Shown: positions 1 to 64,000 of the stretch, in pieces
Position numbering within the stretch: the stretch's first letter is position 1
How the letters are laid out: each line of letters begins with the position of its first letter
Origin: Rhodobacterales bacterium LSUCC0031
GTDB taxonomy: Bacteria > Pseudomonadota > Alphaproteobacteria > Rhodobacterales > Rhodobacteraceae
Direction: 5' to 3'
Assembly: GCA_015689735.1 (NCBI GenBank)
Contig: WVSP01000001.1
Coordinates: 918,001-982,000, forward strand
Length of the DNA stretch: 64,000 bases
Notes under the pieces: model-generated
The model's input: the letters and a program-made list of their open reading frames with translations, nothing else
Told to the model about the DNA's origin: nothing
Databases searched by the model: none
Made by a program: the position numbers and the translations under genes

Positions 1-1
1 T

Positions 2-1057
2 GTCACCGTCATCGACCAAACCGGGCGGTTGTTGTCGAAATCCCTCGACGATCCTGCCTCGATCTTGTCGGATACGCAGTTGCAGCATCGGATGCGGCTG
101 GAAGGTATCTATCGCTCGCGGATCGAAAGCCTCGTGACCCCGATTGTCGGGCCGGGCAATGTCAACGCGCAGGTCAATATCGAGATCGACTTTACCCGCA
201 GTGAGATTACCGAAGAGCGGGTCGATCCAGAAGGAACCGCGCTGCGCAGCGAGCAAAATACACTTGACGTTGCGGCCAATGCCGAAGCACGCGGTGTCCC
301 CGGCGCCACCTCGAACACGGCCCCGACAGAGGCCGAGCTCGCCAACGACTTGGCGTCAACCGCCGGTGGTGGCGCCGCGACCGAGAACCGTTCAAGCAGC
401 GAGTTGCGCAACTACGAGGTCAGCCGCCGGGTCTCGACCACGATGGCGCCCTCGAACCGTATCATCAAGATTGATGCCGCTTTGCTGTTGCGCACCCAGA
501 TGGTGATCGACCCCGAGACAGGGCTTGAGCGCCCGCAAGACATGACGCCCGAGGCGATCGCCGATATCGAGCGGCTGGTCTCAAGCGCAATTGGCCTGAA
601 CCCTGCGCGCGGTGATACGCTGACCGTGACCGCCAAGCCGTTTGTCTCGACCCTGGAAGGCGTATCTGTCGCCTGGTTCCAAACCGATTGGATCGAGGAA
701 CTTGCCAAGCAGATCGTGACAGTGCTGTTGTTGGGGGTGATCACCCTTGGCGTGATCAGACCGCTTCTGAACCGTGTCCTCGTGCCTTCGGGCGGATCGG
801 GAATGGGCCATGGTGGCTTGACCGAGGAAGAAGCCGAAGCGCTGGAGTCTGTGGAAGTGGCCGATGGCGAAACGTTGGAAGATATCAAGGCCAAGCTCAA
901 GCCCAAGAAATCCAACATCTCTTTGGAAATGCTTGATACCGCGAACACCTATGACGACAAAGTCGCTGTTATCCGCATGATTGTGAGTGATGAGGCGGGC
1001 CGTGTGTCCAACGTGTTCAAGCAAATGATGAAAAAAGAACTCGATCAGAAAGCCTGA
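2..1057 (+). CDS. fliF: Flagellar MS-ring protein FliF, C-terminal part (5' end outside window)
   Basis: FliF builds the MS ring in the inner membrane, the base on which rotor and export gate assemble. The frame is open from base 2, so only the last 351 residues are visible. They show a periplasmic ring-building part, a low-complexity Thr/Ala/Ser-rich linker (about 85-125 of the visible part), a second conserved periplasmic part, one hydrophobic helix at about nt 706-770, and a cytoplasmic tail. The last 40 residues (S-L-E-M-L-D through K-Q-M-M) are the helical region that binds FliG. fliG follows after 54 bases, the usual order. Family assignment is firm; the start and fliE lie outside the window. 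Confidence 0.95.
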   Translation, partial: VTVIDQTGRLLSKSLDDPASILSDTQLQHRMRLEGIYRSRIESLVTPIVGPGNVNAQVNIEIDFTRSEITEERVDPEGTALRSEQNTLDVAANAEARGVPGATSNTAPTEAELANDLASTAGGGAATENRSSSELRNYEVSRRVSTTMAPSNRIIKIDAALLLRTQMVIDPETGLERPQDMTPEAIADIERLVSSAIGLNPARGDTLTVTAKPFVSTLEGVSVAWFQTDWIEELAKQIVTVLLLGVITLGVIRPLLNRVLVPSGGSGMGHGGLTEEEAEALESVEVADGETLEDIKAKLKPKKSNISLEMLDTANTYDDKVAVIRMIVSDEAGRVSNVFKQMMKKELDQKA

Positions 1058-1065
1058 CAGCGCAG

Positions 1066-1085
1066 GCCGGCGCAATGACGCCGGC
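1066..1085 (+). other. Perfect 7-bp hairpin between fliF and fliG
   Basis: GCCGGCG (1066-1072) pairs perfectly with CGCCGGC (1079-1085) around a 6-base loop. No T-run follows, so it does not look like a full terminator. It lies nine bases after the fliF stop and ten bases before the fliG ribosome binding site (GGAGGA, about 1097-1102). It may protect the fliF mRNA 3' end or damp read-through into fliG. Function is inference. Confidence 0.5.
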
Positions 1086-1111
1086 GTGCTGAACTCGGAG
1101 GAGTTGTCGCA

Positions 1112-2155
1112 ATGCCCGAAGCCGCCACGACCACCGTCGAAGAAGAGGTTCGTCTTTTTGACACCCTCACGGGGACACAAAAATCGGCTATCTTGATGAT
1201 GCTCTTGGGCGAAGACGAAGCCGCCGAGATCCTAAAGAACCTGACCCCGCGCGAGGTGCAGCACCTTGGGGCGGCGATGTATTCGGTCCAAGGCGTCGAT
1301 CAGGCCACGGTCAATTTCGTGCTCGATGAATTCTTGGCCATCATCAAGCAGCAGACCAGCATCGGGCTTGGGGCTGGTAACTATATTCGCAACGTGCTGA
1401 CCAAGGCGCTGGGCGGCGACAAGGCCCAATCTGTGCTAAGTCGGATCACGCCTGCCTCTTCCGAGCGGCCGATCGATATTCTCGACTGGATGGATGCGCG
1501 CGCGATTGCCGAGTTGATCATCGACGAACATCCCCAGATTGTTGCGCTGATCATCTCGTATCTCGACTACGGCCTCGCCGCCGATGTGCTCGGGCTTTTG
1601 CCACACGAGCTGCAACCCGAGGTCGTGGCCCGTATTGCGACCCTCGAAACCGTTCAGCCCGACGCCGTTCGCGAGCTTGAGCGCGTAATGCAGCTCAAGT
1701 TCAAGGCCAATACGACGCTGCGCGCCTCGCAGATTGGCGGTGTTAAGGCCGCGGCCAAGATCATGAATTTCACGAAGACCGCGATGGAACAGCGGATCAT
1801 GAAGGACATCAAGAAGGTCGATAAGGATCTGATGACCGCGATCCAAGACAATATGTTCGTCTTCGACAACCTCGTGATGTCGGATGATCGGTCGCTTCAG
1901 ACCTTGCTGCGTTCGATCGATACCGATGTGCTGGTTCTGGCCCTCAAGGGCGCGGACGAGGTTCTGCGCGAAAAGCTCTTTGGGTGTATGTCCACCCGTG
2001 CCGCCGCAAATATCAAGGACGAGATGGAGGCGCTTGGCCCCATCCGCCTTACCGAGGTGCAAGAAGCGCAAAAGCAAATCATCGATATCGCACGCAAGAT
2101 GTCGGACGATGGGTCAATCGTTCTGGCCGGGCGTGGCGGCGATGAGATGGTGTAA
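1112..2155 (+). CDS. fliG: Flagellar motor switch protein FliG
   Basis: FliG is the rotor protein that joins FliF to the C ring and carries the charged ridge acted on by the stator. Its 347 residues are close to the family norm. Visible features: an N-terminal FliF-binding domain with A-I-L-M-M-L-L-G-E (about 28-36), the E-H-P-Q motif of the middle domain near residue 140, and a C-terminal charged torque helix region (about 280-320, D-E-V-L-R-E-K-L-F and K-D-E-M-E-A-L-G-P). The ATG has a strong GGAGGA site about ten bases upstream. It lies between fliF and fliH, three bases before fliH, so it is co-transcribed. Confidence 0.96.
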   Translation: MPEAATTTVEEEVRLFDTLTGTQKSAILMMLLGEDEAAEILKNLTPREVQHLGAAMYSVQGVDQATVNFVLDEFLAIIKQQTSIGLGAGNYIRNVLTKALGGDKAQSVLSRITPASSERPIDILDWMDARAIAELIIDEHPQIVALIISYLDYGLAADVLGLLPHELQPEVVARIATLETVQPDAVRELERVMQLKFKANTTLRASQIGGVKAAAKIMNFTKTAMEQRIMKDIKKVDKDLMTAIQDNMFVFDNLVMSDDRSLQTLLRSIDTDVLVLALKGADEVLREKLFGCMSTRAAANIKDEMEALGPIRLTEVQEAQKQIIDIARKMSDDGSIVLAGRGGDEMV

Positions 2156-2158
2156 CCT

Positions 2159-3229
2159 ATGCGCCTGAACCCCAGCAGCCAGGACGACAAGGCCCCGGAA
2201 AACGCACCGCTCGACGAGTCCGAGATCAACCGCTTGATCGCAGCGGCGCGGGCAGAAAGCTATCGTCCCGCACAAACCGCTCCGAACGCCAAGGTCGAGG
2301 TATTTCGTCCCAAAAGCCTGCTGGAACTCGCCCGCATGCGCCGCGATGCCGAAGCGGCCGCAACAGTGTCAGATCCAACAGGCGGCGATGATACATCCCA
2401 AGCGAAGGATGCGGATATGCAAGCCCGCGGGCAGGATGACGCCGCCGCGGGGCAACCGAGCGGTGAACCCGCGCCCGAGGCTAACGCCAATACGCGGCGT
2501 GATGCGAGCCTTCCCCAAGCTGAAACAAGCGCTGCGGCACCACAGGTATCGCAGATGCCGCAAGATGCAGGTCCGTACGGGCAGGCAATGACGCCGCCTC
2601 CACGCGATGAACCCAAAGATGCCCCTGCGCCGGATGTGGGGCAGGCAGTGACGCAAGATCCTCTCTCCGCTGGGTCAACCTCTGGCCATGCCGCCGGCTC
2701 TGCGCATGATCCTCTTGATCCGCAAGCGCGCGAACAAATCCATGCCGAAGGTTTTGCCGCAGGACGCGCCGCAGCCGCGGCAGAGATGGAAACGCGCATG
2801 GCTTCAGCGGTTGAGGCACTCGAGAAAGCGGCGCATGCGCTTTGCCATCCGCCGATTTCCGCGGTTGCGACCCTGCGCGCTGATATTGCCGAAGCTGTCC
2901 TTAAGCTCGCGGCCGAGCGTGCCGGTCTCGAGATCGACACTATGCCCACCGCATTTGTCGAGCGGATCGAATTACTAGCCGAACGGATCCATGGACAGGC
3001 GACACAGGCCGTACTGCGCCTGAACCCCGATGATCATGCAGCCATCGCCGAGGTGATCGAAGGGTCAGACACATTAGCCGTGATGCGTATTGTGACCTCG
3101 GCTGAGCTTTCACGCGGCGATGTCGAACTGATCGTTGATGGTCTGCGGATGTCCGACCGTCTGTTGGGTCAACCGACCCGCCGCAAACGTGCAAATGCGG
3201 CGCAGCAAAAGACCGAAGGCAAAACATGA
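2159..3229 (+). CDS. fliH: Flagellar export ATPase regulator FliH
   Basis: FliH binds the FliI ATPase and tethers it to the C ring and export gate. The 356-residue protein is longer than enterobacterial FliH (about 235). Residues 60-200 are a low-complexity Pro/Ala/Asp/Gln linker, which accounts for the extra length. From about 205 a helical region rich in A-G-R-A-A-A-A-A-E begins, followed by the FliH/YscL-type C-terminal domain (about 225-340, ending R-L-L-G-Q-P-T). It starts three bases after fliG and its stop overlaps the fliI start by four bases (ATGA), indicating translational coupling. Identification rests on position plus the C-terminal pattern. Confidence 0.9.
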   Translation: MRLNPSSQDDKAPENAPLDESEINRLIAAARAESYRPAQTAPNAKVEVFRPKSLLELARMRRDAEAAATVSDPTGGDDTSQAKDADMQARGQDDAAAGQPSGEPAPEANANTRRDASLPQAETSAAAPQVSQMPQDAGPYGQAMTPPPRDEPKDAPAPDVGQAVTQDPLSAGSTSGHAAGSAHDPLDPQAREQIHAEGFAAGRAAAAAEMETRMASAVEALEKAAHALCHPPISAVATLRADIAEAVLKLAAERAGLEIDTMPTAFVERIELLAERIHGQATQAVLRLNPDDHAAIAEVIEGSDTLAVMRIVTSAELSRGDVELIVDGLRMSDRLLGQPTRRKRANAAQQKTEGKT

Positions 3230-4554
3230 ACGCCATCCTTCAGGTCGTGCGTTCCGATCTGGCCGCGTTGTCGGAACGGCGCTTTCTTGTCACCTCTGGC
3301 CGCGTCACCCGTTTTGATGGGCAAATCCTCGAATGTGACGGATTTCCGGTGCTCGTCGGTGCGGTGTGCCAAGTCGAGACCACCGGTCATGACCTTGCCC
3401 AAGCCGAAGTCATCGGCTTTCGGGACGGGCGCAACCTTTTGTTCCTTTACGATTTGGATGCCCGCGTTGAAATCGGCGCACGGGTGACGCCGATCGCGAG
3501 CGATAACCGTATCAAGGTTGGCCCAAATCTCCTTGGGCGCGTGATCGATGCACAGGGCAACCCGCTGGATGCGCTGGGGCCGATCGCGTTGGATGAAAAC
3601 TGGCCACTGATGGGCCGCCCGCTGAACCCGCTTGCCCGTCGCCCCGTCGCCCAGCCCCTTGATGTCGGGGTACGCGTGGTCAACGCGCTCTTGTCGGTCG
3701 GGCGGGGCCAGCGCTTGGGGATCGTTGCAGGTTCGGGTGTCGGCAAATCTGTGCTTTTGTCGATGATGACCCGCTTTTCCGAGGCGGATGTCATCGTCAT
3801 GGCGCTGATCGGTGAGCGTGGTCGCGAAGTGGGTGCGATGGTGGAACAGGTGATGCAAGGCGAGGCGCGCCGCAAGGTTGTCGTTGTTGCCGTGCCTGCC
3901 GACCGTTCGGCGTTGCTGCGCATCAGGGGCGCGCATCGGGCGACTGCGATTGCCGAGTATTTTCGCGCCCAAGGCAAAGAGGTTTTGCTGATCATGGATA
4001 GCTTGACCCGTGTCGCCCATGCGCGCCGCGAGGTCGGCCTTGCTCTTGGTGAGCAACCCACGGCCAAGGGCTATCCGCCATCCGTCGTGTCCTTGATCCC
4101 CGCACTTGTCGAACGCTCTGGCACGGGCTTGCAGGGCGAGGGGTCGATCACCTCGTTCTACACGGTTCTGGCCGATGGCGATGACACGACCAATGATCCC
4201 GTCGTCGATACGGCGCGCGCTATTCTCGATGGTCATATCGTGCTCTCGCGACGTCAGACCCAGCTTGGCATCTATCCGGCGGTCGATATCGCGGCATCTG
4301 TCAGCCGGGTGATGTCGGATATCACGCCCAACCGGCAACAAGCGGCCGCAATCCGCTTTCGTCGCCTCGTATCGCTTTATCTCGAAAATCGCGACCTGAT
4401 GTTGATGGGCGGTTATCAGGCTGGTCAAGACCCCGAGCTTGACCATGCTGTCGCGCTTTGGCCCAAGCTGACAGCTTTCATCAAGCAGGCACCCAATGAA
4501 CCGGCCAGTTTTGACGAGAGCCAAAAGGCGCTTATCGCCTTGATGGGGGAGTGA
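3226..4554 (+). CDS. fliI: Flagellum-specific ATPase FliI
   Basis: FliI is the F1-beta-like ATPase that energises unloading of flagellar export substrates at the type III gate. The 442 residues match the family length. Motifs: Walker A A-G-S-G-V-G-K-S near 168-176, the G-E-R-G-R-E-V block typical of FliI/YscN near 200, Walker B V-L-L-I-M-D-S-L-T-R near 250, and the G-Y-P-P-S-V-V-S-L-I-P-A-L-V-E-R block just after. The start codon overlaps the fliH stop. fliJ, encoding its stalk-like partner, begins eight bases downstream. Confidence 0.98.
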   Translation: MNAILQVVRSDLAALSERRFLVTSGRVTRFDGQILECDGFPVLVGAVCQVETTGHDLAQAEVIGFRDGRNLLFLYDLDARVEIGARVTPIASDNRIKVGPNLLGRVIDAQGNPLDALGPIALDENWPLMGRPLNPLARRPVAQPLDVGVRVVNALLSVGRGQRLGIVAGSGVGKSVLLSMMTRFSEADVIVMALIGERGREVGAMVEQVMQGEARRKVVVVAVPADRSALLRIRGAHRATAIAEYFRAQGKEVLLIMDSLTRVAHARREVGLALGEQPTAKGYPPSVVSLIPALVERSGTGLQGEGSITSFYTVLADGDDTTNDPVVDTARAILDGHIVLSRRQTQLGIYPAVDIAASVSRVMSDITPNRQQAAAIRFRRLVSLYLENRDLMLMGGYQAGQDPELDHAVALWPKLTAFIKQAPNEPASFDESQKALIALMGE

Positions 4555-4561
4555 GCCCCCT

Positions 4562-4981
4562 ATGTCGCGCAACGAGCGCCTGATCGATCTGTTAAAACTA
4601 CGCGAGGCGATGCGCGCCCGGCGGCAGGCACATGCCGTTGGGGAATTGGCAAACGAGATTGATCGCGCCAAGACCATGCAGGATAAATTGCGCGGTCTGA
4701 TCAAGGCCAACACGCCGCTTGACGAACCCATGACACCTTTCGCGCTTCGATCGCGGGCTTGGTATGGGCGTCAGATGCAAGAACAGCATGACCTTCTGGA
4801 GAACCGCAGCAGTTTTCTTGAGGCGGAGATCGTGCAAGCGCGCAAGGTTCTGATGCGCCACAAAAACCGCGAAAACATTCTCGAACAGCGCCGTGTCGCG
4901 GTCAAGCAAGCCGAGGTCGAAGATCGCGAGGCGCTGGCCGAGCGTCAAATGCCCCCATCCGGCCCAAAGCCCAAGCGCTAG
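4562..4981 (+). CDS. fliJ: Flagellar export protein FliJ
   Basis: FliJ is the small coiled-coil protein that sits in the FliI hexamer like the gamma subunit of F1. This 139-residue protein is almost all predicted helix, rich in Arg, Glu, Gln and Lys, with heptad-like spacing from about 5-60 and 75-130. A short Pro/Lys tail closes it. Sequence conservation in FliJ is poor; the assignment rests on size, coiled-coil character and position directly after fliI. It ends 20 bases before a sigma-54 site that starts the next transcription unit. Confidence 0.85.
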   Translation: MSRNERLIDLLKLREAMRARRQAHAVGELANEIDRAKTMQDKLRGLIKANTPLDEPMTPFALRSRAWYGRQMQEQHDLLENRSSFLEAEIVQARKVLMRHKNRENILEQRRVAVKQAEVEDREALAERQMPPSGPKPKR

Positions 4982-5001
4982 GATCCAGTCGAGATGCAGC
5001 T

Positions 5002-5017
5002 TGGCACTTTTCTTGCA
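5002..5017 (+). promoter_or_regulatory. Sigma-54 promoter upstream of fliK
   Basis: TGGCAC-TTTTC-TTGCA matches the -24/-12 consensus perfectly, with GG at 5003-5004, GC at 5015-5016 and exactly ten bases between. It lies 61 bases before the fliK ATG and just after the fliJ stop, so it probably starts a fliKLMN transcript separate from the fliF-J unit. Confidence 0.85.
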
Positions 5018-5077
5018 GATGTTCTGTCGGATTTGGGCGCCTGCGCCGCAAAATGACGAACGGGGTTGAGCCTGACC

Positions 5078-6802
5078 ATGAAAGCCATTGCCGCCACGAC
5101 CGAGGCAAAGCCTGTTGAGCCGGGCCTTTCCCCGCGCGCCGAACGTGGCGTTGCAGGGTTCGGCTTTGACCAGCTTTTTGCTCTGACAGGTTTGGATTTT
5201 CCCGAAGCGGTGATCACGCAAGGCGAGGATGGAACGCAAATCCAGACCGAGGATCGGATTGCCGCCGATTTCTCGGTGCTCGCGCTCATCGAGGCGGGGC
5301 GCAGCCAATTGGGGCTGAGCCCTTTGGATGGGCAAGTGCCGGATGTGATGGTCGCAGATGCCGATCAGCCGCAACCACAGCCAATTCCGGGCGAGGTCGT
5401 GCCGATTGTGTTCGCTGGCAGCACTGATGCAGCGCTCATGCCATGGTTGGCACCGGTCGGCCCCGAGATCTTGGCAACCGATGCTGGTGATCCGACGAAG
5501 CTTGGCCCGGTCTCGATTGATCCGGCCATGGTGCAAAACATCAGGGTTGCCATGTCGGAACCCATCGCGGAAACGCCGCTTGAGGTACAAATTACGGCCG
5601 ATGCAGCGCGCGACCTGCCAGGCCTTACAGGGCAGGCGGCCCTCCTACCGGGCGAAACGGGGCAGGACGCGCTCTTGCCTGACATTGCGCTTGCGGCGCA
5701 TCTGACGGCCAAATCGCCAATCCATTCTGTCGAGGCCCGCCAACAGGCCAGCCTAACCCAAGCGCCGCAGATTGACCCGGTGCTGCCGGCGGATACACTG
5801 CCCGCTGATCTGAAAACTCTGCCGCAGCAGTCTGAGGTCATCGCGCAGGGGATGGATGGTGCCTCAAAACGGGCAGAGCGCGGCCCCGATCTTGGTGCGT
5901 CCTCCCTCCATAAGCCGGGAGAGGATGTGGCGACAGCGCCGGAGGCCCGCTCACCACTGCCACAAAAACCCCTTTTGCCAATAGGGCCAACCTTGATCCA
6001 AGACAGCGCCTTGCTTGCGCCACTGGTTAGATCCGGCAAGCAAGAGGGGTCGCGGCCCGCTGACACGGGTGATGATTGCCTTGATCTTGCAACTGCATCG
6101 ACACGCGTGGTGTCGGCCTTGGCGGGTATGCCCGCAAAACAGGGTAAATCCGGCGGGCCAGACGGGCCGATATCGGAAAAATCTGCCGCACTTTTTGCGG
6201 CCGAGGCAGCAAGCCGCGCAGAGAGCGTCCAGCCAGATATGATCCAAGCTGCGACTGAGCGGGCCGAGGTTTTCTCATCTGCCAGCGCTGGGGCGCGCGC
6301 CCCTGTCGTGAGCACGCCGACGCTTGCACCCTTGCCGGCGGCCTTGCCGTTTTCGGCGACACTCAATATGCGGCAGGCGGATTGGGGCAAACAGTTGGTT
6401 GGTCATATCGAGCGGATGGTTGCCTCCGGGTCGCAGCGCATCGAATTGTCACTCAGGCCCAAGAACTTGGGCGAGATCCAAGTCTTGATCGGGATGCGCG
6501 GCGAACAGACCACGGTGCAGATCATGACCGAAACAGCCGCCGCAGCGCGTTTGCTGCATGGTGGCGAAGACCGTCTCGCCCAGATACTTGATCAATCGGG
6601 CTACCGCCTGTCGGGCTTCTCGGCGCAAGAACATGGATCGGGCGCCCAAGGTGGGCAGCAGGGTCAACACGGACACTCCTCGCCACGCCGCAATCGACCA
6701 CTGGCTGAGGCCGCGCAGCGCGAGGAAACTTCCGAAGCGGTCGCTACAAGTATATATCAAGCAGGCCGGAACCATGGTTCCGGCATCAATATGCTTGCCT
6801 AA
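5078..6802 (+). CDS. fliK: Flagellar hook-length control protein FliK
   Basis: FliK is secreted during hook growth and switches the export gate from hook to filament substrates. The 574-residue protein has a long Pro/Ala/Gln/Asp-rich, poorly conserved ruler region and a compact C-terminal hook-length-control domain at about 425-530 (R-I-E-L-S-L-R-P-K-N-L-G-E-I-Q-V-L-I). That L-x-P-x-x-L-G-x-I/V pattern is the family hallmark. The ATG at 5078 was preferred to an in-frame TTG at 5066 because GGGG at 5062-5065 is spaced for the ATG. fliL follows closely. The ruler is long, which may matter because the hook protein here is also very large. Confidence 0.92.
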   Translation: MKAIAATTEAKPVEPGLSPRAERGVAGFGFDQLFALTGLDFPEAVITQGEDGTQIQTEDRIAADFSVLALIEAGRSQLGLSPLDGQVPDVMVADADQPQPQPIPGEVVPIVFAGSTDAALMPWLAPVGPEILATDAGDPTKLGPVSIDPAMVQNIRVAMSEPIAETPLEVQITADAARDLPGLTGQAALLPGETGQDALLPDIALAAHLTAKSPIHSVEARQQASLTQAPQIDPVLPADTLPADLKTLPQQSEVIAQGMDGASKRAERGPDLGASSLHKPGEDVATAPEARSPLPQKPLLPIGPTLIQDSALLAPLVRSGKQEGSRPADTGDDCLDLATASTRVVSALAGMPAKQGKSGGPDGPISEKSAALFAAEAASRAESVQPDMIQAATERAEVFSSASAGARAPVVSTPTLAPLPAALPFSATLNMRQADWGKQLVGHIERMVASGSQRIELSLRPKNLGEIQVLIGMRGEQTTVQIMTETAAAARLLHGGEDRLAQILDQSGYRLSGFSAQEHGSGAQGGQQGQHGHSSPRRNRPLAEAAQREETSEAVATSIYQAGRNHGSGINMLA

Positions 6803-6817
6803 TTGAGGAACAAAGAC

Positions 6818-7405
6818 ATGTCCGATCAGAGCACGCCTGATGCCAAACCAAAGCGGGGTATTCTCAAGATCCTGCTGTTCGTTGTTGGTGGCCTTGTCCT
6901 TGTCGGCATCGGCCTTGGCGCCGGTTTCTTCTTGTTTGGGCAAAACACCACGCCCTCGGAAGAAATCGACATGATCATCGAGCGTAAGCTGCAAGAGGCA
7001 GGGCAACTTCCTCCGCCCGAAGATGCAGAAGGCGAAGAAGACGCAGGTCCGACGCGCATGGCAAAGCCGGTGGAAGGGACCGAGACTTTCATCACCAGCT
7101 ATTACGAATTCCCAGGCAATTTCACGACGAACCTGCGCGGGTCACGCAAATTCTTGCAAGTCGCGATCGGCGTGTCGACCCAGTATGACGAAACGGTCAT
7201 TCGCAATGTCGAAACCCATCAACTCGCCTTGCGCTCAGAAGTGCTTGGCGTGATCAGCGAATTCACCGAGGAAGACGTCCAAGGCAAGGAAGGGCGCGAT
7301 GCGATCGCGGCACGCATGCGCGATGCGATCAATGTCAGGCTTGAGCAGCTCGAAGGCTTTGGCGGCATCGAAGGTGTTCATTTCACATCATTCATTCTTC
7401 AGTAA
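6818..7405 (+). CDS. fliL: Flagellar basal body protein FliL
   Basis: FliL is an inner-membrane protein that surrounds the stator and supports torque; in R. sphaeroides it is required for swimming. This 195-residue copy has a short cytoplasmic N-terminus, one transmembrane helix at about 16-42, an acidic linker, and a periplasmic domain ending in the characteristic V-H-F-T-S-F-I-L-Q. The ATG at 6818 has GAGGAA (6805-6810) at good spacing, better than the in-frame TTG at 6803. It sits between fliK and fliM. A second protein with a FliL-like periplasmic domain is at 19035-19598. Confidence 0.95.
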   Translation: MSDQSTPDAKPKRGILKILLFVVGGLVLVGIGLGAGFFLFGQNTTPSEEIDMIIERKLQEAGQLPPPEDAEGEEDAGPTRMAKPVEGTETFITSYYEFPGNFTTNLRGSRKFLQVAIGVSTQYDETVIRNVETHQLALRSEVLGVISEFTEEDVQGKEGRDAIAARMRDAINVRLEQLEGFGGIEGVHFTSFILQ

Positions 7406-7423
7406 TTCGATCGGGACCAAGGC

Positions 7424-8413
7424 ATGGTATCCTCTCGCAAACTCAGCAACGAAGAAGTTGAGGCTCTGATCGAGGGTTTGAGCAGCTCTTCGGGCGCCTC
7501 AGATGGCATCTTCATGGACGGCGAGGCGTCCGGAGTGAAGCCGTTTACTTTTGGCTCCGATGATCTGTCCCTGTTGGGCGATTACTATGCGCTCAGAATG
7601 ATCAACGAGCGCTTTAGCCGCTTTGCCCGTTCGGTCTTCTTGCCCATGCTGCGGGTGCAGCCGCGCATCTCGTCTTTTCCGCCCGAGGTCAAAACCTTTG
7701 ACGATTACAGCGCGGCCTCCGAGACCTTCGTCAGCTTGACCAACAGCCGGATGGAAGAGTTGCGTGGCAACCAATTATTGGTCGTGCCGCCTAGCTTTAT
7801 TTCGCTCCTGACAAACTCCTATTACGGCGGCACAGTTGTGCGTCCGCTAAAAAAGGCGCAGGGCGAATTCACCGCGACCGAGCAGCGCGTCATCGAGATT
7901 GTCACCGAGGGTTTGAACCAAGCGTTGCAGATGGCCTGGCGCGATCTAACGCCTGTCACTTTCTCCATTCAAGGCCGCGAGGAGAATATGCAGTTCGCCT
8001 CCTTTGTCGATGGTGGCGAGACGGTGATCATTTGCTCTTTCGTGGTGCAATTGCCGAAAACCGAGCCTGCCACCTTTGACATCATCTATCCGCTGCAAAC
8101 GCTCAAACCCATCGCCTCGCAGCTGCGCTCTCGGGTGCAGTCTGATTATGTCGATGATGACCTGTCGTGGCGTCAACGACTTGAGCGGGCGATTTTGAAC
8201 ATCCCCTTGACCGTGACGGGGCGCCTCGCGCAGCCGACAACCGCGCTTCACAACTTGATCCACCTCCAGCCGGGCGACACCTTCCCGATGCAGTTGCATG
8301 ACGGAATTCAGGTCTTGGTGGAAGGGCGGCCTATGTTCAGTGCCGAAATCGGCCAAGTCGGGCCACAAGCGGCGCTGCATCTGACGCGCCGCATCCAAGA
8401 AAACGAAGATTGA
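7424..8413 (+). CDS. fliM: Flagellar motor switch protein FliM
   Basis: FliM forms the wall of the C ring and receives phospho-CheY. The 329 residues are the expected length. The N-terminus has L-S-N-E-E-V-E-A-L-I (about 6-15), the CheY-binding helix. The middle CheC-like domain follows with the F-S-R-F-A-R-S block near 63-69, and the C-terminal SPOA domain covers about 250-325. It is co-directional with fliL and fliN, with gaps under 20 bases. Confidence 0.97.
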   Translation: MVSSRKLSNEEVEALIEGLSSSSGASDGIFMDGEASGVKPFTFGSDDLSLLGDYYALRMINERFSRFARSVFLPMLRVQPRISSFPPEVKTFDDYSAASETFVSLTNSRMEELRGNQLLVVPPSFISLLTNSYYGGTVVRPLKKAQGEFTATEQRVIEIVTEGLNQALQMAWRDLTPVTFSIQGREENMQFASFVDGGETVIICSFVVQLPKTEPATFDIIYPLQTLKPIASQLRSRVQSDYVDDDLSWRQRLERAILNIPLTVTGRLAQPTTALHNLIHLQPGDTFPMQLHDGIQVLVEGRPMFSAEIGQVGPQAALHLTRRIQENED

Positions 8414-8431
8414 CCCCGAGGAAAACGAAGC

Positions 8432-8749
8432 ATGGCCGACAATCAAGACAGCAAGGCACCGCAAGCCGAAGCGCGTGGCGAACGCGCCAGTATCGAAAAC
8501 CTTCGTGTGCTTGAAAACATCGAAGTGCGCATGACCGTCGAGGTGGGGCGCACCGAAATCACCATTCGCGATCTCTTGCGACTGAACGAAGGCTCGGTCG
8601 TTGAACTTGATCGGCTGGCCGGTGACCCGCTCGATATCTTGATCAATGGCACCATGATCGCCAAGGGCGAGGTGGTGATGGTCGGGGAGCGTTTCGGCGT
8701 GCGTTTCGGTGAAATTGTCGATCTCGAAAAACGCGTGCAGGGATTGTAA
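8432..8749 (+). CDS. fliN: Flagellar motor switch protein FliN
   Basis: FliN forms the base of the C ring and helps dock export cargo. The 105-residue protein is essentially one SPOA domain (about 28-102) with V-R-M-T-V-E-V-G-R-T-E-I-T-I-R-D-L-L, L-D-R-L-A-G-D-P-L-D-I-L-I-N-G and a terminal G-V-R-F-G-E-I-V block, all standard for FliN. A charged Gln/Ala-rich N-terminus precedes it. It ends the fliKLMN run; a 151-base gap with a sigma-54 site separates it from fliO. Confidence 0.97.
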   Translation: MADNQDSKAPQAEARGERASIENLRVLENIEVRMTVEVGRTEITIRDLLRLNEGSVVELDRLAGDPLDILINGTMIAKGEVVMVGERFGVRFGEIVDLEKRVQGL

Positions 8750-8853
8750 GTTTGTCGGCTTCTTGACGCCGGTGTCGCATGACGATGGCGCGTGCATAAT
8801 TTAATTTAGGTTTTGCAAAGCGTTAAAGCCTCTCTTTTCTTTGTCTTCCGGGT

Positions 8854-8869
8854 TGGCACGGCATTTGCC
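8854..8869 (+). promoter_or_regulatory. Sigma-54 promoter upstream of fliO
   Basis: TGGCAC-GGCAT-TTGCC has GG at 8855-8856 and GC at 8867-8868 with ten bases between. It is the only strong promoter-like element in the 151-base fliN-fliO gap and lies 31 bases before the fliO ATG. It should drive fliOPQR-flhB and possibly the small genes after flhB. Confidence 0.85.
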
Positions 8870-8900
8870 TTGTCAGTCTGTCGGCAGATGAGGAAGCGGC

Positions 8901-9185
8901 ATGGCAGAAGTTGGCGTCACGCAGGTGATCGTGGTCGTGGGGTTTCTCGCGATGTTAATCGCGGTGCAAATCCTGTTGCGCAGAAATGCCCAAGGCATCG
9001 GCAACCGGCTAGGGCGCGGGCGCGAGGTACGTTTGATCGAAGTGACGCCGCTTGGACCTAATGATCGGCTATGCCTGATCGAGGCCGATGGCCAACGGAT
9101 CTTGGTCTTGACGGGGCGGCATGGGGCAGGGGCGTTCTTGCCGCTTGGCCAAACAGCCGCCGACACGCCCAAGGTCCAGCCATGA
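8901..9185 (+). CDS. fliO: Flagellar export component FliO
   Basis: FliO is a small membrane protein that helps assemble the FliP ring of the export gate. The 94-residue product has one N-terminal transmembrane helix (about 6-26) followed by a basic cytoplasmic domain with V-R-L-I-E-V-T-P-L-G and an I-L-V-L-T-G segment, typical of FliO. GAGGAA precedes the ATG. Its stop overlaps the fliP start (ATGA). The family is variable in sequence; position before fliP settles the call. Confidence 0.88.
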   Translation: MAEVGVTQVIVVVGFLAMLIAVQILLRRNAQGIGNRLGRGREVRLIEVTPLGPNDRLCLIEADGQRILVLTGRHGAGAFLPLGQTAADTPKVQP

Positions 9186-9952
9186 GCCCGCGCGTTCCTC
9201 TGGCGATCGCCCTCGTGGGTCTTGCACTTTTGCTGCCACAGGTGGTGCTGGCACAAGATCCCCTTTCGATGACTGCCATGCGCGTGGCCGAGGACGAAAG
9301 CGGCACGACGACCTATTCGCTGTCGTTGCAGATCCTTGCGCTGATGACGGCGCTGACCATTCTGCCCTCGATCGTGCTGGGGATGACCTCGTTCACGCGG
9401 ATCATCATCGTTTTGTCGATTTTGCGCCAAGCGCTCGGCACGCAGCAAACACCGCCCAACCAAGTGCTGATCGCCATTGCGCTATTCTTGACATTTGCAA
9501 TCATGTCGCCGGTTCTCGAGCAAATGTATGATACGGCGCTCACCCCCTACCTGGAGGAAGAGATCACCGCCGACGAAGCCTTGTTGCGCGGCAGCACCTT
9601 GATCAAGGATTTCATGGTCGCCAATACGCATGAAGATGCGCTTTTGATGTTCTCGGACATGGCTGATACGGGCGGCTTTACCGATGTTGCCGATGTGCCG
9701 CTATCGGTGATCTTACCCGCATTCATCACGTCCGAGCTCAAGACCGCGTTTCAGATCGGCTTTCTGATCTTTTTGCCCTTTCTTGTGATCGACATGGCGA
9801 TTGCCTCGATCCTGATGTCCTTGGGCATGATGATGCTGTCACCGATGCTGATCTCGCTTCCCTTCAAGCTGTTGCTCTTCGTGTTGGTGGATGGCTGGAC
9901 CATGACGGTCGGCTCGCTTGCCGCAACTTTTGCCCTTGGAACCGGAGGCTGA
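9182..9952 (+). CDS. fliP: Flagellar export gate protein FliP
   Basis: FliP forms the core pentamer of the export gate. The start at 9182 was chosen because it overlaps the fliO stop and gives a clear cleavable signal sequence (residues 1-24, ending V-V-L-A before Q-D-P). The 256-residue product has the expected helices, with F-T-R-I-I-I-V-L-S-I-L-R-Q-A-L-G near 76-91 and P-P-N-Q-V-L-I near 96-102, both family signatures. A longer in-frame extension upstream runs through fliO and is not credible. fliQ follows after one base. Confidence 0.97.
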   Translation: MSPRVPLAIALVGLALLLPQVVLAQDPLSMTAMRVAEDESGTTTYSLSLQILALMTALTILPSIVLGMTSFTRIIIVLSILRQALGTQQTPPNQVLIAIALFLTFAIMSPVLEQMYDTALTPYLEEEITADEALLRGSTLIKDFMVANTHEDALLMFSDMADTGGFTDVADVPLSVILPAFITSELKTAFQIGFLIFLPFLVIDMAIASILMSLGMMMLSPMLISLPFKLLLFVLVDGWTMTVGSLAATFALGTGG

Positions 9953-9953
9953 G

Positions 9954-10220
9954 ATGGATTTCGATGCGAATGTCGGCTACCTGCGACTTGCCTTTTGGCA
10001 CATCGTCCTGACCGCCGGACCCGTGCTTGGAGTCGCTCTGGCGGTTGGTCTGATCATCGGGATCATTCAGGCAGCCACCTCGATCAACGAAATGACGCTG
10101 TCATTTGTTCCTAAGCTGGTCATTGTTCTTGGGGCCATGGCGCTGATGTCAGGGTTCATGCTGACCCAGATGACCGATTATTTCGCCTTCGTCTTTGGCG
10201 AGATCGTCGCGATCCGATAG
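9954..10220 (+). CDS. fliQ: Flagellar export gate protein FliQ
   Basis: FliQ is an 88-residue two-helix membrane protein that packs around the FliP-FliR core. Helices cover about 13-38 and 50-75, with the family motif A-A-T-S-I-N-E-M-T-L-S-F-V-P-K-L between them. The ATG at 9954 follows the fliP stop by one base with GGAGG just upstream inside fliP. Length and motif are canonical. Confidence 0.97.
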   Translation: MDFDANVGYLRLAFWHIVLTAGPVLGVALAVGLIIGIIQAATSINEMTLSFVPKLVIVLGAMALMSGFMLTQMTDYFAFVFGEIVAIR

Positions 10221-10233
10221 GGATAGGGCCGCG

Positions 10234-11040
10234 ATGGGATACGGTGATCTGCCAGGGCTCGCGATCCAGGATCTTATGGATCAGGCGTTGATCTTCATGA
10301 TCGTATCGCTGCGCATCGGTGCCTTTTTGCTCTCCGCGCCCTTTTTCGGATCGCGGATGATCCCGCTTCCAGTGCGGATCGTTTTTTCCGCCGCTTTTTC
10401 CGCTTTCCTAGTGAGCCGTGTCGCCGTGCCACCGATCGAGGCACTGACCACGCTCAGTGTTTTGCCCATTATCGCGCAAGAACTGGCTATTGGGCTATCG
10501 GCGGGGCTGTTATTGACGATCTTGTTTGCGGCGGTGGCCTTGGCGGGTGAAAAGATCGCGGCGACGGCGGGGCTTTCCTTTGCGTTCCAGATCGATCCAA
10601 ACAGCGGTGGGCAGATGCCCTTGATCAGCCAGATCTTCACCTTGTTCCTGACGATCGTATTCCTGTCGCTAAACGGGCATCTCGCGGCTTTCGCGATCTT
10701 GATGGAGAGCTACAATTTCATGCCGATCGGGGCTGGGGTGGATTATGTCGCGCTTTTCCAAGTGGGCGAAATCGCGGGGGCCACGATGTTTGCCACCGCT
10801 GCCCGCTTGATGCTGCCCATCGTGACAGTGCTGTTCTTGGTCAATGTCACTATCGGCATCATCACCCGCTCGGCACCCACGCTGAACCTGTTTTCTTTCG
10901 GCTTTCCGATCACCTTGCTTGCAGTGTTTGTCCTGTTGTTCATGTCCGCTGCACCGCTTGGATTTGCGTTTCAGGATCTCATCACCAGCGCCTTAGGCGA
11001 TCTTGGCGATCATTTGCGGGGTGCTGCCATTGGCCAGTGA
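10234..11040 (+). CDS. fliR: Flagellar export gate protein FliR
   Basis: FliR completes the FliPQR export gate. The 268-residue product shows about six hydrophobic segments, with the R-I-G-A-F-L-L-S-A-P-F-F-G motif near 20-32 and G-L-S-F-A-F-Q-I-D-P near 109-118. The ATG at 10234 is preferred to an in-frame start inside fliQ. The end overlaps the probable TTG start of flhB by 11 bases, so the two are translationally coupled. Confidence 0.96.
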   Translation: MGYGDLPGLAIQDLMDQALIFMIVSLRIGAFLLSAPFFGSRMIPLPVRIVFSAAFSAFLVSRVAVPPIEALTTLSVLPIIAQELAIGLSAGLLLTILFAAVALAGEKIAATAGLSFAFQIDPNSGGQMPLISQIFTLFLTIVFLSLNGHLAAFAILMESYNFMPIGAGVDYVALFQVGEIAGATMFATAARLMLPIVTVLFLVNVTIGIITRSAPTLNLFSFGFPITLLAVFVLLFMSAAPLGFAFQDLITSALGDLGDHLRGAAIGQ

Positions 11041-12190
11041 AGACGACTCCCAAGAAAAGACAGAAGAGCCGACACAGCGACGCATTGAGAAAGCGCGCGA
11101 AGATGGTCAGGTTCTCAATTCCAAGGAAATGTTCGTCTTCGCGACGACATTTGCCGGCACGATCATCATCTTGGCGCTTGCGGTGGTGGTCACGCAATGG
11201 ATCGGTCATTGGGGCGGCTTTTTCCGCTTTGATGCAGGTGATGGCTTGAGCGATCTTTTGCCCGCACGCTTGTCAGTGGCCTATTGGGATTTCTTGATAT
11301 TGTCGCTGATCGTGGCGGTGCCGATCTTGGTCATCGTTTTGGCAACACAGGCGCTTGTGGGGCAAGGATTGAACTTTGCCGCCAGCGCGATGGCTTTCAA
11401 GGGCAATAGGATCAATCCGCTGAACGGCCTCAAGCGGATGTTTTCGCTTCACAGCTTGGTCGAGCTTGCAAAGTCCATCCTCAAGGTCGGCTTTATCGGT
11501 GCAGCGGCCTATTTCGTCATCCTTGCCTATCTGCCTGCGATGCTGGGCTTAGCGTCAATGAGCCTTGATCGTGGGATGGAGACCGCATTTTTCGCCCTGA
11601 TGGTCTTGATGGGGATTTCTGTCGCAATCCTTGGCGTGATCGGGGCCATCGATTATGCATGGTCAAGCTTTGAGCATCTCAAGAAACTGCGGATGAGCCG
11701 TCAGGATCTCAAGGAAGAAAGCAAGCAAACCGACGGCTCGCCCGAGGTCAAGGCGCGCATCCGGCGGCTGCAATATGAGGCAAGCCGCCGTGCCGCTCAA
11801 CAGGGCCGCGCATTGGACGATGTGCCAAATGCAACGGCGATCATCACCAACCCCACCCATTTCGCCGTCGCGCTGCGCTATGTGCCGGGCGAGCAAGGTG
11901 CGCCCACGATCGTTGCAATGGGCCGTGGTCGGATCGCAGAAGAAATCATCAAGCGCGGCACCGACGCCCAGATCACCGTCTTTCAAAGCCCGCTCTTGGC
12001 GCGTGCCTTGTTCTTTACCGGCGAGATTGGCCAAGAGATTTCGGACCTTCTCTTTACGCCGGTTGCGGCGGTCTTGGCCTATATTTATCGCGTTGATCGC
12101 GGCGAAATCCCCGACTTCCCTGATGTCGAGGTTCCCCAAGAGCTGCAATTCGACCAATTTGGCCGTCCCATCAATGACGAGGTGTCCTGA
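11030..12190 (+). CDS. flhB: Flagellar export switch protein FlhB
   Basis: FlhB sets substrate specificity of the flagellar type III gate. The 386-residue protein opens with the usual E-D-D-S-Q-E-K-T-E-E-P-T-Q-R-R segment, has four hydrophobic segments, and carries the autocleavage motif N-P-T-H at residues 274-277. No ATG lies at the conserved N-terminus; the best start is TTG at 11030 with GGGG (11017-11020) nine bases upstream and overlap with the fliR stop. A GTG at 11021 is an alternative. The stop overlaps the next gene by one base. Confidence 0.96.
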   Translation: MASEDDSQEKTEEPTQRRIEKAREDGQVLNSKEMFVFATTFAGTIIILALAVVVTQWIGHWGGFFRFDAGDGLSDLLPARLSVAYWDFLILSLIVAVPILVIVLATQALVGQGLNFAASAMAFKGNRINPLNGLKRMFSLHSLVELAKSILKVGFIGAAAYFVILAYLPAMLGLASMSLDRGMETAFFALMVLMGISVAILGVIGAIDYAWSSFEHLKKLRMSRQDLKEESKQTDGSPEVKARIRRLQYEASRRAAQQGRALDDVPNATAIITNPTHFAVALRYVPGEQGAPTIVAMGRGRIAEEIIKRGTDAQITVFQSPLLARALFFTGEIGQEISDLLFTPVAAVLAYIYRVDRGEIPDFPDVEVPQELQFDQFGRPINDEVS

Positions 12191-12432
12191 TGTCCAAACG
12201 CGCCCCGAACCGCAAATCGCGCAAGACGCGCACCTTGGGCGAGATGATTTCGACATTCTCCTTTTTCGGGATGTCAGGGTGGCTGTTGCTCGAAGCGCTG
12301 AGCTTGATGGAGCAAGCCCCCGCCTGGCAGGTCGGCGGGCTGTACGGTGCCGCGTTTTGTTGCTTTCTGGGCGGTTTCCGTTTCGTCATCGCGGCCGCAT
12401 GGGAAGACATCCGCAAAGGGCGCGCGCGATGA
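12190..12432 (+). CDS. Small two-helix membrane protein of unknown function
   Basis: This 80-residue protein is not recognised. It starts with a very basic segment (residues 1-15, nine Lys/Arg), then a hydrophobic stretch at about 23-37 (S-F-F-G-M-S-G-W-L-L-L-E-A), and a second at about 48-68 (G-G-L-Y-G-A-A-F-C-C-F-L-G-G-F), ending basic. The pattern suggests two membrane helices with both ends in the cytoplasm. Its start overlaps the flhB stop by one base and its stop overlaps the next start, so it is made from the same message as the export gate. A flagellar role is inferred only from coupling. Confidence 0.7.
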   Translation: MSKRAPNRKSRKTRTLGEMISTFSFFGMSGWLLLEALSLMEQAPAWQVGGLYGAAFCCFLGGFRFVIAAAWEDIRKGRAR

Positions 12433-12647
12433 CCGCCCAGGCCAGACCATTGTGCAGCGCATGCCGTCATTTCTATGTCACCCATGACCGCGCCTTGCCT
12501 TGGGGGTGTCGGTCTTTCGGATTTCGCGCCGCACAATTGCCTAATTTGGTCGTGCGCGCCTCAACTGGCACGGATTGTGCTCGGTACGAGATAAAGCCCG
12601 TTGTCACGGCCCCCACGACACGACGCAACGTCAGGAATTCCGCATGA
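12429..12647 (+). CDS. Cys-rich 72-residue miniprotein
   Basis: The ATG at 12429 overlaps the previous stop (ATGA). The protein has C-S-A-C (9-12), a His at 14, H-F-Y-V-T-H-D near 14-20, W-G-C (25-27) and a fourth Cys near 49 before an acidic/aromatic stretch. Cys-x2-Cys plus further Cys suggests a small zinc-binding fold. Similar small proteins in other proteobacteria are often auto-labelled uracil-DNA glycosylase, but at this size it cannot be that enzyme and I do not assign the name. Its stop overlaps the next start by four bases, so expression is coupled to flhB and the following gene. Confidence 0.65.
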   Translation: MTAQARPLCSACRHFYVTHDRALPWGCRSFGFRAAQLPNLVVRASTGTDCARYEIKPVVTAPTTRRNVRNSA

Positions 12648-13426
12648 GCACGCAAACCGCCAGCCCGACCATCGAAGACAGCATCAAGACTGCGCTTGAC
12701 GCCGCTGACGCTGCGATCACCGTGAGTAGCGAGTTCGATCAAATCCGGACCGATTACCTCAAGACCCGGGTCGAGGTAAAAGCGATCAACAAGCAAGTGA
12801 TGACGGTCTTTATCTCGTCCTTGGTGGCCAGCGTCTTGACGGTTGCGGTTGCGGGTCTGATCTATTTTCGGACCATCAGCGAGATGCAGACGACTAACGC
12901 GACCTCGCTCGAAGCCTTGGTGATCTTTGCGGAGAATGTTGATCGGCTTGCCGCCGCCACGAGCGAGGCGAATGCGCAGGCCGAAAGGATCAATGAGCTT
13001 GTTTCAGGGTTCGACGCGCTGCAAGAGCACATGACCGCACTGCTGGCGCAGCTCGATGCACAAGGTGAAACGACCTTGTCCGAATTGGCCAATGTCAACA
13101 CCGAGATTACGGGCTTGCTCAGCCAATCGACCTCGGCGGTGGTGCGGGAAGTTAGCGCTGCGATGGCGGATACGCAGATGGCACTCATGGCTGCGATGGA
13201 AACACTGCGCACCCAGCCGATCGAAGAGGGGATCGAGCAGGCAGAAAGTGGTCCATCGCCATTTGATGAGATCAAGGCAACTCTTGAAACCATGATGATG
13301 TTGCAACGCGAAATCTCGGCCAAGATCACAGCCGCGAATGCGCCCCCCCCGGCACCGGCGCGTACCGCGCCTCCGGCCACACCCCGTGCGGCACCGCGCG
13401 ACAACGACATGATCAAGTTCCCATGA
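12644..13426 (+). CDS. Membrane-anchored coiled-coil protein of unknown function
   Basis: The 260-residue protein starts at an ATG overlapping the preceding stop; a longer in-frame extension is not supported. It has a 43-residue cytoplasmic-like N-terminus, one strong membrane helix at about 48-70 (F-I-S-S-L-V-A-S-V-L-T-V-A-V-A-G), and then about 140 residues of Ala/Glu/Gln/Leu-rich helix with heptad-like spacing (75-215). A Pro/Ala-rich tail follows (about 232-250). Architecture resembles a bitopic scaffold or stator-associated protein, but no family is recognised. It is 12 bases from the next gene and lies in the flhB transcript. Confidence 0.75.
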   Translation: MSTQTASPTIEDSIKTALDAADAAITVSSEFDQIRTDYLKTRVEVKAINKQVMTVFISSLVASVLTVAVAGLIYFRTISEMQTTNATSLEALVIFAENVDRLAAATSEANAQAERINELVSGFDALQEHMTALLAQLDAQGETTLSELANVNTEITGLLSQSTSAVVREVSAAMADTQMALMAAMETLRTQPIEEGIEQAESGPSPFDEIKATLETMMMLQREISAKITAANAPPPAPARTAPPATPRAAPRDNDMIKFP

Positions 13427-13438
13427 TGGGACAATGCG

Positions 13439-14293
13439 ATGAATGAGAACCCGACACAGGGCGATACCGCCGAAGCTGAGGCGCATTTGCGCTCTTATCT
13501 CAAGCTAGAAACCCGCGGCCTTGGGCTGGCGGCGCGTAGCAAAAAGCTTAAGCCGGGCGATGTGCTGGTGGCCATCGATGGGGAGGCCTTCACGGGCGAT
13601 GCCGAGATGTTGGCAAAGCGGATGGGGCGCCAAGCCACGGGCAATGAGGACAACCCCGAAGTCGATGCAGCCGAAGATGGGGTGAGTGCGCATCTGCTGA
13701 CCTTTTGGCGTGACGGCAACTTTTTCCATGTGATTTTCGAGACCCGGCTCAAGGCAAGTTTCGAGGCGACAGGGGCGGAAGAAACGCTTGCGATCACGCA
13801 AGGTTGGCAAGCGCTCGTCATGGCACCGCTTGAGTCATACCAAAACTTCGAAGTCTTCCGGGATGTGCGCAAGAACGCAGCCCTTCATTCGACCGACAAC
13901 GAAGAGATCGCCACGCTTGCCCCTGCGTTGTGGATGCTGAACCATCGGCTCTATTACCCGCTGATGGCGGTCTGCATCGTCTATGGCATTACCTTCGTCG
14001 CCCACTGGTTCTTGTTCGTCATCAGCTATGTTCTTGTCTCGGTCTATACAAAGCGCACGCAAATTGACCTGCTGCGCTCATACAAGCTGTTCGAAGACAA
14101 GTTCTTTTGGATGGTCCTTGCCGAACCCGGCGAGGCCGAGGCGCGCGAGACCTGCAAGCGCTTTATCCCCGATCTGAAATTCCAGTTCGACACGAACCCC
14201 AAGCCGAAGAAAAAATCGCGCGACACAAATCGCCTACGCGTGCGCCCGCAGAATGTCGCGGCTGCATCGGGGAAAAACCCCGCGATCGGTTAA
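13439..14293 (+). CDS. PDZ-like membrane protein of unknown function
   Basis: The 284-residue protein has an N-terminal segment (about 20-60) with R-G-L-G-L-A-A-R and L-K-P-G-D-V-L-V-A-I-D-G, the carboxylate-loop and groove pattern of PDZ domains. The middle (75-150) is mixed. Hydrophobic stretches at about 170-205 (Y-Y-P-L-M-A-V-C-I-V-Y-G then F-L-F-V-I-S-Y-V-L-V) suggest a helical hairpin or two close membrane helices. A basic C-terminus follows. No signal peptide is seen, so the PDZ-like part may be cytoplasmic, which is unusual. Its TAA stop forms part of the -35 element of the next promoter. Function unknown; context suggests flagellum. Confidence 0.75.
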   Translation: MNENPTQGDTAEAEAHLRSYLKLETRGLGLAARSKKLKPGDVLVAIDGEAFTGDAEMLAKRMGRQATGNEDNPEVDAAEDGVSAHLLTFWRDGNFFHVIFETRLKASFEATGAEETLAITQGWQALVMAPLESYQNFEVFRDVRKNAALHSTDNEEIATLAPALWMLNHRLYYPLMAVCIVYGITFVAHWFLFVISYVLVSVYTKRTQIDLLRSYKLFEDKFFWMVLAEPGEAEARETCKRFIPDLKFQFDTNPKPKKKSRDTNRLRVRPQNVAAASGKNPAIG

Positions 14294-14317
14294 ACCTCGC
14301 CGCGACCTTGTCGTTAT
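14291..14317 (+). promoter_or_regulatory. Sigma-28-type promoter upstream of the Crp-fold pair
   Basis: TAAA (14291-14294), 15 bases, GTCGTTAT (14310-14317). This is identical in both boxes and spacing to the site in front of fliD. The -35 overlaps the stop codon of the preceding gene. Transcription would begin near 14324, leaving a short leader with GGAG (14331-14334) before the ATG at 14341. Confidence 0.7.
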
Positions 14318-14340
14318 ATGACATGAGAGCGGAGAATGGG

Positions 14341-14700
14341 ATGCGTGCAGACGTCTTTGTCGGATTGAATGTCGATCATTACCCGCGTCAGGATTTCGGC
14401 GTGGGCGACCTTGTCTTGGATGATGGTGCCAAGACCGACCGCCTTTTGATCGTGCTCAACGGTCGGCTTGCTGAGGTCGGCAAAGGGCGCGCGCTTGGTC
14501 CCGGCGATGTCGTCAAGGCAATCGAGTTCTTTGGGTCTAGCCAGTATTCCGGCCAGCTCCGCGGCCGCGCACCGGGTCAGATCGCCGTTGTGCCGCGCGC
14601 GGCTGTGCGTGATGGCCTCGCCGCGCAAGGTGCAATGACCTGGAACCTTGCATGCGCCATCGCAATCGAAGCGCTCGCATCAATGAAGGAGCATGCCTGA
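14341..14700 (+). CDS. Single-domain Crp-fold-like protein (first of a pair)
   Basis: This 119-residue protein resembles a lone cyclic-nucleotide-binding beta roll: G-V-G-D-L-V-L, a turn, R-L-L-I-V-L-N-G-R-L, G-R-A-L-G-P-G-D-V, then strands and a C-terminal helix with A-C-A-I-A-I-E-A-L. There is no DNA-binding helix-turn-helix after it, and the Gly-Glu/Arg phosphate cassette is not recognisable. ATG at 14341 has GGAG six bases upstream. It shares a base with the next gene's start, and the pair appears to be driven by a sigma-28 promoter, so a late flagellar or motor-control role is inferred. Fold assignment is moderate. Confidence 0.65.
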   Translation: MRADVFVGLNVDHYPRQDFGVGDLVLDDGAKTDRLLIVLNGRLAEVGKGRALGPGDVVKAIEFFGSSQYSGQLRGRAPGQIAVVPRAAVRDGLAAQGAMTWNLACAIAIEALASMKEHA

Positions 14701-15041
14701 TGTCGCTTCCCGCGCGGCTTGGCGGTCTTGTGCAGCAGGCACGGGTGCAACTTTTACATGGTGAAGTGGTGTTCATGCCGGGTGAGGCTGTTGACGCCGT
14801 TTATTTGGTGGAACGCGGCGGCATCGTGGTGGTGGCCCCGTCAGGCGACAGTATCAAGGCCGTGCTAGGTCCGCTGTGCATCGTGGGATTGCGTGACTTG
14901 CTGTCGGTTGGCGCGTGGCAGGGGGTTGGGCTTGCGCAAGGCCCGACATTGCTTCGAGTGCTTGAGACACGCACGATCTTGGCCACGCTTGCATGCACCC
15001 CTGACGCGCATCGCAAGCTCTTGCACGAACTCGCCGCGTGA
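14700..15041 (+). CDS. Single-domain Crp-fold-like protein (second of a pair)
   Basis: The 113-residue product has H-G-E-V-V-F-M-P-G-E-A-V-D-A-V-Y-L-V-E-R-G-G-I (about 20-42), the opening strands of Crp/Fnr-type sensor domains, followed by V-L-G-P-L-C-I-V-G-L-R-D-L-L. It lacks a helix-turn-helix and the canonical F-G-E-x-A/L...R cassette, so cyclic nucleotide binding is doubtful. Its start overlaps the stop of the first partner by one base (TGATG), a hallmark of stoichiometric co-expression; a heteromeric complex is inferred. It ends ten bases from the convergent rpoN end. Confidence 0.65.
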   Translation: MSLPARLGGLVQQARVQLLHGEVVFMPGEAVDAVYLVERGGIVVVAPSGDSIKAVLGPLCIVGLRDLLSVGAWQGVGLAQGPTLLRVLETRTILATLACTPDAHRKLLHELAA

Positions 15042-15051
15042 CGCGACGCCT

Positions 15052-16533
15052 TTAGATTTTTCCGGCAAGGACGGCAGTGCGCTTGCGCTGGAATGACGAG
15101 GCGATCCCCTCCATCTCGCGGTATTTGGCGACGGTGCGTCGCGCAAGGCGGATGCCCTCCTTGGCCATGATCTGCACGATCGCGTCATCGCTGAGCGGCT
15201 GCGCCGGGACCTCGCCCTCGACCAGTTTGCGCAGTTTGAAGCGGATCGCCGAGGCCGCTTCCCCATCGCTATTGGCATCATTTGTGATGCTGGCGCTGAA
15301 AAACATCTTCAGCCGGAACGTGCCGCGGGGTGTGGCCATCATCAAGCTGTTGGTCACCCGGCTGATTGTGCTTTCATGCATGCCAATCGCCTCGGCGATA
15401 TCGCGCAGCACCATCGGCTTGAGCGCGATCGGGCCTTGTTCGAAAAAGCCGATTTGCTGGCGTAGGATTTCGGCACCAACCTTGAGCGCGGTGTCATTGC
15501 GTTGCGCAATCGCCCGGTCCAACCATCGCGCTTCTGACACGCGCTCGGCCACGAAACTGCGCAGGTTTTCATCTTTCTTGCCGGCAATCATCTGCTTGGC
15601 CTCACCGTGCAAGACCTTGATCGCGGGCAAGGTCGAGCGGTTCAACTCGACCGTCCAGCCATCGGGGCGGCGGCGCACGATCAGGTCGGGCGGCAAAATC
15701 GGCTCGGCCTTGCCCGAAAAGCGCGCGCCGGGCTTGGGGTCGAGGCTGCGCAACAGGCGCAGCATTTCTGCCATCCGTTCGGGTGTCGCCTTGCACAGCC
15801 GTGCAAGACCTTTGACATTGCCCGCGCCCAACAGGGCGAGGTTGTCGAGAAGGATTGCGAAATCAGGCGTGAGCAAGTCGCGGTCGCGCGCTTGGAGGCG
15901 CAAGCAATCGCTGAGGTCGCGCGCAAACAATCCCGCTGGTTCGATCTGTTGTAGTGACGTCAAGACCGCTTCGACCCGCTCTGTCGTGACCATGCTGAAG
16001 GCTGCGATATCGGCGACATCTTGGCCAAGCCAGCCTGACGGTTCCAACGCATCAATGAGTGCCAGGGCAATCATGCGGTCGGTGGGGTCGGAAAATAGTC
16101 GCTCGGCCTCGGCGCAGGCATGGCCGTAGAGCGACAGCTCCGCGTCGGCGGCAATCAGCGACAGCGCATCGAATTCACCATCACTTGCCGCTGTGCGGTG
16201 TTCGCTCCGCCCAAGCTCGATCTGGCCGGTTTCGAATTGGTTATCCAAGGCGGCCTCGGGGATGGGGCCGTCGCTTTGGATCGTGCCGTCACCAAAATCG
16301 AGGGCGCCCCCCCCGCTTGGATCTTCAGGCGCGGCGGGCGTTAATGGGACATCGTCGTCCGTGCCGCTGCCATGCGTGCTGACATCGAGAAACGGATTCT
16401 CCTCGGATTGTTGTTCCAAAAAGCCGCGCAACTCGATGTTCGACATCGTCAAAAGGCGGATCGCTTGCTGCAACTGGGTCGTGATGACAAGCGATTGCTT
16501 GCGTTGCAGCTGCTGTGCGGGAAACATCTGCAT
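15052..16533 (-). CDS. rpoN: RNA polymerase sigma-54 factor RpoN, flagellar-cluster copy
   Basis: RpoN directs RNA polymerase to -24/-12 promoters and needs an AAA+ activator. The 493-residue protein has the Gln/Leu-rich region I (L-Q-R-K-Q-S-L-V-I-T-T-Q-L-Q-Q-A-I), an acidic Gly-rich region II (about 50-115), the core-binding and helix-turn-helix regions (about 125-400), and the RpoN box A-R-R-T-V-A-K-Y-R-E close to the C-terminus, followed by S-S-x-Q-R-K-R. It sits inside the flagellar cluster beside flagellin, like rpoN2 of R. sphaeroides, so it is probably dedicated to flagellar promoters. The fleQ-like activator is in the same window. Confidence 0.96.
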   Translation of the reverse strand: MQMFPAQQLQRKQSLVITTQLQQAIRLLTMSNIELRGFLEQQSEENPFLDVSTHGSGTDDDVPLTPAAPEDPSGGGALDFGDGTIQSDGPIPEAALDNQFETGQIELGRSEHRTAASDGEFDALSLIAADAELSLYGHACAEAERLFSDPTDRMIALALIDALEPSGWLGQDVADIAAFSMVTTERVEAVLTSLQQIEPAGLFARDLSDCLRLQARDRDLLTPDFAILLDNLALLGAGNVKGLARLCKATPERMAEMLRLLRSLDPKPGARFSGKAEPILPPDLIVRRRPDGWTVELNRSTLPAIKVLHGEAKQMIAGKKDENLRSFVAERVSEARWLDRAIAQRNDTALKVGAEILRQQIGFFEQGPIALKPMVLRDIAEAIGMHESTISRVTNSLMMATPRGTFRLKMFFSASITNDANSDGEAASAIRFKLRKLVEGEVPAQPLSDDAIVQIMAKEGIRLARRTVAKYREMEGIASSFQRKRTAVLAGKI

Positions 16534-16903
16534 CTTGGTGGCCCTTGTGTCCTTAAGCTTTGATTTTCCGCGATTTTTCTTGAATTGGAAGGCTGTTTAT
16601 TTGACGCTTGAGGGTCGGGAATTTGACGGCTTAACCCCTTGGCAAAGCGCGTGAATTCGCGCCTTTCCCGCGGCCTGTTCGTATGTCGTCGGAATTACGT
16701 CACGCCCATGCTGGCCCCATGCGTTGTCACGCAAACTTACCGGCCAGACTAAACAATCTTGAAATGCGTCGTTTAGGTCCCTGAGCGCCTCGACACAGGC
16801 CTCAGGTTGAAAATGCCAGTGCTGAAAAGTTCAGGACGACCTGATTTGACCCTGATTGGCGAAGACGGCGCAGGCGGGCTCAGGATAAACAAGGAGAGAC
16901 GAC
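16534..16903. other. Divergent rpoN-flagellin intergenic region
   Basis: This 370-base gap holds no convincing gene. It contains the rpoN leader, the candidate sigma-28 promoter for flagellin (16750-16775), a perfect 5-bp inverted repeat TCAGG-ACGA-CCTGA (16831-16844) in the flagellin leader, and GGAGAG just before the flagellin ATG. No sigma-54 site was found for either direction, so rpoN is probably transcribed by a housekeeping sigma. Confidence 0.6.
16750..16775 (+). promoter_or_regulatory. Sigma-28-type promoter of flagellin
   Basis: TAAA (16750-16753), 14 bases, GTCGTTTA (16768-16775). The -10 box shares GTCGTT with the sites before fliD, flgM, 14341 and 47366. It would give a leader of about 120 bases, long enough for post-transcriptional control. 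Spacing is one base shorter than in fliD. Confidence 0.6.
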
Positions 16904-18487
16904 ATGGCTCTGAATATCAACACCAACATCGGCGCCCTCGGCGCTGCTGCGGCTGCTTCGTCAGTCAACAAGTCGATGGAAACTGCAATGGAGCGGCTTT
17001 CGACGGGTTTGCGGATTAATACGGCTGCCGATGACGCGGCGGGTGTGGCAATTGCGTCGCGTATGGATGCGCAGATTCGTGGCTTGAATCAAGCAATTCG
17101 AAACGCTGCCGATGGTCAATCGCTGATTGACACAACTGAAGGTGCGCACCAGGAGGTTACAAACATTCTTCAGCGGATGCGTGAACTTGCTGTTCAATCG
17201 GCAAACGATACGAACGTTGCAGGCGACCGGTCCAACATGCAAGCTGAGGTTACTCAGTTGTTGGCAGAGATTGACCGAATTTCCGCACAAACCACTTGGA
17301 ATGGTGTCGCGGTTCTTGATGGTTCGTTCACTTCTAAATCACTGCAAATTGGTGCTGAACGCGGCCAGACTGTTGCGGTAAATGTGGACAGTGTCTCAAC
17401 CTCTTCAATCGGTTCTCATCAAGTGGATTCCAACCTTAACCTAGCTTCGGGTACAGCCAATGGGATGAGCGCTACCGGTGATGTCGTAATTACAGGGAAG
17501 CTGGGGTCAGCGACAATCGATGTTTCGGCAACTGGAAAAACCGCAAAAGCATTTGCTGCTGCCGTTAATTCGAATACATCGTCAACAGGAGTCACGGCTA
17601 ATGCTGTAACTAAAGCCAAGCTGTCTAACTTCAGTGCTCCCGACACGGTTTCGTTCACAATAAACGGAACTTCTATCGGGGCTGTAGCAATCGCGGATGC
17701 GACTGACCTTCGCGATCTGAAAGATGCAATCAACGCGATTGCGGGTTCAACTGGTGTGACGGCATCGTTGAGCGGTGGTTCTAATGCTGCTTTGGAACTC
17801 ACAGATGCCGATGGTGACGATATCATCTTTGGATCGTATGCTACAACGAGCACCGCGTTGATGCGCCTTAGCGTATTAGATAAAAATGGTAATGTTGCAC
17901 AAAGCACTGGCGGCACGGATCTAATTGCAGAGTTCGCAGATCTTGCCGCACACGCTGATGGCGCAACCTATCCGAACGCTGTGGCCTTCACTGTCACAGG
18001 TCAGGTTTCTATGAATTCGGACGAAGCATTTACCTTGGCAACAACCCATGATGCTGTCGACTTTGATACTGATACTCCAGCTGATGACGCTCTTGAAACA
18101 GTTCTCGCAGATGGTGAGTTCTTTGGTGCTGCTGGAACCGCTGGTACGGTAATCAGTAACTCTAGCCTCACAAATGTTGGTACAGTCAACATTTCTACTG
18201 CAACCGGCGCTGGCAATGCGTTGGACGTAATTGATGCTGCCATTGAAAAGATTAACTCCGCCCGTGCTGACCTTGGTGCTATCTCCAACCGTCTTGATAA
18301 CACGATCTCGAACTTGACGAATATCTCGACGAATATTTCGTCTTCGCAAGCTCGTATCCAAGACGCCGACTTCGCGGCGGAAAGCACCAACCTCGCGAAG
18401 GCGCAAATCCTCCAGCAGGCGGCGACCGCGATGCTCGCCCAGGCGAACGCCTCCAAGCAGGGTGTGCTTCAGCTGCTCCAGGGCTGA
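16904..18487 (+). CDS. fliC: Flagellin
   Basis: This is the filament subunit. The 527-residue protein has the conserved N-terminal D0/D1 helices (about 1-160; I-N-T-N-x-x-A, R-L-S-T-G-L-R-I-N, A-D-D-A-A-G, R-I-S-A-Q-T-T-W-N-G) and C-terminal D1/D0 helices (about 440-527; S-R-I-Q-D-A-D-F-A, ending V-L-Q-L-L-Q-G). The middle (about 175-430) is a variable Thr/Ser/Ala/Asp-rich surface domain. Codons in much of the gene, especially the middle, are more AT-rich than the neighbours, while the last 200 bases are GC-rich. It starts at ATG with GGAG upstream and is followed by a strong terminator. It is the only flagellin gene in the window. Confidence 0.97.
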   Translation: MALNINTNIGALGAAAAASSVNKSMETAMERLSTGLRINTAADDAAGVAIASRMDAQIRGLNQAIRNAADGQSLIDTTEGAHQEVTNILQRMRELAVQSANDTNVAGDRSNMQAEVTQLLAEIDRISAQTTWNGVAVLDGSFTSKSLQIGAERGQTVAVNVDSVSTSSIGSHQVDSNLNLASGTANGMSATGDVVITGKLGSATIDVSATGKTAKAFAAAVNSNTSSTGVTANAVTKAKLSNFSAPDTVSFTINGTSIGAVAIADATDLRDLKDAINAIAGSTGVTASLSGGSNAALELTDADGDDIIFGSYATTSTALMRLSVLDKNGNVAQSTGGTDLIAEFADLAAHADGATYPNAVAFTVTGQVSMNSDEAFTLATTHDAVDFDTDTPADDALETVLADGEFFGAAGTAGTVISNSSLTNVGTVNISTATGAGNALDVIDAAIEKINSARADLGAISNRLDNTISNLTNISTNISSSQARIQDADFAAESTNLAKAQILQQAATAMLAQANASKQGVLQLLQG

Positions 18488-18509
18488 TCCAAGGCCTCAC
18501 GCAAAAAGG

Positions 18510-18536
18510 AAAGGCCCCCGTCATGGGGGCCTTTTT
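18510..18536 (+). terminator. Rho-independent terminator after flagellin
   Basis: GGCCCCC (18513-18519) pairs with GGGGGCC (18525-18531) around a five-base loop and is followed by TTTTT; three A residues before the stem can pair with the first T residues. It lies 23 bases after the flagellin stop. Confidence 0.92.
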
Positions 18537-18801
18537 CGTGTGGTCAGGGTCTCCGCCTTGATTGCTTTGGCCGTGGTCCAATCGCCTCGCTGCGACATTG
18601 CGTCGTGGGGGCGGCGTTTTGCAATCGACGGGCTTGATCAGCAGCACGCGGAGGATACTTGCGGGGCATTCTCCATATTCGCTATGCCTGCCATGTCACC
18701 GACACTCACGATTGTATCATCCGCCTTTTTGATTGCCTTGCTGATCATCCTTGAATTTCAGCTGTTTTTCTTCTGATCGCCGCGCACAGGAGGGCAGGCG
18801 C
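18537..18801. other. Gap without a supported gene
   Basis: Between the flagellin terminator and the small minus-strand ORF I see no gene I would defend. A 30-codon hydrophobic ORF (18684-18776) lacks a ribosome binding site and was rejected. No promoter match of either flagellar type was found. Confidence 0.5.
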
Positions 18802-18975
18802 TCAGCGCTGCGGAAGGGGCAGATCGTGCAGCTCGTTCAGATAGCGCGCAAGCGGGACAACCCGATGGATATCCTCGTGGTCGTTGTCGTCGAATAGCCC
18901 GATCTCTATCGAGAATTGCTCGGGGTTCTTTGTTTTTGGCGCGCGCGGCTTGGTCGGATGAGCGTTCATGTTCAT
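18802..18975 (-). CDS. Small hypothetical protein downstream of motF-like gene
   Basis: A 57-residue hydrophilic protein, N-terminally basic (P-T-K-P-R-A-P-K-T-K), then acidic (F-D-D-N-D-H-E-D) and ending with a Leu-rich helix. The ATG at 18975 has GGGA seven bases upstream; an in-frame TTG at 18993 is weaker. It follows the motF-like gene on the same strand after a 59-base gap, and so may share its message. In R. sphaeroides motF is also followed by short hypothetical genes. No family recognised. Confidence 0.55.
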   Translation of the reverse strand: MNMNAHPTKPRAPKTKNPEQFSIEIGLFDDNDHEDIHRVVPLARYLNELHDLPLPQR

Positions 18976-19034
18976 TGGGCGTCCCTTTGGCAATGTCGTC
19001 CACAGGGCTGCAAATCCCGTGCCATCGCGGCGTG

Positions 19035-19598
19035 TTAGGTCAAGACCACCGATGTGATCATCGCAGCGTTAAGTTCGATATTTTCGCCAAGCGACACGAA
19101 GGTGGCGTTCAACGCATCGCGGATTCGCAAGGCAAGTTGTTCGCGCACGGCGGGATCGCGGATTTCGTCTTCGGTCATGCCTTGCATCTGTTCCAAGACG
19201 ACCGGGCGCAATTGCACCTCCAATTCTTGAAGCCGCAAGATATTCACGTCACCCACGAATGGAGAGCCGAAGACCGAGACGGACACCTCCATGCTGAAAA
19301 GCCGTCTTGTCGTGCCGATATTGGCTGAGAATGGCATTGTGAAACTGAAATATCGGTAAGCAGGGGGAATAATGCGCCCCTCTGCATCACGCTCGGCGGT
19401 GTCATCTTCGGCCATTTGTTCGGCATCGTCGGCAGGCTCGGCTAAGGGTTCGGGCGGGGCAATCAGCCCGTTCTCGATGCGATAGGTTTCAAGCCGATTG
19501 GTTTGGGGGGCCAACGTCATGTGACCGGCTGCAAAAATGCCGAATATGACAGCAGGCGGCCCAACATATAACAGCCCGGTTCCAATTTTTCTTAGCAC
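19035..19598 (-). CDS. motF: MotF-like bitopic protein with FliL-like periplasmic domain
   Basis: The 187-residue protein has a short basic N-terminus, one membrane helix at about 8-30, an acidic linker (A-E-P-A-D-D-A-E-Q-M-A-E-D-D), and a periplasmic domain that ends with I-R-D-A-L-N and I-T-S-V-V-L-T, echoing the FliL terminus. This matches the description of R. sphaeroides MotF, a bitopic protein needed for rotation of the Fla1 motor. GTG at 19598 with GCGGGG upstream is preferred; a TTG at 19622 in frame is possible. It lies opposite the sltF-like gene, next to flagellin, as expected for a Fla1-type locus. Symbol assigned by architecture and context. Confidence 0.7.
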   Translation of the reverse strand: MLRKIGTGLLYVGPPAVIFGIFAAGHMTLAPQTNRLETYRIENGLIAPPEPLAEPADDAEQMAEDDTAERDAEGRIIPPAYRYFSFTMPFSANIGTTRRLFSMEVSVSVFGSPFVGDVNILRLQELEVQLRPVVLEQMQGMTEDEIRDPAVREQLALRIRDALNATFVSLGENIELNAAMITSVVLT

Positions 19599-19694
19599 GG
19601 TCCACCCCGCTTGAATGACCAAGAAATACGGGATGCCCTTTCAAAATCCGAGCCGATTGTCACCAAGCGTCAAACTATTGGCGCAAGGTCGCCA

Positions 19695-19710
19695 TGGCGT
19701 GGTTCTTGCA
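19695..19710 (+). promoter_or_regulatory. Sigma-54 promoter upstream of sltF-like gene
   Basis: TGGCGT-GGTTC-TTGCA with GG at 19696-19697 and GC at 19708-19709, ten bases between. It lies 38 bases before the ATG at 19749. Confidence 0.75.
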
Positions 19711-19748
19711 GGTTGGATTGCACGAACACCCGAGGTGACGATTTGACA

Positions 19749-20639
19749 ATGGCCGAAGCATTACGCCGAACGCTCGTTGCGGCAGTTGTCGCGCTTGCTT
19801 GCGCGGCAGTCACCACATTTGCAGCCGAGGCGGATGTGGTTCCCGACTGCGAGGCCATGGCCGCCCGTATCGGCGCGGCCGAGGGTTTGCCAGAGGGGCT
19901 TTTGCCTGCGATCGCGCGGATAGAATCTGGACGCCGTGTGGGTCGTACAGTGCGGGCTTGGCCGTGGACTTTGAACCATGCGGGCCGGGGGCTTTATTTC
20001 GAGACACGTGCCGAGGCCCTTGCTTATTTGCGCCAGACGGTTGCCGAAGGGCCGCGCAACATCGATGTGGGGTGCATGCAGGTCAATCATTATTGGCATG
20101 GTGCCAATTTCCCCTCGGTCGAGGTGATGATCGACCCAGAAACCAATATCCGCTACGCCATTCGCTTCTTGAAAGAACTTTATGTCAGCAAGGGCTCTTG
20201 GGAGGCGGCGGTAAAGCACTATCACTCCCCCGACCCTGATCGCGGTGCGCGCTATCATCGTGCTTTCGAAACGGCGCGCGCGGCCATCGATCCTGATGTG
20301 GCGCGGCGCGGCGATGTGATGTCGGCCTCTGGCGCTGCAACCCTGAGCAGGGGCGAGGCGATGCGCGCGGGCGGCTTGTTCGGCCAGGCCTTGATGGGGT
20401 CGCGCGATGCCACCGTCCCCTATGGTGCAATCGTGACAACCGATGCGGGCGCGCCGCCAAACGATGCGACGGAGAATGCCTATGCGGCTCTTTTGGCGCT
20501 TTTGGCGGAGCGTGATGGAGCGGCGCTCAGCTTTTTGCCAACGCAGGTCGATCTCGCCGCCACCAGCGCCTCGCCTGTCTTGCGCAAGAACTGGTCCCGG
20601 ATCGAAGCATTCCGCGAGATGCTCAAAGCCGATCCCTAA
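19749..20639 (+). CDS. sltF: Flagellar lytic transglycosylase, SltF-like
   Basis: This secreted muramidase should open the peptidoglycan for the flagellar rod. The 296-residue protein has a signal peptide (about 1-24, ending T-T-F-A) and a soluble-lytic-transglycosylase domain: I-A-R-I-E-S-G near 52-58 contains the catalytic Glu, with V-G-C-M-Q-V-N-H-Y-W-H near 99-109 and a Y-H-S-P near 156 for the core fold. A less conserved C-terminus follows. ATG at 19749 was chosen because it begins the signal peptide. FlgJ in this cluster lacks a muramidase domain, and in R. sphaeroides SltF supplies that activity with FlgJ. It has its own sigma-54 site. Confidence 0.85.
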   Translation: MAEALRRTLVAAVVALACAAVTTFAAEADVVPDCEAMAARIGAAEGLPEGLLPAIARIESGRRVGRTVRAWPWTLNHAGRGLYFETRAEALAYLRQTVAEGPRNIDVGCMQVNHYWHGANFPSVEVMIDPETNIRYAIRFLKELYVSKGSWEAAVKHYHSPDPDRGARYHRAFETARAAIDPDVARRGDVMSASGAATLSRGEAMRAGGLFGQALMGSRDATVPYGAIVTTDAGAPPNDATENAYAALLALLAERDGAALSFLPTQVDLAATSASPVLRKNWSRIEAFREMLKADP

Positions 20640-20648
20640 GGGGCGGGG

Positions 20649-21938
20649 TCAGCGTAGAAAGTCAAACAAGCTTTGTTGGGAAAGCTTTGCAAAGACCTGT
20701 TGTGCTGCATCGCGATTGACTAACAGGCTCTGCAACTTGCTGATCACCTCTGCCATATCCGCGTCTTCGATCCCGGCACGGGTCTCGGCGACCACGAGCG
20801 CTTTGCGCGCCAGTGCCTCGGATTGGATATCGGCGGCATTGTAGTTTGCGCCGATACGTGCGCGCTGTAGCGCCAGATGCTCGATCCCGGATTGGATCAT
20901 GCCAATCGATTTGCCGATCTCATGATCGGCATCGGCCAAGATGCGGCCCGGCCCCGACGCGACGTTCTGCCCATCAAGCGGCGTGATGGTCATGCCCGTT
21001 GTGATAGGCGTGGTCGCGACACGCATCCCTGCGATGTGGTAATCGCGAAAGCTGATCGTGCCGCCACCTTGGGCGGTCAGGATTACTGCCTGCGTGTTTG
21101 TATCTGCTGTGGCCTGTAACCCCGTGGCTTGGCTCGTTGCATTGATTGCATCGACCAAGGCATCGGTTGCACCTGCGACCAACTCTGCCGAGATCCGCGC
21201 CGAACCAAGCGGCCCGGTGATAGTAAAGGCATGCAACTGCGGATCGCGGCCTGTGGCAACCTCGAGACGCGCCCGCCCACCCGACAGGCTCATTGACGTC
21301 TCAGCCTCGTCGGCCGTGTCGAGGGCTGCCGAAAGACTTGCGAATATGTCGAATACCGAGACTGGCCCAGTCGGGGTTTCGACCCGCATGAAGGCATCGG
21401 CACCACTGATCCCGGTCGCCAACATCAGCCCATCCGCGGCCAGTACAGCGCTTTGGCCGCTATCACCCGCATAGGTAACTGCGCCTGTGCGATCCTTGAC
21501 GAAGGGTGTATCGCGCATCACAAAGCCGCCGAACAAGGCTTGGCCCCGGTCATCGGCAGTATTGGCAAGGCCGATCATGCTTTCGCGTAATTGGTCGATC
21601 TCAGCACGGATCGCTTGGCGGTCGAGTTGGGAATTCGTCCCATTGGCGGCCTGAATCGCCAGTTCATTGGCGCGTATCATGATCGTTTGGACGCTTTCGA
21701 GCACCGTATCGGCAAGGCCAAGCCGGGTTTTGGCCGCACCGATATTGTCGGTGAAACGACCGACATCGGCTTCGAGATCCTTGACCGATGCCAAGCGCGC
21801 GGCCGCAACAGGATCTTGCGAGGGGCGGAGATCCTTTTTGCCAGTTGCGATCTGTTCTTGATAGGCGTTTGCCTGCTCGGTTAGCCGTGCAATCCCGCGG
21901 ATGGCCTGTTCATTGAACGTTTTGGTACTGATCGGCAT
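20649..21938 (-). CDS. flgL: Hook-filament junction protein FlgL (HAP3)
   Basis: FlgL joins FlgK to the filament. The 429-residue product shows the flagellin-like N-terminus (M-P-I-S-T-K-T-F-N-E-Q, then Y-Q-E-Q-I-A-T-G-K and D-P-V-A-A-A-R) and C-terminal helices ending L-S-Q-Q-S-L-F-D-F-L-R. It is last in the minus-strand flg run, 12 bases after flgK, and converges with sltF, whose stop is nine bases away. No obvious terminator lies between them. Confidence 0.95.
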   Translation of the reverse strand: MPISTKTFNEQAIRGIARLTEQANAYQEQIATGKKDLRPSQDPVAAARLASVKDLEADVGRFTDNIGAAKTRLGLADTVLESVQTIMIRANELAIQAANGTNSQLDRQAIRAEIDQLRESMIGLANTADDRGQALFGGFVMRDTPFVKDRTGAVTYAGDSGQSAVLAADGLMLATGISGADAFMRVETPTGPVSVFDIFASLSAALDTADEAETSMSLSGGRARLEVATGRDPQLHAFTITGPLGSARISAELVAGATDALVDAINATSQATGLQATADTNTQAVILTAQGGGTISFRDYHIAGMRVATTPITTGMTITPLDGQNVASGPGRILADADHEIGKSIGMIQSGIEHLALQRARIGANYNAADIQSEALARKALVVAETRAGIEDADMAEVISKLQSLLVNRDAAQQVFAKLSQQSLFDFLR

Positions 21939-21950
21939 CGAAGCCTCCGA

Positions 21951-24900
21951 TTACGAGATTGCGTTAAGCAAGGTGTCGAGGAGTTCCCCAGCCGTCCGCA
22001 ACACGCGCGCCAGCGCTTGATAGGCTTGCTGTTGTTCAAGCAGGCGTGCGGCTTCGTCATCAAGGTTAACCCCTGAGTACTCAGCCTCCAATTCCACCGC
22101 CGCATCGCGCCGTGCTTCGGCTGCACTTTGGGCGATGGTGGCGCTGCGTGTCTCGGCCCCGGTATTGGTCACAAGGGTTGCGAATTCGGCACCGAAACCG
22201 CCCAAACCTGTGCGGGCATTGCGTTCGCCAAGCGCAAAGAGTGCAAGCGCGTTGCGGGCATCGCCCGTGCCATTTTGGTTTTCCCGCACATAGAATCGAT
22301 CACCCGTTTCCAATGGGCCGTCGAGCGCAAAGCGCATGCCATAGGCGTTAAAGGTGCCATCCTCGGCCAAGGTGCGGGTGGCCAATGAATGACCCGTGGC
22401 GCGGTCAATGATCTCCACCCTGCGTGCTGGGGCGTCGATGACATGCACCGCGAATGCCGCGGCTGGCCGGGTGCTGACCTGATCTTGGCCAAAGCTCGCC
22501 GCGATGCGCCTTGCGCCGCTGCCTGTAGCGATCACGATCAGTTCTTCATCGGGCAAGCCCCGCAAGCTTAGGCGCTCTGCGACAAGGCTCGTGGCTTGTG
22601 CTGTCAGGGCAGGCGGAGTGCTGCCAGTGGCCGTGATCCGTAACCCCATTGCGCCGAGGGTGACATCGGCATTTGCGCTGATCAGTCCGAGTGCCACCGC
22701 ATCGACCGATGGACGCAGGCGGAAATCTGAAATCCCGCTTTCATGTGTCATGACGATTTGCGCGCTGATCCCAGTGCCATCTGCCCTGATATCAAGCCGC
22801 AGGCCGGTGATGGTGGGGTGGTTGATCTGGGTGGGAATGGTGCCATCCCACGCGAACTCCAGCGCCGTGTCGGTTTGATTGATCGCGGCGGTCAAGCTGA
22901 AAATGTCCGGGCTGCTTGGGATGGCGACAGGCCGACCGCCCAGCGTGGCTGTTGCGCCTGCAACACCCAACCCGAATGTTGCGGCATCCGCGGCCGGTGT
23001 GTCGGGCGACAGACGCAAGATTTGACCGCTCAGTGTCCCACCTGTCGCAGCAACTCGCAGCGTGTTGTTGTCATCGAAAAACGCGGTGATCCGGCCTGCT
23101 TCGGGACCGCTGACCACGATATCGCCAGCGGCCATCGTCAGCCCGTAGCTTTTCTCGCCCAGTAGGATTTGCACCGTTGTGCCATCGGCGGGTCGATTGC
23201 CCCCAAGGGGCAGACCCGACAACGCCGGGACCATGCCTTGGCTGCGCAGTGCTGCGGCCATTGCCTCTGCCACGCGTTCCGAGCGGATATCATTTAGCGT
23301 AGCGCTGGTAATTTCGGCGCTCAGGGCGGGCGTTCCATTCAGCCCGGCCAATGTCAACGAAAGCCGGGTTGCGGCGGCGGTCGCAGCAAGGCCTGCCGGG
23401 TCCGCCTCGGACGTATCAAGGCCCTCGGTCAAGTGAAAAGCGATGTCTTGCCAGCGCCCTGCCGGGTCAAGGTTGCGGCTCATCAACCCATCGGCAAACG
23501 GATCTGCCGCGCTCTGCGTGTTCTCGCCCTGCCAAGACAAGGCAAAAGGCGAACTACCGCGCAGGGTGACATCGCCCCCAAGTCGCAAGGTGGTAACATC
23601 GGTGTTACCCGCAAGTGTGGCGCTGGTTCCAGCCAGTGCAGCGGTGGCCGTGACGGCGGTTGCGCGAAATGTGCCGCCGCTTGAGGTGATGGCCGACAAC
23701 ACGATGTCATCGCCCCTGTCCGAGATCAGCACAAGGCGGTCGTCACCGACACCAAGGCTCGCCATGACACCCGTCTCTTGGCTACGCGCATTGATCGCGC
23801 TCAGCAGGTTATCCAACGAGCCGCCGGTGATATTCGCAGATATCTCGACAGGGGTCTCGTTCTGAGCTTCGAGCGTGAACTGCACCGTGCCATCATGGAA
23901 ATCCGATAGGGCAAGCCGCGTTGCGGCATCGGCACGTATCCCGGTGTCGGCAGTGGTGGCGTTGATGCGTTCGGCAATCAAGGCGGCCGAGTACTTGGCA
24001 GGAATGGCGATAGCTTCGGTCTCGTCGCCGATCGCAAGCGATAGGGTTCCCGCCGGATTGCGCGGTACAAGCGCCGCCGCGCCCACTTGCAGGTTGGGTG
24101 CGATACCGACACCAGAAAAACTCAGCACCGCGGCGCCCGTGGTCGTGCGCCGGACAATCTCCAGCCCCCGATACCCGATACCGCCATTCCCATTGAGAAA
24201 GTCAGCACGGTATTCGGCCTCGGGCAGGAAGCCGTTGGCTTCCGTCAGATAGCCAACAACCTCTGTTTGATCGAGCGGTGTGCCAGCGATTTGGCGTCCG
24301 TCGCGGGTGAAGATCTGCAAATTGCTGACCTCGGATAGCCCGTTACTGACATTGCCGTTGATGCTTGGCCCTTGCCCACTGATGGATCCGCTGAGGATGG
24401 CGCCCGTGCTGCTGGCTGCGGCAAGTGTCAGATTGCCCGCCGATCCGGCCGCAAAAAGGCCAAGATCGGCCATCCTTGTCCCGTTTTGTGTGGTCAAGGT
24501 CCCTGCATTGAGCAACCGTGCGAGATCTTGCGCATCTGCCCCCGGTTGATCATTGGCAAAGGTTTGAAACGGCCTCAGGTCAAAGTCAAAAAGCGCCCCG
24601 TTGGGTTGTGTCGCGGTCTTGAGCATCAAGGAAAGCGTCGCAACGTTATTGGTTTGGGCGTCGGTGAGTGCGAAGCGGACAGTGTCTTGGCGCCCCATCG
24701 AGGCGAAATCGACCGCGCTGACATTAGGGGGAATGACACCCAGAACGCCGTTCTGGCGCAACGCGGTCGCCGACAGCGTCGAGAGATCATCGCGAAGCAG
24801 CTGTGTCAGATCGCTCAACCCCGTCATGGCCGGCGGGGCGATAGCCGCGGTGTCAATCGTGGCACGCCCGGTATTGGTGATATCGGCTTCACTCGTCAAA

Positions 24901-26201
24901 AGCCCTGCCGCAGCGAAAGCTTGGGGACGGTCGATCAAGAAACGCATCTGCGCCGCTGCGCCGATCTCGGCGCGCAAAGTGAACTCATCGCCATCCGCCG
25001 GGGTGCCGGTCACATTGATCCGCACCGCACCAATAGCAATCATGCCAGGTGGGTGTTTGGTCGCGCGCCCATCACCATCGAAACTGATCCATGCCGCATC
25101 TTTGGCCGAATAGGAAAAGCGGGTCTCACCAGCCATTTGTGCCAGAACATCGGGCGCGGTTGCGCTTGCGGTAAAGCGGCCGAGATTTGTGGCCGACTGG
25201 CTGATGGACACGCCATCTGCGCTGAACAAGGCTTTGCCGACCTTGCCCTCAAGGTCGATACCCTTGCCATGCACGCTATTGAATTCGTTCGCGAGCCGGG
25301 CGGCCAGCGCATCAAGTGCGCCCATTGCTTGGGTGACCGATCGATAGGCCTCGGACAGGCCTGCTAAACGGCCCGATGATACCTGCTGTGTTTCGGTCAA
25401 TCCGGGAGCTTGCCCCGCGAGAAAGACAAGACGGTCTTCGTCGCGACGGAGTTGCAAGCTTCCCGCAACTGTCGGCGTACCAAGAACCGGCCCATTGCCG
25501 CTGCGCCCCAGTGTGACCGTTGCCGCCCCGCTTTGCGCCGCTGCGACCGAAACGCCGACAAGCGCACTGATCTCGGAGATCGTTTGGTCACGTGCATCGA
25601 GAATGGCGTTCGAGGCGCCATTTGCACTGCCTGAGGCGATTAACTGATTTTGCGTATTGCGCAGCGTCACCAGCAAGCCGTTGAGATCGCGGGTGACATG
25701 GGTCGCTTGTTGCCAGATTGTTTCGCGCAGGGCGTCCAGATCCTGGGACAGCTGCACAAATCCTTTTGCCAGGGCATTGCCTTGGGTCAAAGCGACGGTG
25801 CGCGCGGCAAGATCCGCTGGGGCCTGTGCCACGCCGTTCAGCCCATCGAAGAACCCGTTTAGAAAATAGCCGATATCGTAGTCGCCGGGAGCCAGCGCAC
25901 TTTCAAGGGAATCGAGGCTTGCCTTGAAGGCTTCCGCTTGCGAGAAATCCGAGCCTGCATCGCGCGCGCGCCCCGAGATGAAGCTATCAAACGCGCGGCT
26001 GATCCCAGCGACACGGACGCCGAGCCCCGTTTGATCGGCGATGGTGGTGACATCGTTCTGGCTGGCAGAGATCTCCGACAGATCGACACCACGCCTGCGA
26101 TAGCCCTCGGTGTTGATATTGGCAATGTTTTGGCCTGTCACGGCCAAAGCCTCGCGATAGGCTTGGATGCCGCTGCTGGCGATATCGAAGAGGCCGGGCA
26201 T
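21951..26201 (-). CDS. flgK: Hook-filament junction protein FlgK (HAP1), very large
   Basis: FlgK forms the first junction zone between hook and filament. The conserved ends are intact: N-terminus with G-I-Q-A-Y-R-E-A-L-A-V-T-G-Q-N-I-A-N-I-N-T-E-G-Y given in two halves around residues 11-34, and C-terminus with Y-S-G-V-N-L-D-D-E-A-A-R-L-L-E-Q-Q-Q-A-Y-Q near 1374-1396. Between them lie about 1,000 residues of Ala/Gly/Thr-rich beta-type sequence, making 1416 residues against about 550 in enterobacteria. The insert includes repeated patterns resembling flagellin IN-type surface domains (A-D-A-A-T... with Leu/Thr strands). It is an intact reading frame with codon use like the neighbours, two bases from flgJ. 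Confidence 0.93.
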   Translation of the reverse strand: MPGLFDIASSGIQAYREALAVTGQNIANINTEGYRRRGVDLSEISASQNDVTTIADQTGLGVRVAGISRAFDSFISGRARDAGSDFSQAEAFKASLDSLESALAPGDYDIGYFLNGFFDGLNGVAQAPADLAARTVALTQGNALAKGFVQLSQDLDALRETIWQQATHVTRDLNGLLVTLRNTQNQLIASGSANGASNAILDARDQTISEISALVGVSVAAAQSGAATVTLGRSGNGPVLGTPTVAGSLQLRRDEDRLVFLAGQAPGLTETQQVSSGRLAGLSEAYRSVTQAMGALDALAARLANEFNSVHGKGIDLEGKVGKALFSADGVSISQSATNLGRFTASATAPDVLAQMAGETRFSYSAKDAAWISFDGDGRATKHPPGMIAIGAVRINVTGTPADGDEFTLRAEIGAAAQMRFLIDRPQAFAAAGLLTSEADITNTGRATIDTAAIAPPAMTGLSDLTQLLRDDLSTLSATALRQNGVLGVIPPNVSAVDFASMGRQDTVRFALTDAQTNNVATLSLMLKTATQPNGALFDFDLRPFQTFANDQPGADAQDLARLLNAGTLTTQNGTRMADLGLFAAGSAGNLTLAAASSTGAILSGSISGQGPSINGNVSNGLSEVSNLQIFTRDGRQIAGTPLDQTEVVGYLTEANGFLPEAEYRADFLNGNGGIGYRGLEIVRRTTTGAAVLSFSGVGIAPNLQVGAAALVPRNPAGTLSLAIGDETEAIAIPAKYSAALIAERINATTADTGIRADAATRLALSDFHDGTVQFTLEAQNETPVEISANITGGSLDNLLSAINARSQETGVMASLGVGDDRLVLISDRGDDIVLSAITSSGGTFRATAVTATAALAGTSATLAGNTDVTTLRLGGDVTLRGSSPFALSWQGENTQSAADPFADGLMSRNLDPAGRWQDIAFHLTEGLDTSEADPAGLAATAAATRLSLTLAGLNGTPALSAEITSATLNDIRSERVAEAMAAALRSQGMVPALSGLPLGGNRPADGTTVQILLGEKSYGLTMAAGDIVVSGPEAGRITAFFDDNNTLRVAATGGTLSGQILRLSPDTPAADAATFGLGVAGATATLGGRPVAIPSSPDIFSLTAAINQTDTALEFAWDGTIPTQINHPTITGLRLDIRADGTGISAQIVMTHESGISDFRLRPSVDAVALGLISANADVTLGAMGLRITATGSTPPALTAQATSLVAERLSLRGLPDEELIVIATGSGARRIAASFGQDQVSTRPAAAFAVHVIDAPARRVEIIDRATGHSLATRTLAEDGTFNAYGMRFALDGPLETGDRFYVRENQNGTGDARNALALFALGERNARTGLGGFGAEFATLVTNTGAETRSATIAQSAAEARRDAAVELEAEYSGVNLDDEAARLLEQQQAYQALARVLRTAGELLDTLLNAIS

Positions 26202-26203
26202 CT

Positions 26204-26560
26204 TTACTCATCCGCCTTTGGTAGATGCCGCGAAAATTGCGCGTAGAGTGCATCGGCGATGCCCAACGACATGCTACCGGTCGCCGCGCGCGCATATTCC
26301 TGATCAAGCATGCCCCGGAACGTGTCGCCTGCCGAAGAGGTCAAAAGCCCGTCAGACAACTGGCTTTGCCGCGCTTGTTGAAGGAAGCTGTTGAGAAAAA
26401 TGGCCTCGAATTCCTCGGTCGCCTGGCGCAATTGTGCAGGCCCGGCATTGTCAGTGCGAATGTCGGGACGGCCCCAACCAGGGCCACCCATGCGCGGACC
26501 CCGACCCAACGACAAGTCGCTGATCGTGGCGTTGAGCAAGGCAGAGGGGGCGTCGGTCAT
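26204..26560 (-). CDS. flgJ: Rod-capping protein FlgJ, muramidase domain absent
   Basis: The 118-residue protein contains only the rod-cap domain: A-T-E-E-F-E-A-I-F-L-N-S-F-L-Q-Q-A-R (about 48-65), F-R-G-M-L-D-Q-E-Y-A-R (about 81-91) and S-L-G-I-A-D-A-L near the end. The C-terminal peptidoglycan hydrolase domain of enterobacterial FlgJ is missing and no fragment of it is left. The sltF-like gene in the same window should supply that activity. It starts eight bases after flgI and ends two bases before flgK. Confidence 0.9.
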   Translation of the reverse strand: MTDAPSALLNATISDLSLGRGPRMGGPGWGRPDIRTDNAGPAQLRQATEEFEAIFLNSFLQQARQSQLSDGLLTSSAGDTFRGMLDQEYARAATGSMSLGIADALYAQFSRHLPKADE

Positions 26561-26568
26561 GGCGTGCC

Positions 26569-27711
26569 TCAGATGATGATCAGCTCGGCACGCAGCGCAC
26601 CGGCTTCGCGCAGCGCCTCAAGGATAGCAACAAGATCGGAAGCGGAGGCACCCACGGCGTTGATCGAATCCACCAAGGATGACAGCGACACCCCACCATC
26701 GAAAACAAAGGCCCGTGCAGGTTCGGCATCGGCCGAAAGCGTGCTTTCAGGTGTCACGACAGGATCGCCCGGTGCCACGATGGTTTGGTTTTCATTGCTT
26801 ACAATCGAGGCACCTTGCGCGACATTGAGGCGTTCATTCACCCGCACCGTCAGCGATCCATGGGTCACTGCGGCCGGGGTCACGCGGACATTGCCGCCGA
26901 TGACGACTGTTCCCGTCCGCGAATTGATGATCACCTGCGCTGGAGGCTCGACCGGCTCGACCTCGATATTCTCAAGCAGGGAAACAAAAGCCACGCGCTG
27001 CGATGGATCTTGCGGCGCACGTACCCGCACCGAATTTGCATCAAGCGGCACCGCGATATCGGGTCCGAAAATGCTGTTGATCGCCTCGGCCATATTGGCG
27101 GAGGCGGTGAAATCGCCCCGGTTAAGGTTCAGGATCAGGTGATCAGTTTCCAGAAATGTGGTTTCAACCATACGCTCGGCAGTGGCACCGTTAGGGATTC
27201 GGCCAACGGTTGGCACATTCACGATCAAGGACGAGTTGTCTTGCCCCTCGACGCCGAGGCCTCCCACCACAAGATTGCCTTGGGCAATGCCATAGGTCTC
27301 GCCATCCGCGCCAAGAAGCGGCGTCATCAACAGCGTCCCCCCCCGCAAGGACGAGGCACCACCAATCGTCGAGACAGTAACATCAAGCCGTTGGCCGGGC
27401 TTGACGAAGGGTGGTAGGTCGGTGGTGACCATGACAGCCGCGACATTGCTTGCGTCCAGCCCACTGACATCGGTCACAAGGCCAAAGCGCGATACCATCG
27501 CCTGCATCGATTGCAGTGTGATCCCGGTGCCGCCATCCCCGGTTCCAGCAAGGCCCACCACGATCCCATAGCCCACCAGTTGGTTGGATCGCACACCGGC
27601 AATCGTGGCCACGTCCTTGATCCGTTCGGCATTGGCCGGGCTTGCCGCAAAGCCCAAGAGGCTGATCGCGGCCGATGCGATAAGAACGAAATTGGACCAT
27701 GTGCTGCGCAT
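26569..27711 (-). CDS. flgI: Flagellar P-ring protein FlgI
   Basis: FlgI is the periplasmic P-ring subunit in the peptidoglycan layer. The 380 residues start with a signal peptide (about 1-28, ending S-P-A-N-A) followed by [17 protein letters not shown] and [14 protein letters not shown], both family hallmarks, and end L-R-A-E-L-I-I-I. Length and order are canonical. It lies between flgH and flgJ with short gaps. Confidence 0.97.
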
Positions 27712-27724
27712 TGCGACGGCTCCG

Positions 27725-28393
27725 TCAGTTCGGGGAAATCGACGTCATGAAGCTCGATAGCCAGCCCCGTCGTCCGGCATCGGCCAAATCGCCTGCACCG
27801 ATATAGGTGATCTCGGCATTCGCGATACGGTCAGACATCACGACATTATTGGCCATGATATCCTCGGGCCTGACGATCCCGCGCACCCGCACATATTCAT
27901 CGCCATTATTCAGCGTCAGCTTTTTCTGGCCAAGGATTTCGAGGTTTCCGCCCGGCATGATCCGTACCACATGGACAGACACCTGACCCGTAAGCGAGTT
28001 TGACTGCGCCGCTGTACCGCTTCCCGAGAAATTCTGCGTCGTGCCATGCGATAGATCCCCGCCTGAAGCGAAGGGCGAGATATTGGGTAGCGTGATGTCG
28101 AAAGACGAGGTCTTGGCCGTGCCGGCATTTTGCGACTTGGTCGCCTGGAAGCTTTCGGCAAAAGACACCGTCAAGATATCGCCCACGCGGCTGGCCCTGC
28201 GATCGGTCGCGAATAGGCCACCATTTTGCGGCGAATAAATCGCCCCTGTCGGCAGGCGGCCATAATCGGTCTCGGCGGCGAGGGGGAAGATGGGAGTGAA
28301 ATCAGCGCTTGCGGTGTGTTCGACTTGGGTCGAGCACCCGCCAAGGGCTGTCGCGATCACGAGGGCAAGAACAAGGGTGCGGCTGTGCATCAT
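27725..28393 (-). CDS. flgH: Flagellar L-ring lipoprotein FlgH
   Basis: FlgH is the outer-membrane L-ring subunit. The 222-residue precursor has a lipoprotein signal with lipobox L-G-G-C (cysteine near 20), then S-L-F-like [16 protein letters not shown] and the conserved V-G-D-I-L-T-V-S and [10 protein letters not shown] segments. It is 13 bases downstream of flgG and 13 bases upstream of flgI on the minus strand. Confidence 0.96.
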
Positions 28394-28406
28394 GTCACCG
28401 CCCCGA

Positions 28407-29195
28407 TCACAGGTTGTTCGAGATGTAGCGCATCATCTCGTCATTTGCGCTGATCGCCTTCGAGCTCACTTCGTAGGCGCGCTGTGTTTCGATCATATCG
28501 ACGAGTTGTTGAACGACATTGACGTTCGAGCTTTCAAGGTAGCCCTGTTGCAGCTTGCCAAAGCCCCCCTCGTAGGGAACGCCTTCGATGGGGGCGCCGC
28601 TTGCGGCGGTTTCAATCACGAACGTCTCGCCAATGGGTTGCAAGCCGCGCGGGTTTGTAAAGCTTGCCAGCGTGATCTGGCCAACCTCTTCAGGCTGGTT
28701 CTGACCGGCGACCATTACCGAGATGACACCGTTTTGGCCAATCGTGATCTCGGTCACATTGTCGGGGATCTGGATCTCGGGTTGCAGCACATAACCGCTT
28801 GGTGTGGTCAATGTACCCTCTGCGTTGCGCGAGAACGCGCCATTGCGCGTATAACCCATCCGCCCATCAGGCATGAGCACTTGGAAAAAACCCATCCCAT
28901 CAATTGCGATGTCGAGCGAATTCTCGGTGCTGACAAGGCTGCCTTGGGAATAAAGCTTTTGTGTCGATACAAGGCGCACACCCGTGCCGACAGTTGACGA
29001 GGAGGTCAGCGCCGTCCCATCGGCAGTTTGCGCCCCACCCGAGCGCATGACCTGGTACAAAAGGCTTTCGAAATTCGCCCGGTCGCGCTTGAAACCATTG
29101 GTGTTCACATTCGCTAGGTTATTAGCGATGATCTGCATCTTGGTTTGCTGGGCGTTAAGACCCGTCTTGGCGACGTGCATGGCGCTTGCGGACAT
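28407..29195 (-). CDS. flgG: Distal rod protein FlgG
   Basis: FlgG forms the distal rod. The 262-residue protein has the rod/hook N-terminus (L-N-A-Q-Q-T-K-M-Q-I-I-A-N-N-L-A-N-V-N-T), D-G-M-G-F-F-Q-V near 71-78, and C-terminus S-S-N-V-N-V-V-Q-Q-L-V-D-M-I-E-T-Q-R-A-Y-E split over about 225-246. The ATG at 29195 has GGAAG six bases upstream; a longer frame to 29237 would cross the sigma-54 site and is not favoured. Length is canonical (Salmonella 260). Confidence 0.97.
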   Translation of the reverse strand: MSASAMHVAKTGLNAQQTKMQIIANNLANVNTNGFKRDRANFESLLYQVMRSGGAQTADGTALTSSSTVGTGVRLVSTQKLYSQGSLVSTENSLDIAIDGMGFFQVLMPDGRMGYTRNGAFSRNAEGTLTTPSGYVLQPEIQIPDNVTEITIGQNGVISVMVAGQNQPEEVGQITLASFTNPRGLQPIGETFVIETAASGAPIEGVPYEGGFGKLQQGYLESSNVNVVQQLVDMIETQRAYEVSSKAISANDEMMRYISNNL

Positions 29196-29232
29196 CTGGA
29201 GCTTCCTTTTGTCAGGTTCGTCTCCATGATGT

Positions 29233-29248
29233 TGCAAAAGCTGTGCCA
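29233..29248 (-). promoter_or_regulatory. Sigma-54 promoter upstream of flgG
   Basis: Read on the minus strand: TGGCAC-AGCTT-TTGCA, a perfect consensus, with GG at 29247-29246 and GC at 29235-29234. It lies in the 61-base gap between flgF and flgG, 38 bases before the flgG ATG, so flgGHIJKL can be transcribed independently of flgBCDEF. Confidence 0.85.
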
Positions 29249-29256
29249 GCTTGCCG

Positions 29257-30018
29257 CTATTCTTGTGCGATCCGCATGATCTGTGCCGCTGCTTGATCGA
29301 TTTGGCGGGCTGACTCGATGAACTTCACGCTCATCTCGAAGCGGCGTTGCAGCTCAATCGTATAGACCAATTCTTCGACGGCATTGACGTTCGAGCCTTC
29401 GAGCATGCCTTGCTGGAGATGGGCCAATTGGTCTGGCGCGGGGATCGTGCCGTCGACTGCGCGGATGCGCGCATCCTCGCCCTTGCGCAACTCGACACCA
29501 GCGGCGGTGGTTGTACCGATGAACCCGACAGAGACGAATTGACCGACTTCCGCGGCGAGTGGATTGATCAAGATTTCGCCAAGCTGGGTGATCTGGATCT
29601 CGCGGTAAGGCGGGATCTGGATCGGCGCAAGGCCATCGCTGAGAACGGTTTCATTCGAACCATTGATCAAGATGCCATCAGCATTGAGCGACAGGTCACC
29701 GCGGCGGCTGAGGGCCGGGGGTGATCCATCGGGGGGTTGCACCAAGAACCAGCCATCATCCAAAATAGCGACATCTGTTTCGATCCCGGTCGGATCCATC
29801 ACGCCATGCTGGTTGGAAAACTCGCTTTCCCCGGTCGTCAGTGCGAATGCGCGTGTGGTGGGTGTATCGCCAGCTTGCAGATAGCCGGTGCCGGATTGCC
29901 CCCAAAGGTCTTTGCGAAACCCCGGCACAGTCATGTTCGTCAAGTTCTGCGCGTTGACTTTCTGCAACTCGGCCAGGTTGCGCATCGAGTTTAACGCGGT
30001 GTGAATCATGCGATCCAT
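29257..30018 (-). CDS. flgF: Proximal rod protein FlgF
   Basis: FlgF is a rod subunit. The 253-residue protein starts M-D-R-M-I-H-T-A-L-N-S-M and has L-Q-K-V-N-A-Q-N-L-T-N-M-T-V-P-G-F-R, the rod-family N-terminal helix, D-G-W-F-L-V near 90, and E-G-S-N-V-N-A-V-E-E-L-V-Y-T-I-E-L-Q near 208-225. It lies between flgE and flgG. Another rod/hook-family gene exists at 36497-37312, so this one is named FlgF by position and by its N-terminal pattern. Confidence 0.92.
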   Translation of the reverse strand: MDRMIHTALNSMRNLAELQKVNAQNLTNMTVPGFRKDLWGQSGTGYLQAGDTPTTRAFALTTGESEFSNQHGVMDPTGIETDVAILDDGWFLVQPPDGSPPALSRRGDLSLNADGILINGSNETVLSDGLAPIQIPPYREIQITQLGEILINPLAAEVGQFVSVGFIGTTTAAGVELRKGEDARIRAVDGTIPAPDQLAHLQQGMLEGSNVNAVEELVYTIELQRRFEMSVKFIESARQIDQAAAQIMRIAQE

Positions 30019-30050
30019 GGGATGTGTCGCTCCTGTGCCGGGATATGCGC

Positions 30051-33000
30051 TTACATACGGATATTGATGATGGTCTGGGTCAGGCTTGTCGTCGTTTCGA
30101 TCGCCTTGGCCGAGGCCTGATAGTTCCGCTGCGCGGTGATCAGGTTCACCAACTCTTCTGTGATATCGACATTCGAGCGTTCAAGTGAACCCGACTGGAT
30201 CGTGCCGAACCCTTCCGAACCTGCCTCGCCCACCTGCGGTCGGCCCGATACGGCGGTTTCGACATAGGTCGCGTTGCCGATCTGCTTCAAACCGTTTTGG
30301 TTGTTGAAGGTGGCGATGACGATCTTGCCCAAGGGGTTGTTCTGGCCGTTGGTGTAGTTGGCCCGGATTGTCCCCGAACTGTCGATCTCGATCCCGTCGA
30401 GGCGACCGGAGGTGAAACCGTCTTGCTCCACCGACAAGACCGAGAAGGGCTGTGCGAACTGGGTCGAGGCCGAGAAATCGATCGCAAGCGAGATCGAGAA
30501 GCCATCGGCCTGCTGTTCGAAGCGCACCTTGTTCTTGGGGCTGATGAGCTTACCGGTCTTGTCGAAGGTCAGTTCGCCCTCGTCGATGTAGAGCGGGAAA
30601 TACCCGGTCACGAGGTTCTCGGGCGGCGAGGTCACGACATTACCATCGGCATCGACAAAGAGCGCAAGCCCGTCTTCGTTGGTGGCCTGCACGAGGTTGA
30701 AGATCTTGGGTACCGAACCCACGCCCAGCGGCACATCATCAAGCCCCAGCCGCGCCGTGCCCTTGACCTTGATCGTCGAGGTGTCGCCGGTGGTGCCGGT
30801 CGTGAAGGTGAAGCTGTTGGACGCCGCCGAATAACGCACTGTCACGCCGCCGACGCTGACGCCGGTATCGGGATCGGCGATCTGGTTCACCCGTTCTTCC
30901 AGGGCGGCGGCAAGGGTTGTGCCGACATAGTTGCCCGGCGGGATCTCGATCACACCCGCGATCCCGTTAACCGAGACGTTGAAGATGTTCTCGTTGTTGT
31001 TGGCGGTAAGCCGGAACACTTCCGTCAGGTCGCTTTGCGCGGCACGTCCGACGGCGATCGCGGGTTCCGAGGCAAGGCCGCGCCCTGCTTCGAATACATA
31101 ATCGGTGCGCGTTGCGCCAAACCCGAACAAGGCATTTTCGCCGCTGCCGATGATGCGTGCGTTCAGGTTGATCGCCTCGCTCGGGTCAGTGTTGCCACCC
31201 GAAAGGATGGTGCGGCGGCCGATTTGGATATTCGACGCCTTTTGGTTTTGCTCAACTCCGATGGCACCGTTGGTATTGATCCGCTCGCCGGTCGTGCCGC
31301 TCAGGACACTAAAGGATTTAGTATCGCTGTTATACTTTACCTCGATACCAAAGCGTTTGTCGTTGAGTTGGATTTCTTCGCCATCCGCAACAAAGCTTTC
31401 GGCCGAGAACACTTCGCCACCGCGGATCAGCACTTGCCGTGTGTTGCCCGCGTCGGGGATGCCAAGGCCATTTGTATCACTGGCCCCCGCAGCGCCTGAT
31501 ACGGTGAAGGAGTTAAAGTTACTCCCGGTCCCGGTGCCGAGTACGGTCCGATCTACCGTGAACTGCAAGCGCTGGTTGACATCATCATAGATGATCTTGA
31601 TCGCCGGGTTCTTTTCGTCGACCCAGCCGGCCCGGTTCGCTTCTGCAAGCTTGGTTGTCTGGGCCACCATAGTGCCGCCCGTCGCGGCGCTGGCCGTCGA
31701 AATGGCGGTGTTGCTCAAACTGACGGGGGTGCCGTTGGGATTGACCTGAAGCGTCGAGACGTCACCGTTGCCAATGCCGCCTGTGATCGAAAAGTTGCGA
31801 CCATCGGCGCGTGAGATCACGCCGGCTTCCGACATGGTGAAGCCCTTTTTGTCGGCAACGGCGTCGAAAGCAGTTTTCACGGCGGCCAAAGCAGCTTCGG
31901 CGGTCAGCGGCGCGGCCATGTCAGCCGAAGTGAAAGTGAGCGTGGCTTGGCCGACCGCGAGGGTGACCGTGTAGGCATCGCCTGCGGTCACAACACCTGC
32001 AACACTGAGCGACACCGAAGTTGGATCAGGGACCATGGTATTCAGCCCCAGCGCCGTGATCGCCGAGCTCACCCCACTGTTCTTCACACTGTCGATTACG
32101 AATGCATTGTTAAATGATGTGTCTGTCGTCTCGCGTGTTGCGGCGGAACCGATCTCGCGGAAGATGATCTTCTTGCTGTTGAAGGTGGTCAATACACCCT
32201 CTGTGCCGCTTTCGGCACCTTCAAAGAAGGCCTCCACGTCAGAGGATGGGTTAAAAAGCAAGGTAATCGCGCTGTTGTCGGTGAAGGAGGTATCCGAAAG
32301 GGCAAGGCCGGACGTATCGACCTTCAACAGTACATAATTGACATTGCCTTCGGTGACCGTTGTGCCATCAGCATCAAGCACCCGCAACGAGCGGCCGTTG
32401 AGATTGCTATCAAGCGTGCTGCCTTGAAGCTGGATCGACGCCGAGTTTGCGACATAGTCACTTGCCTTGACATAGATCGACAGCGTGTTCTGTGTTGCGT
32501 CATACGACAGCTTGTTGCTGTCCGTAGGCGCAGCGAGCGCGGCCCTCTTGTCGAAAACCGTTAGGCTCGGGCGGTCGTTGAAGTAGGAATAGGCCAGATA
32601 CCGCGACGTAGCAGCGTCACCGATTTCCTGGCTGCCAGTATAATGATCAACTTCGATCACCGCGGATTGCTGGTGGATATCGTTGATCGCCTGACCTGAC
32701 GCGCGGGTGAAGATACGCCCATCGACCCCCAAGGTCGTGGCCCCGGTGCCGAGGTTGGTGCCTGTGCTATCGTAGATATAGTCGTTGAGTGTGGCGTTGA
32801 TGCGTTCTTGTGTGTGCACAAGGAACTCATCCTTGGTGAAATCAGGCGATGCACCGTTGATATCGATGCCCGACAGCTGAGAGACGGATGTCTCTTGCAA
32901 CAGGTCGATCGATATGCGGTTTGCGCCAAGGCCAACCGGTGTGCCGTCGGCACCAACCTTGAAGAGGTCGATGGTCAATTCGTCATCGACATTTTGCACG

Positions 33001-34175
33001 ATCTGGAATTTTTTGTCGTCGCCATAGGCTGCGTTGATCGCGCGTTCGACCTCTTCGGCAAGTTGGGTGGCATTGTACTTGCCGGGGCGCAGATCGATCG
33101 ATACGGGCGCGTCGCCATCATCGACGTTCACGAGCAAGAAATCACGGCCCCAGAAGATGTCGCTATCGGTTTTTCCCGAGTCTCGCGTGGCTTGGTAGAG
33201 TAGGGGGTCTGTCACAATCTCGACCAGCTTGTCGCCTTCTTCACCAAAGTCGAAGCTGCTTTGCTCTCCCCGGATCGAAGCCGGCTGCGAGGGAATCTGC
33301 GTTTTCAGATCGTCGAGCTTGTAGAGCGGCGAGCCCTTGCCTTCGAGGAAGTAGTTGTCGTCAGGGACGGTCGTGGTCTGGTTGCCGAAGCGGTCCACAA
33401 AAATTTGCTTGCCGGTCTGATCGACCGCGCTCACGAGGTCAGGGTTGATCACGGTGCCATTGATGACCAGCCGGGTGTCGTACTTGTTGGTCGGATCCTC
33501 GGCCGAGGCGTTTTGTGTCTTGATGAAGTAGATCGTCGCGATTGTGGGGTTGCCCAGATCGTCGAAGATCGTGATCGAAGTCGAGTTCGTGTAGGTTGCC
33601 GGATCGTCGGGGTTGAAGGTGTAGCCATCGGCGAATTCCGGCAGGTTCGGGATTACGGCTGCATCCGCCGGAACGTTCACGCCAAGCTGGATGTTCGAGG
33701 TCGCGTTGGGTTCGCCCGAGGTCACTGGCAGTTGCAGCGGTACCGCGCTGTCGAGATCTTTCGCCGTGACCGAGCCGTCGGCATTTACCGGGTAGGTCAT
33801 CAGGTATTGGCCAGCGCTGTCCACCACGTAGCGGTCGTTATCCACATTGAAGGAACCGTTGCGGGTGAACACCGTCTGCGACGAGGTCAGCGAAGGTTTC
33901 AACGAGAAGAAACCCTGGCCCGAGATCGCGAGGTCAAGCGCGTTCAAGGACGAGGCGATGTTGCCTTGTGTGAACTGCTGCTTGATCCCCTTAAGGATGG
34001 CGCCCGAGCCGATCGATGAGGAGGCGTTTTGCAAGGGTGAAGTGGCAAAGATGTCGCCGAATTCGGCGCGCGAGCGTTTGAAACCCGTGGTGCCGACGTT
34101 GGCGATGTTGTTCGAAGTGGCCGAAATATCGGCCTGTGCGCCGTTCAACCCGGTGAGTGCGGTATAGAATGACAT
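30051..34175 (-). CDS. flgE: Flagellar hook protein FlgE, very large
   Basis: FlgE polymerises into the hook. The N-terminus (M-S-F-Y-T-A-L-T-G-L-N-G-A, S-N-N-I-A-N-V-G-T-T-G-F-K-R-S near 20-34, D-L-A-I-S-G-Q-G-F-F near 82-91) and C-terminus (S-N-V-D-I-T-E-E-L-V-N-L-I, ending I-N-I-R-M) are canonical. The middle carries about 900 extra residues, giving 1374 against about 400 in Salmonella. The insert is Ala/Thr/Asp/Val-rich, beta-type, without stop codons or obvious exact repeats. A hook subunit this size implies a large surface domain. Frame and codon use look normal, so it is a real long gene and not an assembly fusion. Confidence 0.95.
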   Translation of the reverse strand: MSFYTALTGLNGAQADISATSNNIANVGTTGFKRSRAEFGDIFATSPLQNASSSIGSGAILKGIKQQFTQGNIASSLNALDLAISGQGFFSLKPSLTSSQTVFTRNGSFNVDNDRYVVDSAGQYLMTYPVNADGSVTAKDLDSAVPLQLPVTSGEPNATSNIQLGVNVPADAAVIPNLPEFADGYTFNPDDPATYTNSTSITIFDDLGNPTIATIYFIKTQNASAEDPTNKYDTRLVINGTVINPDLVSAVDQTGKQIFVDRFGNQTTTVPDDNYFLEGKGSPLYKLDDLKTQIPSQPASIRGEQSSFDFGEEGDKLVEIVTDPLLYQATRDSGKTDSDIFWGRDFLLVNVDDGDAPVSIDLRPGKYNATQLAEEVERAINAAYGDDKKFQIVQNVDDELTIDLFKVGADGTPVGLGANRISIDLLQETSVSQLSGIDINGASPDFTKDEFLVHTQERINATLNDYIYDSTGTNLGTGATTLGVDGRIFTRASGQAINDIHQQSAVIEVDHYTGSQEIGDAATSRYLAYSYFNDRPSLTVFDKRAALAAPTDSNKLSYDATQNTLSIYVKASDYVANSASIQLQGSTLDSNLNGRSLRVLDADGTTVTEGNVNYVLLKVDTSGLALSDTSFTDNSAITLLFNPSSDVEAFFEGAESGTEGVLTTFNSKKIIFREIGSAATRETTDTSFNNAFVIDSVKNSGVSSAITALGLNTMVPDPTSVSLSVAGVVTAGDAYTVTLAVGQATLTFTSADMAAPLTAEAALAAVKTAFDAVADKKGFTMSEAGVISRADGRNFSITGGIGNGDVSTLQVNPNGTPVSLSNTAISTASAATGGTMVAQTTKLAEANRAGWVDEKNPAIKIIYDDVNQRLQFTVDRTVLGTGTGSNFNSFTVSGAAGASDTNGLGIPDAGNTRQVLIRGGEVFSAESFVADGEEIQLNDKRFGIEVKYNSDTKSFSVLSGTTGERINTNGAIGVEQNQKASNIQIGRRTILSGGNTDPSEAINLNARIIGSGENALFGFGATRTDYVFEAGRGLASEPAIAVGRAAQSDLTEVFRLTANNNENIFNVSVNGIAGVIEIPPGNYVGTTLAAALEERVNQIADPDTGVSVGGVTVRYSAASNSFTFTTGTTGDTSTIKVKGTARLGLDDVPLGVGSVPKIFNLVQATNEDGLALFVDADGNVVTSPPENLVTGYFPLYIDEGELTFDKTGKLISPKNKVRFEQQADGFSISLAIDFSASTQFAQPFSVLSVEQDGFTSGRLDGIEIDSSGTIRANYTNGQNNPLGKIVIATFNNQNGLKQIGNATYVETAVSGRPQVGEAGSEGFGTIQSGSLERSNVDITEELVNLITAQRNYQASAKAIETTTSLTQTIINIRM

Positions 34176-34223
34176 GGCGTTTTCCTTTCAAACGGGTCGG
34201 TGCCGTGGCACCCGAGCAAATGA

Positions 34224-34916
34224 TCAGCGGAAGCGGGTTTTATCAGTCACGGCCAACTCGCCGTAATCTTGCACATCAAGCATCACGCTATCGTTGTTCT
34301 CGCTGCCGGCGGCTGCGGCCAACACCTTGGCATAGACCGAGGGGCCAAGCGTTTGTTCGCCATCACCCATGTTGACCGTGGCTTCGATCTTGACCTGACG
34401 GCGGCCTTCGATCACGGCCGGGGGCAGATCGCGCCAGCTAAAGCCCGTCAGCCCTGTGCCTTGCGCGCCAAGGTTCTCGACATGGTAAAGTTCGCCGGTC
34501 TCGGCGTCCGTAAAGCTGATGCGCGTCGATGACGAAGCTTGCGGAAGGTCGATCACACCGTGGATCTGCCCATCGGCATCGGGCCGTGCAAGATTGCCAG
34601 GCACCAGCACCGAATGGCCGAGCAGGTTCGAGGCGGTTGCAATACGCATCTGCCGCATCTGATCGGCAAGCCCACTCAGGCCACGGTTCATTTGTTCAAT
34701 CCCCGACACCGTGGAGAATTGGGCCATCTGGGCAATGAAATCGCCGTTTTCCATGGGCGAGAAAGGGTCCTGATTTTGCAGCTGCGCAGTCATCAGCTTG
34801 AGGAAATCCTGCTGGCCCAGCTCGGATTTGGTCGCGCGCTCGGCCGTGCCGGCTTGCGTTGCGATGCCAAGCTTGTCGAAAAGGGCCTGTGCGTTGGTGT
34901 CGATGCGGTTGGTCAT
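34224..34916 (-). CDS. flgD: Hook cap protein FlgD
   Basis: FlgD caps the growing hook and is needed to polymerise FlgE. The 230-residue product has the N-terminal motif L-G-Q-Q-D-F-L-K-L-M-T-A-Q-L-Q-N-Q-D-P (about 26-44), then M-A-Q-F-S-T-V-S-G-I-E-Q-M, and a C-terminal Ig/tudor-like region with G-L-T-G-F-S-W. ATG at 34916; a GTG two codons earlier with closer GGGG spacing is possible. It sits between flgC and flgE. Confidence 0.95.
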   Translation of the reverse strand: MTNRIDTNAQALFDKLGIATQAGTAERATKSELGQQDFLKLMTAQLQNQDPFSPMENGDFIAQMAQFSTVSGIEQMNRGLSGLADQMRQMRIATASNLLGHSVLVPGNLARPDADGQIHGVIDLPQASSSTRISFTDAETGELYHVENLGAQGTGLTGFSWRDLPPAVIEGRRQVKIEATVNMGDGEQTLGPSVYAKVLAAAAGSENNDSVMLDVQDYGELAVTDKTRFR

Positions 34917-34941
34917 GATCACGATGTCCCCTCGTCGTCCC

Positions 34942-35364
34942 TTAGCGGCCCATATTCGCCGTGCGCGCCATCAAGGAGCGCAGGGTCGAGACCACTTCGA
35001 GGTTGTTTTCATACTGCCGAGACGCTTCAAGCATTTCGACCAGCTCTTCCTCCGTGTTCACCGCCGCTGCAAAAATGAAGCCATCTTCATTCGCCTTGGG
35101 GTGATCGGGCTGATAGATTTTCTGCGGTGCCGTTTCGACCTCGTAGAGGCCCTCGACATCGACGGTCGATAGGCCCGAGTTTCTGAAGTTCGCGGCATAT
35201 CGCGCTGCAAAAATCGGCTTGATTGCGCGATAAGCGTCTTCCTCGCGCGTGGCGACGGATTGCGCATTGGCGATGTTCGATGCAACTGTGTTCAGGCGCG
35301 TTAACTGCGCCCCCATGGCGCGCGCGGCGATGTCAAAGACGTTACGGATTTCGGCCACGGTCAT
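34942..35364 (-). CDS. flgC: Proximal rod protein FlgC
   Basis: FlgC is a 140-residue rod subunit. It has A-R-A-M-G-A-Q-L-T-R-L-N-T-V-A-S-N-I-A-N-A (about 14-34) and the conserved Y-x-P-D-H-P-K-A-N-E-D-G near 84-94, ending E-M-L-E-A-S-R-Q-Y-E-N-N. The start overlaps the flgB stop by four bases on the minus strand. Confidence 0.96.
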   Translation of the reverse strand: MTVAEIRNVFDIAARAMGAQLTRLNTVASNIANAQSVATREEDAYRAIKPIFAARYAANFRNSGLSTVDVEGLYEVETAPQKIYQPDHPKANEDGFIFAAAVNTEEELVEMLEASRQYENNLEVVSTLRSLMARTANMGR

Positions 35365-35750
35365 TCTCCCTTGATCGCGGAGGTAAGTCCGGAAATGCTG
35401 CGGTTGATAAAGCTGAGCGACGTCTGGTAGCGCAGAACGTTTTCCGAGAACTGCATCTGCTCGACCGGCAACTCGACGGTATTGCCATCCATGGATGGGT
35501 TGAGCGGCACCCGGTATTGAAGGCGCGACAAACCCGTTGGCTGCATCGCGGGCAAGTGGCGGGGGTCGGTCGTTTTCAGATTGCCTTTGACACCTTCAAG
35601 CCGCTCGAATTCAGCCTTAAAGTCGATATCGCGTGCCTTGAAATTCGGGGTTGCCGCATTCGCTATGTTCGAGGCGAGAATATCATTGCGCGATGCGCGC
35701 AGCGTCAAAGACGTTGCACTGGCGCCAAGATGTGCTCTGATCCCTTGCAT
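35361..35750 (-). CDS. flgB: Proximal rod protein FlgB
   Basis: FlgB is the first rod subunit in the flg operon. The 129-residue protein has L-R-A-S-R-N-D-I-L-A-S-N-I-A-N-A-A-T-P-N-F-K-A-R-D split across about 18-42, the family signature, and ends F-I-N-R-S-I-S-G-L. The ATG at 35750 is chosen by homology to the FlgB N-terminus (M-Q-G-I-R-A-H-L-G); a longer frame would run through the promoter. A sigma-54 site lies 58 bases upstream. Confidence 0.95.
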   Translation of the reverse strand: MQGIRAHLGASATSLTLRASRNDILASNIANAATPNFKARDIDFKAEFERLEGVKGNLKTTDPRHLPAMQPTGLSRLQYRVPLNPSMDGNTVELPVEQMQFSENVLRYQTSLSFINRSISGLTSAIKGE

Positions 35751-35795
35751 GGCCGTAAGTCCTTGTGAAATGCGATCCGTTTGGACCGCTCGTCT

Positions 35796-35811
35796 TGGAC
35801 CGGATTTTGCA
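35796..35811 (+). promoter_or_regulatory. Sigma-54 promoter of the gene at 35847, sharing its -12 box with flgB
   Basis: TGGACC-GGATT-TTGCA with GG at 35797-35798 and GC at 35809-35810, ten bases between. It lies 35 bases before the ATG at 35847. The -12 GC is the same dinucleotide used by the flgB promoter on the other strand. Confidence 0.7.
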
Positions 35812-35823
35812 AGTGCGATGCCA
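35808..35823 (-). promoter_or_regulatory. Sigma-54 promoter of flgB operon
   Basis: Read on the minus strand: TGGCAT-CGCAC-TTGCA, GG at 35822-35821, GC at 35810-35809, ten bases between. It should drive flgBCDEF. It overlaps the divergent promoter by four bases through the palindrome TTGCAA (35807-35812). Confidence 0.82.
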
Positions 35824-35846
35824 AGTTGGACTTTCGGAGAAAAAAA

Positions 35847-36413
35847 ATGACACAGCGCTCCCCGACACATGCCTCGCCGCAGATTTTGCCGCGCTTGTCG
35901 GCCCCGATCACGAAATTACGCAAGCAATGGCTGAGCGTGGTCAAGGATCTTGATCCGCAAGCGGCACTGGCCGTTTTGCGTGACAAACTCAAAGGTGAAG
36001 CGGTCGAGGCCGTTCGTCTTGGCAATATCGCGGCGCAAAGCTGGATCATTCGGCAAAGATTGACTGCGTTGCAAACGGCACTTCATGGGCAGCCGGTTGC
36101 CGTCCTCCGCGATGACAGCCCAGCTCCCGCCGAGCTGACAGATCCCGCCGATGCCCCATCGGGCATGCAAGACGAAGCGCAAAATGCTGCAAATACCGCC
36201 GCAACGGATGCGCAAAGCTGGACCAAGCTGCGGATCTTGCAAGAAACCGAGGTCAACGGCATGCGCTTTTTCGCTGGCACGACGATTCAAGTGCATGAAG
36301 ATGATGCGCAAAAGCTGATCGCGGCAAATTCAGCCGAGCTTGTGACGGAAGCCGCCGAGACGTCACCAAAGCGCCGCACCCGGTCATCGAAAAAGGCAGA
36401 TCAGGGAAAATGA
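35847..36413 (+). CDS. Unknown protein divergent from flgB
   Basis: The 188-residue protein is not recognised. The N-terminal 70 residues are basic and helical (I-T-K-L-R-K-Q-W-L-S-V-V-K-D-L), the middle is Ala/Asp/Pro-rich and disordered, and residues about 140-172 (K-L-R-I-L-Q-E-T-E-V-N-G-M-R-F-F-A-G-T-T-I with E-D-D-A-Q-K-L-I) resemble a small beta-type module seen in phage-like proteins that bind or cap. A Lys/Arg-rich tail (P-K-R-R-T-R-S-S-K-K) closes it. ATG at 35847 has GGAGA upstream. No signal peptide. Because its sigma-54 promoter is fused with that of flgB, a flagellar role is likely but unproven. Confidence 0.7.
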   Translation: MTQRSPTHASPQILPRLSAPITKLRKQWLSVVKDLDPQAALAVLRDKLKGEAVEAVRLGNIAAQSWIIRQRLTALQTALHGQPVAVLRDDSPAPAELTDPADAPSGMQDEAQNAANTAATDAQSWTKLRILQETEVNGMRFFAGTTIQVHEDDAQKLIAANSAELVTEAAETSPKRRTRSSKKADQGK

Positions 36414-36440
36414 TGTAATCGCTTGGCTCGATGTTTGGCT

Positions 36441-36456
36441 TGGCACGATCCATGCA
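36441..36456 (+). promoter_or_regulatory. Sigma-54 promoter upstream of hook-family paralogue
   Basis: TGGCAC-GATCC-ATGCA, GG at 36442-36443, GC at 36454-36455, ten bases between. It lies 40 bases before the ATG at 36497. Confidence 0.8.
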
Positions 36457-36496
36457 GTGTCATCCGCGATCGTTTTTCGGAAACGGAGTGACCAAG

Positions 36497-37312
36497 ATGT
36501 ATGGAACAATTCTGTCGGGCATGACCACTGCAATGCACGCATTGGGTGTGATCTCGAACAATATCGCGAACACGGGTTCGACGGCATTTCAGAAAAGCGA
36601 TACGACATTCGCCGATCTGTTCAGCTCGGGAACCCCTGAGTCAGCCTCGCGCAATTCCCCGGGTTTGGGCAGCATGGTTGAAGGGACCCGACGCAGCCAG
36701 GCGCAGGGCAATCTTGTGGAGCGCGAGGGTGTTCTGAACTTGGGCATTTCGGGTGGTGGGATGTTCGTTGTCGCGCGCCCTGACGCGAACGGTGGCGTTG
36801 GTCCAAGTATTGCCTATACCCGTGTGGGTGAATTTAGCCTTGATGCAGAAGGGTTTATCCGCAGCACAGATGGATCATACCTGCTTGGCGTTCCGGGTGA
36901 GGGTGGTCTTGCAAGCGCCCCGTCAGCTCTTGGTGCGCTGCAAATCGAACCGTCTGTCGAAGGACAAAAACTGACCGGCGTATCCATCGGGCGCGATGGC
37001 TTGATCGTTGGAACATATGGCGGCGATTTGATGAAATCGATAGGCCAGATCAACATCGCAAATTTTCCCAATGCGATGGGCTTGCGCAATGTCAGCCAAA
37101 GCCGCTTTGAGCAAACCAATGATTCCGGCGAGGCCATCTTGGGAATTGCAACAACTCAAGGTTTTGGCTCTGTAAACTCTGGCAAACTTGAGGCATCGAA
37201 TGTCGATTTGACGACCGAACTTACCATCATGTTGCGCGCGCAGCAGCAATTCTCGGGCGCGGCAAAGATGCTGCAAGCTAACGCCGATATGCTTGAGAAA
37301 CTGACACGCTGA
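36497..37312 (+). CDS. Additional FlgE/FlgF/FlgG-family hook-basal body protein
   Basis: The 271-residue protein has the axial-family N-terminus (M-Y-G-T-I-L-S-G-M-T-T-A-M-H-A-L-G-V, S-N-N-I-A-N-T-G-S-T-A-F-Q near 20-32), a central G-G-M-F-V-V, and C-terminus G-K-L-E-A-S-N-V-D-L-T-T-E-L with R-A-Q-Q-Q-F. It is not FlgF (29257), FlgG (28407) or FlgE (30051), so it is a fourth family member. Length is like FlgF/FlgG. ATG at 36497 has CGGAGTG eight bases upstream; it has its own sigma-54 promoter and terminator, so it is monocistronic. It could be a minor rod or hook subunit; the exact place in the structure is unknown. Confidence 0.85.
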   Translation: MYGTILSGMTTAMHALGVISNNIANTGSTAFQKSDTTFADLFSSGTPESASRNSPGLGSMVEGTRRSQAQGNLVEREGVLNLGISGGGMFVVARPDANGGVGPSIAYTRVGEFSLDAEGFIRSTDGSYLLGVPGEGGLASAPSALGALQIEPSVEGQKLTGVSIGRDGLIVGTYGGDLMKSIGQINIANFPNAMGLRNVSQSRFEQTNDSGEAILGIATTQGFGSVNSGKLEASNVDLTTELTIMLRAQQQFSGAAKMLQANADMLEKLTR

Positions 37313-37331
37313 GCGTGCATGGCATGTTCTC

Positions 37332-37367
37332 GGGCGGGGTGCCTTTCTTTGCGCTCCGCCTTTACTT
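37332..37367 (+). terminator. Probable terminator after the 36497 gene
   Basis: GCGGGGTGC (37334-37342) can pair with GCGCTCCGC (37351-37359) with two G-U wobbles around an eight-base loop, followed by C-TTTACTT. It fits a plus-strand terminator and overlaps the end of the convergent gene at 37362. Confidence 0.6.
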
Positions 37368-37787
37368 AAGCGGAAACACCCACGACAGGTCCAGTACCCC
37401 CACCCGCGTTGGGTAAGGCACGAGAAAATCGCCATGCCCATTGGTTTCGATCTCATCCTCGAGTGCGACCACAAGTGCAATCGGGCGGGCCGGTTCGGCC
37501 CGCAGATTACTCAAGAAGATTTCGAAACTGGCGCGTGAAACCGAGATTTCGGCACGCATGATGGGGCGATTGAGCGGTATCTCGATATGTCCAATCGTTG
37601 CCCGCCCCATAATATCGACAGGAACGAGTCTGATCTGGCAATTGCTGCGCGCGATATTCGTCAACTCACAATTCATCTCGATCTCGGCACGGGCTTCGGC
37701 CCCGATCAGACGCAGTTCTGCGCTTTGCAGGAACATCTGAAGGCATGAAAGCCGTTCACGCATCGCGCTTGGATCAAGCCCCATCAT
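37362..37787 (-). CDS. Unknown protein in fliA operon
   Basis: A 141-residue soluble protein, not recognised. It is acidic, with alternating hydrophobic residues suggesting beta strands in the middle (about 35-110: A-E-I-E-M-N-C-E-L and I-G-H-I-E-I-P-L) and a Pro/Gly turn near the C-terminus. No signal or membrane helix. It follows fliA after nine bases on the same strand, so its expression tracks flhA-flhF-flhG-fliA. A role in late gene control or a chaperone is possible but only by context. Confidence 0.65.
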   Translation of the reverse strand: MMGLDPSAMRERLSCLQMFLQSAELRLIGAEARAEIEMNCELTNIARSNCQIRLVPVDIMGRATIGHIEIPLNRPIMRAEISVSRASFEIFLSNLRAEPARPIALVVALEDEIETNGHGDFLVPYPTRVGVLDLSWVFPLK

Positions 37788-37796
37788 TGAGTTTCC

Positions 37797-38522
37797 TTAA
37801 TCCTGAGTATCGCCCGTGAGTTCCACCAAGCGGTTACGCAAAGTGCTAATTGCGGCTTTCTTGATCTGCGACACACGGCCGGTTGTGACGTCGAGAATTT
37901 CGGCGATCTCGTAAATATTGCATTCTTCAACATAGTAGAGCTGGATCACCAGCGCTTCGCGTTGACTAAGACTTTCGAGTGCTTTGCGCAATGCAGCGCG
38001 CAATTCGGTCTTGTTGATCTCTTCTTCGGGGTTGCCCGCGCTGCTGAAAAACCAGACCGAAAACTCGTCATGCACCTCTTCGATTGTTTGCAGCGTGTTG
38101 GCTTGAAACGCTTGGCGCCATTGCTCGTATTCATTGACGCTCATGCCAAGCTCTTCGGCAATTTCGATCGAGCTAGGCAAACGTTGCAGGCGGCGTTCGA
38201 GGGCAAGCGTGGCGCGGTTGACCCTTTGGCGGTTCAGGATCGTGGTACGGCACAGGTTTGAGGCGCGCCGCAGATGGTCGGCAATCGCCCCCCTGATCTT
38301 GATCCCTGCATAGGCGGCAAAACTGGCCCCCTCCTTGCGCTCATATTTTTGGGCGGCATCGACCAGCCCCACATAACCCGCTTGGATCAGGTCTTCGACC
38401 TCGACCGCGCCACGTACCCGCCCATGAAAATAATGCGCGATCTTGCGCACTTGTTCCATCTGACTGGTGATCAAGTCATGCGGCGAGGGTCGCTGTTCAG
38501 GGTACTGGGCGCGCAACATCAT
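37797..38522 (-). CDS. fliA: Flagellar sigma-28 factor FliA
   Basis: FliA directs transcription of late flagellar genes and is held by FlgM until the hook is complete. The 241-residue protein has region 2 (E-D-L-I-Q-A-G-Y-V-G-L-V-D-A-A near 43-57, then F-A-A-Y-A-G-I-K-I-R-G-A near 68-79), region 3 and region 4 (E-A-L-V-I-Q-L-Y-Y-V-E-E and I-A-E-I-L-D-V-T-T-G-R-V-S-Q-I near 200-220). It overlaps the flhG stop by four bases. Sites of the type TAAM-N14/15-GTCGTT in this window are presumably its targets; this -10 differs from enterobacterial GCCGATAA. Confidence 0.96.
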   Translation of the reverse strand: MMLRAQYPEQRPSPHDLITSQMEQVRKIAHYFHGRVRGAVEVEDLIQAGYVGLVDAAQKYERKEGASFAAYAGIKIRGAIADHLRRASNLCRTTILNRQRVNRATLALERRLQRLPSSIEIAEELGMSVNEYEQWRQAFQANTLQTIEEVHDEFSVWFFSSAGNPEEEINKTELRAALRKALESLSQREALVIQLYYVEECNIYEIAEILDVTTGRVSQIKKAAISTLRNRLVELTGDTQD

Positions 38523-39319
38523 CCCTCTTTCTTCTCATTGTCCAAGAAGAAGCGGATGCCGCTCGGTACATTCTTGGGCGCTTGCAGAAGTTTTTGCGCA
38601 ATGGTCATGAACGCCTGCCCCTCGATGCTTTGAGCAGCGCCGGGATTGGACATCAGAGGGCGGCGGGCAACAACCGAACGGCGCAAGGGCAACGACATGG
38701 GTAAATGTCCGACCAGCGTCAGCTCAACATCGAGGAAACGCAGTGCGATAGCTTGAAACTGGTCAAAATGGCGTCGCGCCTCGGCGGCGTCGCGTGCCAT
38801 GTTGATGACGACCGAAACACTGCGCACGCCATGCTCAAGATGGGCTGCCTTCAAGATCGTATAAGCATCCATGAAACTTGTCGGCTCGCCAACGACCACC
38901 AACAAGATACGATCCGCAGCGGCGACAAAGGCAAGGGTTGCATCACTTGCACCGGCGGGCGTGTCCACGATCAGGTAATCCGTCTCGTCACCCAGTGCTT
39001 CGACTTTGCGGATCAGCTGAAGCCGCTCATGGTTTTTCAAGTCCAGCAAATCCAGCGCAGTTGAGCCGCCTGACAAAAGCGTCACGCCATGTGCTGTTTG
39101 CGTGAGTGCTTTTTGCACGGGTTCATCGGCCAGCAGAGATTTTTCGACCGTCGGGCGCAGGTTCTCGCCCATCAAGATATGTGCGTTGGCGGTACCAAAA
39201 TCTGCATCGAGCAAGGTCACCCGAGAACCCAACTGACGCAGCACAAGGGCGAGGTTCACGGCGACACTTGTCTTGCCGACCCCACCCTTGCCGCTGGCGA
39301 TTGCGATGGATTGCGCCAT
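38519..39319 (-). CDS. flhG: MinD-type ATPase FlhG (FleN), flagellar number control
   Basis: FlhG limits flagellar number and opposes FlhF. The 266-residue protein has the deviant Walker A motif G-K-G-G-V-G-K-T (about 9-16) and Walker A' D-A-D-F-G-T-A-N, followed by P-A-G-A in the DTPAGA switch (Y-L-I-V-D-T-P-A-G-A near 118-127). ATG at 39319 has AGGAA at good spacing. An in-frame TTG at 39373 would add 18 residues containing E-Q-N-I-A-Q-L-V-R-E, which resembles the D-Q-A-x-x-L-R helix that activates FlhF. Which start is used is unresolved. Confidence 0.93.
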   Translation of the reverse strand: MAQSIAIASGKGGVGKTSVAVNLALVLRQLGSRVTLLDADFGTANAHILMGENLRPTVEKSLLADEPVQKALTQTAHGVTLLSGGSTALDLLDLKNHERLQLIRKVEALGDETDYLIVDTPAGASDATLAFVAAADRILLVVVGEPTSFMDAYTILKAAHLEHGVRSVSVVINMARDAAEARRHFDQFQAIALRFLDVELTLVGHLPMSLPLRRSVVARRPLMSNPGAAQSIEGQAFMTIAQKLLQAPKNVPSGIRFFLDNEKKEG

Positions 39320-39356
39320 TTGGTTCCTTTCGCGCACAAGCTGCGCAATGTTTTGT

Positions 39357-40739
39357 TCAGGGCTGGCCCGCAAGCAGACCCGTGAGGAATTCGTTTATCA
39401 TCTCTTCTGTCACGGGTGCCAAGGTCTCATTCAGGTCGCGCGTCCCCGATAGCCATGCGATCTGCGTGCCAGCCTCGGCAATCTGTGATGCCTCTTGCGC
39501 AGATAATTCGTATTCGTCGAGCTTTGTGAGCGCAACAACAGGCGCTAAGCTATGGTATTTCTGAAGTTCACCGCCAAGCCGGGCCAGACTGGCGCCGGCT
39601 GGAATGGCAAGGATTACAACCAGTTCGCCTTGTGCCATCTGATCGCGCAATGGCCCAAGCGTTCGAACAAGCGTTTCGGGGTCGAGATTACTGTCGAGGA
39701 TATGGGTCGTGTCCGGCGTAACGAAATGGGCGGCTTCCAACTGATTTGCATGCAGATGTCCATGTCCCACGGAAAGGGCCTGCGCATGGGCTGCTAATGG
39801 CATTCTGGCAAAGCCCGGTGTCTCCGTGAGCGAGATTAGTGCGATGTCGCGCGTCGGCTCGGTCGCGCGTGTCAGCGCCGCGATCTTGCCTGCGAGCGTG
39901 GATTTTCCCACGCCGCTTGCGCCGATGACCACCAAGAGACGCGTGGACAGGCTGGCAAGCGGATCGGGCGCGACCAGCTTTTGGGTCAAGGCGGCGGCAA
40001 AGGCCTGTGCTCGGTCAGAAGCGCCGAAGGTAGGCGCGAGGCGCGTGATGATCTTGTCCGAAAAGCCCGCGGTTGCCAAAGGGTCGGCCAAGGGGGCCAT
40101 GGTCGGCGCCATTTGGGGCGCTGGTCTCATGCGTTCCTCAAGCCGGGCAAGCTGTGTGGAAAGGTCGCGCAGGAGGGGGCGCAGATCCTCATCATCTTGT
40201 GATGCGGGACCTGCGACAGGGGGTATCGGCGCTTCGTGCATGTGCTGCGCGCTCTGTGCCGTTGGCGCAATCCGGCGGCGGGCCAGGATTTGGCCGTCAG
40301 ACCGCTCGGTCAGCTGGTCGCCTTCCGTCGCCGTGCTGGTATGAGCGATAAGCGGCACCACCCTGCTCAAGCCCTCACCATGGAGAGTATCGATTTCCGG
40401 ATGCGCTGCGTCATCTACAAAAGGTGCTGATACTTCAAGGTCTTCTATCCCATCGGCTGCACGTTTGGTGGTAAAGATCGGAGCAACCCTATCATCGCCT
40501 TTGGTTTGGAAACCCGCTTCTGTGGCTTGGGCCAAACGTTCCGAGATCGCATCGGCAAAGCTGACCGTGGTGGCGCGTTTGCGTTGCGGTTGCAGCTGTG
40601 CCGGCTCGTTCGTGGCGAGGATCTCGACCTGCCCATCGCGTGCATTGGTGGCCACGATATAGGCGTTCTCGCCGAGTTGGCGGATCACCTCATCCATCGC
40701 AAGGGCGCTGTCAGGAGCAAGCACTGTTACGGTCGGCAT
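39357..40739 (-). CDS. flhF: Flagellar SRP-type GTPase FlhF
   Basis: FlhF marks the pole where the flagellum is built. The 460-residue protein has an N-terminal variable region with many charged residues, then an NG-domain: G1 G-A-S-G-V-G-K-S-T near 269-278, and G4 T-K-L-D-E near 390. The G3 region, normally D-T-A-G-R, here reads I-L-D-S-N-L-D-P (around residue 345), so GTP hydrolysis may be impaired or altered. It lies between flhA and flhG, starting one base after the flhA stop. Identification is firm; activity is not. Confidence 0.92.
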   Translation of the reverse strand: MPTVTVLAPDSALAMDEVIRQLGENAYIVATNARDGQVEILATNEPAQLQPQRKRATTVSFADAISERLAQATEAGFQTKGDDRVAPIFTTKRAADGIEDLEVSAPFVDDAAHPEIDTLHGEGLSRVVPLIAHTSTATEGDQLTERSDGQILARRRIAPTAQSAQHMHEAPIPPVAGPASQDDEDLRPLLRDLSTQLARLEERMRPAPQMAPTMAPLADPLATAGFSDKIITRLAPTFGASDRAQAFAAALTQKLVAPDPLASLSTRLLVVIGASGVGKSTLAGKIAALTRATEPTRDIALISLTETPGFARMPLAAHAQALSVGHGHLHANQLEAAHFVTPDTTHILDSNLDPETLVRTLGPLRDQMAQGELVVILAIPAGASLARLGGELQKYHSLAPVVALTKLDEYELSAQEASQIAEAGTQIAWLSGTRDLNETLAPVTEEMINEFLTGLLAGQP

Positions 40740-40740
40740 G

Positions 40741-42870
40741 TCAGTTCACCTCTGATTTTTCAAGGGTTTGGCCTGACGGAAGGCCATTGAAATCACCGAT
40801 GGTGGCAACCACCTCGACGGTGCGGTTCTCGGGCAATTCGGTAAAGCCCAGGATCACAACCTGTGGCACATGGCTGCGTACGAAATCGGCCAGATGGCGG
40901 CGGATCTGTGGGGCGACCACCAAGATGCAGGGCCGGTTTTCATTGACCAACCGTTCGCTGATCTCGTTCAGCGATTGCAGCAAGTTTTTAGCCAGCCCGC
41001 CATCGAGCACCAGACCTTCATCTCCGCTTTGGCGTTGGGTGCGCAATAAAAGCTGTTCGAAATCAGGCGTCAAAGTGATGACGGGCATCGTTTGCCCAAG
41101 GGCGGATAGCTGTTGGATCAAGAGCGGTACCAAACTTGGGCGGAGCGCCTCGGACATGGCGATGGGACTTTTGACATTGGGCGCGATGACCGACAGCCCC
41201 TCGAGGATTTTGCGCAGATCGGCGATCGGGATGCGCTCGACCAGCAAAAGGCGCAGCACCTCGGTCAATACATGCAGCGGCAGAAGTTTTGGCACGATCG
41301 ATTGCACCAGTTGCGGGTGGCGCTTGGCCAGATTGTCGAGCATGGCTTGAACATCATCTTGCCCGATCAGATCGGCGGCATGCTTGGTGAGCAATTGGCT
41401 CATATGGGTTGCGATGACCGAGATGGGTTCAATCACAACGTAGTCGTTTGCCTCGGCCTGTGTTTGCTGCGCGGGGCGGATCCAGATTGCTTCAACCCCA
41501 AAGGACGGATCGCGCACCTTGATCCCATCGAGATCGACCGTCGAGCTATCACCGGGCAGGGCAAGCTTGCGATCGGGATAGACGATGTCTTCACCCACAA
41601 TGGTATGTCCGATGCGGATGCGGTATTGATTGGGCGGCAAGGCAAGGTCATCGCGGATCCGCACGGCAGGCACAACAAAGCCCAAGGCCTTTGAGACTTC
41701 GCGCCGGATCGACGTGATGCGTGAGACAAGCGGTCCGGCCTTGTCGTCATCGACCAAAGCAATCAGCCCGTATCCAAGTTGCAAGGATACCGCCGCGTAA
41801 TCCGTTACATCCTCCAAGGTGACGACATCCCCTGACAAGGGCGCCTTTTCGGTATCCTCGTCCTGTATATCGTCGGCTTCGGCGCTTTCCGACCGAATGG
41901 CAAAATAGGCAGCCGCCGCCGCACCGATGGCGAAGAACAAGAACAATTCGTTCGGCATGCCCGGCACCAGCCCCAAAACCGCCACCACGGCGGCTGTCGG
42001 GATCCAGGCCCGCGAGATGTGAACCTGCCGCGAGATGTGCTGGGCCATGTTGTGCTTGGAGGACACGCGCGTCACGATGATCGCGGTGGCGATGGACAAC
42101 AGGAGCGAGGGGATCTGTGCGACCAGACCATCACCGATCGACAAAAGGATGTAGGTCTGGGCCGCATCGCCAACAGCCATATCATGCTGCACGATACCGA
42201 TCGTCAGGCCGCCGATGATATTGATCGCGAGGATCAAGATGCCGGCAATGGCGTCGCCTTTGACGAATTTCGACGCACCATCCATAGAGCCGTAGAAATC
42301 AGCTTCTTCGGCGATCTCCCGGCGCCGCTCTGTCGCTTCTTCTGCGGTCAGCACGCCTGCGTTCAGATCGGCGTCGATCGCCATTTGTTTGCCCGGCATC
42401 GCGTCAAGCGTGAAGCGGGCGGCAACCTCGGAGACGCGGCCCGCGCCCTTGGTGATCACGACAAGGTTGATGATGGTCAGGATGATGAAAACGAAGATAC
42501 CGACGACGTAGTTCCCCGCGACCACGAATTCCCCAAAGGTTTTGATCACCTGTCCAGCGGCGTCCGGCCCCGTATGACCTTCGCCCAGCACGATCCGGGT
42601 CGAGGCGACGTTCAGCGCCAGCCGCAACACGGTGGCAATCAGCAAAAGGTTGGGAAAAGACGAGAAATCAAGCGGCCGATAGGTATGCAGCGTGACCATC
42701 AAGATCAGCAGAGACAGGAGGATATTCAGTACGAAGAACCCATCGAGCAAAAAGACCGGCAATGGCAAAACCATCATCGCGATCAGCACCAGAATGCCGA
42801 CCGGCAGCACTGCGCCACCAAGCGCATCGCGCGCATTCGCGCCGAAACGTGCGGTCGATGTCAGATCCAT
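40741..42870 (-). CDS. flhA: Flagellar export gate protein FlhA
   Basis: FlhA is the nonameric export gate that receives substrates and uses the proton gradient. The 709-residue protein has about eight N-terminal membrane segments, the family motif with F-V-K-G-D-A-I-A-G (about 201-209) and an R-R-E-I-A-E-E-A-D-F-Y-G-S-M-D-G-A-S block just before, and a soluble C-terminal domain (about 360-700) ending with P-E-N-R-T-V-E-V-V. Start and length are canonical. It heads flhA-flhF-flhG-fliA with a sigma-54 site 141 bases upstream. Confidence 0.97.
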   Translation of the reverse strand: MDLTSTARFGANARDALGGAVLPVGILVLIAMMVLPLPVFLLDGFFVLNILLSLLILMVTLHTYRPLDFSSFPNLLLIATVLRLALNVASTRIVLGEGHTGPDAAGQVIKTFGEFVVAGNYVVGIFVFIILTIINLVVITKGAGRVSEVAARFTLDAMPGKQMAIDADLNAGVLTAEEATERRREIAEEADFYGSMDGASKFVKGDAIAGILILAINIIGGLTIGIVQHDMAVGDAAQTYILLSIGDGLVAQIPSLLLSIATAIIVTRVSSKHNMAQHISRQVHISRAWIPTAAVVAVLGLVPGMPNELFLFFAIGAAAAAYFAIRSESAEADDIQDEDTEKAPLSGDVVTLEDVTDYAAVSLQLGYGLIALVDDDKAGPLVSRITSIRREVSKALGFVVPAVRIRDDLALPPNQYRIRIGHTIVGEDIVYPDRKLALPGDSSTVDLDGIKVRDPSFGVEAIWIRPAQQTQAEANDYVVIEPISVIATHMSQLLTKHAADLIGQDDVQAMLDNLAKRHPQLVQSIVPKLLPLHVLTEVLRLLLVERIPIADLRKILEGLSVIAPNVKSPIAMSEALRPSLVPLLIQQLSALGQTMPVITLTPDFEQLLLRTQRQSGDEGLVLDGGLAKNLLQSLNEISERLVNENRPCILVVAPQIRRHLADFVRSHVPQVVILGFTELPENRTVEVVATIGDFNGLPSGQTLEKSEVN

Positions 42871-43011
42871 GACGCAACCCGCCTGTCAAATGCTTGACCT
42901 TTGACGCATACATGACAGCCCAACATCGCTATTTTCCCTGCCTTGTTCCGCTTTTGCTCGGTCAACATGGGTGTCGCGCCTCTCGTGAAATCACGGCTTA
43001 TGCACCGACCA

Positions 43012-43027
43012 AGCAAAAGCCGTGCCA
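43012..43027 (-). promoter_or_regulatory. Sigma-54 promoter of flhA operon
   Basis: Read on the minus strand: TGGCAC-GGCTT-TTGCT, GG at 43026-43025, GC at 43014-43013, ten bases between. It lies 141 bases upstream of the flhA ATG, leaving a long leader, and 45 bases from the divergent flgP promoter. It places fliA under RpoN control. Confidence 0.8.
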
Positions 43028-43056
43028 AGCAGATTTCGGCCTGTCCATGAGCGGGA

Positions 43057-43072
43057 TGGCACGATCTGTGCA
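43057..43072 (+). promoter_or_regulatory. Sigma-54 promoter of flgP operon
   Basis: TGGCAC-GATCT-GTGCA, GG at 43058-43059, GC at 43070-43071, ten bases between. It is 77 bases before the GTG start of flgP. The 278-base flhA-flgP gap holds both promoters and no gene. Confidence 0.8.
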
Positions 43073-43148
43073 AATCCGCCTCAGCAACATAGTGCCGGAT
43101 GCGATACCCTGCACTTGACCCATATCTTCGCGACAGGAGGCCCCGTTC

Positions 43149-43718
43149 GTGACTGATCATTCTAGGACGCTGATGCCGCATGTGGTCGTGCTCGTTTCAG
43201 CTTTCGCGCTGGCCGGGTGCAACATGAGCGGCTTCATGCTTGGACAGCGTGCGCAATCTGCGCCTGTTCCAGGGCCGGGGGCGATCTCGACCGCACCAGT
43301 CCCGCCGGCCAACGCCGCACCCACGACCCAAGAATTGGCTCGCGTCGAACAGGTTCTCGACGCGGCCGATCAGGTCAGCGTTACCGTCCCGACGATCCGC
43401 GGCATGGGCTATGCGGTGGTCTCGGCGCAGCCGGGCAATAACCTCAATCATCGTCGCCTGAACGCAATCCGGGTTGCCCGCATGGAGGCGATGCGCAATC
43501 TGACCGAACAGGTGCATGGCGTGCGGATCGATGCCTCGACCACGATTGCTGAGGCGGTGCTGCAAAACGATACGCTGCGCAGCACCGTGGTCGGCATGAT
43601 GCGCGGGGCGCGCACCGTCCATATCCAGCCGCGCGGATCCGATACCTATGAGGTCATGCTCGAAATCGACCGCGACATGATCGACCAGATGCTCAGGGTC
43701 GCGCGGCGCGGGGCATAA
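43149..43718 (+). CDS. flgP: Outer-membrane ring lipoprotein FlgP
   Basis: FlgP forms an outer ring around the LP ring in Vibrio and Campylobacter. The 189-residue precursor has a lipoprotein signal with lipobox A-L-A-G-C (cysteine near 24), a Pro-rich linker and an LPP20-type domain (about 85-185) with G-Y-A-V-V-S and A-I-R-V-A-R-M-E-A-M-R-N-L-T-E-Q-V. The GTG at 43149 has a full AGGAGG (43135-43140) eight bases upstream, deciding the start over an ATG at 43173. flgT follows after about ten bases. Confidence 0.85.
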   Translation: MTDHSRTLMPHVVVLVSAFALAGCNMSGFMLGQRAQSAPVPGPGAISTAPVPPANAAPTTQELARVEQVLDAADQVSVTVPTIRGMGYAVVSAQPGNNLNHRRLNAIRVARMEAMRNLTEQVHGVRIDASTTIAEAVLQNDTLRSTVVGMMRGARTVHIQPRGSDTYEVMLEIDRDMIDQMLRVARRGA

Positions 43719-43729
43719 GGGCTGGGGTG

Positions 43730-44854
43730 ATGCGGTCTGGGCTTCTTTCTCTCCTCTTGGGCGTCGCGGTCCTTCTGGCCGCAGGCGCTTTGCGTGCCAA
43801 CGCCGAGAATTTGACGGTCGAGGTGACGGGCCAAGCCGCCGAAAGCGGGCTGGGGCGTGACACGACCCGGCTCAGAGCGCTCGAGGCTGCCCTGATCGAG
43901 GCGGCGATCAAGGGCGGCGCCGACATCAATGGCTATAGTGCTGCGTCAAACGGGATCTTGGTATCTGATCGGCTGATCCTTAGGCCGGCATCACGCATCC
44001 TTGATTACACGATCTTATCCGAGGGCGAGACCAATGGCTTTTACCGTGTGACGTTGCGGGCTGTGGTTGGCGACCCGCCCGTGCCGGTCAGCGACCAATG
44101 CGCCCGGCGCGCGTATCTTGATGTCGTGTCGCATCCCCTGCGGCTGAGGATCGATCCGATGGTGCCAGCTTGGGTAGAGACCTTAGGCCCAGATCTGCGC
44201 GACAGTATCGACGCGGCAATTCAAAAGCGCCCTTCCGTCACCCTCGTGCGGTCTAATGATCATGGGGCAATGCCGGGGCGCAGTGCGCAAGTCGGGCTCG
44301 AGATGGATTATACCGCACTGACCAGCGGGGCGACCCGTCAAAGCGCGCCTTCGGGGCGGCTTTCATTTCATGGCGATATCACCTTGCGGATGCAGGGACG
44401 ACATACGCTGTCGATGGTCTTGGTATCCCGTATTGTCGACAGCGCCGCGATGGTTGTCCGCGCGCAGGCCCAGCATGAAACAGCCGTGCGCCTCAATATT
44501 GGTTCGCCAAGCCGCACACTCAATGTCTTGGCATCACGCGATCGTCAACGTCTTGTACAAGACCTCTTGGCCGGGATCGATGCCCATATTGCGACCATGA
44601 TCGACGATTATGCCTGCCGTCCGCTGGCTGGCACCTTGCAACTTTCCGATGATCAATTGACCCTTCCATTTGGCGCCAAGGACGGCCTGACCCGCCATCA
44701 TCTGGCCTACTCCGAAGGACAAGATCGCCCCTATATCCTTTTCGAAATCGCAAACTTGAGCGACCATTCAGCCGTCTTGCGTCCGATTGATCGCAACCGT
44801 TCGACACGCAGCTTGGCCGGAACACAGGTTCGTTTCATGGAGGTGGCGCAATGA
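43730..44854 (+). CDS. flgT: Flagellar H-ring protein FlgT
   Basis: FlgT forms the H ring in Vibrio and in R. sphaeroides interacts with MotB and FliL. The 374-residue precursor has a signal peptide (about 1-24, ending L-R-A-N-A) and an N-terminal domain with T-R-L-R-A-L-E-A-A-L-I-E-A-A and I-L-S-E-G-E-T-N-G-F-Y-R-V-T-L, the FlgT-N pattern shared with FlgP-type folds. Middle and C-terminal beta-rich parts follow. The stop overlaps the flgA start by four bases. ATG at 43730 follows an in-frame GTG by one codon. Confidence 0.85.
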   Translation: MRSGLLSLLLGVAVLLAAGALRANAENLTVEVTGQAAESGLGRDTTRLRALEAALIEAAIKGGADINGYSAASNGILVSDRLILRPASRILDYTILSEGETNGFYRVTLRAVVGDPPVPVSDQCARRAYLDVVSHPLRLRIDPMVPAWVETLGPDLRDSIDAAIQKRPSVTLVRSNDHGAMPGRSAQVGLEMDYTALTSGATRQSAPSGRLSFHGDITLRMQGRHTLSMVLVSRIVDSAAMVVRAQAQHETAVRLNIGSPSRTLNVLASRDRQRLVQDLLAGIDAHIATMIDDYACRPLAGTLQLSDDQLTLPFGAKDGLTRHHLAYSEGQDRPYILFEIANLSDHSAVLRPIDRNRSTRSLAGTQVRFMEVAQ

Positions 44855-45570
44855 TGAGGGTTGTCTTGGCAATCATCGCCGTATTCCTTGTTGCAAACAG
44901 TGCCCATGCTGAGTTGCGCCCACCTCTGACAGGTGCAGACATCGCCGTGGTCGTGCGCGAGGCCATGATCGAGAACGGCCAAATCGGTGCGCCCATGCTG
45001 GCCGAACAACGCCGCTACTATCCTTGCGAAACCGCGCTTTCCGTCGCGCCGCGACGTGCCGGGCGTTGGGACGCAGTCGATGTCTCATGCGCGGGTGCGA
45101 TCCCTTGGTCCATCGTGGTCCGGACATCGGTCGAGGTTCCCGCCATATTCGGGTTTGGCGAAGGCGAGCGAACCGGCGAAATGACAAATGTCGTGGTGCC
45201 GCGCCATACACTGCGGCGTGATGAGGTGATTACTGCCGAGAAACTCGAATTGGTTGCGATCGACAGCGCCCGTGCATCAGGGACGTATTCCGAGATCGCA
45301 CCTTTGATAGGGCGTCGGATGGTCCAAACCCTCAGCGCCGGTGTGCCGGTGCGTGAGCGCCACATGGAACTGGCTTGGTCCGTGCGCGAAGGCGACCCGA
45401 TCGTGATCGAGGCAAACACTGGCGGCATGATTATTTCCATGGCAGGTATCGCCCTTGAAAACGGGCAAGTCGGTGATTTCATTGAGGTGCGCAACCAACG
45501 CTCGCAGAAAACCGTGCATGGGATCGTAGGCGAGGGAAAAAAAATTGTCGTCGCCGCTAACATGAATTGA
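44851..45570 (+). CDS. flgA: P-ring assembly chaperone FlgA
   Basis: FlgA is a periplasmic chaperone for P-ring assembly. The 239-residue precursor has a signal peptide (about 1-20, ending S-A-H-A) and a C-terminal SAF-type region (about 115-235) with V-V-V-P-R-H-T-L-R-R-D-E-V-I and G-I-A-L-E-N-G-Q-V-G-D-F-I-E-V-R-N, the FlgA signature. Two cysteines in the N-terminal half may pair. It overlaps flgT. Confidence 0.93.
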   Translation: MMRVVLAIIAVFLVANSAHAELRPPLTGADIAVVVREAMIENGQIGAPMLAEQRRYYPCETALSVAPRRAGRWDAVDVSCAGAIPWSIVVRTSVEVPAIFGFGEGERTGEMTNVVVPRHTLRRDEVITAEKLELVAIDSARASGTYSEIAPLIGRRMVQTLSAGVPVRERHMELAWSVREGDPIVIEANTGGMIISMAGIALENGQVGDFIEVRNQRSQKTVHGIVGEGKKIVVAANMN

Positions 45571-45584
45571 AACTGGGTCGTTAT
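45558..45584 (+). promoter_or_regulatory. Sigma-28-type promoter of flgM
   Basis: TAAC (45558-45561), 15 bases, GTCGTTAT (45577-45584). Same -10 and spacing as fliD, with one mismatch in -35. The -35 lies in the last codons of flgA. It puts flgM-flgN under FliA as well as under read-through from flgP. Confidence 0.6.
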
Positions 45585-45605
45585 ACCTCTCGTCAGGAGG
45601 CTGTC

Positions 45606-45902
45606 ATGATCGACTTCATCAATAATTCGGCTCGGCCGAAAATCCCCGTCGGAGGGTCGCAGAGCGGCGCTTCGGCCCCCCAGGCGCCAAGCCAAGCGGC
45701 TGCGCCGGTCCCTGCGTCGCCCCAAGCCGAGGTGAGTGTCATCGGCGCGAAGGCTACTGTTTCGGAACTCGCGAAATCCCCCCCGATCGATCTCGAGGCG
45801 GTGGGCCGGATCAAAGAAGCGATTTCGCGCGGTGCCTATCCGGTGGACCTCGACAAGATCGCGGAAAAGCTGATGGAAAGCTTTATCGATACTCATGGAT
45901 GA
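45606..45902 (+). CDS. flgM: Anti-sigma-28 factor FlgM
   Basis: FlgM binds FliA and is exported when the hook is complete. The 98-residue protein has an unstructured Ala/Pro/Ser-rich N-terminus and a C-terminal FliA-binding helix region (about 60-97) with L-E-A-V-G-R-I-K-E-A-I-S-R-G-A-Y and I-A-E-K-L-M-E-S. ATG at 45606 has AGGAGG six bases upstream. It overlaps flgN by eight bases. Confidence 0.92.
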   Translation: MIDFINNSARPKIPVGGSQSGASAPQAPSQAAAPVPASPQAEVSVIGAKATVSELAKSPPIDLEAVGRIKEAISRGAYPVDLDKIAEKLMESFIDTHG

Positions 45903-46230
45903 GCTGCCAACAGATGCGGCCGTGATCAAGGACGGGCAACACGCGCTTGAAACCCTTCAAGGGCTTGAGGGCCTTTTGCAGGAGGCGCGCCAAGCAATCG
46001 GCGATCCGGATGCATTTGGCGAGGTCTTAAACAAACTCGCCAGGCTTACCGAAGGTGAACTGCGGCAGCTTGTGCAGTTGAAAATCGGGGCAGAAGAAAA
46101 AGCCCAAATTGTTCGGCTGCAAGCGCAGATTGTCGAATTGGAACGTGTGTTGCAGACGCGTGTGAGCGTATTTTCTGGGTTCTCGCAGTATCTAAAAACA
46201 CTGGTCGATGGGAAAGGCAGCGCGCCTTAA
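45895..46230 (+). CDS. flgN: Hook-junction protein chaperone FlgN
   Basis: FlgN is the cytoplasmic chaperone for FlgK and FlgL. The 111-residue protein is Leu/Gln/Glu-rich helix throughout, as in the family, and overlaps the end of flgM. Sequence is weakly conserved; call rests on helix content, size and position after flgM. Given the very large FlgK here, its substrate is unusually long. Confidence 0.82.
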   Translation: MDELPTDAAVIKDGQHALETLQGLEGLLQEARQAIGDPDAFGEVLNKLARLTEGELRQLVQLKIGAEEKAQIVRLQAQIVELERVLQTRVSVFSGFSQYLKTLVDGKGSAP

Positions 46231-46314
46231 CGACGCGCATCTCGCACCGATCATTTGACGTTTTTTCAGGCTGCCTTCGTGCGGCCAATTCGCATTTTTT
46301 TGGGCATTGGCCCG

Positions 46315-46980
46315 TCACCGCAGCGCTGGGCTTTGCGCACTGGTCGGACCCGCATCCATTGCGGTCGCGTTCGCAAATGGCAGCGCGACAAAGGTCTCGC
46401 CCGCTTCGATTTGCACTGTGATCAGATCTTCGGGTTCAATCTCTCTTGCCGTGTCGTCGCGACCTTCAAGGCAGCGATTATCGCCCAGAGCGTAACAGAT
46501 TGAAAACCAGATATAAGCAAGGCGCATGTCGGGTTCGGCCATAAGCTCGGTATAGACGCGCGCAAGCTTGCGGGGTGCATCGGTCTGACCAGCCTCGGCC
46601 TGTGCTGTCAAACGTGCGAGAAGACGGTCCACAACATCTTCGCGCGCATTGGGCGGTAGGCTATCGATCAGTTGTCCCACCATGTCTTGCGCGTAACTGC
46701 CATCCGATAGCAGTGACAGCGCACTCCAATACAGCGCCTCGACATGGTTTTGCGGCAGCCCCCGACCTTCGCGGAGCAAAACCGCGAGGTTGAACTGTGC
46801 ATCTGGGATGTCCGCCTCGGCCAAGGGCTGGAAGAGGGCAATCGCCAAGCGGAAGTCGCGGTCGCGCACAGCTTGGGTCGCGGCGTTGAACTGCGCGTCT
46901 TCATCGAGAACTTGGGCAAGGCTTGCACCGATTGCCACGGCCAAAGCCAAGGCTGATATCACGGCCGTGCGGATGATCAT
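46315..46980 (-). CDS. Secreted Sel1/TPR-repeat protein
   Basis: The 221-residue protein has a signal peptide (about 1-22, ending S-L-A) and repeats of the Sel1 type: A-L-F-Q-P-L-A-E-A-D-I-P-D-A-Q-F-N-L-A-V-L-L (about 49-70), then R-G-L-P-Q-N-H-V-E-A-L-Y-W. A later helix pair contains R-L-A-Y-I-W-F-S-I-C-Y. Sel1 proteins usually scaffold partners; MotX in Vibrio is a Sel1 protein that attaches PomB to the basal body, so a stator-attachment role is conceivable. The start overlaps the preceding gene's stop by four bases. Role unproven. Confidence 0.75.
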   Translation of the reverse strand: MIIRTAVISALALAVAIGASLAQVLDEDAQFNAATQAVRDRDFRLAIALFQPLAEADIPDAQFNLAVLLREGRGLPQNHVEALYWSALSLLSDGSYAQDMVGQLIDSLPPNAREDVVDRLLARLTAQAEAGQTDAPRKLARVYTELMAEPDMRLAYIWFSICYALGDNRCLEGRDDTAREIEPEDLITVQIEAGETFVALPFANATAMDAGPTSAQSPALR

Positions 46981-47366
46981 TTTCCCGCCATCATGACGAG
47001 TTGCAGGTAAAGCACCCGCATGCGGAACTTTGAATTTGGCTGACTTTCAAAAACGATGATCTTTGGTCGGTCGCTTGACCCTTTTTCGAACTCGATGAAC
47101 ATGTTGTCGGGCAGGTAAACACCCGCCTGTTCGAGGGTCTTCTTGGGATCAGTGGCAAAGGATTGTGCGAAGGATTGATCGATCCAGATCCGCGCGAGTG
47201 CGCGGCCCAAAATATCGGGCAGGTATTTGCGCACCTCTTCCCGGTCGTGAAGGTGGATATCATCCCTGACCAACCGCAGCGGATCGGTGATCTTTGTGTC
47301 CTTGCGGGCAAGCGCAACTTCGCCGCGCGATACGGGAACCAATGCGGTCGATGTACTTCCTGCCAT
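46977..47366 (-). CDS. Unknown protein with nitrile-hydratase-leader-like segment
   Basis: The 129-residue protein is not recognised as a whole. Residues about 58-103 (A-R-I-W-I-D-Q-S-F, D-P-K-K-T-L-E-Q-A-G-V-Y-L-P, then beta strand) resemble the NHLP leader/nitrile hydratase alpha fold: helix, D-P-x-x-x-L, Gly-Val-x-Leu-Pro, strand. No modification genes or precursor Gly cleavage motif are seen, so it is more likely a domain reuse than a natural-product precursor. The ATG at 47366 is preferred to a TTG three codons earlier. It overlaps the Sel1 gene and has a sigma-28-like site upstream. Confidence 0.65.
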   Translation of the reverse strand: MAGSTSTALVPVSRGEVALARKDTKITDPLRLVRDDIHLHDREEVRKYLPDILGRALARIWIDQSFAQSFATDPKKTLEQAGVYLPDNMFIEFEKGSSDRPKIIVFESQPNSKFRMRVLYLQLVMMAGK

Positions 47367-47420
47367 GGTGATCAACCCTGCATATTCGGTTTCGGGGCGT
47401 GTTATCCCTGCTCCCTGACA

Positions 47421-47446
47421 ACAACGACTATTCTTGGCATTTTTTA
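47421..47446 (-). promoter_or_regulatory. Sigma-28-type promoter upstream of 47366
   Basis: Read on the minus strand: TAAA (47446-47443), 14 bases, GTCGTTGT (47428-47421). The -10 differs from the fliD box at one position. It overlaps the inverted repeat GGCATT-TTTT-AATGCC (47436-47451). Confidence 0.5.
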
Positions 47447-47451
47447 ATGCC
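47436..47451 (-). terminator. Terminator-like inverted repeat after the DUF1566 gene
   Basis: GGCATT and AATGCC form a 6-bp perfect stem with a four-base loop, 19-34 bases past the stop of the minus-strand gene at 47470. No T-run follows on the minus strand, so termination is doubtful. It overlaps the sigma-28-like promoter. Confidence 0.35.
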
Positions 47452-47469
47452 TTGTCATCATATCAACTG

Positions 47470-47973
47470 TCAGGGCTGCCCCATCGGTGGCCGATCACGG
47501 GCAAGGCGCACCATCATTCGCTGCTCCGGAAAGAAGCGTCCATAGCGATCGCCGGTCATGAAACTGACAGTCCAGTAGTTCCGCGGTGACCAGAAATTCT
47601 TTTCACCAGTCCAGTAGGGTTCTGCCATAGTATTTGGAAAAAGCAATGGATCAATCTTTGGAGGTTCACATTCGACGCAAACGAGGCTTTCCAACTCGTC
47701 ACGCCGCGGCAAGCGCCAGCCGTCACCAAGCTGTTCATTGGCCTGTTCAATCACTTGGGCGATCTCTTCGTGATTGAGGCGCACTGCCTCTCCCCAACAG
47801 GTTTCGGCCTCTGGATCCCATCGCTGGCCGACGCTGCATCGCATCCATTCAATGCCAAGCGCGAGATCCGTCACAATATGATCACGCTCGTAATATTGCG
47901 CGGCCAGAGGCGTTGATGCTATGATCATTGCCAACGGCATTGCCGAAAGAAAGCCGATAAGTCGTCTTGCCAT
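47470..47973 (-). CDS. Secreted DUF1566-type protein
   Basis: The 167-residue precursor has a signal peptide (about 1-25, ending P-L-A-A) and one DUF1566/Lcl-type module: L-G-I-E-W-M-R-C-S-V-G-Q then G-D-G-W-R-L-P-R-R-D-E-L-E-S-L near 92-106, with Y-W-T near 130 and N-Y-W-T-V-S-F. Two Cys pairs are possible. DUF1566 proteins are extracytoplasmic and often outer-surface. ATG at 47973 fits the signal peptide better than an upstream in-frame start. Role in the flagellum is inferred only from place. Confidence 0.72.
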   Translation of the reverse strand: MARRLIGFLSAMPLAMIIASTPLAAQYYERDHIVTDLALGIEWMRCSVGQRWDPEAETCWGEAVRLNHEEIAQVIEQANEQLGDGWRLPRRDELESLVCVECEPPKIDPLLFPNTMAEPYWTGEKNFWSPRNYWTVSFMTGDRYGRFFPEQRMMVRLARDRPPMGQP

Positions 47974-48166
47974 AGAATCGTCTTTCACCAGTTCGTCCGA
48001 GTTTTTCAGAACCACCTATGAGGGTCAATCTGACCTTTCGATAGACAACTAAACTGAAGAAAACGCGAAATCTCTCACCAAGCTGCGCCTGCCAAGGATT
48101 ATTCCAGTCACATGGTACGATTCTTGAAAGGTTAGGGCGTCATAGCTTTTAAAAAGGGTATCAGGA

Positions 48167-48928
48167 ATGGAACTTGGTTCATTGATCGGCCTCATTGGCG
48201 CAATTGGCATGATCGTTGGCGCCATGCTATCGGGTGGAGGCATCGGGCCATTCATCGATGTTCCCTCGATCCTGATCGTGTTCGGTGGTACCTTTTTCGC
48301 GGCGATGTACACTGCTCCCCTTGGCACCTATCTCGGCAGCTTCGGCGCAATGGCCAAGGCGTTTTTGCCGCCGATCAAGAAGATGGATCAGCTCATCACC
48401 CGTATGGTGGAGCTTGCTGCTGTTGCGCGTAAGGACGGCATGATGGCCCTTGAAGGTCAGCAAGTTCCCGACAAATTCTTTGAAAAAGGTCTGCAAATGC
48501 TTGTGGACGGGGCCGACGAGAACAAGCTCGTCAGCCAGCTCAATCAAGAGATCAAGGCAATGAAGGCCCGACACGAGGCTAACCAAGGCTGTGTTAAGGC
48601 ATGGATCGATATCGCGCCTGCCATGGGGATGATCGGGACATTGATCGGTCTGGTGCTCATGCTGGGGAACATGGCTGACCCCAAGGCGATTGGCCCGGCG
48701 ATGGCTGTGGCGTTGCTGACCACGCTTTACGGCGCATTTATCGCGAACGTGCTGTTCATGCCGATGCTGACCAAGCTCGAGAATTTTACCGCCTATGAGA
48801 TTCGTTACCGCGAAATGGTGATCACCGGGCTGCGCGGCATCGCCCGCAGCGAAAGCCCACGCAATATCCAAGATCAGATGGCGGCCAACTTGCCGCCCAA
48901 GGCGCAGGCGGCATTGGAAGCCGCATAA
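48167..48928 (+). CDS. motA: Stator protein MotA (PomA-like)
   Basis: MotA forms the stator with MotB. The 253-residue protein has four membrane helices (about 5-22, 30-50, 150-172, 180-200) and a cytoplasmic loop of about 95 residues. It begins M-E-L-G-S-L-I-G-L-I-G-A-I-G-M-I and has D-I-A-P-A-M-G-M-I-G-T-L-I-G near 147-160, closest to the PomA branch. ATG at 48167 has CAGGA upstream. motB follows after 33 bases. Which ion is used cannot be read here. Confidence 0.94.
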   Translation: MELGSLIGLIGAIGMIVGAMLSGGGIGPFIDVPSILIVFGGTFFAAMYTAPLGTYLGSFGAMAKAFLPPIKKMDQLITRMVELAAVARKDGMMALEGQQVPDKFFEKGLQMLVDGADENKLVSQLNQEIKAMKARHEANQGCVKAWIDIAPAMGMIGTLIGLVLMLGNMADPKAIGPAMAVALLTTLYGAFIANVLFMPMLTKLENFTAYEIRYREMVITGLRGIARSESPRNIQDQMAANLPPKAQAALEAA

Positions 48929-48961
48929 GCCGTCGATCGGCAGCCCACGGGGGTTTGACAT

Positions 48962-50197
48962 ATGGCCGAAGCCATCGAAGCGGTTGAAGAACCGGAAGAA
49001 GAAGAATGCCCAAAGTGTCCGCCCCCCGGCGCGCCGGCATGGATGGCGACATTCGCCGACATGGCCACGCTACTCATGGCGTTCTTCGTGCTCATCTTGT
49101 CTTTTGCTGAATTCAACACCCCGAAATTCAAGCAGATTTCCGGCTCGTTGCAAAATGCCTTCGGTGTACAGCGTGTTGTGCCTGTGGTTGAACAGCCCAA
49201 AGGCACGACCGTCATCTCGATGGAGTTCAGCCCCTCGCCAAGCCCGTCTGTGACCAACGAGATGACCCAAGACACGACCGAGCTTGAGCGCCCCGAGCTT
49301 GAGATCAAGACCGATGAAGATGCCGCGCCCGAAGGTGGCGATGACGGGCAAGAGGGGAATACCGAAGGGTCGGGAGGTGAACAAGACACCGCGCCCGCGG
49401 AGCAATCCAGCACCTCTGCCGATACGATGGATGCCGCGGAACTGGCGCGCGCCCTCGATCAGGCGATCCAATCCGGCGAGGTCTCTGTCGAGATGGCCGG
49501 CGAGAACGTGGTCATCAATTTCCCCTCCGAGGACACATCGCAAAAAGATTTGCCCAGCTTGATCGAGGAAACTCTTCAGGCCCTTGCCGAGGCCCGGCAA
49601 GCCAGTGGCAAAGCCGAAAGCGAGGTCTTGTTTGGTGGCCTTGAACAGCAACTTGCCGAGCTTGCAGCCGCAGCACGCCAACCCGAGACAAGTCTTGGTC
49701 AAGCCGAACTGGACCGCTTGGAACAGCAACAAGCCGAGGCGCAGGCAAGGGCCGAACGCGCCTCGATCGCCAAGGATCTCTTGACCGTCGCCTTGCGCCA
49801 AGAACTCGGCGAAGGGTTGGTCGCGGTCGAGCAAGTTGAGGACAAGGTGCTTGTCACGGTCGGCGCAGGTGGCGCCTTCCCCTCGGGTTCTGCCGATTTG
49901 ACGGCTGCCGCGCGCGATATCATGAGCCGGATCGCCTTTGCCGCGATGAGCGATGAAAGCACCATCGTGGTCGCAGGGCACACCGATAATGTGCCGATCA
50001 GCGGCATTTTCCGTGACAATTGGGATCTTGCAGCTGCGCGCGCTGCCAGTGTCGTGCAGTCGATCGAGGCGACGGGGTTGGTGCAGCCGGGGCGCATGCA
50101 AGCGGTCAGCTATGGTGAAACACAGCCCATCGACACCAATGACACCGCCGAGGGCCGCGAGCGCAATCGCCGGATCGAAATTTCGATTGAATATTAA
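48962..50197 (+). CDS. motB: Stator protein MotB (PomB-like) with OmpA domain
   Basis: MotB anchors the stator to peptidoglycan and carries the ion-binding Asp. The 411-residue protein has C-P-K-C-P-P-P-G-A-P-A-W-M near 16-28, the single membrane helix with F-A-D-M-A-T-L-L-M (Asp33 conserved), a long acidic, Ser/Gln-rich linker (about 95-280) and an OmpA-like domain (about 290-410) with A-G-H-T-D-N-V-P and R-N-R-R-I-E-I. The N-terminus matches PomB better than enterobacterial MotB. The linker is unusually long; parts are helical and Gln/Ala-rich. Confidence 0.95.
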   Translation: MAEAIEAVEEPEEEECPKCPPPGAPAWMATFADMATLLMAFFVLILSFAEFNTPKFKQISGSLQNAFGVQRVVPVVEQPKGTTVISMEFSPSPSPSVTNEMTQDTTELERPELEIKTDEDAAPEGGDDGQEGNTEGSGGEQDTAPAEQSSTSADTMDAAELARALDQAIQSGEVSVEMAGENVVINFPSEDTSQKDLPSLIEETLQALAEARQASGKAESEVLFGGLEQQLAELAAAARQPETSLGQAELDRLEQQQAEAQARAERASIAKDLLTVALRQELGEGLVAVEQVEDKVLVTVGAGGAFPSGSADLTAAARDIMSRIAFAAMSDESTIVVAGHTDNVPISGIFRDNWDLAAARAASVVQSIEATGLVQPGRMQAVSYGETQPIDTNDTAEGRERNRRIEISIEY

Positions 50198-50211
50198 GGC
50201 GCTGCGCAGGG

Positions 50212-50238
50212 TAAACAGTATCAGCGCAGCGTCGTTAT
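50212..50238 (+). promoter_or_regulatory. Sigma-28-type promoter of fliD
   Basis: TAAA (50212-50215), 15 bases, GTCGTTAT (50231-50238). It lies in the 71-base motB-fliD gap, 31 bases before the fliD ATG. Confidence 0.75.
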
Positions 50239-50268
50239 GAATAAAGTCAAAGAAAAGGACGGCGGCGA

Positions 50269-51885
50269 ATGGCCGTAGATTATCTCAGCGCGCTCAATAG
50301 CAACGGCTCAGGGCTCAATATCACCCAGCTGGTCGAAAGCTTGACCGCCGCCGAGGTGGAGCCCAAGCGCGCCCAGATATCCGCCCGCAAGGACGAGATT
50401 GCGCTCTCGATCTCGGAGATGGGCAAATTGCAGGCAGGCATGGAAGGCTTGCGCCGGTCTTTATCGGCCGACAGTGCAGGGTTGGCTTTTGATGTGTCCT
50501 CCTCTGCGGCGTCCGTCGCCGTTGAGATTTCTGATGTCAACGCATTGCAAAATCGCAGCGCCACGGTCGAGGTCTCAGCGCTTGCGCGGGGACAAGTGTT
50601 GGAGTTTGCGGGCTTCACAAGCGCTGATCACGACCTTGGTGCAGGAAGCTTGACGATTGATTTCGGCAGCTGGGCGGCGGGTCCAACATTTACAAGTTCT
50701 GGCAGGTCATCGGTAACTGTCACGCTGTCGGGGGCGGAGACGGGTCTTGATGACCTTGCCGCAAAACTTTCGGCCATAAGCGGCGTGACGGCACAGGTTG
50801 TGGCAAAGGGTGATGGCAATTTTTCCTTGGCGGTGATGACCGATACTGGGGCCAAAAGCGCGCTTCACATCAGGGCCGTATCTGGATTGGCTGATTTTGA
50901 TACGACCGACGGATCCAACCAGATCGTGGCCGCAGCCGATGCTGCGCTCAGTGTCGATGGGATTGCGCTGACGCGCAGCACGAACCAGATTGACGATCTT
51001 TTGCCGGGTTTGGCCTTGACGCTGACGGCGACAACATCCGGCCCGGTGCGGGTCGTTGCCAACGAGGATGCTGATCTGGCCGAGGCCGAATTGCGCGCCT
51101 TTGTCGATGCGCTTAACGCGACAGGCGCGCTTCTGCGCGAGGCGTCGAAACGCGGGATCAACGGCGCAGTCAGCGGTCCGTTAGTCTCTGATCCGGCTGT
51201 TGCAGCGCTCAAGCGAAACTTCGCGGCCTTGACCACAACACCGCTTGAGGGCTTTGGTGATACGCCGGTCTATCTGTCCAACCTTGGCGTGCGCACCGAG
51301 CGCGACGGCTCTCTCTCGCTCGATTCAGAGGTCTTCCAAGCTGCCTTTGCACAAGATCCCACCCAGTATCGCGCGGTGTTCCAATCCTTTAACCAGACAT
51401 CGGCCGAGGGTGTGACTGTGGCGCTCTCAAGCTTTGCATCGCCGCCGGCGGGTGCCTTTGCCTTTTCCTACACGGGCGATGGCGCGGCGACCTTGAACGG
51501 GGAAGCGTTGATTGCCCGACAGGTCAGTGGCGTGAATGAGTTTTATCGGCTTACCGGTGATTTTGCAGGGGTCACTTTGCGGGTCACTGAGGCCGCACCG
51601 TTCAATGCCACGGTCTATTTCGGACAAAGTTTGATCGACCGCATCCGTAATTTTGCCGATGCAAGCTTGGCTGCTGGTGGCGATATCTTGCTGCGCACTA
51701 ATCGGTTCGAGCAAGATGCGCGTGAACAAGAGGATTTGCTGGCGGATCTTGCCGTCAGCGAGACACAGATCACCGATCGCTACATGGTCAAGTTCGGCGC
51801 GATGGAAACGATCGTGACCCAGCTCAAGAACACGGGCGACTATCTGACCTCGATGTTGGACGCGTGGAATAACGCGCGCGAGTAA
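50269..51885 (+). CDS. fliD: Filament cap protein FliD (HAP2)
   Basis: FliD caps the filament and folds flagellin into place. The 538-residue protein has the conserved N-terminal helix region (L-N-S-N-G-S-G-L-N-I-T-Q-L-V-E-S-L, about 9-25), a variable middle, and a C-terminal helix region (D-R-Y-M-V-K-F-G-A-M-E-T-I-V-T-Q-L near 502-518). Some middle segments (S-A-T-V-E-V-S-A-L-A, then D-L-G-A-G-S-L-T-I-D-F-G) match the FliD-N domain. It has its own sigma-28-type promoter. No fliS or fliT follows; the next gene is convergent. Confidence 0.93.
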   Translation: MAVDYLSALNSNGSGLNITQLVESLTAAEVEPKRAQISARKDEIALSISEMGKLQAGMEGLRRSLSADSAGLAFDVSSSAASVAVEISDVNALQNRSATVEVSALARGQVLEFAGFTSADHDLGAGSLTIDFGSWAAGPTFTSSGRSSVTVTLSGAETGLDDLAAKLSAISGVTAQVVAKGDGNFSLAVMTDTGAKSALHIRAVSGLADFDTTDGSNQIVAAADAALSVDGIALTRSTNQIDDLLPGLALTLTATTSGPVRVVANEDADLAEAELRAFVDALNATGALLREASKRGINGAVSGPLVSDPAVAALKRNFAALTTTPLEGFGDTPVYLSNLGVRTERDGSLSLDSEVFQAAFAQDPTQYRAVFQSFNQTSAEGVTVALSSFASPPAGAFAFSYTGDGAATLNGEALIARQVSGVNEFYRLTGDFAGVTLRVTEAAPFNATVYFGQSLIDRIRNFADASLAAGGDILLRTNRFEQDAREQEDLLADLAVSETQITDRYMVKFGAMETIVTQLKNTGDYLTSMLDAWNNARE

Positions 51886-51969
51886 GCTGGCCGCCATTTA
51901 CTGCGTGTCGCGCTTGATCAATCTGACATGTTCGCTTGTTGCGGTGAATACGATGAAAGTCGGCGCACG

Positions 51970-53109
51970 CTATCCGATATAGGGGCGTTCGATCATCAGC
52001 TTCTTCATTTTCTCGATCAGGGTGGTGCGCCGCAATTTCAATGCTTCGGCGGCATGGCTGACCAACCCGCCCTTGGCCGACAGTGCCGCTTCAATCAAGA
52101 CCACCTCGATATCGCGGATAAAGCCGCGCAGATCGATGTCGTTATGATGCAAGAACCAGTCGCGAAAATCTTCGGGTGCCGGTGGCAACGTGCGGCCCTG
52201 CGGATCGGAGAGCGCTGCGATACCTTCATCAAACGTGGCGGCTTGCCACAGTGCGTCCAGCTCTTCTGGTGAGCCGGGGCCAGGAAGGCGTAGGCGCAAG
52301 AGGTTCTCTGTAACATTGCGCCCTGTAACTTCGCGGCCTGAGAAAAGCACGAAAGCCCGCTCCAACACATTGCGCAGCTCACGCACATTGCCCGGCCAAT
52401 GGTGGCTTTTGAGCGCCTCGATCGCGCCATCACTAAACCGCGGAGCGGCGACATCTGGCTGTCGTTCGAGATAGGTTAGGGTCATGGCGTCGAGCAATGT
52501 GGGGATATCGTCGCACCGCTCCAATAATGTTGGCACCTCGATCGGAAACGTCGCGAGGCGATAATACAGGTCGGCGCGGAAGCGACCATCCTCGACCATA
52601 TTCTCGACCTTTTGATGCGTCGCGCAAACCAGCCGCAGATCGAGTTTCATCTCGCGGTTGCCACCAATCCGCTGGATGCAATGGTTCTCAAGCACGCGCA
52701 GCAGCTTTGATTGCAGCGCCAAGGGCATGTCGCCAATCTCGTCGAGGAAAAGTGTGCCTCCGTTCGACATTTCAAAGCGGCCCATCCGCGCGCGGTCGGC
52801 ACCTGTAAAGGCGCCTTTTTCATAGCCAAATAACTCGGACTCCAACAGCTCGGCGGGGATGGCGGCGCAATTGATTGCAATAAAGGGGCCACTGCGCAGG
52901 CTTTGGCGATGGATTTCCTGTGCAACGATATCTTTGCCAACCCCGGTTTCGCCGGTCAGCATGACCGGGGCAAGCGATGGTCCGACGATTTTGACCAAAC
53001 GTTTGAGCTCTACCATCTTTGGTGACTCACCAATGATGAGGCTAGCCGCCTGGCGCGCGTCATTCTGCATAGAAGATCCGATGTCGGATACAACGGTTTC
53101 GAATTTCAT
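51970..53109 (-). CDS. fleQ: Sigma-54-dependent flagellar activator, FleQ-like, no N-terminal receiver
   Basis: This activator should open the sigma-54 promoters of the cluster. The 379-residue protein has a short N-terminus (about 1-25), an AAA+ domain with Walker A G-E-T-G-V-G-K-D (53-60), the sigma-54-contacting G-A-F-T-G-A (about 98-103), Walker B G-G-T-L-F-L-D-E-I-G (about 116-125) and a Fis-type helix-turn-helix at the C-terminus (S-H-A-A-E-A-L-K-L-R-R-T-T-L near 352-365). The N-terminal regulatory domain of Pseudomonas FleQ is missing. R. sphaeroides uses FleQ plus FleT; FleT is not in the window. A sigma-28-like site lies on the opposite strand inside this gene. Confidence 0.88.
   Translation of the reverse strand: MKFETVVSDIGSSMQNDARQAASLIIGESPKMVELKRLVKIVGPSLAPVMLTGETGVGKDIVAQEIHRQSLRSGPFIAINCAAIPAELLESELFGYEKGAFTGADRARMGRFEMSNGGTLFLDEIGDMPLALQSKLLRVLENHCIQRIGGNREMKLDLRLVCATHQKVENMVEDGRFRADLYYRLATFPIEVPTLLERCDDIPTLLDAMTLTYLERQPDVAAPRFSDGAIEALKSHHWPGNVRELRNVLERAFVLFSGREVTGRNVTENLLRLRLPGPGSPEELDALWQAATFDEGIAALSDPQGRTLPPAPEDFRDWFLHHNDIDLRGFIRDIEVVLIEAALSAKGGLVSHAAEALKLRRTTLIEKMKKLMIERPYIG
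52119..52145 (+). promoter_or_regulatory. Sigma-28-type site antisense inside fleQ
   Basis: TAAA (52119-52122), 15 bases, GTCGTTAT (52138-52145) on the strand opposite to fleQ. Boxes and spacing are identical to the fliD and 14341 sites. It would yield an RNA starting near 52152 and running antisense through most of fleQ. Whether it is used is unknown; it may be a coding coincidence. Confidence 0.35.
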
Positions 53110-53486
53110 TCTATCTCGCCGCTCCCATTGACCGGCCGATCAACCGCTCTTTCGAAAATGAAGATGCATTGCTTTACCCTAAACTAGCAAAATTTTCCGT
53201 GAAAACGATAAGAAAAAATAACGCGTTACCCCGGTAGGGCAATGCTTGGGCAAACGGGGGGAATTTGCATGAATTGACGATTTATAGTGATATAATTATT
53301 GTAAGATAACTTAATTGCGCGAAAGATAAATATGTGGGTTTTAAGACTATTTTAATGTCCCCATCAACGCGCCCTGAAAAAAAGCGCCGGCCTGTTGAAC
53401 TAGCTGTTTGAACGGCTTCACACGGTGTAGGTCGTCGCGATTATCGATTTGCCGCCGTCTTTGCCCGGCCAAGTTACTGGCAGGGT
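53110..53486. other. AT-rich region between the hybrid kinase and fleQ
   Basis: This 377-base gap is clearly more AT-rich than the rest, mainly 53190-53355, and contains no supported gene. A weak sigma-70-like pair for fleQ reads on the minus strand as TTATCT (53309-53304), 17 bases, TATAAA (53286-53281). CGAAAGATA at 53320-53328 matches part of a palindrome near the response regulator. No sigma-54 or sigma-28 site was found. As the likely master-regulator promoter it is the place to look for external inputs. Confidence 0.45.
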
Positions 53487-56144
53487 TTACGCCGCATGGG
53501 TTGGATCTTGGATCAACTTCGCGTGCATGTTCAATGCTTGGCTGGTTTCATCCCAGATCTGATGCAGGGCGGCGATATCGTTATCCTCCAAATATGCGCC
53601 CTGCGTCACCCGATCTTCTAACCCGATCAACGTTTCACGCAAACGTGACGCACCGATCAGCGCGCAGGAGCCCGCTGCATGGTGGATGCGCTGGCCAAGC
53701 GATACGTTCTCCTCGTTCTGCGCGATGGCCTGCGTGATGGACCCGATCGATGCGTCCGTTTCTGCCAAAAAGGCCGCAACGAGCTGATGCGTTCTTTCCT
53801 TTCCTAGCGTGATGGCCAGTTGATCGATATGCGCAAGATCAAGCACGGCTTGGCCAGGGTCGCTATGGCCAACTTGTGCGTCGTGATTCTTGCTCTGGCC
53901 ATAGACCCGGCCAATGATCTCGCGCAGTGCAACGCGCGTGATGGGTTTGATAAGAATGTCGTCCAATCCCGCGGCGCGGAAGCGTTCTTCGTCTTCGCGC
54001 CGGGCATGGGCGGTCAGGGCGATCATGGGAAGCCGCGTGCCGCGCCCCTCGTCTTGCCGGATAGCGCGCGTCGCGGCGACTCCGTCCATCACTGGCATGG
54101 AAATATCCATGAAAACAAGATCATAGGATTTTCTTTTGACACATTCAACGCCTTCTTGCCCGTCATGGGCCTCGTCCACTTGATGGCCGTCTTGTTCCAA
54201 CAGGTCGCGCAAGACGATCCGGTTGATACTGTTGTCCTCGACGATCAAGACCCGAAGCGGGCCTGAAGGTGACATGGCCACCGATGTCGCGCCACGCCCG
54301 GTCTGCCGCGTGCTTGTCGATGATCGGTCCGCGACAGGGAGGGGGAGGCGTATCCAAAAAAGGCTCCCGCTGCCCTTTTCGCTTTCGACCCCAACCGATC
54401 CCCCAAGCGCGACAGCGACGCGCCGCACGATGGCAAGCCCTAATCCCGTGCCGCCAACGGCGCGTGAGAACGATGGATCAAGTGTGACGAATTCGTCAAA
54501 GACCCTGTCTTGATCGGCGTGATCGATCCCAATGCCGGTATCGATCACACGAAACTCGACCAGATCGGATTGGGCCAAACGTTCGGCCTCGACCGTTATG
54601 GCGCCGTTTCGGGTGAACTTGATGGCATTGCCCACAAGGTTGAGGAGTACCTGCCGGATGCGGACCGGGTCGCCTAAAACATAATCCAAACCAACAGTAT
54701 TGACCGCGTGTGCAAGCGTATTGCCACGATGGGCGGCAACGCCGCGTTGGCTTTCCACCAGTTCGCGCACCAATGCGGGAAGTGAGAACACCTCGCGCAT
54801 GGGGACCATCTTTCCAGCTTCGGCGCGCGAGATGTCGAGAACATTATCGACATGATGCAATAATTGCCGCCCCGATGCCCGGATAATGCCAAGGTATTCG
54901 GTGTCTTTGGCGCTGCGCCCCTCACGATCCATCAGCTCAAGCGTGCCGAGCATGCCATTCAGCGGTGTGCGCATCTCGTGGCTCATGACAGCGATGAGAT
55001 CGGCCTTGGCCTTTTCACCTGCAACCGCGTCATCGCGCGCTTTGATCAACGCTTGTTCCGCCGCGACCCGCCGCGAGATGTCCCGTGCGAATGAGACAAA
55101 CAATTCACCATCAACCGAATCTGCGGTCGAAATCGACAATTCAACGGGAAAAACCTCGCCTGATTTTCTGCGTGCCTCAAGCTGGACACGCCCTTTGCCG
55201 ATCACTTTGCGTTCACCGGTGGTCAGATAGCGCGCCATTCCATCGTGATGGGCTTGTTTAAATCGGTCGGGAATGATCAGCTCTTCCATCTGTGCGCCGA
55301 TGGCCTCGGACTGGGTATAGCCAAAGAGTGCTTCGGCTGCGGCGTTGAACTCGACCACGCGGCCCTTGCGGTCCACCACCATGATCGCATCAAGAGATGT
55401 GGACACGATGGCGGCCATCCGCGCGCGCACAAGGCTATGGGCGCGCGACCGTTCGCGTTCGCGCCGCGCGAGGTGGATCAACACAAGCAGCAGCATGATC
55501 AAGACAAGAAACAGCCCGGTTGTCAGGGCAGACACCCAGGCGAGCGTCTCGGCGATGCCTTCGCGCTGACCATCAGCCGCGCGTGCGATCACGGAAACCC
55601 CTGTAAGCGAGATCAGGCGGATATCGGCGCGGATCGCTTCGGTGTCCTGGGCAAGCGCGCTCAACCTTGCGCGCAACGTGACATCATCGGCATCGATGAA
55701 CGGCACATTGGTGGAAAGGTAATCGCGAATACGCGCCAGTGCTGCCAGGACCGAAGCTTCGGCCCGCAGGTTTTCGTAGATCGGGCTGTTGGTAATCGTA
55801 CCGATCCGACTGTAGAGAATATTGAACCGCGATCGGACATCGGCCACCGATGCGTTTGGATCAACCTCGGCCGCAAGGATCGCCCATTTCAAGGCCAGCA
55901 GTTCGACATCGGCTTGGGCGAGTGACCATTGCGTGCTGTCCGATTTGGCGGTCGCCAGTGCGTCGATTTCGCGACGCACTTCTTGGCCCATTTGCACGAC
56001 CAAGAAGACCGTCAGAAGAAAAGCAATCGCACCCGCCGCAATGCCAACACGCCGTGGAAGCCCATCGTCCCCACGGCGTGATTGGTTTGGCTGCGTCTGT
56101 GCTGACTCGCTCAGGGCTGAACCTCGATCCTGTCGAGTTGCCAA
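53487..56144 (-). CDS. Hybrid sensor histidine kinase with PAS, receiver and HPt domains
   Basis: The 885-residue protein has a membrane helix near 33-51, a periplasmic helical sensor of about 150 residues, a second helix near 203-226, a PAS domain (about 245-360), a HisKA domain with catalytic H389 in M-S-H-E-M-R-T-P-L-N-G, an HATPase domain (about 500-620), a receiver with M-D-I-S-M-P-V-M-D-G (about 675-685) and an HPt domain with I-H-H-A-A-G-S-C-A-L near 835. That is a complete phosphorelay lacking only the output regulator, which may be the LuxR-type protein at 56907. No ATG precedes the first helix; TTG at 56144 overlaps the small secreted-protein gene by 34 bases. Confidence 0.9.
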   Translation of the reverse strand: MATRQDRGSALSESAQTQPNQSRRGDDGLPRRVGIAAGAIAFLLTVFLVVQMGQEVRREIDALATAKSDSTQWSLAQADVELLALKWAILAAEVDPNASVADVRSRFNILYSRIGTITNSPIYENLRAEASVLAALARIRDYLSTNVPFIDADDVTLRARLSALAQDTEAIRADIRLISLTGVSVIARAADGQREGIAETLAWVSALTTGLFLVLIMLLLVLIHLARRERERSRAHSLVRARMAAIVSTSLDAIMVVDRKGRVVEFNAAAEALFGYTQSEAIGAQMEELIIPDRFKQAHHDGMARYLTTGERKVIGKGRVQLEARRKSGEVFPVELSISTADSVDGELFVSFARDISRRVAAEQALIKARDDAVAGEKAKADLIAVMSHEMRTPLNGMLGTLELMDREGRSAKDTEYLGIIRASGRQLLHHVDNVLDISRAEAGKMVPMREVFSLPALVRELVESQRGVAAHRGNTLAHAVNTVGLDYVLGDPVRIRQVLLNLVGNAIKFTRNGAITVEAERLAQSDLVEFRVIDTGIGIDHADQDRVFDEFVTLDPSFSRAVGGTGLGLAIVRRVAVALGGSVGVESEKGSGSLFWIRLPLPVADRSSTSTRQTGRGATSVAMSPSGPLRVLIVEDNSINRIVLRDLLEQDGHQVDEAHDGQEGVECVKRKSYDLVFMDISMPVMDGVAATRAIRQDEGRGTRLPMIALTAHARREDEERFRAAGLDDILIKPITRVALREIIGRVYGQSKNHDAQVGHSDPGQAVLDLAHIDQLAITLGKERTHQLVAAFLAETDASIGSITQAIAQNEENVSLGQRIHHAAGSCALIGASRLRETLIGLEDRVTQGAYLEDNDIAALHQIWDETSQALNMHAKLIQDPTHAA

Positions 56145-56620
56145 ATGCTGCGTGAATAGATCAGCTCGGATTGGTACTCGGGCGAGCTATCGAACGGGTA
56201 GATGATCCACAAAGGGCCTTTGTCACGCATGCTCATTGGCGCGCCGTTGCGCATATAGGCGACGACTGGGCCACCGGCGACGGCATCGGACACGGGGATA
56301 TCAACGGCATAGTCGTTATGGGCAATCGCACGCAGAACCGTCCCTTCGGCACCAAGAGTGGCAAGCAAGGATGCAAGTTCGACCCCTTCAAAGGTTTGCA
56401 CCCCATCGGTCCAGATCGTCGATGTTTCCACAACGACGCTGCCCATTGCTTCGAGCAAGGCGAGATCGAGTGCGGCTGCATCATCGGCATTGGTATGGGA
56501 GATCGCGCCTGTCACCGTCAGCACGATTGGTCCTTGGGCGGGTTCAAGGGCGGTTGTAGAGGTACCAAAGGCAATGGCCGCTGCGGCAAGCAAAAGGGTG
56601 GTGGAATGTCGAATGGACAT
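56111..56620 (-). CDS. Small secreted protein with molybdopterin-binding-domain-like fold
   Basis: The 169-residue precursor has a signal peptide (about 1-25, ending T-T-A) and a compact domain with G-P-I-V-L-T-V-T-G, T-F-E-G-V-E-L-A-S-L-L (about 79-89), D-Y-A-V-D-I-P and Y-M-R-N-G-A-P-M-S, patterns of the SUOX-type molybdopterin-binding domain but too short for an enzyme and lacking the cofactor Cys. It lies directly upstream of, and overlaps, the hybrid kinase, so it probably is the periplasmic partner of that sensor. ATG at 56620 has GAGG seven bases upstream. Confidence 0.75.
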   Translation of the reverse strand: MSIRHSTTLLLAAAAIAFGTSTTALEPAQGPIVLTVTGAISHTNADDAAALDLALLEAMGSVVVETSTIWTDGVQTFEGVELASLLATLGAEGTVLRAIAHNDYAVDIPVSDAVAGGPVVAYMRNGAPMSMRDKGPLWIIYPFDSSPEYQSELIYSRSIWQLDRIEVQP

Positions 56621-56906
56621 GGCAAACCTCGTGATGATGTCCCGCTGGATAACGCGTGCCTTCTGTGCCATAGGTTACGATATCACAAAAGATGATCATT
56701 CGTATCGAAAGATATACTTTCGGATAGTTTCATCTCACTTATGCCCCGCAAACTGGACAGCGGGGACTTGGACGACAGTTCTGGGCAATGGTAGCGAAGC
56801 GGTGGCGCGAAGGACAAAAAAAGGGCGCAATCGCGCGATAACTGCCTTCGAGAGGTACCCGTCATGTGATGCGCCGGTGTGGTCACGTTTATAGTGGAGT
56901 GTGTTG
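56621..56906. other. Divergent gap between sensor operon and response regulator
   Basis: No gene is supported. It contains the inverted repeat CGAAAG-ATATA-CTTTCG (56706-56722), a candidate operator between the divergent genes, and an 11-mer CTTTCGGATAG (56717-56727) that recurs with one change at 57536-57546. No flagellar sigma site was found. Confidence 0.45.
56706..56722. promoter_or_regulatory. Candidate operator, perfect inverted repeat
   Basis: CGAAAG (56706-56711), five bases, CTTTCG (56717-56722). It sits between the divergent sensor operon and the LuxR-type regulator, the usual position for an autoregulatory site. Related half sites occur at 57536 and 53320. Confidence 0.4.
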
Positions 56907-57509
56907 ATGCGAATTCTTATCGCTGACGATCATGATTTGGTTCGCGAGGCGATTGCCGCTTTTCTGATCGCCGAGGGACAGGCCGAAGTTGCCACCGCCG
57001 GGTCGCTGGGTGAAGCGTTGGATATCATCGCCGCCGATGGCGCGTTCGATTTGGCGCTTCTCGACTATAACATGCCGGGCATGAATGGCCTTGAGGGGCT
57101 GGAACGGATGCGCAAGGTCAAGACAGACCTTCCCGTTGCCATCCTGTCTGGGACTGCGACGCGCGCCTTGGCCGAAGAGGCCATTGCCGCAGGTGCGGCG
57201 GGCTTTGTGCCAAAGACACTGACACCCAAATCGATGATGACCGCCGCCCAGTTCATGGCCGCAGGCGAAGTGTATGCGCCTTTCAACTTCATGCAGCAAA
57301 AAAGCCAAATAGGGTCCGAGCTGTTGTCCAGCCGCGAAATCGACGTGCTGCAAGGGATTTGCCGTGGCCAGTCGAACAAGGAAATCGCGCTTGAGCATAA
57401 CCTGCACGAAGCAACCGTGAAGCTGCATGCCAAGACGTTGTGCCGCAAGCTTGGCGCCAAGAACCGCACCCATGCCGCCATGATCGCGCGCGACCGCAAC
57501 CTTGTTTGA
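56907..57509 (+). CDS. LuxR/FixJ-family response regulator
   Basis: The 200-residue protein has a receiver domain (about 1-118) with D-D-H at 8-10, phospho-acceptor Asp in L-L-D-Y-N-M-P-G-M-N-G near 51-61 and Lys near 102 (V-P-K-T), then a LuxR-type helix-turn-helix (about 135-195): L-S-S-R-E-I-D-V-L-Q-G-I-C-R-G-Q-S-N-K-E-I-A given as L-S-S-R-E...N-K-E-I-A and A-T-V-K-L-H. ATG at 56907 has GGAG eight bases upstream; an in-frame GTG at 56901 is less likely. It is divergent from the hybrid kinase and likely its output. Confidence 0.92.
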   Translation: MRILIADDHDLVREAIAAFLIAEGQAEVATAGSLGEALDIIAADGAFDLALLDYNMPGMNGLEGLERMRKVKTDLPVAILSGTATRALAEEAIAAGAAGFVPKTLTPKSMMTAAQFMAAGEVYAPFNFMQQKSQIGSELLSSREIDVLQGICRGQSNKEIALEHNLHEATVKLHAKTLCRKLGAKNRTHAAMIARDRNLV

Positions 57510-57535
57510 TCTGTGACTTCGCGGCCCTGACTATC

Positions 57536-57546
57536 CTTTCGTATAG
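57536..57546 (+). promoter_or_regulatory. CTTTCGTATAG motif upstream of polysaccharide operon
   Basis: CTTTCGTATAG differs at one position from CTTTCGGATAG at 56717-56727. It also lies in an inverted repeat ACTAT-N8-ATAGT (57530-57547). It is the only notable element in the gap between the regulator and the pyruvyl transferase gene. Binding by the regulator is speculation. Confidence 0.35.
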
Positions 57547-57642
57547 TGCGCACCCTCCGACAGGGCGCCCACATCGCCTGCTGCGTCCAAGACCTGGTAA
57601 CGGTAACGGCGTATGCCTCGCCGAAACTCCAAGAGGTTCGCA

Positions 57643-58890
57643 ATGATCACGCTTCTCAATGCCGCCCCTGATACGGGCAACCAAGGTGTCAGCGCGCTGT
57701 GCCATGCCATGGTCGCGGGCCTTGCTGCGCGCGGGGCCAAAGCAATGACTGTGGCCGATCACGGGGTGGGACTGCGCCATACCGATTGGAACGGGACAAA
57801 AGTCAATCTCGTGGGACTGACACATACCAAGCGGTTTTGGCGCGCCGACAGCCTACGCAGGGCGCATGCGTCGCTTTGCCTTGGCGCGGCGCACACGCCG
57901 CCTGCGCGCGTCGTGGCGCGGTCGCACGCTGTGCTCGACATCTCGGGTGGTGATAGCTTCACCGATCTTTACGGGCCAAAGCGTTTTCGCGCCATGATCC
58001 TGAGCAAGCGTTTAGCCTTGGCTGCCGGTGTGCCGCTTGTGTTGCTGCCACAAAAGCTTGGGCCATTCCACGACCCCGCCAATCGCGCCGAGGCGGTGGA
58101 TGTCATGCGCCGTGCAAAAGCCATCTGGGTGCGTGATGCCGACAGCTATGCCTTCTTGCAAGACGCGCTCGGGGCCGATTTCGACCCAATGCGGCACCGC
58201 CTTGGGGTGGATGTCGCCGTTGCCTTGCCCGCGCGCCGACCGCTTGCCTTGGACCGTGCCTTGACGGGTTGGCTCACCTCGGATCGCAGCTTTCCTTTGG
58301 CGGGGCTGAATGTGTCGGGCTTGCTATGCAACGACCCGATCGGGGCGCAACAGACCTTTGGCCTTGCCGCATCGCATTTGGATCAGGTCACCGCATTGGC
58401 CAGCGCGCTCTTGCAGGCCGATCCTAAGCTGCGGCTCTTGCTGATCGCGCATGTGCATCGTCCCGAGGGTGATCCCGAAAGCGATCTGACAGCGGCCAAA
58501 GCCTTGCGCGCGCGCCTTGGCGACATCGGCGCAGAGCGGGTGCGAATCATCGAGGAGCGCTTGCCCGCCATGGAGTTGAAATGGGTTTTGTCGCAACTCG
58601 ATTGGTTCGCCGGCGCGCGCATGCATGCCACGATCGGCGCCTTTTCATCGGGCGTGCCGACGCTGGGCTTGGGGTATTCCGACAAGGCCTATGGCGTCTT
58701 TGCCGAATGCGGGATCGGTGACGAGGTCGCCGATCTACGGCGGTTGGATGCACCTATGTTGGCCGCGCGGGCTGTTGCCTCGCTTGCGGCGCGGCCTGCA
58801 ATCCGTGCCGATCTTGCCAATCGGGTGGCGGGCTTGCGCGCCCGTGCGGCCCGGGAAATGGACGCGATTGCGCAGCAAGCGGGCCTCTGA
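57643..58890 (+). CDS. Polysaccharide pyruvyl transferase family protein
   Basis: Proteins of this family add ketal-linked pyruvate to sugars of surface polysaccharides. The 415-residue protein starts I-T-L-L-N-A-A-P-D-T-G-N-Q-G-V-S-A-L, typical of the WcaK/CsaB fold, contains L-D-I-S-G-G-D-S-F-T-D-L-Y-G (about 98-111), L-L-P-Q-K-L-G-P-F near 133-141 and S-Q-L-D-W-F-A-G-A-R-M-H-A-T (about 315-328), the conserved late block. The ATG at 57643 has AGAGG upstream. It opens the polysaccharide operon. Confidence 0.88.
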   Translation: MITLLNAAPDTGNQGVSALCHAMVAGLAARGAKAMTVADHGVGLRHTDWNGTKVNLVGLTHTKRFWRADSLRRAHASLCLGAAHTPPARVVARSHAVLDISGGDSFTDLYGPKRFRAMILSKRLALAAGVPLVLLPQKLGPFHDPANRAEAVDVMRRAKAIWVRDADSYAFLQDALGADFDPMRHRLGVDVAVALPARRPLALDRALTGWLTSDRSFPLAGLNVSGLLCNDPIGAQQTFGLAASHLDQVTALASALLQADPKLRLLLIAHVHRPEGDPESDLTAAKALRARLGDIGAERVRIIEERLPAMELKWVLSQLDWFAGARMHATIGAFSSGVPTLGLGYSDKAYGVFAECGIGDEVADLRRLDAPMLAARAVASLAARPAIRADLANRVAGLRARAAREMDAIAQQAGL

Positions 58891-58895
58891 AAGCG

Positions 58896-60134
58896 ATGGT
58901 CGACGCTCGGATCAAAGGACGCGCGCTTGCTTGGGCCGTGCCAGTCTTGGCCGAGGCGGCAGCACTTGCCCGTTCGGTTGCCTTTGCTTGGGCCATTGGC
59001 CCCGATGAGCTTGGCCGGGCCATGATCCTGGCCTTGACCCTGCGTTTGGTTGAAATGGCCAGCGATCTGGGTGCCGATCGCCTGATGCTGCAAGCCTCGG
59101 ATGGGAACGCCGCCGGGCTTCAGGCCGACCTGCAAGGGGCGGCTGTTCTGCGCGGCATCGTCGGCGCATTGGTCTTGCTTGCAGCGGCCCCGATCCTCGC
59201 GCTGCTGTTTGCAGATGGCCCTGCCACGCTGGGTTACGCGGTCCTGGCCATTGTGCCGCTCATCCGCGGCTTTGTGCATCTTGATTTTCGCCGCGCTGAA
59301 CGGACACAGCATTATCGCCCCATGGCGGTGGTCGAGGCGGGTGCAACCCTTGCCATGGCGGCAAGTATCGCGCCCGCTGTCGCTGTGCTGGGTGATCATC
59401 GAGCCATGGTCGCGGTCTTGATCGCCCATGCGGTGGCCTTGGTCGGCTTGTCGCATCTGGTGGCCTTGCGGCGCTACCGTCTTCGCTTTGCCCGTGGCCC
59501 TCTCGTCCGCATTTGGCAGTTTGGTGCGCCGCTCCTGCTCAATGCGCTGTTGCTGTTTTTCACCTTTTATGCGGACCGCCTGATCGTGGCTTGGGCCTAT
59601 GACTGGGCGACATTGGCGCTCTATGGCGTCGTTTTGCAGCTTGCCCTTTTACCTGCGCAAATCGTGGGGCGGGCGGCAGCTTCGCTCATTTTGCCGCGCC
59701 TGCGCATCGCGATTGCGCAAGGGAGGTTAATGACTGTCTGGCGACCGATCCTGTCGGCGCATCTGGCCCTTGCCTTGTGCTTGGCGGCAGGTTTCGCCCT
59801 TTTGGCACCCGGAGCCATTGCACTTGCCTATGGTGCGCCGTTTCGGCCCGATATCGTCCTTGGCCTATGCGTCGGGCTGGCCGCTGGCTTTCGCGTCTTG
59901 CGCACCCCGTTCTCGCAATTGGCTGTTGCGACGGGGCGAACAGGCGACCCGGCCCGCGCCAATCTCGTGCGGGCGTTTGCACTTGTGCCTGCTGCGGGGA
60001 TGGCCGCGATGGGCCTACCGCTCGCCGCGATCGCCGCCGCCGCTGCGCTGGGCGAGGCGGGTGCGACGCTGCGGGCGTGGCAGCTTTTGGTCCCGACATT
60101 CGGTCGCCCCGCGCACAAGGAGGTTCTTGCATGA
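58896..60134 (+). CDS. Polysaccharide flippase (Wzx/MATE-like)
   Basis: The 412-residue protein has about 11-12 hydrophobic segments and no other domain. It should flip lipid-linked repeat units across the inner membrane. The run G-R-A-M-I-L-A-L-T-L-R near 39-49 and F-Y-A-D-R-L-I-V-A-W near 227-236 are in the style of the polysaccharide-transport family. It lies five bases after the pyruvyl transferase and its stop overlaps the next start. Substrate unknown. Confidence 0.82.
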   Translation: MVDARIKGRALAWAVPVLAEAAALARSVAFAWAIGPDELGRAMILALTLRLVEMASDLGADRLMLQASDGNAAGLQADLQGAAVLRGIVGALVLLAAAPILALLFADGPATLGYAVLAIVPLIRGFVHLDFRRAERTQHYRPMAVVEAGATLAMAASIAPAVAVLGDHRAMVAVLIAHAVALVGLSHLVALRRYRLRFARGPLVRIWQFGAPLLLNALLLFFTFYADRLIVAWAYDWATLALYGVVLQLALLPAQIVGRAAASLILPRLRIAIAQGRLMTVWRPILSAHLALALCLAAGFALLAPGAIALAYGAPFRPDIVLGLCVGLAAGFRVLRTPFSQLAVATGRTGDPARANLVRAFALVPAAGMAAMGLPLAAIAAAAALGEAGATLRAWQLLVPTFGRPAHKEVLA

Positions 60135-61390
60135 GTTGTGCATCGATCACGGAGATGGTGGCGCGAAATCTTTGCACCGGCTGCGGTGCATGCGCTGGCG
60201 CATTCCCCAACCACATCAAAATGGTTGATGATCCCGTCAACGGCCGCCGGCCTGTCGCGGCAGAAACCCCACAGGGCCGCCGCGCGGAAAAGGAAGCCGT
60301 TGCTTGGTGCGCAGGGGGCGACAGCGACTGGCGCGATCTTAATCGGACCGATGCAATCGATCGCGACTGGGGACCAGTGCTTGCCGCATGGGAGGGCTGG
60401 GCTCAAGATGACGAGATCCGCCATCGCGGATCATCAGGTGGTGCAGTAACCGCACTGGCGCATTTCGCCTTGACCAGTGGCACGGCCAATGGAGTCGCCC
60501 ATATCGCGGCGCGCGCCGACGATCCGCGCCTGAATGAAGCTGTGATCAGCCGCAACCGTGCCGGGCTATTGCGCGGCGCAGGCTCGCGCTACGCGCAGGC
60601 AAGCCCCGCCGAAAGCCTTGGCGCGATTGCGCAAGGCAACGAAAAGGTGGCCTTTGTCGGCAAGCCCTGCGATGTTGCATCAGTCCATAAGGCGATGCGT
60701 ACGGATCTGTCGCTTGCCGCCAAGATCCCGCTGACCATCGCGATTTTCTGTGCAGGTGCGCCCAATCTTGTTGCGACCGACCGTTTGCTGGACCGTCTCG
60801 GCGTACCGCGTGACGCGCGCCTTGTCGATCTGCGCTACCGTGGCGCGGGCTGGCCCGGGTTGATGCAAGCGGAATGGGTCGATCGCGACGGCTCCCAGCA
60901 TCACAGCACTGGCATCACCTATGCCGAAGGCTGGGGGCGCATTTTGCAATCCGAGCGACGCTGGCGGTGCCGGGTGTGTGCCGACCATAGCGGCGCTTTC
61001 GCGGATATCTCGGTCGGCGATCCGTGGCACGCACCGCCAAATGGCGAGACCGATGCAGGGCGGTCGCTGATCATCGCGCGCACGCCCCGCGGTCGGGCCT
61101 TTGTGGTAGCTGCAATTAGGGCCGGTGTGCTCGTTGCCGAGGCACGGCCACGCGATGTGATCGCGGCGGCCCAGCCGAACCTGAAGGCAACACATGGCGC
61201 GGTATGGGGCCGGCGGATGGCGATGCGCACGATTGGCCTGCGTGCGCCGCGCGACCGGGGGCAGGGGCTTTTGCGATTGTGGCTCGGTCTGCCGTTGAAA
61301 GAAAAACTGCAATCCGTTGCCGGGACATGGAAGCGGATATGGCGCGAACGCCTGTGGCGGCGCGTGACCATCCGGGGGATCGCACGATGA
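60131..61390 (+). CDS. FrhB-like (coenzyme F420 hydrogenase beta subunit family) protein of a polysaccharide locus
   Basis: The 419-residue protein has N-terminal C-T-G-C-G-A-C (15-21), an iron-sulfur-type Cys cluster, R-H-R-G-S-S-G-G-A-V (about 97-106), the flavin/F420-associated motif of the family, V-G-K-P-C-D near 176, and C-R-V-C-A-D-H with S-V-G-D-P-W-H (about 280-300). F420 hydrogenase subunits are not expected here; relatives in polysaccharide loci are thought to reduce or modify sugars. The ATG overlaps the flippase stop by four bases. Confidence 0.85.
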   Translation: MSCASITEMVARNLCTGCGACAGAFPNHIKMVDDPVNGRRPVAAETPQGRRAEKEAVAWCAGGDSDWRDLNRTDAIDRDWGPVLAAWEGWAQDDEIRHRGSSGGAVTALAHFALTSGTANGVAHIAARADDPRLNEAVISRNRAGLLRGAGSRYAQASPAESLGAIAQGNEKVAFVGKPCDVASVHKAMRTDLSLAAKIPLTIAIFCAGAPNLVATDRLLDRLGVPRDARLVDLRYRGAGWPGLMQAEWVDRDGSQHHSTGITYAEGWGRILQSERRWRCRVCADHSGAFADISVGDPWHAPPNGETDAGRSLIIARTPRGRAFVVAAIRAGVLVAEARPRDVIAAAQPNLKATHGAVWGRRMAMRTIGLRAPRDRGQGLLRLWLGLPLKEKLQSVAGTWKRIWRERLWRRVTIRGIAR

Positions 61391-62364
61391 CGCTGGGGGC
61401 GGCGCTTGCAGCGGGACGCACGGGCAATCTTGATCTGTTGCGGTTGATGCTCGCCGCGTCGGTCGTGATCAGCCATGCGTGGCCCTTGGCCCTCGGTCCC
61501 GGAACGCCTGAACCCTTGGCGGGTCTGACGGGCCATGCGCTTGGCGGCTGGGCGGTGGCGCTGTTCTTTTTCCTCTCGGGACTTTTGATCACCGCCAGTG
61601 CCGAACGCAGACGTGCGGGCCAATTTTGGAAAGCGCGGATTCTGCGGATTTTCCCTGGCCTCGGCGTGGCGCTTTTGGTCACACTGACGCTGGCCTTGGC
61701 CAGTGGCAGCATGCCGGGTTTGGCCGAGGCGTTGACATGGTTCATCCGCGCGCTGACGCTTGTGTCGATTGAACACCGCCTGTCGGGCGCATTTGCGGCC
61801 AATCCTTATGCCGGGGTCGTCAATGGCCCGCTCTGGAGCCTCTTTCACGAGGTCGCCGCCTATGGCGTGTGTTTCCTTTTCGTGGCCTTGGGCGGCACTC
61901 GCCGGCCGCGCGCGGTCTTGGGCGTGATCGCGGGGGCGGCGTTGTCTGTAAGCTTGGCCGCGTATTTGCCAGCCCGTGCAGCCACATTCGCACCATTGTT
62001 CTTGGCCTTTGCGATGGGCATGGCGGCGCATGTCTGGCGCGACCGGCTTGTGTTGCGCCCCGTCATGGCCGTCGTGGCCTTGCCATTGATCGTGGTGCTG
62101 CCTTGGGGACTTGCCGTGGCGGTTCTGGCCTATGCCTGCCTGTCGGTCGCCCTTTGCGCGCCAGAGCGCGCGCTGTCTGCCGATCTCTCTTATGGGGTGT
62201 ATATCTATGGTTGGCCGGTTGCGCAGACGATTGTCCACCTCCATCCTGGGCTTGACCCCTTGGCGTTGGCGGCTACGAGCCTTGCGGCGACGGTACCCTT
62301 TGCGGTGTTCAGTTGGTACGCAGTCGAGCGTCCGGCGCTTGCGCGCCGATGGGCGCGGGTCTAG
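61387..62364 (+). CDS. Membrane acyltransferase (family 3)
   Basis: The 325-residue protein has about ten hydrophobic segments and opens N-L-D-L-L-R-L-M-L-A-A-S-V-V-I-S-H-A-W, with the conserved His, then F-F-F-L-S-G-L-L-I-T and R-I-L-R-I-F-P, all family marks. G-P-L-W-S-L-F-H-E lies near 142. It should acetylate or otherwise acylate sugars of the polysaccharide. ATG overlaps the previous stop (ATGA). Confidence 0.9.
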   Translation: MTLGAALAAGRTGNLDLLRLMLAASVVISHAWPLALGPGTPEPLAGLTGHALGGWAVALFFFLSGLLITASAERRRAGQFWKARILRIFPGLGVALLVTLTLALASGSMPGLAEALTWFIRALTLVSIEHRLSGAFAANPYAGVVNGPLWSLFHEVAAYGVCFLFVALGGTRRPRAVLGVIAGAALSVSLAAYLPARAATFAPLFLAFAMGMAAHVWRDRLVLRPVMAVVALPLIVVLPWGLAVAVLAYACLSVALCAPERALSADLSYGVYIYGWPVAQTIVHLHPGLDPLALAATSLAATVPFAVFSWYAVERPALARRWARV

Positions 62365-62367
62365 TCG

Positions 62368-63681
62368 ATGCAGGCCGTCGCCCACCCACAGGTGCGCAGG
62401 ATATTCGGCGTGCCGGTTGTCATCGCGGTGTTTCTCGTTGCGATGATGTTGCCGACTGCGGTTTCCGTCAACCTTGGCGGCTTGCGCTTGTCGGCCTACC
62501 GCGTGGTGCTGATCGTGTTGTTCCTGCCGATGCTGGTGCAGCTTTTCTCCGGGCGCAAAGGGCGGGTACACCTGTTCGATGTGCTGGTCTTTGCACATTG
62601 CGCATGGGCGGTGCTCGCCTTAATCAAATGGGGCGGCTTCGCCCGTGGGATCGAGTCAGGCGGCATCTATGTCGTGGAATTTGCCGGCGCATATCTGCTG
62701 GCGCGCCTCTATATCCGTTCTTTTCACGATTTCGCAGCCATGGCGCGGGCCTATGTTGGGCTTGTGCTTGCGACCTTGGTATTTACCATTCCGGAGGCGC
62801 TGACCGGGATCCATTTCCTGCATGATGGCATCTCCGGCGCGCTCGGCGGGCCGATGGCTCCCTATATCGACCCGCGGATGGGGCTTGAGCGCACCTTTGG
62901 CCCCTTTGATCATCCTATCCTTTACGGTGTTTTCTCGGCTGCGGCCTTTTCGCTGGCCTACTTCGTCGTGGCAGAGCGGCGATTGCTGAATTTCAAGGGT
63001 ATGGCCAAGGTCACGGGCGTTGGGCTCGCAACTTTCATGTCGGCCTCGGGTGGGCCTTATGTCGTCTTGATGATGCAAGGTTTCGTGGCAGCCTGGCAGC
63101 GTGTCTTGGGCGAGGTCCAAGGCCGGTGGGCCGCGCTCTTTACGATGTTTGCGATGATGTACATCGCGATCGATCTTTTCTCGGCCAAAACGCCTTTTCA
63201 CGTCTTCGTCAATAACTTCACCTTTTCGCGGCAATCCGCCTACAACCGCATCTTGATTTTCGAGTTCGGCTCGGCCGAGGTCGCGCGCCACCCGTTTTTC
63301 GGGATCGGCCTTGGCGACTGGGAGCGGCCATCATGGATGTCCGACAGCATGGACAATTTCTGGTTGGTTACAGCGGTACGCTATGGGCTTCCGGCCTTGT
63401 TCTTGCTTATGGCGCTGCTCTTGGGGCTGGTTTGGGCCGTCGGACAACGCAAGGATTTGCCGCCCGAATGGCGGCGTGCGCGCCATGCTTGGGCCTTCAC
63501 GCTTTTTGGCATCACTGTTGCCGCGGCGACCGTGCATCTTTGGAACGCGCTCTTTGTGCTGTTCTTGTTTCTCATCGGATCGGGGGCATGGCTGCTTGAC
63601 GCGCGGCCGACCCTTGCCCGCCCCACGCCATCGGCGTTGGCATCGCAAAGACGGGCTGTGCAACCCGATCGCCTGTTTTGA
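62368..63681 (+). CDS. O-antigen ligase/polymerase-like membrane protein
   Basis: The 437-residue protein has about ten membrane segments, a large periplasmic loop (about 145-200, with R-T-F-G-P-F-D-H-P-I) and a later block G-I-G-L-G-D-W-E, typical of WaaL/Wzy-type enzymes. It lies three bases after the acyltransferase gene. A polymerase or ligase for the exported repeat unit is the likely role; which of the two cannot be settled. Confidence 0.82.
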   Translation: MQAVAHPQVRRIFGVPVVIAVFLVAMMLPTAVSVNLGGLRLSAYRVVLIVLFLPMLVQLFSGRKGRVHLFDVLVFAHCAWAVLALIKWGGFARGIESGGIYVVEFAGAYLLARLYIRSFHDFAAMARAYVGLVLATLVFTIPEALTGIHFLHDGISGALGGPMAPYIDPRMGLERTFGPFDHPILYGVFSAAAFSLAYFVVAERRLLNFKGMAKVTGVGLATFMSASGGPYVVLMMQGFVAAWQRVLGEVQGRWAALFTMFAMMYIAIDLFSAKTPFHVFVNNFTFSRQSAYNRILIFEFGSAEVARHPFFGIGLGDWERPSWMSDSMDNFWLVTAVRYGLPALFLLMALLLGLVWAVGQRKDLPPEWRRARHAWAFTLFGITVAAATVHLWNALFVLFLFLIGSGAWLLDARPTLARPTPSALASQRRAVQPDRLF

Positions 63682-63705
63682 CCGGCACCACCAAGGAGAC
63701 CCCGG

Positions 63706-64000
63706 ATGGATCTGTCCATAGTCATCGTCAACTGGAACACCCGCGATTTGCTGCGCGATTGCCTTGGATCGGTCTTTCAAGGGCTTGGCGCGCTCAAGGC
63801 TGAAGTTCTCGTGGTGGACAATGCCTCGAGCGATGGGTCTTGCGCGATGCTGCGCCAACTGTTCCCACAGGTGCATCTGATCGAGAATGAACACAATCTT
63901 GGCTTTGCGGCTGGCAACAATGTTGCGCTGCGCCGTGCCAAAGGGCGGCATGTGCTGCTGCTGAACACCGATACGCTGGTGCGCGGGCATGTCTTGCCCG
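63706..64000 (+). CDS. Family 2 glycosyltransferase, N-terminal part (3' end outside window)
   Basis: 98 residues are visible: [16 protein letters not shown] at the start, [10 protein letters not shown] near 36-45, N-L-G-F-A-A-G-N-N near 64-72 and L-L-N-T-D-T near 85-90, all canonical for GT2 rhamnosyl-type transferases. ATG at 63706 has AAGGAG upstream. The frame is open at the window end. Confidence 0.93.

Follow-up and report, generated by a model that had tools for sequence, protein, structure and literature searches.

Two small adjacent genes in a Rhodobacterales flagellar cluster, here called A and B, appear to encode a late flagellar accessory not described so far. By sequence motif, the pair carries a late flagellar (FliA-type) promoter that is common to the flagellin and filament cap genes, and the sole credible Pfam match of either protein is PF00027, the cNMP-binding domain with the Crp beta-roll. 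We tentatively propose that A and B depend on FliA for expression and form a heteromer that adjusts flagellar output once the hook is complete, probably without a nucleotide. Among the alternatives, control of late gene expression ranks as the main rival, and binding of a residual or unusual ligand comes next. The initial annotation of this DNA had described a coupled pair of Crp-fold proteins behind a perfect late flagellar promoter; as a whole it holds for the profile domains, the coupling, the promoter motif and the degenerate cassette, but the word "perfect" is too strong for its agreement with the enteric promoter.

Host cluster and gene pair

The window (the whole 64,000-nucleotide stretch analysed; G000:C1:918001-982000) comes from a 2.98 Mb genome of seven contigs and contains a flagellar cluster. 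Profiles match FliF, FliG, FliH, FliI, FliL, FliM, FlhA and FlhB, as well as RpoN, flagellin, FlgI, FlgH, a rod protein, an FlgE-like hook protein, FlgD, FliA, FlgA, an FlgT-like protein, MotA, MotB, FliD, a sigma-54 activator, FlgK, FlgM and a MinD-like ATPase. The FlhF match lies under its cutoff, and FliN, FliO, FliP, FliQ, FliR and FlgL were assigned from gene order and by eye. From flhB to rpoN, the order is an 80-aa protein, a MotF-like protein, a PDZ-like protein, A and B (Table 1). We know of no described role for the PDZ-like protein of this cluster type. The Fla1-type features matched by profile in the window are rpoN, sigma-54 activator, FliA, FlgM, FlgT, SLT and FliL; the cluster make-up is as in Fla1 of R. 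sphaeroides, in which FliA, once FlgM has been exported, directs the transcription of fliC and fliD, according to the available part of the source (PMC7277832).

The small protein encoded near motAB at window positions 47470-48015 carries an MRCSVGQRW-like motif; it recurs by eye in two related loci (L068, L070), and NCBIfam gives it a sub-cutoff Lsa25 match only. Two further proteins, the FlgK-like one (1416 aa; window 21951-26201) and the FlgE-like hook protein (1374 aa; window 30051-34175), are far above the usual length, FlgK and FlgE usually being much shorter.

Table 1. Position of genes A and B, their neighbours and the FliA-type motifs in the window.
Feature	Position	Strand	Basis or remark
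MotF-like protein (coilTM)	12644..13426	+	position and apparent TM place only
PDZ-like protein (PDZTM), marker of cluster type	13439..14293	+	weak PDZ match (0.0062), under curated score
FliA (sigma-28)-type promoter motif TAAA-N15-GTCGTTAT before A	14291..14317	+	sequence motif only
GGAG, probable ribosome binding site of A	14331..14334	+	read from sequence
Gene A	14341..14700	+	119 aa, one degenerate cNMP-binding-type domain
Gene B	14700..15041	+	113 aa, one degenerate cNMP-binding-type domain
rpoN (sigma-54), convergent with the pair	15052..16533	-	profile match
FliA-type motif, 14-base spacer, before flagellin gene 16904-18487	16750..16774	+	
fliA (sigma-28), presumed sigma factor of the motif	37797..38522	-	profile match
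Near form TAAC-N15-GTCGTTAT before flgM 45606-45902	45558..45584	+	
FliA-type motif before fliD 50269-51885	50212..50237	+	

The reading frames of A and B share base 14700, the A of TGATG, which confirms the one-base overlap noted earlier. An alternative upstream ATG for A at 14323 is possible, but it is the ATG at 14341 that has the GGAG ahead of it at a distance of 6 nt. The two coding regions overlap in 14/16 pair loci (by 1 nt in seven, 4 nt in three and 14 nt in four) and are separated by a gap of 1-2 nt in the remaining two. Between L030 and L032, dN/dS was 0.14 for A and 0.16 for B, and between L108 and L109 it was 0.05 and 0.04, respectively; in comparisons involving the window's own genes, silent sites are near saturation. 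By these ratios, A and B look like proteins under selection. No membrane segments were seen by eye in either protein. The two are distant paralogues, as window B scores 0.0038 with the A profile, and a joint alignment with the seven B proteins puts the identity of window A to them at 9-19%.

Late flagellar promoter motif

The motif before A reads TAAA-N15-GTCGTT. Its TAA doubles as the stop codon of the upstream gene and is therefore constrained in the window, whereas in L044 the upstream frame stops ahead of the promoter site. Across the 2.98 Mb genome, the pattern TAAA-N14-16-GNCGTTW has four sites, all within the window: one each before A-B, flagellin and fliD, and a fourth within the sigma-54 activator gene, in antisense orientation. 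As a control, the pattern read backwards has 35 genomic sites. The initial annotation had spoken of a perfect sigma-28 site; the site does fit the motif of this genome's own flagellin and fliD genes, but GTCGTTAT agrees with the enteric sigma-28 -10 consensus, GCCGATAA, at 5/8 positions. A sigma-70 scan of positions 13500-16000 returned one match (14187-14216, 9/12) where 0.6 were expected, and this match was set aside. As for the fourth FliA-type site, at window position 52119 in the sigma-54 activator gene, no gene was seen directly after it.

Among relatives, we scored a loose form of the motif (TAA[AC]-N14/15-G[TCA]CGT[TC]) and a strict one (TAAA-N15-G[TC]CGTT). The loose form stands 44-85 nt before the first operon gene in 16/16 pair loci and the strict form is present in 13 of them (exceptions L043, L110 and L095), counts that are not independent since several of the loci are close relatives. 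Shuffled upstream sequences contained the loose form in 26 and the strict form in 5 of 8,000 cases. In control upstream regions of these and related loci, the loose form was found in 2/170, both belonging to flagellin genes matched by the FlgL query. The upstream regions of 11 flagellin genes gave the loose motif in five cases within 130 nt and in nine within 250 nt, and those of L071 and L072 lacked it within 250 nt. The loose form was defined with these loci already in view; more weight therefore goes to the strict and whole-genome counts and to the loci outside the cluster. All five off-cluster pairs have the motif, two of them in the loose form only.

A similar pattern, TAAAN{14,16}GYCGTTW, has two sites in G030, one of which lies before the pair, and this pair stands apart from the flagellar contig. 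The pattern is less telling in the other pair-bearing genomes because it is commoner there (20 sites in each of G045 and G176, 21 in G599, 16 in G359, 15 in G602, 10 in G600, 7 in G174 and 5 in G604). It catches the pair's own site in 7/9 genomes and misses those of G174 and G359. FliA itself was searched in 15 genomes, with the Marinibacterium MAG left out, and was matched in 14 of them at 1e-10 and in 13 below 1e-60; the match is weak in G604 and there is none in G597 (completeness 93% and 77%). The earlier proposal of a late flagellar promoter is borne out in the form of a FliA-type motif that recurs in relatives, off-cluster copies included.

Degenerate cyclic-nucleotide-binding domains

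Window A matches PF00027 at 2.8e-5 (24.4 bits, under the curated 27.5), its only further Pfam match being Beta_propel at 0.072, and window B matches PF00027 at 1.1e-6 (28.9 bits, over the curated 27.5). At a threshold of 0.01, the domain was found in 16/16 A and 14/15 B proteins, with a best value of 3.1e-11 among A relatives. Other matches in B relatives were tRNA_int_end_N2 in two (best 0.0011) and Cupin_3 in one (0.0077). The Pfam scans of A, B and their relatives returned neither a DNA-binding or HTH family nor a PilZ domain, in keeping with the suggestion that each protein is a lone Crp-type domain without a DNA-binding part.

Against solved cNMP domains, single-stretch values of the A profile were 1.2e-7 for Vfr and about 2e-6 for CRP; its best whole-chain value (PKG, 1.6e-11) is the sum of several weak domains. 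The B profile gave 6.6e-7 for a single stretch of CNG channel beta-3, and its best whole-chain value (PKA regulatory subunit, 9.2e-8) is likewise a sum of weak domains. AlphaFold models from five-row alignments (the window plus four related loci) were of very low confidence (mean pLDDT 43.9 for A and 38.4 for B; pTM 0.39 and 0.29) and unusable, so the fold claim rests on the sequence profiles.

In the profile alignments with PKG and PKA domains, the phosphate cassette of B keeps its Gly, its Glu is replaced, and a Trp occupies the place of the Arg. Specifically, Trp73 of window B aligns with the cassette Arg, and Trp is present in 14/15 B proteins (Leu in L046). The cassette of A shows neither Gly-Glu nor Arg; Tyr69 of window A aligns with the cassette Arg, and Tyr is present in 15/16 A proteins (Ala in L044). 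The A proteins of the second family (f19) all read YRS at that place (7/7), so that with a one-residue register shift their Arg could fall on the cassette position. As judged from these alignments, cassette loss is likely in B and in first-family A, and less sure in the seven f19 A. With this register doubt attached to f19, the absence of the usual phosphate cassette, as stated in the initial annotation, is upheld by the profile alignments.

Distribution of the pair

Counting pairs only where A and B are adjacent, we found 16 loci (the window, L029-L032, L043-L046, L105-L110 and L095) in 15 genomes under two family labels. The adjacent pair is present in 5/198 genomes of the family draw (G000, G030, G045, G174 and G176), in 3/13 genomes of the genus, one of which has two copies, and also in one Marinibacterium MAG. 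The DNA of L030, recorded as Roseicyclus (an alphaproteobacterial genus of Rhodobacterales), is part of G205, a genome that bears the same genus label as the window genome. In the second family, f19, B was matched at 1e-6 in 8/28 genomes; A adjoins it in seven, and a contig end cuts one. At 1e-3, B matched 26/198 genomes of the family draw, mostly in long reading frames that were taken as generic CNB proteins. Two candidate pairs were dropped, G116 (A only, weak and with an internal stop) and G202 (an 850-aa frame).

The class and phylum draws were searched with A profiles only. A was matched in 78/385 class-draw genomes, and among the three examined (G000, G359 and G551) the pair is present in G000 and G359; in G551, one A-like protein stands by itself, the other window proteins giving no match in 19.9 kb. 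In the phylum draw, A was matched at 1e-9 in 13/398 genomes, all of which were examined; the pair was found in G000 only, and scanning the other 12 for B revealed no separate B beside A.

The pair converges with rpoN in 11/16 loci (8 in the first family and 3 in f19). At L044, L108, L109, L110 and L095 (10 to 20 kb each), searches with 30 other window proteins gave no match, and with 5/16 pairs so placed, the flagellar linkage of the pair is not constant. The PDZ-like neighbour is present in all five pair-bearing genomes of the family draw. It was matched in 13 family genomes, 8 of which, some matched weakly, gave no pair; the eighth of these, G084, has a short and weak match. Where the pair is missing, the PDZ-like gene is followed by motB-like genes in L068-L070 (with motA-like genes in two, by eye; L069 ends before rpoN) and directly by rpoN in L071-L074. 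Clusters of this flagellar type do not always include the pair.

Three f19 loci have an extra 101-102-aa gene, X, that opens the operon before A (L105, 2297-2605; L106, 239-547; L107, 10311-10616), and there the FliA-type motif sits before X. Gene X has a sub-threshold SnoaL_2 match in Pfam and, among all loci compared, occurs only in these three f19 genomes. In genus g344 (L108-L110 and L095), the pair is divergent from a gene with a proteorhodopsin-like start (by eye).

Proposed role

In our model, A and B would make up a late (class IV) flagellar operon of two genes that FliA-bound RNA polymerase transcribes after hook completion and export of FlgM. As its motif is common to flagellin and cap, A-B would be made while the filament is being built, and the near-constant overlap suggests that the two proteins are made in balance, translational coupling probably matching their output. 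The products, distantly paralogous single cNMP-type domains that appear to have lost the cassette and bear a conserved aromatic as their mark, would act jointly as an obligate heteromer. Since neither has a recognised DNA-binding or enzyme part, the heteromer would most likely act through contacts with other proteins and so adjust motor output or the use of stators in filament-bearing cells; the logic would be like that of E. coli YcgR, but with a different fold and probably without a cyclic nucleotide. We infer the FliA dependence from the motif, and likewise infer the heteromer, its contact action, its target and its effect on the motor. The initial annotation had suggested more broadly that such a heteromer may sense or block something in the motor, the export gate or the chemotaxis system. 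It is possible, though doubtful, that this aromatic-for-Arg pseudo-cNMP heteromer is a nucleotide-free late flagellar switch that reports on or adjusts the finished motor or the filament supply.

Instead of acting on the motor, the heteromer could be a feedback regulator that binds FliA, FlgM, RpoN, sigma-54 activators or the flagellin messenger and thereby adjusts filament supply. Crp-type domains are present in many regulators, and the promoter motif shared with fliC and fliD, the near form at flgM and the convergence with rpoN at 11/16 loci in two families would all suit such a role. We nevertheless consider it somewhat unlikely, given that no DNA-binding domain is among the matches of A and B and that 5/16 loci are not beside rpoN, so that the rpoN linkage may reflect ancestry only.

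A late second-messenger receptor, in which A and/or B bind c-di-GMP, cAMP or another ligand in a non-canonical way, appears unlikely to us. Neither protein keeps the cassette Glu and Arg in the profile alignments, and the conserved residue at the Arg position is aromatic; on the other hand, the domain family is a ligand-binding one, f19 A has an Arg one residue off the cassette position (YRS, 7/7), and E. coli YcgR, a small, late, FliA-dependent PilZ effector of c-di-GMP, offers a precedent. Very unlikely is a late-expressed passenger lacking a flagellar function (e.g., a metabolic or light-response sensor of swimming cells), which would explain why the pair is missing from many related clusters and lies away from cluster genes in 5/16 cases, but not why the two genes stay together, change little in protein sequence and have the motif at 16/16 loci, including the five off-cluster ones (two loose only).

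A FliA regulon typically comprises a short set of genes for the filament, its cap, the anti-sigma factor, chemotaxis and the motor. A-B, for which we found no paper, shares its promoter motif with flagellin and cap, retains some form of this motif even in off-cluster copies, and would be a new kind of flagellar regulator if its action is on the motor or in the control of late genes. In that case, it would also exemplify a nucleotide-sensor fold turned into a nucleotide-free protein-contact module, and the nucleotide-free switch would be a new use of the Crp fold. Being small and, by motif, its own transcription unit, A-B is directly testable.

Comparison with known systems

By profile, A and B belong to the same family as the PF00027 proteins (CRP, PKA/PKG regulatory domains and CNG channels), but they are single domains with no effector part found and are encoded as an adjacent pair; compared with the PF00027 receptors, they have the cassette Glu and Arg replaced, with an aromatic at Arg. 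The N-terminal half of CRP/FNR regulators is the domain matched by A and B, whereas the C-terminal HTH of these regulators has no counterpart in either. Both proteins also match, by profile, the CNB homology domains of KCNH channels (3ukn, 4f8a and 4llo). Those domains have a self-filled pocket in which cyclic nucleotide is not used and the residue that fills it belongs to a later strand; in A and B, by contrast, the alignment places the aromatic at the very position of the cassette Arg, and no channel is present. E. coli YcgR is proposed as an analogue in logic only, since A and B belong to another domain family and lack a PilZ match. According to the available part of PMC7277832, MotF and FliL are accessory proteins of R. 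sphaeroides Fla1, MotF being a membrane protein that helps to activate the stator. The window is apparently of the same flagellar type, as far as that part of the source describes it, and has a MotF-like gene two genes upstream of A; unlike MotF, A and B have no membrane segment by eye, and they have their own promoter motif.

The initial annotation knew of no described flagellar component like A-B, and our literature search also found none, a weak result given its rare-word queries and with most subscription journals outside its scope. No description was found of a late flagellar, paired, aromatic-cassette form of the CNB domain. The main text of PMC12363192 contains no word beginning with CRP or Roseicyclus. 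The CNB domain itself is not new, since many short, stand-alone CNB frames occur among the genomes of the class draw. The two-CNB proteins of f194 (L158-L163 and L165-L167; 3 kb loci) were matched by both the A and the B profiles, and those that were read consist of one polypeptide with two CNB-like halves by eye.
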